The position numbers and the translations under genes are program-made. A model generated the notes under the pieces. The model was given only the letters and a program-made list of their open reading frames with translations. It searched no databases and was not told the origin of the DNA. A stretch of DNA of 32,001 bases, from contig CAJONE010000016.1 of NCBI GenBank assembly GCA_905235855.1, positions 1-32,001 on the forward strand, written 5' to 3'. Position 1 is the first letter of the stretch. The number at the start of each line of letters is the position of its first letter. Of the stretch, positions 1-32,001 are shown one piece after another. The DNA comes from an uncultured Bacteroidales bacterium. GTDB taxonomy: Bacteria; Bacteroidota; Bacteroidia; Bacteroidales; P3.

Positions 1-1
1 A

Positions 2-661
2 GTAGTTGAAAATGCATTGAAGAGGGGAGACTATGTGACGGCAATAAACAGGGGTAGGCGGGAAATTATTAATGGATGCGAGACAATTTTATCCGACAGG
101 CACGATTACCAAAGAATTGGTTGTGCTTTGAGCGGCAGACAGTTTGATGTCGTTATAGATTTTCTCGTCTTCAATCAAGAAGATGCCATTCAAAGCTACA
201 AATTTTTCTCACAAAGATGTAATCAATACATACTTGTATCTTCCTGCTTAGTGTATGACTTTTCAATAGGTGGTGTCATGCGTGAAGACTCTCCACGGGG
301 ACTTTCATGTTGGCAATATAGCATAGGGAAGCGTGACGCCGAAGATGCGCTTGTAAAGATTGCCTCGGCAAAATCAAGTTGTCATTATACTATCGTTAGA
401 CCATTTGTGACATATGGCAATACAAGAATCCCCTACGCATTGGCCCCGACTCATGGCTGTGATTGGACCATGTGTTTTCGCGCTTTGGCCGGGAAACCTG
501 TTATTACATGGGATGGGGGGCAAGGATGTTGCAACATTATGCATGTTGAAGATTTCTGCGATGGACTTTTGGGATTAATGATGAATGAACGAGCATACGG
601 AGAAGCGGTGAACATTTGTGGAGACGAAGTTCCGCATTGGAAAGAGGGCTTTCGGAGCTGA
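2..661 (+). CDS. NAD-dependent epimerase/dehydratase family protein, truncated at both ends
   Basis: This is a sugar-nucleotide epimerase/dehydratase of the extended short-chain dehydrogenase family. The frame is open to the left edge, so the GxxGxxG nucleotide-binding loop lies outside the window. What is visible begins with the second Rossmann strand (VTAINRG), then VVIDF, the catalytic-region strand YILVSSCLVY, a downstream YSIGKRDAE segment that supplies the YxxxK pair, IVRPFVTYG, and the late motif NIMHVEDFCDGLLGLM with NICGDEVPHW. In relatives the protein continues well past this last motif, but here the frame ends nine codons after GDEV with the sequence GFRS and a TGA. It converges on and overlaps the DUF6913 gene by about 125 bp. 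The pathway cannot be told from the window. The family assignment is confident; the substrate is unknown. Confidence 0.8.
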   Translation, partial: VVENALKRGDYVTAINRGRREIINGCETILSDRHDYQRIGCALSGRQFDVVIDFLVFNQEDAIQSYKFFSQRCNQYILVSSCLVYDFSIGGVMREDSPRGLSCWQYSIGKRDAEDALVKIASAKSSCHYTIVRPFVTYGNTRIPYALAPTHGCDWTMCFRALAGKPVITWDGGQGCCNIMHVEDFCDGLLGLMMNERAYGEAVNICGDEVPHWKEGFRS

Positions 662-1112
662 TTATCAAGTCATAGAAATCTTTGTTTTCCGGTGCAGAGC
701 CAACGATAAAATGGGCTGGCGAAAGCGAAAGAATCAGACGAATCACGTCCACTGGTTCATGCGTAAAGTCAATAAGTATATCAAAATCAAGATTCATAAA
801 ATCATGAATCTGTACTTTCTCAGGTTTACCATACCAATTCAAATCCTTATTACAGAAATAGTCGGCAGAGAATTGTTGCAAGCAATAGAAAGGGACTTCC
901 TTGTCATCGATGTAACCAAGCATACTTACGGAGCGGTCGGCTGACTGTATAGAAGAAAAGACGGCATAAATGTCCTTGTAACTGTCCTCATCGGTAATCT
1001 TACATAGGATTCCCACGCGCTTGGCTTTTTGCAAAGAGGTAACGACAATATCCCTAACTGGTTTATTTTCAGCCACATACCTCTTTGTTACATACTTCTT
1101 TATAAAATTCAT
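537..1112 (-). CDS. DUF6913 family protein with an abnormal C-terminus
   Basis: This is a small soluble protein of a family confined mainly to Bacteroidota and of unknown function. Recognisable features are the basic start MNFIKKYVTKRY, the strand KRVGILCKITDEDSYKDIY, the motif VSMLGYIDDKEVPFYC, the pattern FCNKDLNWYGKP, and FDILIDFTHEP, followed by HFIVGSAPENKDFYDLII. Members I recall go on with about 25 more residues forming a final helix. Here the similarity stops at YDLIISSE and about 40 unrelated residues follow, read antisense through the end of the epimerase gene. I start at 1112 rather than at the upstream ATG at 1148, because a TATTTTTG promoter element at 1146-1153 would put the longer start upstream of transcription. 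Function unknown. Confidence 0.72.
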   Translation of the reverse strand: MNFIKKYVTKRYVAENKPVRDIVVTSLQKAKRVGILCKITDEDSYKDIYAVFSSIQSADRSVSMLGYIDDKEVPFYCLQQFSADYFCNKDLNWYGKPEKVQIHDFMNLDFDILIDFTHEPVDVIRLILSLSPAHFIVGSAPENKDFYDLIISSESPLSNAELRLHKCSPLLRMLVHSSLIPKVHRRNLQHA

Positions 1113-1145
1113 TTCTAGAATTTTAGTGTAAATAAATGTAAAGCG

Positions 1146-1153
1146 CAAAAATA
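1146..1153 (-). promoter_or_regulatory. Bacteroidota -7 promoter element for the DUF6913 gene
   Basis: Read on the minus strand this is TATTTTTG, an exact fit to TAnnTTTG, 33 bp before the ATG at 1112. The upstream sequence is AT-rich, but I see no exact TTTG box at the usual spacing. Confidence 0.45.
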
Positions 1154-1311
1154 ATAAAAATAATTAAACATTGGCTTTTACTTTGACCTAAACTTTGATG
1201 GGAAACAACTCGCATCCAGCTTGGGTAAGGAGCGGAAAGGTTGGACACGCCATAGGCACCAGCAAGCATCTTGGAGGAGACTGGCATATAGCTGCATTTC
1301 ACAAAAAGAGC
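1154..1311. other. Intergenic stretch with no supported gene
   Basis: The region lies between the DUF6913 promoter and the end of cca. A 39-codon minus-strand frame begins at an ATG near 1296, but it has no recognisable features and I do not call it. I see no convincing terminator hairpin. Confidence 0.4.
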
Positions 1312-2850
1312 TCAATTCTTCCATCGCATCGCCCGCTGCAAGCTCTTCACGTTCACCCGGATGGTGCACCCATCGTCGGTATTTTCCACCTTCTCTTGGA
1401 AATAGAAATGCTTTGGCGTCAATCCGCGGCTGATGCCTTCGTCAATCATTTTCTGGTACGCCTCAACATAGTTGTTGCCGATGTTGCCGTCGAGGATGGC
1501 GTTGCAGACTGCGTCCTTGATTTCGCCGACCGCCAGTGAGGGGCGCAGTTCGAAGGTGTTCATAATCAGCAGGCCGTCAATCGGGGGACGCCAATTACGC
1601 AGTTTGTCTTTCGCCTCAATCTCCACCAATTTGCGCCTTACGATCTGGAAATTATCCAGATACTTGCGCACTTTTTCGGGATTCTTGGAGGTGATGTCTG
1701 CATCGCAGAGCAACATCAAGTCGTCGATGTCATCGCCGGCGTCGAAAAGCAAGCGGCGCACGGCCGAGTCGGTCACAATGTCCTCCGCAAGGATTATGGG
1801 ACGCATGTGCAGCATTACCAGTTTTTCCACATAGCGTTCTGTGCCGTTAAGCGGAAGGTGCATTCTTTTGAAAATCGGTTTCACCATGTGGCTGCCCTTA
1901 GCCTCGTGGCCATGGAAAGTCCAGCCCACTCGCTGGTCGTAGCGTTTGCAGTAGGGTTTGCCGATGTCGTGCAGAAGCGCAGCCCATCGCAGCCACAAAT
2001 TGTCGGATTTTGCCGCTACATGGTCGAGTACCTCGAGTGTGTGGTAGAAATTGTCTTTGTGGGCGCGTCCGTTAACGGTCTCCACGCCTTTGAGTGCGGC
2101 AAGTTCTGGGAATATCAGTTTCAGCAGGCCAGACAAATTAAGCAGTTTGAACCCTGTCGACGGGTGTGGGGCGAGTATAATCTTGTTCAGTTCGGTGACA
2201 ATCCGTTCCTTTGACACTATGCCGATGCGCTCGGCATTGCCAGGAATGGCATTGAAGGTCTTTTCGTCGATGCGGAAACCAAGTTGTGTGGCGAAACGTA
2301 TTGCCCGCATCATACGTAGCGGGTCGTCGCTGAATGTGATGTCGGCATCGAGCGGAGTCCGTATAATACCATCGTTGAGGTCGCGTATACCCCCAAACGG
2401 ATCAATCAGTTCGCCGAAACTATCGTTGTTGAGCGAGAAGGCCATTGCGTTGATCGTGAAGTCTCGCCGGTTTTGGTCGTCCTCAAGTGTCCCGTTTTCG
2501 ACTATCGGTTTGCGGCTTTCGCGGCGATAGGATTCCTTGCGCGCACCGACGAATTCGATTTGCCAATCCTGGCTATTCCACCTGTAATGGAAAGCTGCGG
2601 TGCCGAAGTTTTGGTAGATCGAGACTTTGGTTTTCGGGTTTATGCTCGCAGCAGAGGCTTTGGCCAGTTCGATGCCGCTGCCGAGACATACTATATCGAT
2701 GTCGGTGCAGGGACGGCCGAGGAAATAGTCGCGCACTACACCGCCTACGGCATAGGCGTTCATGCCCAGTAGGTCGGCTTCGCGACCGATGATTTTGTAA
2801 ATAGGGTTGTCGAGCAAAAAGTCGGTTGGTGTTGTGGCGTCGGTGGGCAT
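1312..2850 (-). CDS. cca: CCA tRNA nucleotidyltransferase / HD domain protein
   Basis: The enzyme adds or repairs the 3' CCA end of tRNAs from CTP and ATP in the cytosol. It is a class II nucleotidyltransferase. Residues 35-41 carry AVGGVVRD, the acidic metal-binding pair is in TDIDIV at about 49-54, and the RRDFTINAM motif is at 128-136, followed by a helical RNA-binding region. An HD domain with LLHDIGKP lies near residue 290. At 512 residues it is close to the usual length in Bacteroidota. The frame stays open upstream to 3063, but that extension would run back through the MORN gene and looks like non-coding shadow, so I take the ATG at 2850. Only 17 bp separate it from the MORN lipoprotein gene, so it is probably the last gene of the long minus-strand cluster. 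Its housekeeping role may be unrelated to the genes before it. Confidence 0.93.
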   Translation of the reverse strand: MPTDATTPTDFLLDNPIYKIIGREADLLGMNAYAVGGVVRDYFLGRPCTDIDIVCLGSGIELAKASAASINPKTKVSIYQNFGTAAFHYRWNSQDWQIEFVGARKESYRRESRKPIVENGTLEDDQNRRDFTINAMAFSLNNDSFGELIDPFGGIRDLNDGIIRTPLDADITFSDDPLRMMRAIRFATQLGFRIDEKTFNAIPGNAERIGIVSKERIVTELNKIILAPHPSTGFKLLNLSGLLKLIFPELAALKGVETVNGRAHKDNFYHTLEVLDHVAAKSDNLWLRWAALLHDIGKPYCKRYDQRVGWTFHGHEAKGSHMVKPIFKRMHLPLNGTERYVEKLVMLHMRPIILAEDIVTDSAVRRLLFDAGDDIDDLMLLCDADITSKNPEKVRKYLDNFQIVRRKLVEIEAKDKLRNWRPPIDGLLIMNTFELRPSLAVGEIKDAVCNAILDGNIGNNYVEAYQKMIDEGISRGLTPKHFYFQEKVENTDDGCTIRVNVKSLQRAMRWKN

Positions 2851-2867
2851 AGACTCTGGTGTCGCTG

Positions 2868-3584
2868 TTAGAATTTCTGTCGTTGGACTATGTTGCCCTC
2901 CTCGTCGTAGAACTCCCATTCCCCGGTACGTTTGCCATTGTCGTAGAGACCGCAATAGTATGGTATGCCGCTGTCGCGAAACACGGTGTACTTCCCGTTT
3001 TCTCGTCCGTTGACAAATGTGGCCTCGGTCTGCAGAAGTCCGTTGGGGTGGTAGAAGAGCCATGGCCCTTCGCGTTTGCCGTCAACGGTTTTGCCCGAAG
3101 AGCGGAGTGCGCAGTTGCTGTAGAACTGGTAGATGAATTGGACGTTTGTCTGGTGGAACACCACGGTGGCCGGGGTTCCCAGCTCACTGTATTCGTTGAT
3201 GGAAAGAGAGTCGTAGTCGCCCCGTAGATAGGGGTTTCCCTGGCGGTCGAGCAGTTGCCAGTCGGCCCCGGATGTGTGGTTTGACGAATAGTTGCCCGTG
3301 GCGAAAAGCTCGCCGGTGGGGTAGTAGTAGCGGCATTCGCCGTCGGGATGGCTGTCCTTGCCGCTAAAATGTTTCTCATACTGCAGCTGTCCGTTGCTGT
3401 AATACATGCGTTCGGCGGTCTTGACGGCGTCTGTTTCGTTGCCCTTCATGGTGTAGACGAGTTGTTTGCCTCCGTCGGGATAGGTCGACACGACCTGCTC
3501 GAACTCCTTGGCACTGTCCGTGCACGCGGCAATAACAGTACAGGCAGCAGTTGCGAATGCCAAAAACTTGCTTCTCTTTGTCAT
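2868..3584 (-). CDS. MORN-like / YwqK-type repeat lipoprotein
   Basis: This 238-residue protein starts with a lipoprotein signal (hydrophobic core then VIAAC), so it is probably anchored in a membrane on the periplasmic or outer face. The mature part is built of repeated short hairpins of the type YYxNGxL, seen as YYSNGQLQYEK, YYPTGELFATG, FYHPNGLLQTEA and FYDEEGN. These units are often annotated as MORN-like or YwqK family antitoxin, a label that says little about function. I start at the ATG at 3584 because it gives a proper signal peptide; the longer frame to 3683 would overlap the preceding gene. It sits 67 bp after the DUF2490 gene and 17 bp before cca. The role is unknown, and a surface or periplasmic scaffold is a guess. 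Confidence 0.8.
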   Translation of the reverse strand: MTKRSKFLAFATAACTVIAACTDSAKEFEQVVSTYPDGGKQLVYTMKGNETDAVKTAERMYYSNGQLQYEKHFSGKDSHPDGECRYYYPTGELFATGNYSSNHTSGADWQLLDRQGNPYLRGDYDSLSINEYSELGTPATVVFHQTNVQFIYQFYSNCALRSSGKTVDGKREGPWLFYHPNGLLQTEATFVNGRENGKYTVFRDSGIPYYCGLYDNGKRTGEWEFYDEEGNIVQRQKF

Positions 3585-3651
3585 TTGTTTACTTGTTAAA
3601 ACAAAACCTTGCCGGCGCGATTGCGGCATTATACAAAGAAATAACGCAGGA

Positions 3652-4362
3652 TTAGTCGAATTCGTATGCAAAGCCGAGTGCAAAAAAGCGGTCGGGATTC
3701 TTCACCTGTATTTCGGTGGCGGCTTTGAGCTGTAGGCTAATTGAATTGTGACGGTCGATTTGATATGTGGCGGTGGCGACGGTTCGGAATTCGTCGATGA
3801 TTTTCTTCGATGGGTGGTTTAGGCGTTGGAAACATTCCTCGGTGAGCGAAAACTTCCACGGTTTGTCGGGAATAGTGTAGCTTACCCCGATGCGGTTGCG
3901 CAGATAAAGCTGCGGGTTGTACTTGTAGTCGCCGATTGTTTCGTTGCGAAACGTGGTTTGCAGGCGCAGACGGTAGCCGATTGACCAGTTGCCGAGTTTC
4001 TTTGTAAGGTTAAGGTTCAGGTTGAGGCGGTGCTGGTCTTCGTAGTAGTGTTTCGAATTGTATCGGTAGATGAAGGCGTAGCTTGCGCCTAATTTTATCC
4101 GGATGCCGTGGGGTTTGAGACTGCGGCGAAAAAGCGACTGGGCAAGTGCCAGTGTGGTCTCGGTCTTTGTGAAACGGGTGCTCAGTTGCTTAAAACGAAG
4201 TTCCTCGGATATTGAAATTTCGGTACCCTTGACAATTGAGTGTGAGTATTGTGCCTCCCACTCTGTTCCGAAGTCGTAGTTTTGAGCCGTGATGAAGCCT
4301 GCCGGCAGCATGGCGGCACAGAGTGTCAGTAGCGTCGTAAGCCCTTTAATCCTGTTTTTCAC
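3652..4362 (-). CDS. DUF2490 family outer-membrane-type protein
   Basis: This 236-residue protein has a signal peptide ending at FITAQ and a body of alternating strands rich in aromatic residues and closing with phenylalanine (FALGFAYEFD, stop). That is the pattern of a small beta-barrel. The family hallmarks are the early EISISEELRFKQ segment, the central LRLQTTFRNE, then LYLRNRIGVSY and the late EFRTVATATYQIDRHNSISLQ. DUF2490 proteins have no settled biochemical role. It follows the DUF4956 gene by 46 bp, and a second DUF2490 gene sits at 7305-8150 in the same cluster. The two copies share layout but differ greatly in sequence, so they are not a recent duplication. I infer a location in the outer membrane. 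Confidence 0.82.
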   Translation of the reverse strand: MKNRIKGLTTLLTLCAAMLPAGFITAQNYDFGTEWEAQYSHSIVKGTEISISEELRFKQLSTRFTKTETTLALAQSLFRRSLKPHGIRIKLGASYAFIYRYNSKHYYEDQHRLNLNLNLTKKLGNWSIGYRLRLQTTFRNETIGDYKYNPQLYLRNRIGVSYTIPDKPWKFSLTEECFQRLNHPSKKIIDEFRTVATATYQIDRHNSISLQLKAATEIQVKNPDRFFALGFAYEFD

Positions 4363-4408
4363 GATTTCGGTTGACCTAAATGTCAGAAATAGGCGGTAAC
4401 GAAACGTC

Positions 4409-5212
4409 TCACACCGTTCCCTTGTATTTTGTTACCATATCGATGCTCGACCCCTGACCATTGGCCGGACGATAAAAAACCTTGATATAGGCTGTGTCTT
4501 TGAGAAAGTTGATATATCCGACCTCGGCTTTTACAATGTCGAGTCCGGTGCGTTGGCGCAGGTCGGCCAGCATGTCGTCGTAGCGTTCGGGCTTGATCAG
4601 GTCGATTTTCTCGTACATGATCATTTTTGTGGCTTGGGTGTTTTTTGTTCGGCTGCCGACACCGTACTCCATTGCCCATGTGGCGAGAATGACCAGCACA
4701 TTAGTTGTAAAAAGCGCCACATAGCTGCTGGCGGCCATACCAAAACCGTTGACTATTGAGATTCCGATTATCACGAAAAGGTAGGTCATCTCGCGAATCG
4801 GCACGGCATCGGTTCGGTAGCGCAACAGTCCGAATATGGCAAACAAACCCAATCCGAATCCGATTTCAATAGAGAGGTTTTTGAGCATGAACAGCAGCAC
4901 GAAAATTGTCACGCCGAAGAGCATATAGGTGAAATAGTAGTCTTTGCGGCGGCTTTTCTTGTAGTAGAAAAAGTGTACAATAATCCAGCACACCAAAGTG
5001 TTGAATGCAAAAAGTGCAAGCAGGTGGAGAAGTCCTGGGCCGTCGAAAACCGGAATACCAAGCATATCCATAACCGGTTGTTCCACACCATAGTGCGAGC
5101 TTATGATAGTGTCGGTAGCGTGTGAGGCCTGCTCGCTCAGAGTCTCGGCCAGTAGGTCGCTGTTAATCGGCGTTGTGTCGGTCAGCGGGGTTCCTGTGTA
5201 GATGTTTGCCAT
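4409..5212 (-). CDS. DUF4956 domain membrane protein
   Basis: This is a 267-residue inner-membrane protein. After a soluble N-terminal segment of about 58 residues there are four or five hydrophobic helices at roughly 61-83, 93-111, 114-132, 143-160 and 163-183. A cytosolic alpha/beta tail of about 80 residues follows. The family signature RYRTDAVPIREMTYLF spans about residues 131-146 and is well kept. DUF4956 genes are often found beside VTC polyphosphate polymerase domains in bacteria, as here, with the VTC gene 31 bp upstream. By analogy with the membrane subunits of the yeast VTC complex it may anchor the polymerase and pass the polymer across the membrane. That is inference; no activity is established for the family that I know of. 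Confidence 0.88.
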   Translation of the reverse strand: MANIYTGTPLTDTTPINSDLLAETLSEQASHATDTIISSHYGVEQPVMDMLGIPVFDGPGLLHLLALFAFNTLVCWIIVHFFYYKKSRRKDYYFTYMLFGVTIFVLLFMLKNLSIEIGFGLGLFAIFGLLRYRTDAVPIREMTYLFVIIGISIVNGFGMAASSYVALFTTNVLVILATWAMEYGVGSRTKNTQATKMIMYEKIDLIKPERYDDMLADLRQRTGLDIVKAEVGYINFLKDTAYIKVFYRPANGQGSSIDMVTKYKGTV

Positions 5213-5243
5213 ATTATAGTGATAAATGGTTAGTGAATGGTGA

Positions 5244-6032
5244 TTATTGAATGGTGATTATTCTGTTGTTGTCTATAACTTTCCCGATGAAACGAAGTTT
5301 TGGCTTAAAGCGGTTGGTTTTGGCGTCGGGGGCTGTAAGTGCGGTGCCGATGCAGTATTTGCTCATGCGTTTGGGGTGGATACGCATGTCCAGAAGAGCA
5401 TGGTCGATGGGTGTAGCGGGTGCGCCCACTTCACGTTTCACCTCCATCACCACAAGTGGCGAGAGGTCGCAGTCGATTCCCGACGTGTGGTTGTGAAAAC
5501 AGATTTCGCTGTCGATGGTGACACGCTCGTGCATTCCTTTGTCGACAAGTGTGATGCGGCGAAATGTGTTTTCGAGCTGGTCGTGTAGCGATGGGATAGC
5601 GTATGGGCTTTCCTTTAGCAGAAATTTGCACACCTCGTCGATTTCGAGGCAGCGGTCGAACATAGATGTGTCTATGGGTATGCGTATTTTGTTGGTTTTG
5701 CCTTTGTTGTTCTTGTTCTTTATTTCGAAAAAGGTGGTCTGGCTGTTGCGGTAGCAGCGCACACGCAGTTTCTGGCGGTTGAGTTTGCGGTTGTGGTGTG
5801 CGGTGTACATGGCAAGGTCGGCAGTGTCGAAATAAAGTGTGCGGTACGGTGCCAATGGTTCGCCGTCAATCCGCTGCACGTAGTAATATGGAGCTATGCG
5901 TTCAAGTAGGGCTGCAAGTTGCATGCGGTTGATCAGGAATTTGTCGTCCACGCGATTCATAAGCCGCACTGCCTTCATCTCACTCAGTGTGATGGGCGAC
6001 ATTGTGTCGAGTATGGGCTTGTATTGTTCCAA
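5244..6032 (-). CDS. Polyphosphate polymerase (VTC) domain protein
   Basis: This 262-residue soluble protein has the triphosphate-tunnel fold of the VTC4 polymerase domain, which makes polyphosphate from ATP in yeast. Tunnel residues expected in the family are present: Lys31 in VDDKFLI, TLYFDT at 65-70, Arg90 and Arg92 in KLRVRCY, Glu103 and Lys105 in FFEIKNK, Lys115 in the KTNKIRI region, an Arg159/Arg160 pair, Arg170 with Asp174 in ERVTIDSE, Glu197 and Lys199 in VVMEVKRE, and Lys225 in MSKYCIG. It lacks the SPX domain and membrane segments of eukaryotic VTC4, so the DUF4956 protein encoded next may supply the membrane part. A 14-bp tandem duplication (5235-5248 and 5249-5262) covers the stop codon but leaves the end of the protein almost unchanged. 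An active enzyme is likely but not shown. Confidence 0.9.
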   Translation of the reverse strand: MEQYKPILDTMSPITLSEMKAVRLMNRVDDKFLINRMQLAALLERIAPYYYVQRIDGEPLAPYRTLYFDTADLAMYTAHHNRKLNRQKLRVRCYRNSQTTFFEIKNKNNKGKTNKIRIPIDTSMFDRCLEIDEVCKFLLKESPYAIPSLHDQLENTFRRITLVDKGMHERVTIDSEICFHNHTSGIDCDLSPLVVMEVKREVGAPATPIDHALLDMRIHPKRMSKYCIGTALTAPDAKTNRFKPKLRFIGKVIDNNRIITIQ

Positions 6033-6094
6033 GGGGTGGTTGTTTAAGGGGTAGGGGATTCCTTAACGACTATGCCAGATTTGTTGCGGAGGTC

Positions 6095-6523
6095 CTATTG
6101 TTCACGGTATACGCGCTCGAATATCTTGGTGCTTTTTAGTTTTCCGTTTGGCAGGTAGGTGTATTGTTTTGCCTTGGTGCCGTCGGCATTGTAGTCGTAT
6201 TTCTTAATCGAAATCACCTTGTTCTTGTCGTTGTATTCTATTTCGCGGGCGCATTTGGTGTTGTTGCCCTCGTATTCGTAGACGATACGGTATTTCTGGC
6301 CGTAGGATGCATATTCAATCTCCTCGATTTTGCGCCCCTGCTCGTCGAAAGTTGTGATGTTGTCGAGAAATGGGGTCTGAGATCCGGCTTTCAAATTCCA
6401 CTCCTTGACCACGAGGTTTTTCTTCTTTTCGCGTTTGTTGCCCGTGGGCTGCTGGGCCATAAGGCTTACGGTGCACATGGTCAGAATTGACAATACAATA
6501 ATCTGTTTTGCTGATGATTTCAT
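6095..6523 (-). CDS. Small exported protein with YD/RHS-like strand repeats
   Basis: This 142-residue protein has a signal peptide (MKSSAKQIIVLSI, hydrophobic core, cut near LMAQ). The mature part repeats a short pattern of alternating strand residues around tyrosine and glycine or asparagine turns: TTFDEQGRKIEEIEY, YRIVYEYEGNN, YDYNADGTK and TYLPNGKL. It resembles YD or RHS-like and MORN-like repeats and is comparable in style to the lipoprotein at 2868-3584. The start at 6523 gives a clean signal peptide; the longer frame to 6547 adds only a polar leader. It lies 62 bp before the VTC gene and 38 bp after the lipoprotein gene. I do not recognise a specific family or function. Confidence 0.7.
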   Translation of the reverse strand: MKSSAKQIIVLSILTMCTVSLMAQQPTGNKREKKKNLVVKEWNLKAGSQTPFLDNITTFDEQGRKIEEIEYASYGQKYRIVYEYEGNNTKCAREIEYNDKNKVISIKKYDYNADGTKAKQYTYLPNGKLKSTKIFERVYREQ

Positions 6524-6561
6524 GGAATTTCTGTGTTTGTTGATCAAGTTGATGATGGTGG

Positions 6562-7272
6562 TCAGGCTTTCAGGCGTATCGAAAGGGTTTTGGCTTCGTA
6601 TATTTCGCCGCTGGTGCTTACTATCACGGTGTCGCTAACTATGTACGGTATTTCGTCGGCGTTGTCGCCAAATGTGTAGACAACGTAGGTGTCGGGCAGC
6701 AGTTTCTGGAAATAGTAATAGCCGTTGTCTCCTACGCGGGTGTCGTCGATGTGGTATGTGTCGCCCAAACGTTTCACGTATACACGTTGTTCGTAGGCAT
6801 TGGAGGTCATAATGTCGCCGTTTTTGTCGAAGTAGGTGGCGCGCACCCTGCCGCGTATCATCGATGTGCCGTAGGCTTTGCCGCGGTGGATGAATATGTC
6901 GTCGACAGTCACGGTTTGGCCGCGTTTCAGTGTCACGGTTTTTTTCTCGGCCACTTTTTCTCCCGTGGCCAGTTCGCTGTAGGCGAATATTGTGTAGTCG
7001 CCTGGTGTGAGATACTTGAAGCGGTAGGTTCCGTCGTCGCCGGCCTCGGTGTCGTCGCCGTAGAATATGTCGTCGCCATAAACGATGAACACGTCCTCTT
7101 TGGCCGCAGGCATCGTGTCGGCGGCAAGTGTGTAGTTATCGTCTGGATGGTTCACTTTGTATAGTTTTCCCATAATGGTTCCGGTGCCTCCCTCGCCCTC
7201 CTTGTTGCATCCGCACAGAGACATTGCAGCCATTGCTATTGCCGCCGTTACTATAAAAAAACGTCTGTTCAT
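6562..7272 (-). CDS. Lipoprotein with carboxypeptidase-regulatory-like (prealbumin-type) repeats
   Basis: This 236-residue protein has a lipoprotein signal peptide ending in SLCGC, so the mature N-terminus is a lipidated cysteine. Two similar beta-sandwich-like units follow. The first has DDGTYRFKYLTPGDYTIFAY near residues 82-101 and the second has DNGYYYFQKLLPDTYVVYTF near 180-200. The pattern G-x-Y-x-F-x-x-L-x-P-x-x-Y is typical of carboxypeptidase regulatory-like and SdrD B-like domains, which act as structural or adhesive modules on surface proteins. It lies between the DUF2490 gene (32 bp) and the small YD-like gene (38 bp) and shares their strand and export to the envelope. No enzymatic motif is visible. 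A structural part of a surface assembly is a reasonable inference. Confidence 0.75.
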   Translation of the reverse strand: MNRRFFIVTAAIAMAAMSLCGCNKEGEGGTGTIMGKLYKVNHPDDNYTLAADTMPAAKEDVFIVYGDDIFYGDDTEAGDDGTYRFKYLTPGDYTIFAYSELATGEKVAEKKTVTLKRGQTVTVDDIFIHRGKAYGTSMIRGRVRATYFDKNGDIMTSNAYEQRVYVKRLGDTYHIDDTRVGDNGYYYFQKLLPDTYVVYTFGDNADEIPYIVSDTVIVSTSGEIYEAKTLSIRLKA

Positions 7273-7304
7273 GTTGTATTTTGTAAGTTGTTGTTTTCTG
7301 GTTG

Positions 7305-8150
7305 TCAGAATGAGAAACGGTAGTTTATGCCCAGATGCCCCTTGAAGCCGTATTCGCGGGAGTAGGACTTGAGTGTTGTCCCTTCTTTGTTGGCGTCGAC
7401 CACTTTGTCGCTGAAGTAGTCGCCCATAAAGTAGAAATCAAGGGTGTTGCGGCGGTCGAGCGTAACCTCAATTCCAATCGCACCTCGATACCTGTTTATG
7501 TAACCGCCGTTGAATCCGGTGAGAAACCAACCTTCCTCGCCGTCGTCCTCGCCGTCCATTGTGTAGTAGGCCGTGCCGTCGTAGGCAGCGCTGATAACGG
7601 GTGCGTTCATATAGTTTCGGAGTTCGAAATAGGTGTAGGGTTCAACGCGTCTGAATCCCTTGTATTTCAGCATAAGACGGCTTTTTAGCGTTAGTGCGCA
7701 GGCCGGATTCTGGTAGGGGTTGTAGTCGCCTGTGCGGAAAGTTGCCTGAAAACGTTCTTTCAGCGAAAGATTCCAGTTACCCAGTTTGAGTGTGCCTGTG
7801 ATGTCGGCAAATACTCGCAGTCTGGGGTTTTTGAACTTGGTTTTGGAATGGTTATAAGAGTTTATAAGTGCGGAACCGAGTCCGACTTTTATGTTCTCAT
7901 GTGCCTTGTATTTCACTGCAAGAGTGGTGTGGAAGCGGTCGAAACTCTTGAAGTTGTTGTCGAAACGCAACTCTTCTTCGAGCGAGATGTGTAGCCCTTT
8001 TATAATTTTTTTGTCCACGCTTGCCGATACACGAGCACCGATCTCGGCTGCCTGTTTTTCGTCGGTCTGTGAACTCACGGACAGGGGCAATGCAAGCAGA
8101 ATGGCTGATGCGGCAAGTGTTCGGATTAGTATTTTCTTTGCGCTTTTCAT
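7305..8150 (-). CDS. DUF2490 family outer-membrane-type protein (second copy)
   Basis: This 281-residue protein has a signal peptide (MKSAKKILIRTLAASAILL to about LSVSSQ) and a beta-barrel-like body. The family pattern is clear: GLHISLEEELRFDNNFKSFDRF, then LGNWNLSLKERFQATFRTG, LTLKSRLMLKYK, a late VTLDRRNTLDFYFMGDYF and a terminal aromatic residue (LGINYRFSF, stop). It starts 20 bp downstream of the beta-helix lipoprotein gene, so the two are very likely co-transcribed. Compared with the DUF2490 protein at 3652-4362 it is about 45 residues longer, with an extra loop holding GEDDGEEGW. Two divergent members in one operon suggest two different channels or docking barrels, but the role of the family is not known. 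Confidence 0.82.
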   Translation of the reverse strand: MKSAKKILIRTLAASAILLALPLSVSSQTDEKQAAEIGARVSASVDKKIIKGLHISLEEELRFDNNFKSFDRFHTTLAVKYKAHENIKVGLGSALINSYNHSKTKFKNPRLRVFADITGTLKLGNWNLSLKERFQATFRTGDYNPYQNPACALTLKSRLMLKYKGFRRVEPYTYFELRNYMNAPVISAAYDGTAYYTMDGEDDGEEGWFLTGFNGGYINRYRGAIGIEVTLDRRNTLDFYFMGDYFSDKVVDANKEGTTLKSYSREYGFKGHLGINYRFSF

Positions 8151-8170
8151 TGTTTCTTTTGTCTGAAAAA

Positions 8171-9880
8171 TTAATGACCTGGACCGCCGCCCGGATTGCC
8201 TCCTCCACCAGGCCCGCCGGGGTTGCCGCCTCCTCCATTTCCACCGGTGTATTCAGACATACTTACTGACGATCCGCCACTTATGTCGCCTCCCACGGTG
8301 AAAGTGCCGTTGAAATAGGATGTGCCGCCGCTGACGGTGATTCCAGATGTCAGTGACGGTTGTGATGAACCTGAAACCACGAGTCCGTTTCCGCCGTTCG
8401 AAGGCGTTTTGAACGCATAGGTGTTGTCGCCCACGGTCAAACCGTACCATGTGTTTGCCGACCACGACGAGGTCGAGTAACATGTTTGGGTTAGAGACGA
8501 GTTGTTTTCAAGACCGCCGATAGCCAGCAGAGTGCCCCCTGTAAGATAAAGTTTGTAGCCGCCCTCGGTGTTGGCATCGATGCCCACTTCGGGTTGGGAT
8601 GCGCCAATGGCATAGACTATACCTCCCTTTACATAAAAATTGCCGTTGGCATCCATTCCATCGTTCGATGTGGCGTGGGCGCACACCATGCCGTCCTCTA
8701 TGGTGAAGTCGCCTGCCGAGTTTATGCCGTCGTCAGCCGCCGAATAGCCGTAAACCACGCCTCCGGTGACTTTTATGGATCCCTTTGACTCAATGGCCTC
8801 GTGGCTGGCGGAGCTGACGCTGACTGTTGAACCGGAAAAAGTTAGGTCGCCGTCGAACTTTATTCCTTTGGCCGATATGTCGCCTGTTGTGTAGTTAGAA
8901 CCTGTAGTGGTCACTGTAACGGTGCCGCCGCTGAACACTCCTGTTCCGTCGCCGCTGATGCCCTTACCGCCGCTGCCAGTGTTGGTGATGGTAAGTGTGC
9001 CGCCGCTCATGGAGAAGGCATCAGACGATTTTATTCCGGCGGTTCCGTCGTAATCTGACTCCTCGCTGTCGTAAGTGGCGTTGCCGCTCACCTTTAAGGT
9101 CGTTGTGCCGCCGCTTATGGTCACCGATCCGTCGGATGTGATGCCTTTTTTGCCGTCGGCAGACGTTGTGATATCCAGCATTCCACCTGATACGATAACT
9201 TTGTTTTTGCCACGAATGCCGTGACCAGATGTTGTGTTGATTGCCACTGTTGGCGAGTCGAGAATGCGGGCGTAAGAATCTGATGTGATGCCTGATTTGC
9301 CTATGGCTGTCACTGTCAGTGAGCCAGTGCCGCTTATCAAAAGTGCGCCCTCCGAAAAAAGTGCGGCCTTTTCGTCCTCGTCGCTCGGAGTCTCGCTGTA
9401 GGTCGTACCGTCGGCAAGTTCGCAGGTTCCACTGATCACTATGTAAGTACGTTTGCCACTCGACGGATAGTTTTTTGACCCCTGTATGTTTATGGCAGCG
9501 CCAGAGCTGTTCTTTATCGTTGCGCTGTTGAGACAGATTGCCTGTTTTTCGGTGCTGTAGATTTTTAGGTAGCCGTTGTTTGTTGTGCCAGAAACGTTAT
9601 ACTGTACGGCGTCGGTACCGTTGTTTACGATAGTGACACAGTTATCTGAAATTGTCGTCTCAAAGTCGCTTGTAACGCCTGTAACCAGAGCGGTTTCGCT
9701 GGTGCTGAAAACCACATCAACTGTGCGGGTGAATGCGATGTTCTCGACGTAGTCGTTTGGATTGTCGGTTTCGGTGTATTCGACGATGTTGTCTTTCCCG
9801 CAAGCGGCAATCATCAAACTGCAAGCCAATAGCGCTGGCAACGATTTGTGAAATACAGTTGCTTTTGATTTTTGTTGCAT
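8171..9880 (-). CDS. Beta-helix carbohydrate-binding-domain lipoprotein (Cthe_2159-like)
   Basis: This 569-residue protein has a lipoprotein signal with LMIAAC at its end, so it should be anchored by lipid. The body is a long run of short repeated rungs such as GSVTISGG, GSIKVTGG, GDFTIEDG and GGTLTITNTG, alternating with KGITSDG or DDGINSAG turns. This is the pattern of the Cthe_2159-type right-handed beta-helix annotated as a carbohydrate-binding domain; the founding Clostridium protein binds cellulose and polygalacturonate. The C-terminus ends in a low-complexity Gly/Pro/Asn tail and a final His. I start at 9880 because this gives a proper signal; the longer frame to 10015 runs into the previous gene. 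The gap to that gene is 70 bp. Binding of a glycan is predicted from the family and the ligand is unknown. Confidence 0.85.
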   Translation of the reverse strand: MQQKSKATVFHKSLPALLACSLMIAACGKDNIVEYTETDNPNDYVENIAFTRTVDVVFSTSETALVTGVTSDFETTISDNCVTIVNNGTDAVQYNVSGTTNNGYLKIYSTEKQAICLNSATIKNSSGAAINIQGSKNYPSSGKRTYIVISGTCELADGTTYSETPSDEDEKAALFSEGALLISGTGSLTVTAIGKSGITSDSYARILDSPTVAINTTSGHGIRGKNKVIVSGGMLDITTSADGKKGITSDGSVTISGGTTTLKVSGNATYDSEESDYDGTAGIKSSDAFSMSGGTLTITNTGSGGKGISGDGTGVFSGGTVTVTTTGSNYTTGDISAKGIKFDGDLTFSGSTVSVSSASHEAIESKGSIKVTGGVVYGYSAADDGINSAGDFTIEDGMVCAHATSNDGMDANGNFYVKGGIVYAIGASQPEVGIDANTEGGYKLYLTGGTLLAIGGLENNSSLTQTCYSTSSWSANTWYGLTVGDNTYAFKTPSNGGNGLVVSGSSQPSLTSGITVSGGTSYFNGTFTVGGDISGGSSVSMSEYTGGNGGGGNPGGPGGGGNPGGGPGH

Positions 9881-9950
9881 TATGTTGGTTGTGAGTCGTT
9901 TATAAAGTCGATGGCGAGCTGATGAAAATGCTCGCCATCGTATCTGTGTT

Positions 9951-12900
9951 TTATTGTGCTGTGGCTGATGTGCCATTGCCCGACGTTGTGACCGAGGCAC
10001 CACTATAGAGACCATGCCAGTCGGTGCCGCCGCTTATGGTTGGCGAAGTCCAGTAGGTGTAGCTTCCGGACTGGATCTGTGGCGTGGTAACGTATATGCC
10101 GCTGCTGCCGCCTGGTTTTGCGCCGGTCGTGTTGTCTTCAAAACCGCTTTGTCCGGTCGATACCGCGGGCCATTTGAATGTTATTATCTCGCTGCCGCTG
10201 CTGTTCTTCACCGTGAATCCGTTTTGGGCTGTGGTTAGAGCACCGCTCGAACCGCCGCCGCCCCATGGGTTGCCGCCGCCCGTCGAACTGCTTATCGTTA
10301 TCGACTTTTGCCCCGTTAGCTCAGGTGTGGCTTCGGTTATGCCCATGCTGCCACCTATGAGTACCATAGTGCAGTTTGTGGCTTTGATATATCCGCCGCG
10401 GTCGCCGCAGTCGTCCACAGTCACCTCGGTGCCGCTGGCTATTATGGTGCCGCCGTTTATCTCGATTGTTATAGTAGAATTAGATGAGCCGCCCCATCCG
10501 CCACCGCCGCTGTTTTCGGCACCGTTGCAGTCGATTGCGTCGTTGCCACGTGCGTAGGCCCAGATGTGCCCGTCGTTAATTCGTATGAAATTGGATGCGT
10601 TGATGGCATCGTCGTATGAGTTGGCTTCGATGTATCCGCCGTTGATTATGATGGAGTCCTTGCTTTCGATAGCCTCGCCGCTAGGGTCGCCGCTGGTCTG
10701 TGCACAGAAAGAACACACGTGGCCGCTGTTGATGTGGATCGATCCGGTTACCTTGATGCCCTTGGGCAGTCCTTTCCAATAGTCGGAGCTACTGCCGCCA
10801 CCAGGACCGAAACCGCCGCCAGATGTTGTGTTGACAGCCGTTCCGGAGGTTTTTGCGAAAACATGCGTCAGGTCGTCGTTGGCACCAGTTGTACCTACGT
10901 TGAATGTGCCGTCGACCTTGAAGCCGCGTCCGCCTTTGCCAGTGCTTACGCACGAGATGGTTCCGGCGTTGATATATACGTTGGCATCGGTCGATACGCC
11001 TGCCGAGCAGTATCCGTCGGTGGCCGACGTGCCGCTGCCGCTTGTCACGGCTCCGGCTCCAGATGTGGTGATGTTAACCGTGCCGCCGTTCTGGATATAG
11101 TTGGTGTCGGCCGATACTCCTTTGCCACCTACGGTCATGGTGATATTACCACCGTTGACGGTCACATTGGCGTTGCTCTTGATGCCGACTGTGGTGTAGC
11201 TCTTTGTAGTGGAGTTGAGTGTGTAGGTGCCGCTTGTACCAAGAGCCGAAAGGGTAATGCTGCCTGCGTTGATTGTCACGTTTCCGTCGGCCGAGATGCA
11301 CTTGCCGCCGGCGTTTGCCGTCGAGCAGGTGACGTTCACCGTGCCTCCGCTGACAGTGGTGTTGCCATCGGTCTTGATACCGCTGCAGTAGGAGATGCCT
11401 GTGGCATCGGTCACATAGGTTCCGTTGGCTTTCACAGTAGTCGAGCCGCCGGTTATCGACAGGTTGCCGTCGGCTTTGATGCCTTTCGACTGGTTGCCGG
11501 TCACGGTGATGTCGTGTGTGCCATTGCTGATTAGGATATTGGCGTTGCCGCTTATGCCCTTTGCGTCGGCACCGCTCATATTGACGGTTATGTTGCCGCC
11601 GGCGATTGTTATGTTGCCGTCACATCCTATGCCTTTCACGCCGCTACCGGTGCTTATGACGTTGATGGTTCCTCCGGTGACCTGAATGTAGCCTTGGTCG
11701 CCGTCGATTCCGTCGCCTTGACTGTTGACGGTCAGTGAGCCATCCTGCATAATGAAGTCGTCAACGTTCATGCCGTCGCCGGTCGTGGACTGGTTGACGA
11801 TGTTTACTGTTCCGCTCATCATTATGGTTTTTCCGCTGCTTTGGAAAGCATGTTTGGTATATCCCTTCACGGTGAGGCTACCGTCGCCCTGTATTTCGAT
11901 TTTGCCCTGGCTTTGCAGTGCGGCCTTGTGTTCTACGGCAGTGATATTGGTTGTGTCGCTCACATAGTTGGCTGTGCCTGGCGCGAGGTGCAGCGTTACG
12001 CGGTGGTCGTCCACCACGCGTATGGCAGAACTGCTGCCGCTGTGCAGGTGCAGTCCGTCCATATACAAGACAAGGCTACTGTCGGTGTTGATGACGAGGC
12101 TGCCGTCGACTGATGTTCCGTCGAGGATGTAGGTGAGGTCATCGATTCCTGTTGCAGCGTTGACTGTTACATTTTCGCCGCTGGCGGTGATGGTGAGCCC
12201 TTGGCTACTGTATCCGTTCACAATGGTTGGAGCTGCCCCGTTGTTCCATGTTATGTGTATGCCATTTTCGGTGTCTACAGCGGTGGTGTCGTGCTGCTCA
12301 ATGACACCTGGGTCGTCGGTGTCGTTAATTGCGAAGTAGGCAGTGTAGGTGGCGTTGTCGGTAACAGTAACATAGCGTGTGGCTTCGGTGTTGTTGTCGT
12401 TCCATCGCACGAAGTGATATCCCGAGTTGGCCGTAGCCGAGATAGGTGTTGTGGTGTTGGCCAAAAACTGTCCGCCCCCCACGGTGTTGCCCATCGTGGT
12501 GTTGTCGGAGACGACGGTGAGAGTGTAGTATACATCGGCCTCGAAATAGGCGGTGTAGGTCGCGTTGGCGTTGACAGTCACAGTGCGTTCGGCTTCGGTC
12601 ACGTTGTCGTTCCATCGTACGAAATGGTATCCGCTGTAAGGAGTGGCCGATATGGTGGCTGTGCTGCCTGCCAGATATTGTCCGCTTCCATGGGTAACAC
12701 CCATCGAGCTATTGTTGGCCGTGACGTTGAGGGTGTAGTATGTGTCGGTCGAGCCGTTGGCCTCGAAGTAGGCATAGCGCGTTATGGATGATGTTACCGT
12801 AAAGCTGCGTGTTGCCGAGGTGTTGCCGTCGTCCCACCGGGTGAAATGGTATCCGGTGTTGGCAGCCGCCGATATGGTGGCCGTGCTGCCTTCAAGATAG

Positions 12901-13421
12901 TATCCTGTGCCGCTTGTGGTGCCCATATCAGTGTTTGACGAGATAGCCTGAACGAGGTAGGTCACGTCTTCCTCGAAATAGGCTGTATAGGTGGCGTTTC
13001 CGCTGACGGTCACCACACGTGTTGCCTCGGTGTTGCCGTCGTTCCACTGTTTGAAGTGGTATCCGTCGTTGGCTGTGGCAATGATGGTAACCTGTGCGCC
13101 GAGTGTGAGACCCGTGCCGCCGCCCACGGCTGTACCCATGGTTGCATTAGCGGTCTGCACAGTGACGCTGTAGGTTGTAACAGGTGTCGAGCCGTTGTTG
13201 AAAAACGTTATACTGTCTATTTCGGAAAAACCTTTTGCCATGTCGATACCGTTGACAGTGAATGTGGCTACGCCCTGGTTGAGCTTTACCGAGTTGACGG
13301 TTGATGTGTTCCACTGGGTTGTGACATCACCGTTTTTATGAATTCGCAGGCTATAGTTTTGGGCCGCTGCAAACAATGTGCAGCACATCAAAAATGCAAG
13401 TGTCAGAATCTTGTTTTTCAT
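9951..13421 (-). CDS. Large exported beta-helix carbohydrate-binding protein with four InlB-like repeats
   Basis: This 1156-residue protein starts with a signal peptide cut near FAAAQ. Residues 22-75 form a small strand-rich module ending FSEIDSITFF, a common Bacteroidota motif. Four repeats of about 70 residues follow at 84-150, 155-220, 229-294 and 299-364. Each has the pattern T-M-G-x-x-x-G-x-G, GYHFxxWxDxNTEA and TYTAYFE of the divergent InlB B-repeat. From about 430 to 1060 there is a long beta-helix of the Cthe_2159 type (GNITIAGGNITV, GNTTVSGGTVNV and so on) with glycine-rich loops. The end has no type IX sorting domain. An ATG at 13433 is also possible and would overlap the previous stop codon; the ATG at 13421 gives the better signal peptide. 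Surface adhesion or matrix binding is the likely role, by family. Confidence 0.85.
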   Translation of the reverse strand: MKNKILTLAFLMCCTLFAAAQNYSLRIHKNGDVTTQWNTSTVNSVKLNQGVATFTVNGIDMAKGFSEIDSITFFNNGSTPVTTYSVTVQTANATMGTAVGGGTGLTLGAQVTIIATANDGYHFKQWNDGNTEATRVVTVSGNATYTAYFEEDVTYLVQAISSNTDMGTTSGTGYYLEGSTATISAAANTGYHFTRWDDGNTSATRSFTVTSSITRYAYFEANGSTDTYYTLNVTANNSSMGVTHGSGQYLAGSTATISATPYSGYHFVRWNDNVTEAERTVTVNANATYTAYFEADVYYTLTVVSDNTTMGNTVGGGQFLANTTTPISATANSGYHFVRWNDNNTEATRYVTVTDNATYTAYFAINDTDDPGVIEQHDTTAVDTENGIHITWNNGAAPTIVNGYSSQGLTITASGENVTVNAATGIDDLTYILDGTSVDGSLVINTDSSLVLYMDGLHLHSGSSSAIRVVDDHRVTLHLAPGTANYVSDTTNITAVEHKAALQSQGKIEIQGDGSLTVKGYTKHAFQSSGKTIMMSGTVNIVNQSTTGDGMNVDDFIMQDGSLTVNSQGDGIDGDQGYIQVTGGTINVISTGSGVKGIGCDGNITIAGGNITVNMSGADAKGISGNANILISNGTHDITVTGNQSKGIKADGNLSITGGSTTVKANGTYVTDATGISYCSGIKTDGNTTVSGGTVNVTCSTANAGGKCISADGNVTINAGSITLSALGTSGTYTLNSTTKSYTTVGIKSNANVTVNGGNITMTVGGKGVSADTNYIQNGGTVNITTSGAGAVTSGSGTSATDGYCSAGVSTDANVYINAGTISCVSTGKGGRGFKVDGTFNVGTTGANDDLTHVFAKTSGTAVNTTSGGGFGPGGGSSSDYWKGLPKGIKVTGSIHINSGHVCSFCAQTSGDPSGEAIESKDSIIINGGYIEANSYDDAINASNFIRINDGHIWAYARGNDAIDCNGAENSGGGGWGGSSNSTITIEINGGTIIASGTEVTVDDCGDRGGYIKATNCTMVLIGGSMGITEATPELTGQKSITISSSTGGGNPWGGGGSSGALTTAQNGFTVKNSSGSEIITFKWPAVSTGQSGFEDNTTGAKPGGSSGIYVTTPQIQSGSYTYWTSPTISGGTDWHGLYSGASVTTSGNGTSATAQ
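12330..13172 (-). repeat. Four in-gene tandem repeats of about 70 codons (InlB B-repeat type)
   Basis: The four units encode the same GYHFxxWxD and TYTAYFE motifs with a period of roughly 210-216 bp. They differ in many positions, so they are old duplications. Each probably folds as a small beta-grasp-like domain forming a stalk. Confidence 0.8.
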
Positions 13422-13426
13422 AGCTG

Positions 13427-13912
13427 TTACCATTTGCAGAGTTTGGTGGTTGTGTTGTTTATCTTTACCATATAAATGGCCGACGGAAGTCCGGAAATGT
13501 CCAGACGGCCACCTTCCTCGACGGTTGTGTCAATCAATAGTGCGCCTGTCATTGTGTAGACACTCACTCTGTGTGGGCCGCTCTCGTTGGTGCGAACTAT
13601 GCAGTATTCCTTTGCGGGATTAGGATAGAGAATAGGCGCTGATGTGGCACTAATGTCGTTTATGCCCGACAAACCATCAGAGAATTTCATTGATCGGATT
13701 CCCGACATTTGGATTGATGTTTCGTCGCTTGTGGCGGACTCCTTTATTATTACGTAGTCGCCGTTGAACGTGATGTTTCCGTCGGTCTGCACCGTGTAGG
13801 TGTAAACGGCACCGCTCGTTCGGGTGACAGTCACGGTCGATTGTGACCATACCGAATCTGGAGAGAAAAACTGCAGTGTGAGAATCGCTGCCAACAAGAA
13901 ATTCTTTTTCAT
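13427..13912 (-). CDS. Short exported protein with type IX secretion C-terminal sorting domain
   Basis: This 161-residue protein has a signal peptide (MKKNFLLAAILTLQFF, cut near VWSQ). A short strand-rich part at about 25-80 follows, ending IRSMKFSDG, and resembles the N-terminal module of the large protein encoded next. The C-terminal 70 residues have the hallmarks of a type A type IX sorting domain: ILYPNPAKEY near 94-103, VSVYTMTGALL, LDISGLPSAIYMVKI and a last basic strand TTKLCKW. Such domains send proteins through the type IX system to the cell surface. It is odd that almost nothing but the sorting domain is present, while the large beta-helix protein next door has none. It is the first gene of the cluster, 4-12 bp from the next start depending on start choice. 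Confidence 0.82.
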   Translation of the reverse strand: MKKNFLLAAILTLQFFSPDSVWSQSTVTVTRTSGAVYTYTVQTDGNITFNGDYVIIKESATSDETSIQMSGIRSMKFSDGLSGINDISATSAPILYPNPAKEYCIVRTNESGPHRVSVYTMTGALLIDTTVEEGGRLDISGLPSAIYMVKINNTTTKLCKW

Positions 13913-13978
13913 AAGTATTTTGTTGTAGTTTCTTGATTTTCAAAAAAATGTATTGTATAAAATCGTTTTATTGTATGG

Positions 13979-13986
13979 CAAAGATA
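13979..13986 (-). promoter_or_regulatory. -7 promoter element of the beta-helix/VTC cluster
   Basis: On the minus strand this reads TATCTTTG, matching TAnnTTTG. It would start transcription near 13972, about 60 bp before the ATG at 13912. TTTG boxes exist upstream but not at the usual distance, and the -33 position falls inside the inverted repeat at 13991-14018. This suggests the promoter depends on a bound regulator. Confidence 0.55.
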
Positions 13987-13990
13987 GCCA

Positions 13991-14018
13991 CATTTGACAA
14001 ACATTGTATTGTCAAATG
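13991..14018. promoter_or_regulatory. Perfect inverted repeat, candidate operator
   Basis: CATTTGACAA (13991-14000) and TTGTCAAATG (14009-14018) are exact reverse complements separated by 8 bp. The site lies between divergent genes, so a transcription terminator is unlikely. It covers the expected -33 region of the cluster promoter and is about 70-80 bp upstream of the expected araC-type transcript start. It is a plausible binding site for the adjacent AraC-type protein or another dimeric regulator. Confidence 0.6.
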
Positions 14019-14072
14019 AGTATAAAAATTTTGCAATTTTTCTTTTGAGCCGAACATTTTTGCTGTTTTGAC

Positions 14073-14080
14073 TAATTTTG
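14073..14080 (+). promoter_or_regulatory. -7 promoter element of the AraC-type gene
   Basis: TAATTTTG fits TAnnTTTG and would give a start near 14087. This makes the ATG at 14107, not 14068, the likely start codon. A TTTG lies at 14044-14047, slightly farther upstream than usual. Confidence 0.5.
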
Positions 14081-14106
14081 CAGTAAAATTAACAAATTTA
14101 TATGAG

Positions 14107-14952
14107 ATGGAGAATCCAGTAGATTTTGTAAGACAGTTGCAGGATGTTCTTGATGAAAAAGGTGTAATTGTTATTGATAATGTGACAGCTATGCCAGCCT
14201 ACAATATGAACTATGTGCAGCCATACTATACTATCAGTATCAACCACTGCGGCTCGGTTGAAGGTCTGTATGAGAGCAATGACTTTGTTTTTTCGCGACA
14301 TGATATATCAGTTCTATATCCAGGACATACAATCTATATTCAAAAATCCTCTCCCGACTATTGTGCCTCTCTCATCATCATCTCTGATCGAATTTATAGT
14401 CAATTGAATTTTATCAACACCAGCGACAACCGTTTTTTGTTTGAGACAGAACCTCATTTCAGACTTGCTGATCGGCAGTATGCCGAAGTCCTCTCCATTG
14501 TCGAGGTGTTTCGTGTTATCAACGGGCTTTCTCATGTTAACCGTAATGAGATGCATGCGACCTTACTGGAAGTCTTTATGAGTGTCATAGTCAGTTTCAG
14601 GATTGAAAATGTAGGAAAAGGCTCTGATGGGAAAAATCGTATCAGTCCGCTTCTGTACGATGCAATCAATATGCACTGCCACCAGCATCACGACGTGGAG
14701 TTTTATGCTGATCTTTTTTGTCTATCGCCAAAACACTTCAGTGCTGTGGTGAAACGAGAGACAGGCTACGGTGCCAGCCATTGGATTCAGCAGCAGATTG
14801 TTGCAGATGCCAAGTCGTTGTTGCGTACCGAGCATCAGACCTCAATACAGGAAATCAGCGACCGCATTGGCTTTCCAGATCTGGCCACGTTCAGCCGTTT
14901 CTTCAAACGCCAGACCGGAATGACACCATCGGCTTTCCGCCAGTCGTTGTAG
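14107..14952 (+). CDS. AraC family transcriptional regulator
   Basis: This is a 281-residue DNA-binding regulator. The N-terminal 180 residues form a sensor-like part with cupin-style strands (YYTISINHCGSVEGLY, then HDISVLYPGHTIYI). The C-terminal 100 residues are a typical AraC DNA-binding domain: a first helix-turn-helix around YADLFCLSPKHFSAVVKRETG, and a second around SIQEISDRIGFPDLATFSRFFK followed by the conserved KRQTGMTPSAFR. It is transcribed away from the beta-helix/VTC cluster, and the 194-bp gap holds both promoters and a perfect inverted repeat. This layout is common for a local regulator, so control of the cluster is a fair inference. The ligand is unknown. I prefer the start at 14107 because the promoter element overlaps the upstream ATG. 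Confidence 0.9.
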   Translation: MENPVDFVRQLQDVLDEKGVIVIDNVTAMPAYNMNYVQPYYTISINHCGSVEGLYESNDFVFSRHDISVLYPGHTIYIQKSSPDYCASLIIISDRIYSQLNFINTSDNRFLFETEPHFRLADRQYAEVLSIVEVFRVINGLSHVNRNEMHATLLEVFMSVIVSFRIENVGKGSDGKNRISPLLYDAINMHCHQHHDVEFYADLFCLSPKHFSAVVKRETGYGASHWIQQQIVADAKSLLRTEHQTSIQEISDRIGFPDLATFSRFFKRQTGMTPSAFRQSL

Positions 14953-14965
14953 TGTATTGTATCGG

Positions 14966-16213
14966 CTACTCTGCCCCGGACCTTTTCTTATTGCGCACAA
15001 ACAGTTCTATGCCGTAGTGCCATTCTATATAGTCGGCATGTGCCGCATGAGCCTTGATCGAAACTCCCGCGAATTGGTTCAGGCGGTTCCCGAAGTGGAA
15101 AAACACTCCGAGCCTTTCGTAGAATGGTATATCCACAGCTTCGGACTTCACAATATAATAGCCTGCCGACAGGCGTATTGACATGCAACCCCATCTCGGT
15201 TCAAAACTTAGTGCCGTGGCGAGATATGGCATAACGTTTTTTTTACGGTACAAGGTCTCCACTATTTCGGTGTGGCTGCTGTTGTACATTACGTCAATGT
15301 TCGCTCCGAAGCCGAGACACTGGTTCGGATAGAACATATAACCAGCCTGTGCGGTATATGCAAAGTAGTAGTAGTCCTGTTTGGGCTTCACATTTCGTGT
15401 GCCGAGCCAACGTGTCTGCACTGCCGCAGGCGCGAAAGAGAGCCATATCCGGTGCGATGAGAACCGTGATCCACCGCGCCAGAATTCGGAATTGCGCACA
15501 GCCAGTAGCGAGTCGGGCTGCGATGCTTTACCGTACGTCTGCGTGGTGAACATTCGCCGGTTGCTAAAACGGTATCCTGCGGTAGCTACCAAGTAGTTGA
15601 GTCCCTGGTTTGGTTTCAGCATATACCCGTTTGACGAATGAGTGAAGCGCAGGCTGAATGTAAGTGCCGAATGGTCGTGAAAGCCTATTGTGTAACCTGC
15701 ACCGAGGTTGAATATGCAGTTCAGGTATGAGCCGATAAACTGATTGAGTGTGTCGTGCGATCGTTCGTGAGGGTTGGTGAATATGGATAGTCCTACGCCA
15801 GTGTACCAGAACAGTTCGTGGTTATAGTGGTTTTGCTTGGATTGTGTGTCGCCGCTTGCGGTCGAACGCCATACGACGTTTTGCATTTCCGCCGTCAAGG
15901 AAATGCGGTCGCCGGCTATGCCGTAGTTCGAATGCAGATATTCAAGATGCAGGCCGAAACGTGGCTGCTTCCAAAACTGTTCCCAGTATTCAGTGCCGTC
16001 CACCTGCCAGTCGGCTGCGATTGCAGCCCCGAAGTCGCTTGCTGCTATGTATGAGTATTGTTTTGAGTTAGGTATTGTGGCACCACCAATTACCGATATC
16101 ATATACTCGGCGCGCCGGCTCATCCAGTGCGATTCCTGTGTGTAGGCTGTCACCACGTTGCACAGTGCAATGCAGCACAACAGTCGCCGTCTGGTATTAA
16201 TTACGTTGTTCAT
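14966..16213 (-). CDS. Acyloxyacyl hydrolase (PagL-like lipid A deacylase)
   Basis: This 415-residue outer membrane protein has a signal peptide (basic RRRLL, hydrophobic stretch, cut near AYTQ). PagL enzymes are beta-barrels that remove the 3-O acyl chain from lipid A. The active-site strand is seen as LRFTHSSNGYMLKPNQGLN at about 188-206, with His192 and a following Ser in the expected HxSN spacing. It is about twice the length of classical PagL. The second half holds more strands and ends with KAHAAHADYIEWHYGIELF, a pattern I recall from Bacteroidota members of this family. The ATG overlaps the end of an open reading segment downstream of ligA (ATGA). It converges on the AraC-type gene with 13 bp between. 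Lipid A remodelling is likely, but exact bond specificity is not certain. Confidence 0.75.
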   Translation of the reverse strand: MNNVINTRRRLLCCIALCNVVTAYTQESHWMSRRAEYMISVIGGATIPNSKQYSYIAASDFGAAIAADWQVDGTEYWEQFWKQPRFGLHLEYLHSNYGIAGDRISLTAEMQNVVWRSTASGDTQSKQNHYNHELFWYTGVGLSIFTNPHERSHDTLNQFIGSYLNCIFNLGAGYTIGFHDHSALTFSLRFTHSSNGYMLKPNQGLNYLVATAGYRFSNRRMFTTQTYGKASQPDSLLAVRNSEFWRGGSRFSSHRIWLSFAPAAVQTRWLGTRNVKPKQDYYYFAYTAQAGYMFYPNQCLGFGANIDVMYNSSHTEIVETLYRKKNVMPYLATALSFEPRWGCMSIRLSAGYYIVKSEAVDIPFYERLGVFFHFGNRLNQFAGVSIKAHAAHADYIEWHYGIELFVRNKKRSGAE

Positions 16214-16332
16214 GGCGGAGTAATATAGTCGGAGTAATTGGAGTAATCGAGGGGAATGACAAAGCGGTCATTGACCTTAATGTCGGTTGTGTTGCCTGAG
16301 CAGGCAATCAGTTTGCGTAGGAGGTCTCTTTC
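16210..16332 (-). other. Coding-like segment downstream of the ligA stop
   Basis: Directly after the TGA of ligA and in the same frame, 40 sense codons follow. They end in a TGA that overlaps the ATG of the deacylase gene as ATGA. The segment reads ERDLLRKLIACSG at its start and DYSNYSDYITPP at its end, and many third positions are C or T as in real genes here. There is no ATG in it. LigA is full length without it, so it is either chance, the remnant of a lost gene or a small protein from a rare start codon. Confidence 0.25.
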
Positions 16333-18387
<2,055 letters not shown>

Positions 18388-19176
18388 TCAATAATCCGTG
18401 TTAATTTCTCCAGTGAAATTGCATGCCACAGAGCCAGTGAGCGTCACGTGGCAGTAGTTGTTGCCGATGGCTTCGAAATCCACATTGAAGTTCCCCCCTC
18501 GGGTACGAATCTTGTGGTTGCCGGTCGCTATGGCGCAGGCCGTCACACCCGTGCCGCAGCTCCAAGTCTCGTCCTCGACACCGCGCTCGTAGGTGCGAAC
18601 CTGCAGTGTGCCGTCAGCGGCGTTGCTGACGAAGTTCACGTTGGCGCCGTATAGTCCCATTGCGGGGTTGTGGCGTAGGCGGCGACCTTCGGCACGTACA
18701 TCGACCGCATCGATATCGTCAACTTGCTGCACGTAGTGCGGTACGCCAGTATCAAGCAGCCATCCGTCCAGAATGCGTTTTATGCTGTTGGTGGCCACAT
18801 CCTTCATGCCCAGCTTTACGGTTCCGCATCGTGACGCGATGTCCCAGTCCACAATCTCGGCTTTGTGCATTCCGTCGTCGGCACGAAACAGGCATTTGTC
18901 GCCTGTAATGCCAAGCAGGTGGGCGAAAGCCACGATGCAGCGACCTCCATTGCCGCACATAGTGGCCGGATGTCCGTCGCTGTTGTAGTATCGCATGCGG
19001 AAATCGCCGTCGTCGGGGCTGCTTGGATTCTCGATCATGATAAGTCCGTCGGCTCCGACACCCTTTCGCCTGTGGCAGATGTGGCCAATCTGTTCGGCTG
19101 AAAGTTGTATGTTTTTGTCGCGGTTGTCGACCATTACAAAGTCGTTTCCCGCTCCGTCGAATTTATAGAATTGCAT
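18388..19176 (-). CDS. dapF: Diaminopimelate epimerase DapF
   Basis: DapF converts LL- to meso-diaminopimelate in lysine and peptidoglycan precursor synthesis, in the cytosol and without cofactor. The protein has 262 residues, normal for the family. It opens with FYKFDGAGNDFVMVDNRD and holds both active-site cysteines: Cys74 in MCGNGGRC and Cys207 in SCGTGVTA. The substrate-binding GANVNFV and YERGVEDET segments lie before the second cysteine. It is followed by ligA after 9 bp. The 112 bp upstream, between it and the antiporter stop, show no clear promoter to me, though a weak one may exist. Confidence 0.97.
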   Translation of the reverse strand: MQFYKFDGAGNDFVMVDNRDKNIQLSAEQIGHICHRRKGVGADGLIMIENPSSPDDGDFRMRYYNSDGHPATMCGNGGRCIVAFAHLLGITGDKCLFRADDGMHKAEIVDWDIASRCGTVKLGMKDVATNSIKRILDGWLLDTGVPHYVQQVDDIDAVDVRAEGRRLRHNPAMGLYGANVNFVSNAADGTLQVRTYERGVEDETWSCGTGVTACAIATGNHKIRTRGGNFNVDFEAIGNNYCHVTLTGSVACNFTGEINTDY

Positions 19177-19288
19177 AGTGATTCTGTTTTCTATGACGAT
19201 GGTTGATAAAGCCGACGCGTGTTTGCTCGCGTTTGATTATCAGTTATTCAGGTAATTTGTAGTTTATGTCAGATGTTGCGAGTATGCT

Positions 19289-20572
19289 TTAATCGGTTGA
19301 TTTTTCTGTAGTTTCCTGTCGCTCGAACCATCTCCGTGTTGCGAAAACGAGAAGTGAGGTGATAACTATCGAGCAGAATATCACCGAGTAGGCTATGTAT
19401 TTTATGGTTGTGGCTCCAGGTATCACGTTATGGCCGGCCATGATGTTCACCCTTTCGGGCATGGCGGCCAACACTGCGGCCACCAGTCCTTTGGGAATCA
19501 TCATCGACACCACCATACGCTCCGACTTGGTGTTCTCTCGACCCACAACGCTCAGCAGCAGGAACCGCAATGCGAAAAGCAGCAGGGTGATAACCAGTCC
19601 GTAGAACAGTTCCATAGGGTTTGTGAATGGAATCGAAATGCCTACATATACAAAGAAATAGGTTTTAAGTATGAACACGATTTCCTTGAAGAAACTCTTT
19701 TCTTCAAGTTGCAGCGGCTGCATTCGGTCGAGCCTCATAACGCCGAGTAGGGGCATACGGAAGTATTCCACATTGCCCAGCACCACTCCGAACGCCAAGG
19801 CAGCTATGGCTCCGCTGTAACCCAAAGTTTCGGCTATGCCGTAAATTACGAATACGAATGCCGGTGTCAGGAACATGGAGTTTTGCAGTTTTCTTACGCG
19901 GTCGAGCAGACCAGCCCAGAGTATGCCGCCCACAATGCCAAGCAGCAGGGCAAAGAGCAGTGAGGCCAATACCTTGAACACCATGCCTGTTATGCTGGCG
20001 GCAGTCATATTGCCTACGGTCGATATTTCGAGTGTGGCTATGGTTATAACTATACACAGCACGCCGCTGGCCGCCGATTCGAGCGTCAGAACCATCCGTG
20101 CTTTTTCGCTTACCTTCATCTGGTTTACCAGCGGTATCACTATGGCTGCCGCCGTGCCCGACACTATCGAACCTGCCAGCACCGATGCGAGCCAATCGAT
20201 ATGCAGAACATAGTGTGAAAAGCATATCACTCCTGCCATCGATATCAGGAACGACATGATTGTCACCTGCACCATACCTTTCCAATATTTACGAATGGTG
20301 TCAATACTCAAATCCAACCCGCTGTCGAATAGGATGAAAAGCAGTGTTAGCGAAGAGAATACTCCGCCTATGCTTTCAAGGTCTTTCGGCTGAACAAGTC
20401 CTAATACCGGCCCCACGATTATGCCTATGCCCATCAGCAGAACCACGTCGGGTATGCGCCGCTTGCTGAATATGGCGGAGAACAGATGGGCGCTAAAGAT
20501 AAGCAATCCTAAAACTATGAACGTGGAACCCAGATGATTTGAAAGTTGAAAGTGTTCATGCTGTTGTGCCAC
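19289..20572 (-). CDS. Cation:proton antiporter (CPA family)
   Basis: This 427-residue inner-membrane transporter of the sodium/hydrogen exchanger family has about 12-13 hydrophobic helices starting at residue 18. Family features are IPDVVLLMGIGIIVGPVLGL near 40-59, LLFILFDSGLDLS near 77-89, and the paired broken helices ending SGTAAAIVIPLVNQM near 138-152. The next core helix reads LESAASGVLCIV near 164-175. Related proteins as I remember them have an aspartate (LESAxSDVL) where this one has Gly170; the missing acidic residue is normally needed for ion coupling. The ion is unknown. It starts 32 bp after the end of dnaX and may share its transcript. Confidence 0.85.
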   Translation of the reverse strand: MAQQHEHFQLSNHLGSTFIVLGLLIFSAHLFSAIFSKRRIPDVVLLMGIGIIVGPVLGLVQPKDLESIGGVFSSLTLLFILFDSGLDLSIDTIRKYWKGMVQVTIMSFLISMAGVICFSHYVLHIDWLASVLAGSIVSGTAAAIVIPLVNQMKVSEKARMVLTLESAASGVLCIVITIATLEISTVGNMTAASITGMVFKVLASLLFALLLGIVGGILWAGLLDRVRKLQNSMFLTPAFVFVIYGIAETLGYSGAIAALAFGVVLGNVEYFRMPLLGVMRLDRMQPLQLEEKSFFKEIVFILKTYFFVYVGISIPFTNPMELFYGLVITLLLFALRFLLLSVVGRENTKSERMVVSMMIPKGLVAAVLAAMPERVNIMAGHNVIPGATTIKYIAYSVIFCSIVITSLLVFATRRWFERQETTEKSTD

Positions 20573-20604
20573 ACGCCTGTGGCATAAGGTGTGTAATTGG
20601 CAAT

Positions 20605-21150
20605 CTATATGTCAATGTCGGGCAGTGTTTTCCTCAATTCGGCGAGCATGGGGTTGAGTTGCAGCATTGCATCGTATTTTTCGCCCGACTGGTATGGCAT
20701 GGCGGCTTTTTCTTCGGCTTTGACCACTATCTTTGGAGAGAGATTGTGTATGCCGCAGTTTCGTCTGAGACGTGTCATCACCTCTGCAAGTATCTTTTTT
20801 ACCTCATATTCTGCAAAGCTGCTTGTGAGGGTGATGATGACTGATTTTCCATCCTCGCCTGCCTGTGGTTTGACGTCTTTGAGAAAGGTTTTGATTTTAT
20901 CGGGATCGCTAAACGTCGAGAGGCTGTTTGGCTCGAACAGTGCGTTCCAGTTGCTGTCGAGATTGTCTTGTGTCAGGTTCTCAAGTTGCCCGCCTTCATG
21001 TGTAGTCTGTCTGCTGACAGCAGTCTGCTGCTCACTGGTTGTCGGTTGCAGGTTTGCATATGGGTCGGCCATTGTGAACAGTGCGGCCTTGGTAGCCGTT
21101 GGCTGTTCTGGAGTTGCTGCCGGTTGCTGGTTTGCATACGGGTCGGCCAT
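20605..21150 (-). CDS. dnaX: C-terminal (tau-specific) part of DnaX, separated by an in-frame stop
   Basis: This 181-codon segment starts at an internal ATG, but its frame is the same as that of the upstream dnaX part and stays open all the way back to the TAG at 21259-21261. It begins with a linker rich in Pro, Ala, Thr and Gln holding part of a 26-residue repeat. After that comes a compact alpha/beta part (NLDSNWNALFEP, VIITLTSSFAEYEVKKIL, LSPKIVVKAEEKA, MLAELRKTLPDIDI, stop) typical of the C-terminus of Bacteroidota DnaX, the part that marks the tau form. Alone it would have no ATPase. It is made only if the TAG is read through, if translation restarts, or if the TAG is a sequencing or assembly error. 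Confidence 0.75.
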   Translation of the reverse strand: MADPYANQQPAATPEQPTATKAALFTMADPYANLQPTTSEQQTAVSRQTTHEGGQLENLTQDNLDSNWNALFEPNSLSTFSDPDKIKTFLKDVKPQAGEDGKSVIITLTSSFAEYEVKKILAEVMTRLRRNCGIHNLSPKIVVKAEEKAAMPYQSGEKYDAMLQLNPMLAELRKTLPDIDI

Positions 21151-21206
21151 TGTGAACAGTGCGGCCTTAGTTGCCGCCGGCTGTTCTGGTGTAGCTGCTG
21201 GTCGAC
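21051..21206 (-). repeat. Two tandem 78-bp repeats in the DnaX linker
   Basis: Two copies, 21051-21128 and 21129-21206, are nearly identical and in frame (26 codons each). They encode PAATPEQPxATKAALFTM followed by ADPYAN. A third, decayed start of a unit (QPTTSEQQTA) follows. The repeat sits in the flexible linker between the conserved N- and C-terminal parts. Confidence 0.85.
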
Positions 21207-21258
21207 TGTCGGTCGACTGTTGTTTTGTTATATGTTCCGCCTCTGGCGATCTTGCAAT

Positions 21259-21261
21259 CTA
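21259..21261 (-). other. In-frame TAG interrupting dnaX
   Basis: On the minus strand the codons read GGC GTA AGT TAG ATT GCA AGA. The frame before and after is the same, and the downstream protein is recognisable DnaX. I see no A-rich slippery site beside it. Confidence 0.9.
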
Positions 21262-22380
21262 ACTTACGCCGCTTTGCTGTGTTTGGTTCATCGTGACACA
21301 GCAGAGTTTCGTTAGGCAAACCTCGATGAACAGGCGTTTGTTGTTCGATTCGCGATATCGGAATTCGTAGTCGCTTGCTATGTTGAGATATTGTAGCAGC
21401 AGGCTTACGCCGCATTCCGAGGCCTGCTTGCCGAAGTTGGCGCGGTCACTGTCAGATACGTCAAGCAGCGGTAAGGTGGCTTGATCTATGGAGACCAGCA
21501 GGTTGCGCAGATGATTGCTGAGCCCTGTGATGAAGTGTTGCCCGTCGAACCCTTTGTCGAGTATTTCCTTGTATAGCAGTAGCGACGATGCAATGTCGCC
21601 TTTGCGGAATAAATCGGTAAGTTTGAGGTAATACGAGCTGTCGAGGATGTTAAGGTTTTTCAGGCATTCCTCGCGTGTGAGTTTACCGCCGGTGAATGTG
21701 ACGAGTTGGTCAAACGTCGAAAGAGCGTCGCGCATACCGCCTTCGGCGTGGTGGGCTATGATGCTTAGCGCGTCGGGTTCGAATTCAACGCCTTCGCTTT
21801 TTGCCACGTATTCGAGATGGTTGACAATGTCCTGCATGGATATGCGTTTGAAGTCGAATACCTGACAGCGTGAGAGGATGGTGGGTATAATCTTGTTTTT
21901 TTCGGTCGTAGCGAGTATAAACTTGGCGTATGCCGGCGGTTCTTCAAGTGTTTTAAGCAGTGCGTTGAAAGCCGATGACGAAAGCATGTGTACCTCGTCG
22001 ATGATATATACCTTGTATTTCCCCGACTGTGGCGGCACACTTACTTGCCGTATCAGTTCGCGCGCATCGTCCACACTGGAGTTTGACGCGGCGTCGAGTT
22101 CGAATATGTTCATTGAGGCGCCGTTGTTGAAGTCGTTACACGACTGGCAGTTGTTGCATGGCTCTACGTCGTCTCCTATGTTGGGGCAGTTGATGGCTTT
22201 TGCCAATATTCGTGCACAAGTGGTTTTGCCCACGCCTCGCGGGCCGCAGAAAAGGAACGCTTGTGCCAATTTGCCCTGTTTTATGGCGTTTTGTAAGGTG
22301 GTGGTGATAGATGTTTGCCCCACCACAGAGCTGAATGTGCCTGGACGGTATTTGCGTGCTGATACTATGAATTTTTCCAT
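21259..22380 (-). CDS. dnaX: DNA polymerase III gamma/tau subunit DnaX, N-terminal (gamma-like) part
   Basis: DnaX is the ATPase core of the clamp loader that puts the beta clamp on DNA. This 373-residue part holds everything needed for that: MEKFIVSARKYRP at the start, Walker A GPRGVGKTT at 46-54, a zinc site from Cys65, Cys75, Cys78 and Cys81, Walker B IIDEVHMLS at 126-134, the sensor 1 segment KFILATTEKNKIIPTILSRCQ, and the helical collar domain. The frame ends in TAG at 21259 just after the collar, the point where gamma forms end in bacteria that make both. I take the ATG at 22380, not 22407, because a promoter element (TAATTTTG, 22407-22414) overlaps the latter and MEKF is the normal start. 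The tau-specific part follows in the same frame. Confidence 0.93.
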   Translation of the reverse strand: MEKFIVSARKYRPGTFSSVVGQTSITTTLQNAIKQGKLAQAFLFCGPRGVGKTTCARILAKAINCPNIGDDVEPCNNCQSCNDFNNGASMNIFELDAASNSSVDDARELIRQVSVPPQSGKYKVYIIDEVHMLSSSAFNALLKTLEEPPAYAKFILATTEKNKIIPTILSRCQVFDFKRISMQDIVNHLEYVAKSEGVEFEPDALSIIAHHAEGGMRDALSTFDQLVTFTGGKLTREECLKNLNILDSSYYLKLTDLFRKGDIASSLLLYKEILDKGFDGQHFITGLSNHLRNLLVSIDQATLPLLDVSDSDRANFGKQASECGVSLLLQYLNIASDYEFRYRESNNKRLFIEVCLTKLCCVTMNQTQQSGVS

Positions 22381-22406
22381 CGTCGCTATCGCTGTTAAAT
22401 AATCCA

Positions 22407-22414
22407 CAAAATTA
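22407..22414 (-). promoter_or_regulatory. -7 promoter element for dnaX
   Basis: The minus strand reads TAATTTTG, which fits TAnnTTTG, 26 bp before the ATG at 22380. It decides between the two possible starts. Farther up, at 22477-22490, there is a short palindrome GTTTGA-TT-TCAAAC of unknown meaning. Confidence 0.5.
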
Positions 22415-22640
22415 AGAAAAAAATCCGAATTGAAACCCTGTCCGCTTTTTTGAGGCTACAGCAGGTAGGAGTTTCCGTTTGATTTCAAACTACGGTGAAC
22501 GGCTGTAGATATGCGTTCAGTATGGCCCATTTGCCATTTAGCCGAGTGATTCGTCAAGGCAATGGCACTCGCATTTGCACCGGCGGTGTGCAGGATATTC
22601 TGTAGGCTTGATAAGTGAGAGGTAATATCCCGTCAATTGT
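22415..22640. other. Intergenic stretch between DUF2147 gene and dnaX
   Basis: I see no supported gene here. It holds the upstream part of the dnaX promoter and the 14-bp palindrome at 22477-22490. A 67-codon minus-strand frame overlapping the end of the DUF2147 gene looks like shadow. Confidence 0.4.
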
Positions 22641-23111
22641 TCAGTCAATCTTTTTCCAATAGGCTTTTTCGCTGAAAGCCATGAAAGAGCCGCGGATTTG
22701 CAGGCGTCCGTCGTTGAGAAAATGAGCGTCCATTTTGGCACGTATGCCGCGTTGGGGATCGTAGACTTTGGTTCCGTTCCACTCGTGTTTCTCGCTGTCG
22801 TATTTCAGTCCGCTGAACAACACGGTGCGGTCGAGCGGGTTGGAACGGAGTTTTTTGTCGGGGTTTTTCTTGTCGAGGCGTTTGTTGCCATCCTTGTCTT
22901 TGTCCTGCTCGGCCCAAAACACCTGTCCTTTGTAGGTACCGTCGTTTTGTTTGGTTATTTTTGCCTTGAAATGGTCTTTGTTCTGCCAGGCTTCGTATGT
23001 GCCAACGATGTTGTCGGCGGCGAGATTCATTTGGTTCTGAGCCGATAGCGGCTTGCTGAAAAACGGCAGAGACAGTACAACCGTGAGGAGAAGTGTTGCG
23101 AGTTTGCGCAT
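22641..23111 (-). CDS. DUF2147 family exported protein
   Basis: This 156-residue protein has a signal peptide (basic MRKLA, hydrophobic core, cut near PLSAQ). The mature part matches DUF2147: the opening NIVGTYEAW, the strand pair FKAKITKQNDGTYKGQVFW, and the closing KVYDPQRGIRAKMDAHFLNDGRL followed by RGSFMAFSEKAYWKKID. The family is thought to form a small lipocalin-like barrel and has no settled function. It starts 24 bp after queA and probably shares its transcript. Confidence 0.88.
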   Translation of the reverse strand: MRKLATLLLTVVLSLPFFSKPLSAQNQMNLAADNIVGTYEAWQNKDHFKAKITKQNDGTYKGQVFWAEQDKDKDGNKRLDKKNPDKKLRSNPLDRTVLFSGLKYDSEKHEWNGTKVYDPQRGIRAKMDAHFLNDGRLQIRGSFMAFSEKAYWKKID

Positions 23112-23135
23112 AAACTGCGGTTGAAATAGTTCGAA

Positions 23136-24194
23136 CTATATAATCATCATGGCATCGCCATAGATGCCGAAACGGTATTTTTCCTTAATGGCAGTCTGGT
23201 AGGCTCGCAAAACAAGTTCCGGTCCGCCGAACGATGATGCGAGGATAAACATTGACGACATGGACGGGTGGAATCCGGATATGAAACGGTCGGCGATGGT
23301 GAAATTGTAGGGTGGGAATATGAATTTGTTGCTCCAACCTTCGTAGGGGCTTATCTTGCCCGGTATGGTCACGGCCGTTTCGAGTGCTTTCATGGTGGTG
23401 ACACCGACAGCACAGACGTGACGGTGGTTTTGGATGGCGTTGTTTACTATGTCGCAGGTGTCTTGGCCGATATACATTTCCTCGGCGTCCATGCGGTGCT
23501 TTGACAGGTCTTCGACTTCGATGGGTTTGAAGTTTCCGATGCCGGCGTGAAGCGTAAGCTCGGTCCAAATCACATCGTTCAGTTCGAGGCGCTTGAGAAG
23601 TTCACGGCTGAAATGGAATCCTGCCGACGGGGCGGCCATTGCGCCTTCGACCTTTGCATAGTAGGTTTGGTATCGTTCGGCGTCCTCTTTTTCGATTCCG
23701 CGCAATTTGCGTAGCTCGTCGGGCAGGGGTGTGGTGCCAATGCGTTTCACCGTTGCCATGAACTCATCGTGGCTGCCTTCGTAAAGGAAACGCACTGTGC
23801 GTCCGCGAGAGGTGGTGTTGTCGATAACCTCTGCCACCAGCTCGTCGCCACCGGCTCCGAAATAAAGCTTGTTGCCAATACGGATTTTGCGGGCAGGGTC
23901 AACAATCACATCCCATAGGCGTGTTTCCTCGTTGAGTTCGCGCAGCAGGAATACGGTTATGCTTGCACCGGTTTTCTCCTTTTCGCCCATCAAGAGCGAC
24001 GGAAACACTTTTGTGTTGTTGGCTACAATCACATCACCGGACTCGAAATATTCAATCATTTCCTTGAAAATACGGTGCTCAATCTCGCCTGTGTCGCGGT
24101 GAACCACCATCAGACGTGACTCGTCTCTTTGCTTTGCGGGCCTCAGTGCTATGAGGTCTTTGGGCATGGTGTATCGGAATTGCGAAAGCTTCAT
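23136..24194 (-). CDS. queA: S-adenosylmethionine:tRNA ribosyltransferase-isomerase QueA
   Basis: QueA moves the ribosyl part of S-adenosylmethionine to preQ1 in tRNA to make epoxyqueuosine, the step before queuosine in the anticodon wobble base. The 352-residue protein shows family segments in order: SQFRYTMPKDLIALRPAKQRDESRLMVV at the start, FESGDVIVANNTKVFPSLLMG near 50-70, AAPSAGFHFSRELL near 187-200, and a later TLHAGIGNFKPIEVEDLSKHRM. It closes with a SNKFIFPPYNF segment and LVLRAYQTAIKEKYRFGIYGDAMMI. The usual NDT pattern is NNT here, as is common in this phylum as far as I recall. It runs divergently from yebC and is followed by the DUF2147 gene. Confidence 0.95.
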   Translation of the reverse strand: MKLSQFRYTMPKDLIALRPAKQRDESRLMVVHRDTGEIEHRIFKEMIEYFESGDVIVANNTKVFPSLLMGEKEKTGASITVFLLRELNEETRLWDVIVDPARKIRIGNKLYFGAGGDELVAEVIDNTTSRGRTVRFLYEGSHDEFMATVKRIGTTPLPDELRKLRGIEKEDAERYQTYYAKVEGAMAAPSAGFHFSRELLKRLELNDVIWTELTLHAGIGNFKPIEVEDLSKHRMDAEEMYIGQDTCDIVNNAIQNHRHVCAVGVTTMKALETAVTIPGKISPYEGWSNKFIFPPYNFTIADRFISGFHPSMSSMFILASSFGGPELVLRAYQTAIKEKYRFGIYGDAMMII

Positions 24195-24271
24195 CTCTAA
24201 TTTCTTTAGTTACTCTACAAAACTCATTTTACGATTATATATTGTATAAAGTTTCGTTTTTTGTGCCAGTT

Positions 24272-24305
24272 TTTGTCCAATTTAAAACTTTTTTCCGTAT
24301 ATTTG
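24272..24305 (+). promoter_or_regulatory. Bacteroidota promoter for yebC
   Basis: TTTG at 24272-24275 and TATATTTG at 24298-24305 are 22 bp apart, a good fit to the TTTG / TAnnTTTG pair. Transcription would start near 24312, about 26 bp before the ATG at 24338. Confidence 0.65.
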
Positions 24306-24337
24306 CAATCCTTAACCCGAAACTAAAACATAACACT

Positions 24338-25045
24338 ATGGGAAGGGCATTTGAATACCGTAAAGCTCGCAAACTGAAACGCTGGGGCAATATGGCTCGC
24401 ACGTTCACCAAAATAGGCAAGGAAATTGAAATCGCCGTCAAGGCCGGTGGGCCGGATCCTGCCGCCAACCTGCGCCTGCGTCTGCTTATGCAGACCGCAA
24501 AAAACGAGAGTATGCCCAAGGAAAACGTGGAACGTGCAATAAAGCGAGCCACATCCAAGGACACATCGGACTACAAGGAGGTGGTATATGACGGTAAAGG
24601 ACCTCATGGTACTGCATTTGTTGTAGAGACCGCGACCGACAATCCCACGCGCACGGTGGCCAACATCAGAGCTGCTTTTGTGCGAGGCAAAGGTGAATTG
24701 GGTACCATGGGTATGAACGATTTCCTTTTCGAGCGCAAGTGTTCGTTTGTGGTGGCTTGGAAAGAGGGAATTGACATGGACGAGCTGGAACTTGAACTCA
24801 TCGACTGTGACATCGACGAAGTTTTCCGCGACGAGGACGAGATAATGATATATGCCGATTTCAAAAACTATGGCCCCATATCGAAATATCTCGAAGACCA
24901 TGGCTACGAAATCAAGTCGTTCAAGTTTGAGCGCATACCAGTAACAATGCGCGAACTTTCACCCGAAGAGCTGGAGGACGTGAACGCCTTGATTGAACGC
25001 CTCGAAAACGACGACGACGTGGTAAACGTTTATGTGAACGTCTGA
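24338..25045 (+). CDS. YebC/PmpR/TACO1 family protein
   Basis: This 235-residue cytosolic protein is of the YebC family, whose members act as DNA-binding regulators or help ribosomes through difficult proline stretches. The start MGRAFEYRKARKLKRWGNMA resembles the usual N-terminus in Bacteroidota. Next come KIGKEIEIAVKAGGPDPAAN, LRLLMQTAKNESMPKENVERAIKR, YDGKGPHGTAFVVETATDNPTRT and, near the end, the alpha/beta part with VTMRELSPEEL. The ATG at 24338 is well placed after a promoter; the open frame continues to 24242 without need. The protein is slightly acidic in its last 100 residues. The family call is secure; which of the two roles applies is not. Confidence 0.93.
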   Translation: MGRAFEYRKARKLKRWGNMARTFTKIGKEIEIAVKAGGPDPAANLRLRLLMQTAKNESMPKENVERAIKRATSKDTSDYKEVVYDGKGPHGTAFVVETATDNPTRTVANIRAAFVRGKGELGTMGMNDFLFERKCSFVVAWKEGIDMDELELELIDCDIDEVFRDEDEIMIYADFKNYGPISKYLEDHGYEIKSFKFERIPVTMRELSPEELEDVNALIERLENDDDVVNVYVNV

Positions 25046-25110
25046 ACGGGCTTGTGTCAGATAACTTAAACCATAGCTGATACAGAGGCAAAAACGGAAA
25101 TTTTCAAGCA

Positions 25111-25956
25111 ATGACTCTCAAACGAATTCTTTTCAGAATGGCTGTAAGAGGGCTTGAATCCGTGTGTATGCTGCATCGCCCCAACGCGGGGTGTATGGAG
25201 AATCTCACCATATCGCCGATGCCCGACGGCAACGGGCACACGGATATCATCACCGTTGCGTTCAACAACTATGCCATAATACCGCTTCACCATCATTATC
25301 TCGAAAAATATTTCGCGGACCAGCATACTCACATAGTGTGCGACAACTCAACCGACACGGGCGCGTCGCGTGAGATTCGCGACTATTGCCGTCAAAACGG
25401 GATAAGCTACATACGTCTGCCCCAAAACAGATTGAAAAAAATCGGCGGAAGTTATTCACACGCGTGTGCGTTGAACTGGGTGTATAGGTATGTTGTAAGG
25501 CCGCGCGGAGCCCACTATTTCGGAATAACAGACCACGACCTGTTTCCGGTTGCGCCGGTAAGTCTCGCTGCTATTCTCGATAGGCAGCATGTTTATGGAC
25601 CATTGAGGCAGCGCGGCCAATACTGGTATTTGTCGGCAATACTCTCGTTTTTCGACAATCGTTTTCTTGATGGACGCAGTGTCGATTTTATGCCGGTGAA
25701 CTACAATGGCCGCGACTATCTCGACACTGGTGGGGGCTTGTGGCGAGGGCTGTATTCGAAACTTGACCGTAGCCGCATTGACTTCTGCAGTGAGCGGATG
25801 GAGAATTTCAAGGAGGGCGGCTGCCGTCATCAGGATCAGGTTGAGATATTCGACGAAAAATGGCTCCACACAATCAACGGCTCCTATTGGAAAAAAATCG
25901 AGATTGAAAAGGAAGGTATAATCCCAGACTTGATAAAGAAGTATGAGCAGCAGTAG
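25111..25956 (+). CDS. Putative glycosyltransferase (GT-A like)
   Basis: This 281-residue protein has no signal peptide. Its pattern resembles a GT-A glycosyltransferase: HTDIITVAFNNYAIIP near 43-58 as the first strand and nucleotide loop, IVCDNSTDTGASREIRDYC near 75-93, a central FGITDHDLFP with a DxD-like TDHD at 140-143, and DYLDTGGGLWRGL near 202-214, typical of the acceptor side. It does not match a family I can name with certainty. Its stop overlaps the start of the methyltransferase gene by 14 bp, so the two are translated together and probably act on the same glycan or lipid. The start at 25111 lies 65 bp after yebC. Confidence 0.65.
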   Translation: MTLKRILFRMAVRGLESVCMLHRPNAGCMENLTISPMPDGNGHTDIITVAFNNYAIIPLHHHYLEKYFADQHTHIVCDNSTDTGASREIRDYCRQNGISYIRLPQNRLKKIGGSYSHACALNWVYRYVVRPRGAHYFGITDHDLFPVAPVSLAAILDRQHVYGPLRQRGQYWYLSAILSFFDNRFLDGRSVDFMPVNYNGRDYLDTGGGLWRGLYSKLDRSRIDFCSERMENFKEGGCRHQDQVEIFDEKWLHTINGSYWKKIEIEKEGIIPDLIKKYEQQ

Positions 25957-26878
25957 CTTTATTTGCAGGATATGCGGCTCGGAGCTGCAGGATCCAGAGT
26001 CGTTCACCGCCACTGAGGTAAGGTTTGGATGGGGCGACGAGTTCGAATATGTAAGGTGCCCGCATTGCGGCACTGTACAGATACGCACTGTTCCCGACAA
26101 TCTGGGACGCTACTATTCGGGTGGCTATTATTCGCTGCAGACGCGCTCGCAAGCTGACGACAACAGTCCGCTGCGGAGTTTGGTGCGCCGATTTGTGGTA
26201 GATTATAGGCTGAAAGGCAGGGGGCTTATTGGCAGGCTTTTGACCTCAATGCAGCCTGATTCGTTCGAATGGATTGTACCCGGGGCTTTCACGCGCGACT
26301 CTTCGATAATTGATATTGGATGCGGCACGGGCCGGCTTGTGCTGAAATTGGCGCAATGCGGATTCCGTAACGTTGGAGGGGTTGAACCGTATATAGACAA
26401 CGACATAACATACAAGGTGAATGGCCGCGATGTGGTGATACGCAAAGGCAGTGCCGAATGCCTTGGGGGAAGCTATGATGTTTTGATTTTAAGTCATGTG
26501 CTGGAGCATGTGGCCGATCCCGACGGTTTTGTGGAAGGTTTGAAGAAACTTATGCATAAGGGGAGTTGGCTGGTTGTGTCGCTGCCGTTGTTGAGCGCGT
26601 TTGCGTGGAAGGAGTATGGAATCCGTTCGCTGCCGTTTGCCGACTGTCCGCGTCACCTGCATGTCATGACATACGAGGGTTTCTGCTCGTTTGTTCGGAG
26701 GCATGGTCTGAAAATTGTGTATAATAAGCCATACTTTTCCGAAAGCGCGGTGCGTGATGTGAACGGCAACGTTTCCCCCGCAGTGGTCAGCAGGAACAAA
26801 CGTGAGCTTGCTGCCGAATTGTTGAAAAACAACGATACAGGGTTGAACCATATTTGGCTGCAGCTTGACGCTGTGTGA
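25943..26878 (+). CDS. Class I SAM-dependent methyltransferase with N-terminal zinc-binding site
   Basis: This 311-residue protein begins with a zinc-ribbon-like site: Cys8 and Cys11 (ICRICGSEL), then Cys39 and Cys42 (VRCPHCGTV). The pair is common in sugar methyltransferases. A linker leads to the Rossmann core: motif I IIDIGCGTGRLVL at 122-134, the acidic residue after strand 2 in GGVEPY near 145-150, and motif IV/post region DVLILSHVLEHVADPDGF near 178-195. The family is the one where NDP-sugar C-methyltransferases and many polysaccharide O-methyltransferases fall. The overlap with the glycosyltransferase gene suggests modification of a cell-surface glycan. The exact substrate is unknown. 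Confidence 0.82.
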   Translation: MSSSSFICRICGSELQDPESFTATEVRFGWGDEFEYVRCPHCGTVQIRTVPDNLGRYYSGGYYSLQTRSQADDNSPLRSLVRRFVVDYRLKGRGLIGRLLTSMQPDSFEWIVPGAFTRDSSIIDIGCGTGRLVLKLAQCGFRNVGGVEPYIDNDITYKVNGRDVVIRKGSAECLGGSYDVLILSHVLEHVADPDGFVEGLKKLMHKGSWLVVSLPLLSAFAWKEYGIRSLPFADCPRHLHVMTYEGFCSFVRRHGLKIVYNKPYFSESAVRDVNGNVSPAVVSRNKRELAAELLKNNDTGLNHIWLQLDAV

Positions 26879-26902
26879 ATTTGGTCTCCCTGTGACGGTG
26901 GT

Positions 26903-27814
26903 TTATCGTGCGCATCCGAGCAACCCTTTGCTCACGTTTTTGCGAAACAGAATCAGTTTCCATCCTTTGCCGGGTTTGAGCATCACCGTGTATCCTATGC
27001 AGAGCACTGCTGATGCCGCCCATTTGACGAGTTCGGACATTAGGCGTCTCGCATATTTGGCTTTCCCAATGGCACGTGTCCGTATCCGTTCGCTTTGGCC
27101 TATTGAGGTTGTGAGACGGGCGAAATAGTCTTTGGTCAGTTTTTTGGGTGGTATGAGGTGGTATAGTATGGCATTGGGCAGATAGTAGAATTTCATCCCG
27201 TGTGATATCATCTTGTCGAAGAGGTCTTTTTCTTCGGCTCCGATCAGGCTTTCGCCCTTGCGACCGAGGTCGACGTTGAACAGTCCAACCTTGTCGAAAA
27301 CTTTTTTCCGATAGGCTGCATTGCCGCCGCCGGGGAAGGCGTTGGGAGGGAATGCGCGTTCGGTGTTGCCGAGAAAAAGTTTGCCGGTAATGAGCTGTCG
27401 AGTGTAGTGGCTCATCCACGGTGGTTCGCTGCACCCATCGTATTTGGGCAGTATTGGGCCGCCAGCAGCCACGGCGTTTGCGTTTCGGGCGAAGAATTCG
27501 GCATAGGTACTCAAGTATTGCGGATTGACAATGGCGTCGTCGTCGACATATACAAGTATGTCGCCGTTGGCGTTGAGTATGCCACGGTTGCGCGCATACG
27601 AAAGCCCCTGGTTGGATTCGACGAGGTAGGTGAGGCGGATGTCGGGAAAGGCAATGGCAAACCGTTCGCATTCGGCACGAGTGTTGTCGGTGCAGTTGTT
27701 GTCTACCAGCAAAATTTCGAATTCTGAGTGGGGCAGGTCGCCGTCGGCTATGCTTTTCAGAACATTGAAAATGTACCTCTCTCGGTTGTAGGTGCAGATT
27801 ATGACGCTTATCAT
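26903..27814 (-). CDS. Family 2 glycosyltransferase
   Basis: This 303-residue glycosyltransferase of the GT2 family transfers a sugar from a nucleotide donor, in the cytosol. The GT-A pattern is clear: MISVIICTYNRERYI at the start, ILLVDNNCTDNT near 34-45, NQGLSYARNRGI near 68-79, and the metal-binding VDDDAIVNP near 90-98. GGPILPKYDG and GAEEKDLFDKMISHG follow, the latter holding the ED-like catalytic acid. A hydrophobic stretch near 268-282 may touch the membrane. It starts 10 bp after the YfhO-family gene and converges on the methyltransferase gene with a 24-bp gap. Confidence 0.92.
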   Translation of the reverse strand: MISVIICTYNRERYIFNVLKSIADGDLPHSEFEILLVDNNCTDNTRAECERFAIAFPDIRLTYLVESNQGLSYARNRGILNANGDILVYVDDDAIVNPQYLSTYAEFFARNANAVAAGGPILPKYDGCSEPPWMSHYTRQLITGKLFLGNTERAFPPNAFPGGGNAAYRKKVFDKVGLFNVDLGRKGESLIGAEEKDLFDKMISHGMKFYYLPNAILYHLIPPKKLTKDYFARLTTSIGQSERIRTRAIGKAKYARRLMSELVKWAASAVLCIGYTVMLKPGKGWKLILFRKNVSKGLLGCAR

Positions 27815-27824
27815 ACGCGGGTTG

Positions 27825-30323
27825 CTATGCGGCCTTTGTCTGTTGTTTTTTGTTTTTCCGATAGTATAAGGTTATGGCTCCTGCGGCAAGCAGTACGAAA
27901 AGAATAGAGCAGACTATTGCTATGGTATCGCACGTGTTGGCCAGTGGAGCTTCGTTGCGGAATTCGATCTCGTGGTCGCCGGCTGGGATTTCGATTCCGC
28001 GAAGCACGTAGTTCACGCGGATGTAGTCGGCCCGTTTCCCGTCGATGTAGGCAAACCAGTCGGGTTCGTAGTAGATTTCGCTGAACACGGCCAGCCGGTT
28101 GCCCGCTGTGTGGCTTTTGTAGCTCACTTTGTTCGGGTTGTATGGTTTTGTGTGGATAGCTTCGATACGGTCGTTGCTGTCGGCCTTGATTGCGCTCACC
28201 TTGAATTCGGCAGTGTTCACTATGGCGGTTGTGGCAGGGTTCAACTCGTTGAGCGACAGAATTTCATCGTTGGCATTTTCAACCGCCTTTATATCATCGA
28301 CTAGCCAGCAGTTGCCCAGCGCGTCGGGGTTGCGTTGCACTTGCCCGTTGTTCAGCACAATGTAGCGGGCGTTGAGCATATTCAGCACACCAATGTTCAC
28401 GTGGCGCGACAGGTAGAAGTCGATAAGGTCTTGATATCGACGCATTTTCACGGCGCTGTAGCCGCCTATTTGGTGATGGAATGCTGATGGTTTGCTGTCG
28501 TTGAAGGTGTTGACTGCAATGTTGTACACCCGATAGTCCTCGTCGCCGTTGGTTGCGGCCAGTTTGTCGATTTCGTAATCCCACGGGTCAGCTGTAAGAT
28601 GCACCTTGGTGGCCTTTACGAAATTCTTTTCGTTGAGGTATCGACGGTCCACCCACCAAAGGTCAAACACGACGAGAACTGTCAGGATGCCGCAGATTGC
28701 AGCCGTGGCATACCTGTTCTTGCCCAATTTGTTTACATAGAACCACAATGCTGCGCAGGCCAGTGCGATGAAGATGATGCTGCGCCAGGAGTCTCTCACG
28801 AAAAGGGCTTTGCGATCCTGAATGAATATGTCCTGAATCTGGATCCACTGGTTGCCGTATTGAGCCGCCATCTGGGTGTCGCCGCCCCCTGTGAAATTCA
28901 GGCTGTTTGAGACAAAAAGCCCGATGATGAGCGTCAGGAGTGACACCCCTCCTGAAATGTAAAGTGCCATATTTTTGCTTTTTGCTGGCACTTCGTCAGA
29001 GAACAACTGTTTCAAACCAAGCACAGCGAGCAGAACCATGACAACATTGGCCAGTACGAGGCTCATGCTTGGAGTACGGAATTTGTTGTACATGGGAAGG
29101 TGGTTGAACAGCCATTCGTTGAACGGCATAAAATTGCGTCCCCACGACATAAGTATTGCAATGATGGCTGCTGCCAGAATCCACCAGCGTTCGGGACCTT
29201 TAGTCAAAATCATTCCGACGAGGAACAGGAATATGACGATGGCTCCGAAATAGACAGGGCCGGAAGTGAAAGGCTGGTCGCCCCAATAGAGTGGTATCTG
29301 GGTTTGGTGGAATGCCTTGTAGGAGGCGCTTTCTTTGCCAACGGTTTCGCTGCTGCCGCCCCCCATGGCTCCAGGGACAAGCAGTGTGTAGGTCTCGTCC
29401 TTGCCATAGCTCCAGCTGAAAGCGTAGTCGATGTTGAGTCCGGTGGTTTTGCCCGATAGCGACTCGGGTTCTCCGTCGTGGTAAAGGTCTTCGGGGGTTA
29501 CGGTTATCGAATTGCCCCCGCGCATTGTATACTTTGCGTACTGCTGGGTTGTGGCGAGAAGTTTTGCATTGCATCCCACCGCAAAAACACATCCTGCGAG
29601 GAGAATGCCAACTCCAATTGCAAAGTCCTTAATGTGTTTCTTTACGATAGCGTGTATCAGATGTGCTGTGCCCAGACAGAGTGCACCGATAATGGTGTAG
29701 TAGGTTATCTGAATGTGGTTGAACGAAATTTGGCAATAGAGGGCGAATGCGAACAGTAGACCGCCCCACAGCCAGTCGGGAGCCTTGCTTTGGGCCTTTT
29801 CTGGTTTTTTTCGGAAGCAGAGTATCATGCCTGCAAAAATCGGCATAATCATGGTCATGGCGGCAGCTTTTGTGATATGGCCGGCCTCAAGTATGATGAT
29901 GTTGTAGCTGCCAAGTCCGAAAGCGAGTGCGCCGATCAGGGCAAGCCATGGCGAAACGCCTATAGCCACCAACGCCACATAGAATCCAAGCAGGTAGAGA
30001 AACATAATGCCTATGTCGCGTCCCCAACCGAAGTATTCCATAGTGAGCGTGTTGCGTAGCGGCACCAGCACGCCTTGGGCGGGTTTGCTGCCGCCCACCT
30101 GATAACTTGGCATTCCGCTGAACATCGCGCTGTTCCAATAGGCGTAGTCGCCTGTGGCAGCGTGATAGTCGTTGGTCTCTTTCACCATCGATTCGAATTT
30201 CTCGATATCGCCTTGCCGTAGTTTTTTCCCGCTAAGCACAGGGCTGAAATACACGCAGGCTACTATAAACATCAGCAACACGATGCCGACATGGAGAAAT
30301 ATGCGCTTGTTTTGTCTTTTCAT
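27825..30323 (-). CDS. YfhO family polytopic membrane protein
   Basis: This 832-residue inner-membrane protein belongs to the YfhO family, which has the GT-C glycosyltransferase architecture and in Gram-positives adds sugars to teichoic acids. The N-terminus has one helix (VGIVLLMFIVACVYFSPVLSG) and then a periplasmic loop with QGDIEKFESMVKETNDYHA, where the acidic residues lie in the usual place. About twelve more helices and a large extracytoplasmic domain at roughly 590-780 follow. The last helix is at 797-818, with a basic tail. It lies between the HD-domain gene (46 bp upstream) and the GT2 gene (10 bp downstream), which fits a three-gene unit making or modifying a lipid-linked glycan. 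The substrate is unknown. Confidence 0.9.
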   Translation of the reverse strand: MKRQNKRIFLHVGIVLLMFIVACVYFSPVLSGKKLRQGDIEKFESMVKETNDYHAATGDYAYWNSAMFSGMPSYQVGGSKPAQGVLVPLRNTLTMEYFGWGRDIGIMFLYLLGFYVALVAIGVSPWLALIGALAFGLGSYNIIILEAGHITKAAAMTMIMPIFAGMILCFRKKPEKAQSKAPDWLWGGLLFAFALYCQISFNHIQITYYTIIGALCLGTAHLIHAIVKKHIKDFAIGVGILLAGCVFAVGCNAKLLATTQQYAKYTMRGGNSITVTPEDLYHDGEPESLSGKTTGLNIDYAFSWSYGKDETYTLLVPGAMGGGSSETVGKESASYKAFHQTQIPLYWGDQPFTSGPVYFGAIVIFLFLVGMILTKGPERWWILAAAIIAILMSWGRNFMPFNEWLFNHLPMYNKFRTPSMSLVLANVVMVLLAVLGLKQLFSDEVPAKSKNMALYISGGVSLLTLIIGLFVSNSLNFTGGGDTQMAAQYGNQWIQIQDIFIQDRKALFVRDSWRSIIFIALACAALWFYVNKLGKNRYATAAICGILTVLVVFDLWWVDRRYLNEKNFVKATKVHLTADPWDYEIDKLAATNGDEDYRVYNIAVNTFNDSKPSAFHHQIGGYSAVKMRRYQDLIDFYLSRHVNIGVLNMLNARYIVLNNGQVQRNPDALGNCWLVDDIKAVENANDEILSLNELNPATTAIVNTAEFKVSAIKADSNDRIEAIHTKPYNPNKVSYKSHTAGNRLAVFSEIYYEPDWFAYIDGKRADYIRVNYVLRGIEIPAGDHEIEFRNEAPLANTCDTIAIVCSILFVLLAAGAITLYYRKNKKQQTKAA

Positions 30324-30369
30324 GATAATGTACCTTTTCTTTTGCTATTTATAGGGCTGGAGTGGCCTT

Positions 30370-32001
30370 TCATGTTTTCGTTTCAGGGTAGGCTATGCGG
30401 ATGTGGTAGATGCTGGGAAGTTTGTCTTTCAGCATTTTCCGGATACGGGTTATGTCGTTGAAAGTGAGGTTGCAGTTGTCGAGTTGCTTTTGCTTTATCT
30501 TGCCGTCTATAATGCTGTCGATTAGGCGGTCCATGTTTTCTTTGTCGTGGGTTTTGAGGCTTTTGCAGGCAGCCTCGACACTGTCGACAATCATCACGAT
30601 TGCGGTTTCGGTCGAGAATGGGGTTGGGCCTGCATAGCGGAATGCCGACTGGTCGATGGGTTCGTTGGGGTGGGTTTCTTTCTGTTTTGCGTAGAAATAG
30701 CCGGTGTAGGTGGTGCCGTGGTGAGTGCGTATGAAATCGACCACAACACTGGGTAGTCGGTATTTGCGGGCAAGTTCTACACCATCGGGCACATGTTGCG
30801 TTATCACTTGTGCGCTTTCCTCATAGTCCAGCTCGTCGTGCGGGTTGAAGTCGCCGCTCTGGTTTTCGGTGAAGAAAAGGGGTGACTTCATTTTTCCGAT
30901 GTCGTGGTAGAGTGCCCCCACGCGGGCCAGCAGCGGATTGCCGCCAATCTCGCTCACGATGTCCTCGCTGATGTTGGCCACCTGCATTGAGTGCTGGAAA
31001 GTGCCTGGCGCGTTGCGACTCAACTCTCGCAGGGCTGGGGTGTTGGTCGACGATATTTCCATCAAGGTGAGGTTTGTTACCATGCCGAACATTCGCTCGA
31101 ATATGAATATAAGGGGGTAGGCCAGCAAGGTGAGCAGGGCGTTGAGGAAGAAGACGAGGTAGCGTATTGGGTTGATGGTGTCGAAACTGGTAAACTGGCT
31201 CAGCACACCGCATGTGTAGATGGCCGAATAGGTGACGAATATCACAAGACTTACGATGAAAAACTGGCTGCGCCGCTCAAAGTTGCGCACGCTTATGATA
31301 CTCATCATGCCTGTCACGAGTTGGTAGAAAATGAACTCGAAGGGGTTTGGCACCATGTTGCCAAGTATAATCACCGTAGCCAAATGGATGTATAGTGCCA
31401 CGCGCATGTCGAAGAACACGCGCATGAGTATGGGGGCAATGCAAAGCGGCACAATGAGTATCCAATCGTCGTTCACGTGTAGCACCAGTGCTGTGGCTGC
31501 CACCTGAATCAAAATCACAAGCAGTACAAAGGTGATTTTCTTGTTGTCGTCAAGGATTCTGTGTCGGGTAATTTTGAGGAACATGTAGAGCGACAAGAGT
31601 GCGATGGCGCATAGGAAGAATAGACCCGTATAGCGTCCTACTGGGCTGTATTGGCTTTTCATGCGGTCGTTGCGTTCGCGTTCGAGTGAGGCGATTACCT
31701 CTGCCGTTTCTTGCGATACGGGTTCGCCTTTGCTGACAATCAGTTGTCCTTTTTTGACGGCATCGGTGGCGGCTTTGGCGCGCGAAAGCCACGAATCGAG
31801 TTCGAGCTGTGTGCGCACGTTGTCGAAACGTATGCTCGGCTGCAGTATGCTGTCGGACAGGGCTTGGTTGGCGATATCGCGATTGCGTACAAAGTCGGTA
31901 ACCCTAAATTCAGATCCTGTGTTGCCGCGCAGCAGCACCAGTGTGTGCAGGTCGATGTCGGGGAAGTCGGCGGGCTCTTCGATATAGCCAATGCGGTAAA
32001 C
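30370..32001 (-). CDS. HDIG-domain 7TM membrane protein (PgpH-like), partial at the window edge
   Basis: The reading frame is open to the right edge of the window, so the N-terminus is missing; 543 residues are visible. The first part is extracytoplasmic (VYRIGYIEEPADFPDIDL and so on). About seven membrane helices follow, from GLFFLCAIALLSLYMF to LALLTLLAYPLIFIFERMFG-like segments. The C-terminal cytosolic HD domain holds HSMQVANISEDI, LYHDIGKMKSPLFF, a further FIRTHHGTTYTGYF and DSVEAACKSL. In Firmicutes this architecture (PgpH) hydrolyses cyclic di-AMP. The metal-binding residues appear intact, so an active phosphodiesterase is likely. The nucleotide used in this phylum is inferred from the family. 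Confidence 0.92.
   Translation of the reverse strand, partial: VYRIGYIEEPADFPDIDLHTLVLLRGNTGSEFRVTDFVRNRDIANQALSDSILQPSIRFDNVRTQLELDSWLSRAKAATDAVKKGQLIVSKGEPVSQETAEVIASLERERNDRMKSQYSPVGRYTGLFFLCAIALLSLYMFLKITRHRILDDNKKITFVLLVILIQVAATALVLHVNDDWILIVPLCIAPILMRVFFDMRVALYIHLATVIILGNMVPNPFEFIFYQLVTGMMSIISVRNFERRSQFFIVSLVIFVTYSAIYTCGVLSQFTSFDTINPIRYLVFFLNALLTLLAYPLIFIFERMFGMVTNLTLMEISSTNTPALRELSRNAPGTFQHSMQVANISEDIVSEIGGNPLLARVGALYHDIGKMKSPLFFTENQSGDFNPHDELDYEESAQVITQHVPDGVELARKYRLPSVVVDFIRTHHGTTYTGYFYAKQKETHPNEPIDQSAFRYAGPTPFSTETAIVMIVDSVEAACKSLKTHDKENMDRLIDSIIDGKIKQKQLDNCNLTFNDITRIRKMLKDKLPSIYHIRIAYPETKT

Follow-up and report, generated by a model that had tools for sequence, protein, structure and literature searches.

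The nine closely packed genes at this locus raise the question of whether they form a single surface-assembly system, and whether such a system could make polyphosphate (polyP) inside the cell and pass it outwards. The window, that is, the whole stretch of 32,001 nt analysed here, comes from an uncultured Bacteroidales bacterium (P3; GCA_905235855.1, contig CAJONE010000016.1, positions 1-32,001, forward strand); the source organism is a gut bacterium. ORF coordinates placed nine consecutive genes on the minus strand at 3652-13912, separated in operon order by -7, 70, 20, 32, 38, 62, 31 and 46 bp (the 38-bp gap is counted from the ATG at 6523; a longer, TTG-start ORF begins at 6547), which confirmed the original prediction of nine minus-strand genes about 70 bp or less apart. 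The predicted export signals were also found: seven of the nine proteins carry, as judged by eye, a signal-peptide-like or lipoprotein N-terminus, the exceptions being the VTC domain protein, which has none, and the DUF4956 protein, which is membrane-embedded.

Ten proteins of the locus were covered by a Pfam scan down to E 0.1. The operon opens with an exported 161-aa protein bearing a type IX sorting tail (13427..13912; PF18962, 2.2e-11; TIGR04183, 2.2e-12), followed by a 1160-aa exported beta-helix protein that combines InlB-like repeats with Cthe_2159 (9951..13433; PF14262, 5e-49; PF18998 (Flg_new_2/InlB), four matches; PDB 4peu, 7e-6). The second Cthe_2159 beta-helix protein is lipoprotein-like, with 569 aa, a lipobox-like IAAC and a Gly-rich tail (8171..9880; PF14262, 2.4e-38; lipoprotein-like start at 9880, longer ORF version from 10015), and its partner is a DUF2490 outer-membrane-type protein (7305..8150; PF10677, 4.6e-15); this pair recurs among related loci. 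Further along lie a lipoprotein-like protein with a carboxypeptidase-regulatory-like domain (6562..7272; CarboxypepD_reg, PF13620, 2.8e-7, just below the cut-off), a small exported DUF2963-like protein (6095..6523, or to 6547 for the TTG ORF; PF11178, 2.7e-5, just over the cut-off), the cytosolic, Vtc4-like VTC domain protein, a putative polyphosphate polymerase (5244..6032; PF09359, 2.1e-29), a DUF4956 inner-membrane protein with a C-terminal alpha/beta domain (4409..5212; PF16316, 1.5e-50) and, directly after it, another DUF2490 outer-membrane-type protein (3652..4362; PF10677, 6.6e-14). The same-strand run extends past the operon into a MORN-repeat lipoprotein-like gene (2868..3584, ATG at 3584; PF07661, 9.5e-17, scanned as a longer ORF from 3683) and then a CCA-adding-enzyme-like gene (1312-3063, named by eye from the sequence), a synteny retained in L021, L022 and L023. 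The MORN-repeat lipoprotein is present in 6 of 52 full-context loci, and its gene is possibly a lineage-specific extension of the operon.

At the head of the operon, the predicted divergent AraC-type regulator is present (14068..14952, plus strand; AraC-like domain matches), and phmmer detected homologues upstream in L083, L086, L089, L090, L097, L034 and L032. An inverted repeat with 10-bp arms and an 8-bp spacer (13991..14018), a candidate operator, lies between the regulator and the operon, and L083 and L089 carry, at the corresponding place, a repeat of equal geometry and different sequence. The regulator probably controls the operon.

The view of the cluster as one system is well supported by recurring gene order and by the genome-level co-occurrence of VTC, DUF4956 and DUF2490. 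Among 80 named loci, DUF4956 accompanied VTC at all 76 that could be evaluated, and across the family the two were confined to an identical set of 10 of 61 genomes (Fisher 1.1e-11, not corrected for kinship), bearing out the expectation that these families occur together more often than by chance. DUF2490 exceeded the cut-off in 9 of the 61 genomes, every one VTC-positive; in G052 the beta-helix/DUF2490 pair and VTC lie on different contigs. At phylum scale, 37 of 198 sampled genomes encoded VTC and all 37 also encoded DUF4956, which was found within 6 kb and on the same strand at 40/40 fetched VTC sites. Among the 52 full-context loci, 41 carried DUF2490 and 31 the carboxypeptidase-regulatory-like lipoprotein, and the small exported DUF2963-like protein was found in all 52, with its gene directly upstream of VTC at 70 of 72 testable loci; this protein is thus a constant third partner of VTC and DUF4956. 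The original prediction had also laid emphasis on the glycan-binding beta-helix proteins, whose place in the core is not supported: 22/52 full-context loci carry a Cthe_2159 beta-helix, and Cthe_2159 turns up as well in 14 of the 51 VTC-negative genomes of the family. The beta-helix proteins are accessory.

The VTC protein of the window scored 103.2 bits against a Pfam cut-off of 23, and the VTC profile searched against structures placed Vtc4 (1.8e-18) ahead of Vtc2 (2.1e-10) and Vtc3 (8.6e-6). Across 26 bacterial VTCs, 19 columns were invariant, 16 of them matching the residue of the Vtc4 chain, including K200, R264, R266, E279, K281, K294, R361, R373, E426, K428 and K458; the basic positions R196 and K428 are retained. 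We take K200, R361 and R373 of yeast, aligned and invariant in the 26 bacterial proteins, to be catalytic tunnel residues. No match to PPK1 or PPK2 was detected in the window's own genome, which is 93% complete. As far as the published excerpts go, R264, R266 and E426 are positions changed to inactivate yeast VTC (PMC9911596), and K458 is termed catalytic (PMC4641920). The window protein has R90 at the position of R264 and E197 at that of E426. Judging from these sequence features, the VTC protein likely makes polyP.

The gene for the presumed membrane partner follows that of VTC after 31 bp. The predicted structure of DUF4956 contains five membrane helices (pLDDT 83), and its arginines are near-invariant, R131 and R133 being the only invariant columns in an alignment (A3) of 86 DUF4956 rows. 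We tentatively favour, at somewhat under an even chance, the reading that the operon is an envelope-spanning system for polyP synthesis and export via DUF4956 and DUF2490. The cytosolic VTC protein, with its Vtc4-type active site, would polymerise the terminal phosphate of ATP, and the anionic chain would pass to DUF4956, whose modelled helices may enclose a pore and whose basic residues, following the positive-inside rule, should lie on the cytosolic side. The chain would then leave through the DUF2490 outer-membrane protein. The DUF2963-like protein and the lipoprotein may work at the outer membrane or in the periplasm; at the cell surface, the lineage-specific beta-helix and type IX-sorted proteins would retain the product or make use of it.

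Neighbours in other lineages are consistent with an outward route. A HlyD-like adaptor adjoins VTC/DUF4956 at 23 of the 40 phylum sites, joined at L151 by a TolC-like OEP, and DUF4956 without VTC adjoins an OEP and an adaptor at L181 and Porin_O_P, a phosphate-type porin, at L186 and L172. The proposal that polyP is made inside and leaves through DUF4956 agrees with the Vtc4 active-site residues, the DUF4956 arginines and these adaptor, TolC and phosphate-porin neighbours; the putative export through DUF4956 and DUF2490 is plausible. A broader and more doubtful possibility, to which we give a chance of roughly one in three, is a dedicated and widespread bacterial polyP export machine, in which a Vtc4-type polymerase would be coupled to a DUF4956 translocase. 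Its outward module would be interchangeable, being a HlyD-like adaptor plus TolC in some lineages and an OprO/P-type porin or DUF2490 in others, and the users would differ by lineage: CotH kinases elsewhere, the DUF2963-like and beta-helix surface proteins in this one.

Several other explanations were weighed. The polyP made by VTC and DUF4956 might go no further than the periplasm and serve the homeostasis of phosphate or divalent metals, with the exported proteins sharing the operon but having a separate envelope function. We regard this as unlikely, though a serious contender, given a possible distant likeness of DUF4956 to MgtC: the Pfam MgtC model matched DUF4956 at G079:C1 and G066:C21 with E 8-9e-4, below the cut-off, and profile A3 reached 91.7% against MgtC (E 7.8e-7), compared with 0.5% against VTC and 0.1% against DUF2490 as controls. 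The Gram-positive set and a Deinococcus cluster, as listed, also show no outer-membrane partner. Against this, the other profile, A4, gave 0.3% against MgtC, and the recurrence of outer-membrane-type or adaptor partners favours passage beyond the periplasm. The window's DUF4956 protein had DUF4956 as its sole domain match at E 0.1, with none to PF02308 (MgtC/SapB).

It is less probable that the pair feeds a phosphoryl donor beyond the membrane to secreted CotH-type kinases, the surface proteins of the window's lineage being polyphosphorylated or served by another kinase. At 13 of the 40 sites in the phylum, CotH shares the strand of VTC and is no more than 6 kb away; CotH also lies beside VTC in the family genomes G041 and G035, in the Deinococcus cluster and, in the accessible part of PMC7112168, in the Gram-positive cassette; against this, the other 27 sites have no CotH neighbour and the window's own genome (93% complete) has 0 matches. 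That the VTC-domain protein acts on another substrate, for instance as a matrix-polysaccharide accessory, and makes no polyP seems rather improbable: the cassette stands by Pel genes in Gram-positives (PMC7112168, same excerpt) and by Wzy_C and methyltransferase genes at L144, but the Vtc4-type active site with R196 and K428 is kept and the ten scanned proteins included no polysaccharide-synthesis match. Chance juxtaposition of unrelated or mere housekeeping genes is very improbable in view of the pairing of VTC with DUF4956 at every evaluable locus and of the DUF2963-like gene in every full-context locus, even though genes outside the core differ between loci and most of 20 scanned representatives look unrelated to envelope export.

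PPK1 is credited with most bacterial polyP, as in the consulted portion of a review (PMC10657179). Our literature search found no described bacterial machine that makes polyP inside and passes it through the envelope, nor the Bacteroidales form of the VTC/DUF4956 cluster in print. The original prediction that no characterised system has the full set thus agrees with this search, although the CotH-PPP-DUF4956 subset had already been noted in Gram-positive Pel loci (PMC7112168, in part). If the export reading is true, bacteria would have a polymer-secretion pathway with a logic like that of yeast vacuolar VTC, in which genomes lacking a PPK1 or PPK2 match use a VTC-type polymerase linked to a membrane protein and to exit routes across the envelope. 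It would also unite DUF4956, DUF2490 and CotH-linked cassettes under one function and open extracellular bacterial polyP to genetic tests in ordinary Bacteroides.

Known systems share parts of this arrangement. A VTC-domain gene adjoins DUF4956 in the CotH-PPP-DUF4956(-DUF4832) accessory set, whose function is not given in the available text of PMC7112168, and in NELoc-2, a VTC/CotH locus whose VTC neighbour, annotated 'tubulin/FtsZ' in the excerpted PMC2879425, is at a guess DUF4956; the operon in the window differs from these in that it lacks CotH and includes genes for DUF2490, DUF2963-like, lipoprotein, beta-helix and T9SS proteins. DUF4956 and DUF2490 are likewise adjacent in BT3498-BT3499 of B. 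thetaiotaomicron, listed in the part of PMC10434189 consulted as 7.6-fold lower in low iron, a change that is not significant because the listed P value is 0.175. As in HlyD/TolC tripartite exporters, DUF4956 in other Bacteroidota is flanked by an adaptor-like gene, to which a handful of loci add an OEP; however, the inner-membrane part would be DUF4956 rather than an ABC, RND or MFS pump, and neither HlyD nor OEP was matched in the ten scanned proteins, nor any adaptor profile within the window. MgtC/SapB membrane proteins give a weak profile match across the DUF4956 membrane helices, below the Pfam cut-off. SPX and Vtc1-type transmembrane (DUF202) domains, which define the eukaryotic VTC complex, had no Pfam match in the ten proteins at E 0.1. 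In yeast, according to the available text of PMC9911596, synthesis is coupled to passage through a basic-lined channel. The window shares with that vacuolar polyP polymerase-translocase (Vtc1/Vtc3/Vtc4) a Vtc4-like tunnel domain with common active-site residues and a membrane partner whose basic residues are proposed to guide the chain, whereas in the window the membrane part is encoded separately, as DUF4956, and the setting is a bacterial envelope of two membranes, with proteins of outer-membrane type and at the surface.

ORF and coordinate checks confirmed the original prediction of nine consecutive minus-strand genes, placing them at 3652-13912 with gaps of -7 to 70 bp. A Pfam scan of the cluster proteins broadly matched the domain content described, including a Vtc4-like polyphosphate (polyP) polymerase domain gene (VTC), DUF4956, two DUF2490 genes (3652-4362 and 7305-8150) and Cthe_2159 beta-helix proteins; the divergent AraC-type gene is likewise present at 14068-14952. 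Between this gene and the operon lies a 28-bp inverted repeat (13991-14018; 10-bp arms, 8-bp spacer), and the matching region of two fetched loci, L083 and L089, carries a repeat with the same arm and spacer lengths that differs in sequence. The gene at 14966-16213 encodes a protein of 415 aa that looks exported and carries an HSNG motif; it putatively resembles PagL-type lipid A deacylases.

The operon is conserved. From 569 loci confirmed in named genomes, an alignment of DUF4956 relatives served to take the best 80, which nearly all bear Bacteroidales or related names; every ORF of these loci was searched with profiles built on the window's proteins. Among these best 80, the closest match was an uncultured rumen Bacteroidales MAG (L021; DUF4956 identity, 86%), and VTC occurred in all 76 loci with DUF4956 off the edge (the other 4 had it at the edge). 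In the 52 of these 80 with full context (upstream sequence of at least 7.5 kb and downstream sequence of at least 4 kb), VTC, DUF4956 and a small DUF2963-like exported gene were each present in 52, DUF2490 in 41, the lipoprotein gene in 31, MORN (a downstream lipoprotein-like gene) in 6 and an adaptor match in 1. Cthe_2159 proteins were found in only 22 of the 52, so the proposed neighbourhood of VTC, DUF4956 and Cthe_2159 held for the first two and not generally for the third. Across the same best 80, 72 loci were testable for the position of the DUF2963-like gene, and in 70 it immediately preceded VTC; DUF2490 immediately followed DUF4956 in 44 of 75. Two architectures recurred: T9SS-tail, beta-helix (BH1), lipoprotein, DUF2963-like, VTC, DUF4956 and DUF2490, in that order; and a second beta-helix gene (BH2) paired with its own DUF2490, either before or after the DUF2963-like-VTC-DUF4956 core. 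Among 81 maps, some of them incomplete, the window alone combined both modules. Most of 20 representative non-core neighbours belonged to housekeeping or unrelated Pfam families; the remainder included an AraC regulator and two genes without a Pfam match.

Among 61 family genomes, VTC and DUF4956 occupied neighbouring positions in the same 10; DUF2490 exceeded the cut-off in 9, all within those 10 (two weaker matches fell in VTC-negative genomes), and Cthe_2159 occurred in 10/10 VTC genomes, adjoining VTC in 7, and in 14/51 others (Fisher co-occurrence tests, without kinship correction). PPK1 was detected in 15 of the 61, none of them a VTC genome, and PPK2 in none of the 61. CotH was found in 9, adjoining VTC in G041 and G035, and not in the window's genome, a 2.25 Mb, 93% complete assembly that holds the window on contig 16. 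In G052, a Cthe_2159/DUF2490 pair (L194, 5932-8624) lies on a different contig from the VTC-DUF4956 pair. Contig 86 of the window's genome carries a third DUF2490 gene (L193, 7537-8166) and an adaptor-profile match.

The active site is of the Vtc4 type. A profile of 26 bacterial VTCs matched Vtc4 first (3g3q, 1.8e-18), and Vtc2 and Vtc3 over part of their length only. Of 19 columns invariant across the 26, 16 carry the same residue in Vtc4 (R196, K200, Y241, D243, R264, R266, Y268, E279, K281, K294, R361, R373, D377, E426, K428 and K458; chain 5iiq minus 3, in agreement with the full-length 8i6v row) and three differ (A260, A262, S375). R264, R266 and E426 are reported to have been mutated to impair yeast VTC (PMC9911596); K458 is described as catalytic, and tripolyphosphatase relatives are said to have glutamates in place of four basic guide residues (PMC4641920). 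We infer that R196 and K428 are among these four; both positions stay basic in the bacterial proteins, an argument for polymerase rather than hydrolase activity.

DUF4956, the membrane partner, is conserved together with VTC and has conserved arginines. Five long helices (58-87, 90-112, 118-133, 139-161 and 164-187) are seen in its better model (pLDDT 83), together with a C-terminal alpha/beta domain and an N-terminal helix of lower confidence. Two arginines, R131 and R133, do not vary in alignment A3 (86 rows; identity down to 11%); in A4 (102 rows) this holds for R133, and R131 exceeds 90%. By the positive-inside rule for membrane-protein topology, R131, R133 and a KKSRRK loop would face the cytosol, on the same side as VTC. 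A distant MgtC likeness is suggested by the A3 profile and two sub-cut-off Pfam matches; it was not seen with the A4 profile, and comparison with solved structures gave no clear match.

Alternative partners were evident across the phylum. In 198 genomes filtered at 90% completeness, VTC occurred in 37, DUF4956 in 59 (including 37/37 VTC genomes) and CotH in 80. At 40 VTC sites (all those in the 36 genomes other than the window's, except a short second fragment in G082), neighbours no more than 6 kb away on the VTC strand were DUF4956 (40/40), an HlyD-like adaptor (23/40), CotH (13/40), DUF2490 (12/40) and a TolC-like (OEP) profile match (2/40); five sites had neither adaptor nor DUF2490, and none had both. 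Because both labels track a single deep branch (100/100) in a tree of 60 DUF4956 proteins, this mutual exclusion counts as one split. The smaller adaptor class is Pfam-backed (L158, HlyD_3, 1e-7; L151, HlyD_D23, 4.9e-12) and the larger is weakly tied to it (for example, L161 to L153 at 6e-7). L151 groups CotH, DUF4956, adaptor, OEP and VTC, and in L181 a DUF4956 without VTC adjoins OEP and adaptor. In L144 (6145-13039), DUF4956 and VTC flank a CotH protein that shows a weak beta-helix match, with an O-antigen-ligase-like gene and a methyltransferase alongside. In L176 (7763-10871), DUF4956 without a VTC match precedes two genes: one for a secreted-looking protein that has no Pfam match and whose DFD motif may resemble that of CotH-like kinases, the other for a calcineurin-like phosphoesterase that weakly matches purple acid phosphatases. 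L186 (6616-10801) has, in a row, myo-inositol-1-phosphate synthase, DUF4956 without VTC, a Porin_O_P protein (2.5e-7) and CotH; the synthase is suggestive because inositol pyrophosphates regulate eukaryotic VTC. A Pseudoalteromonas plasmid also has DUF4956 followed by Porin_O_P (2.4e-47), with a VTC remnant upstream. Two titles in the reference list of PMC4849052 describe OprO as selective for polyphosphate or PPi.

The conserved operon also has exported and outer-membrane-type partners. It probably synthesizes polyP. Transfer of the polymer through DUF4956 is slightly favoured, and its passage to the surface through DUF2490 is a tentative reading that falls somewhat short of even. Cthe_2159 proteins are said to bind celluloses and polygalacturonic acid (PMC6712302), so acidic-polymer binding would fit at least in character; roles for the beta-helix, DUF2963-like and lipoprotein components are guesses.

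Neither the Bacteroidales operon nor polyP export by VTC-DUF4956 was described in the literature searched, which covered few subscription papers and preprints. In published work, BT3498-99 appear in an iron table (P 0.175; PMC10434189), PMC2879425 lists a locus with VTC and CotH, and a CotH-PPP-DUF4956 set (PPP being VTC) is presented, without tested function, next to Gram-positive Pel operons (PMC7112168). We found CotH-PPP-DUF4956 in Deinococcus taeanensis, and PPP-DUF4956 without CotH in Deinococcus sp. QL22.
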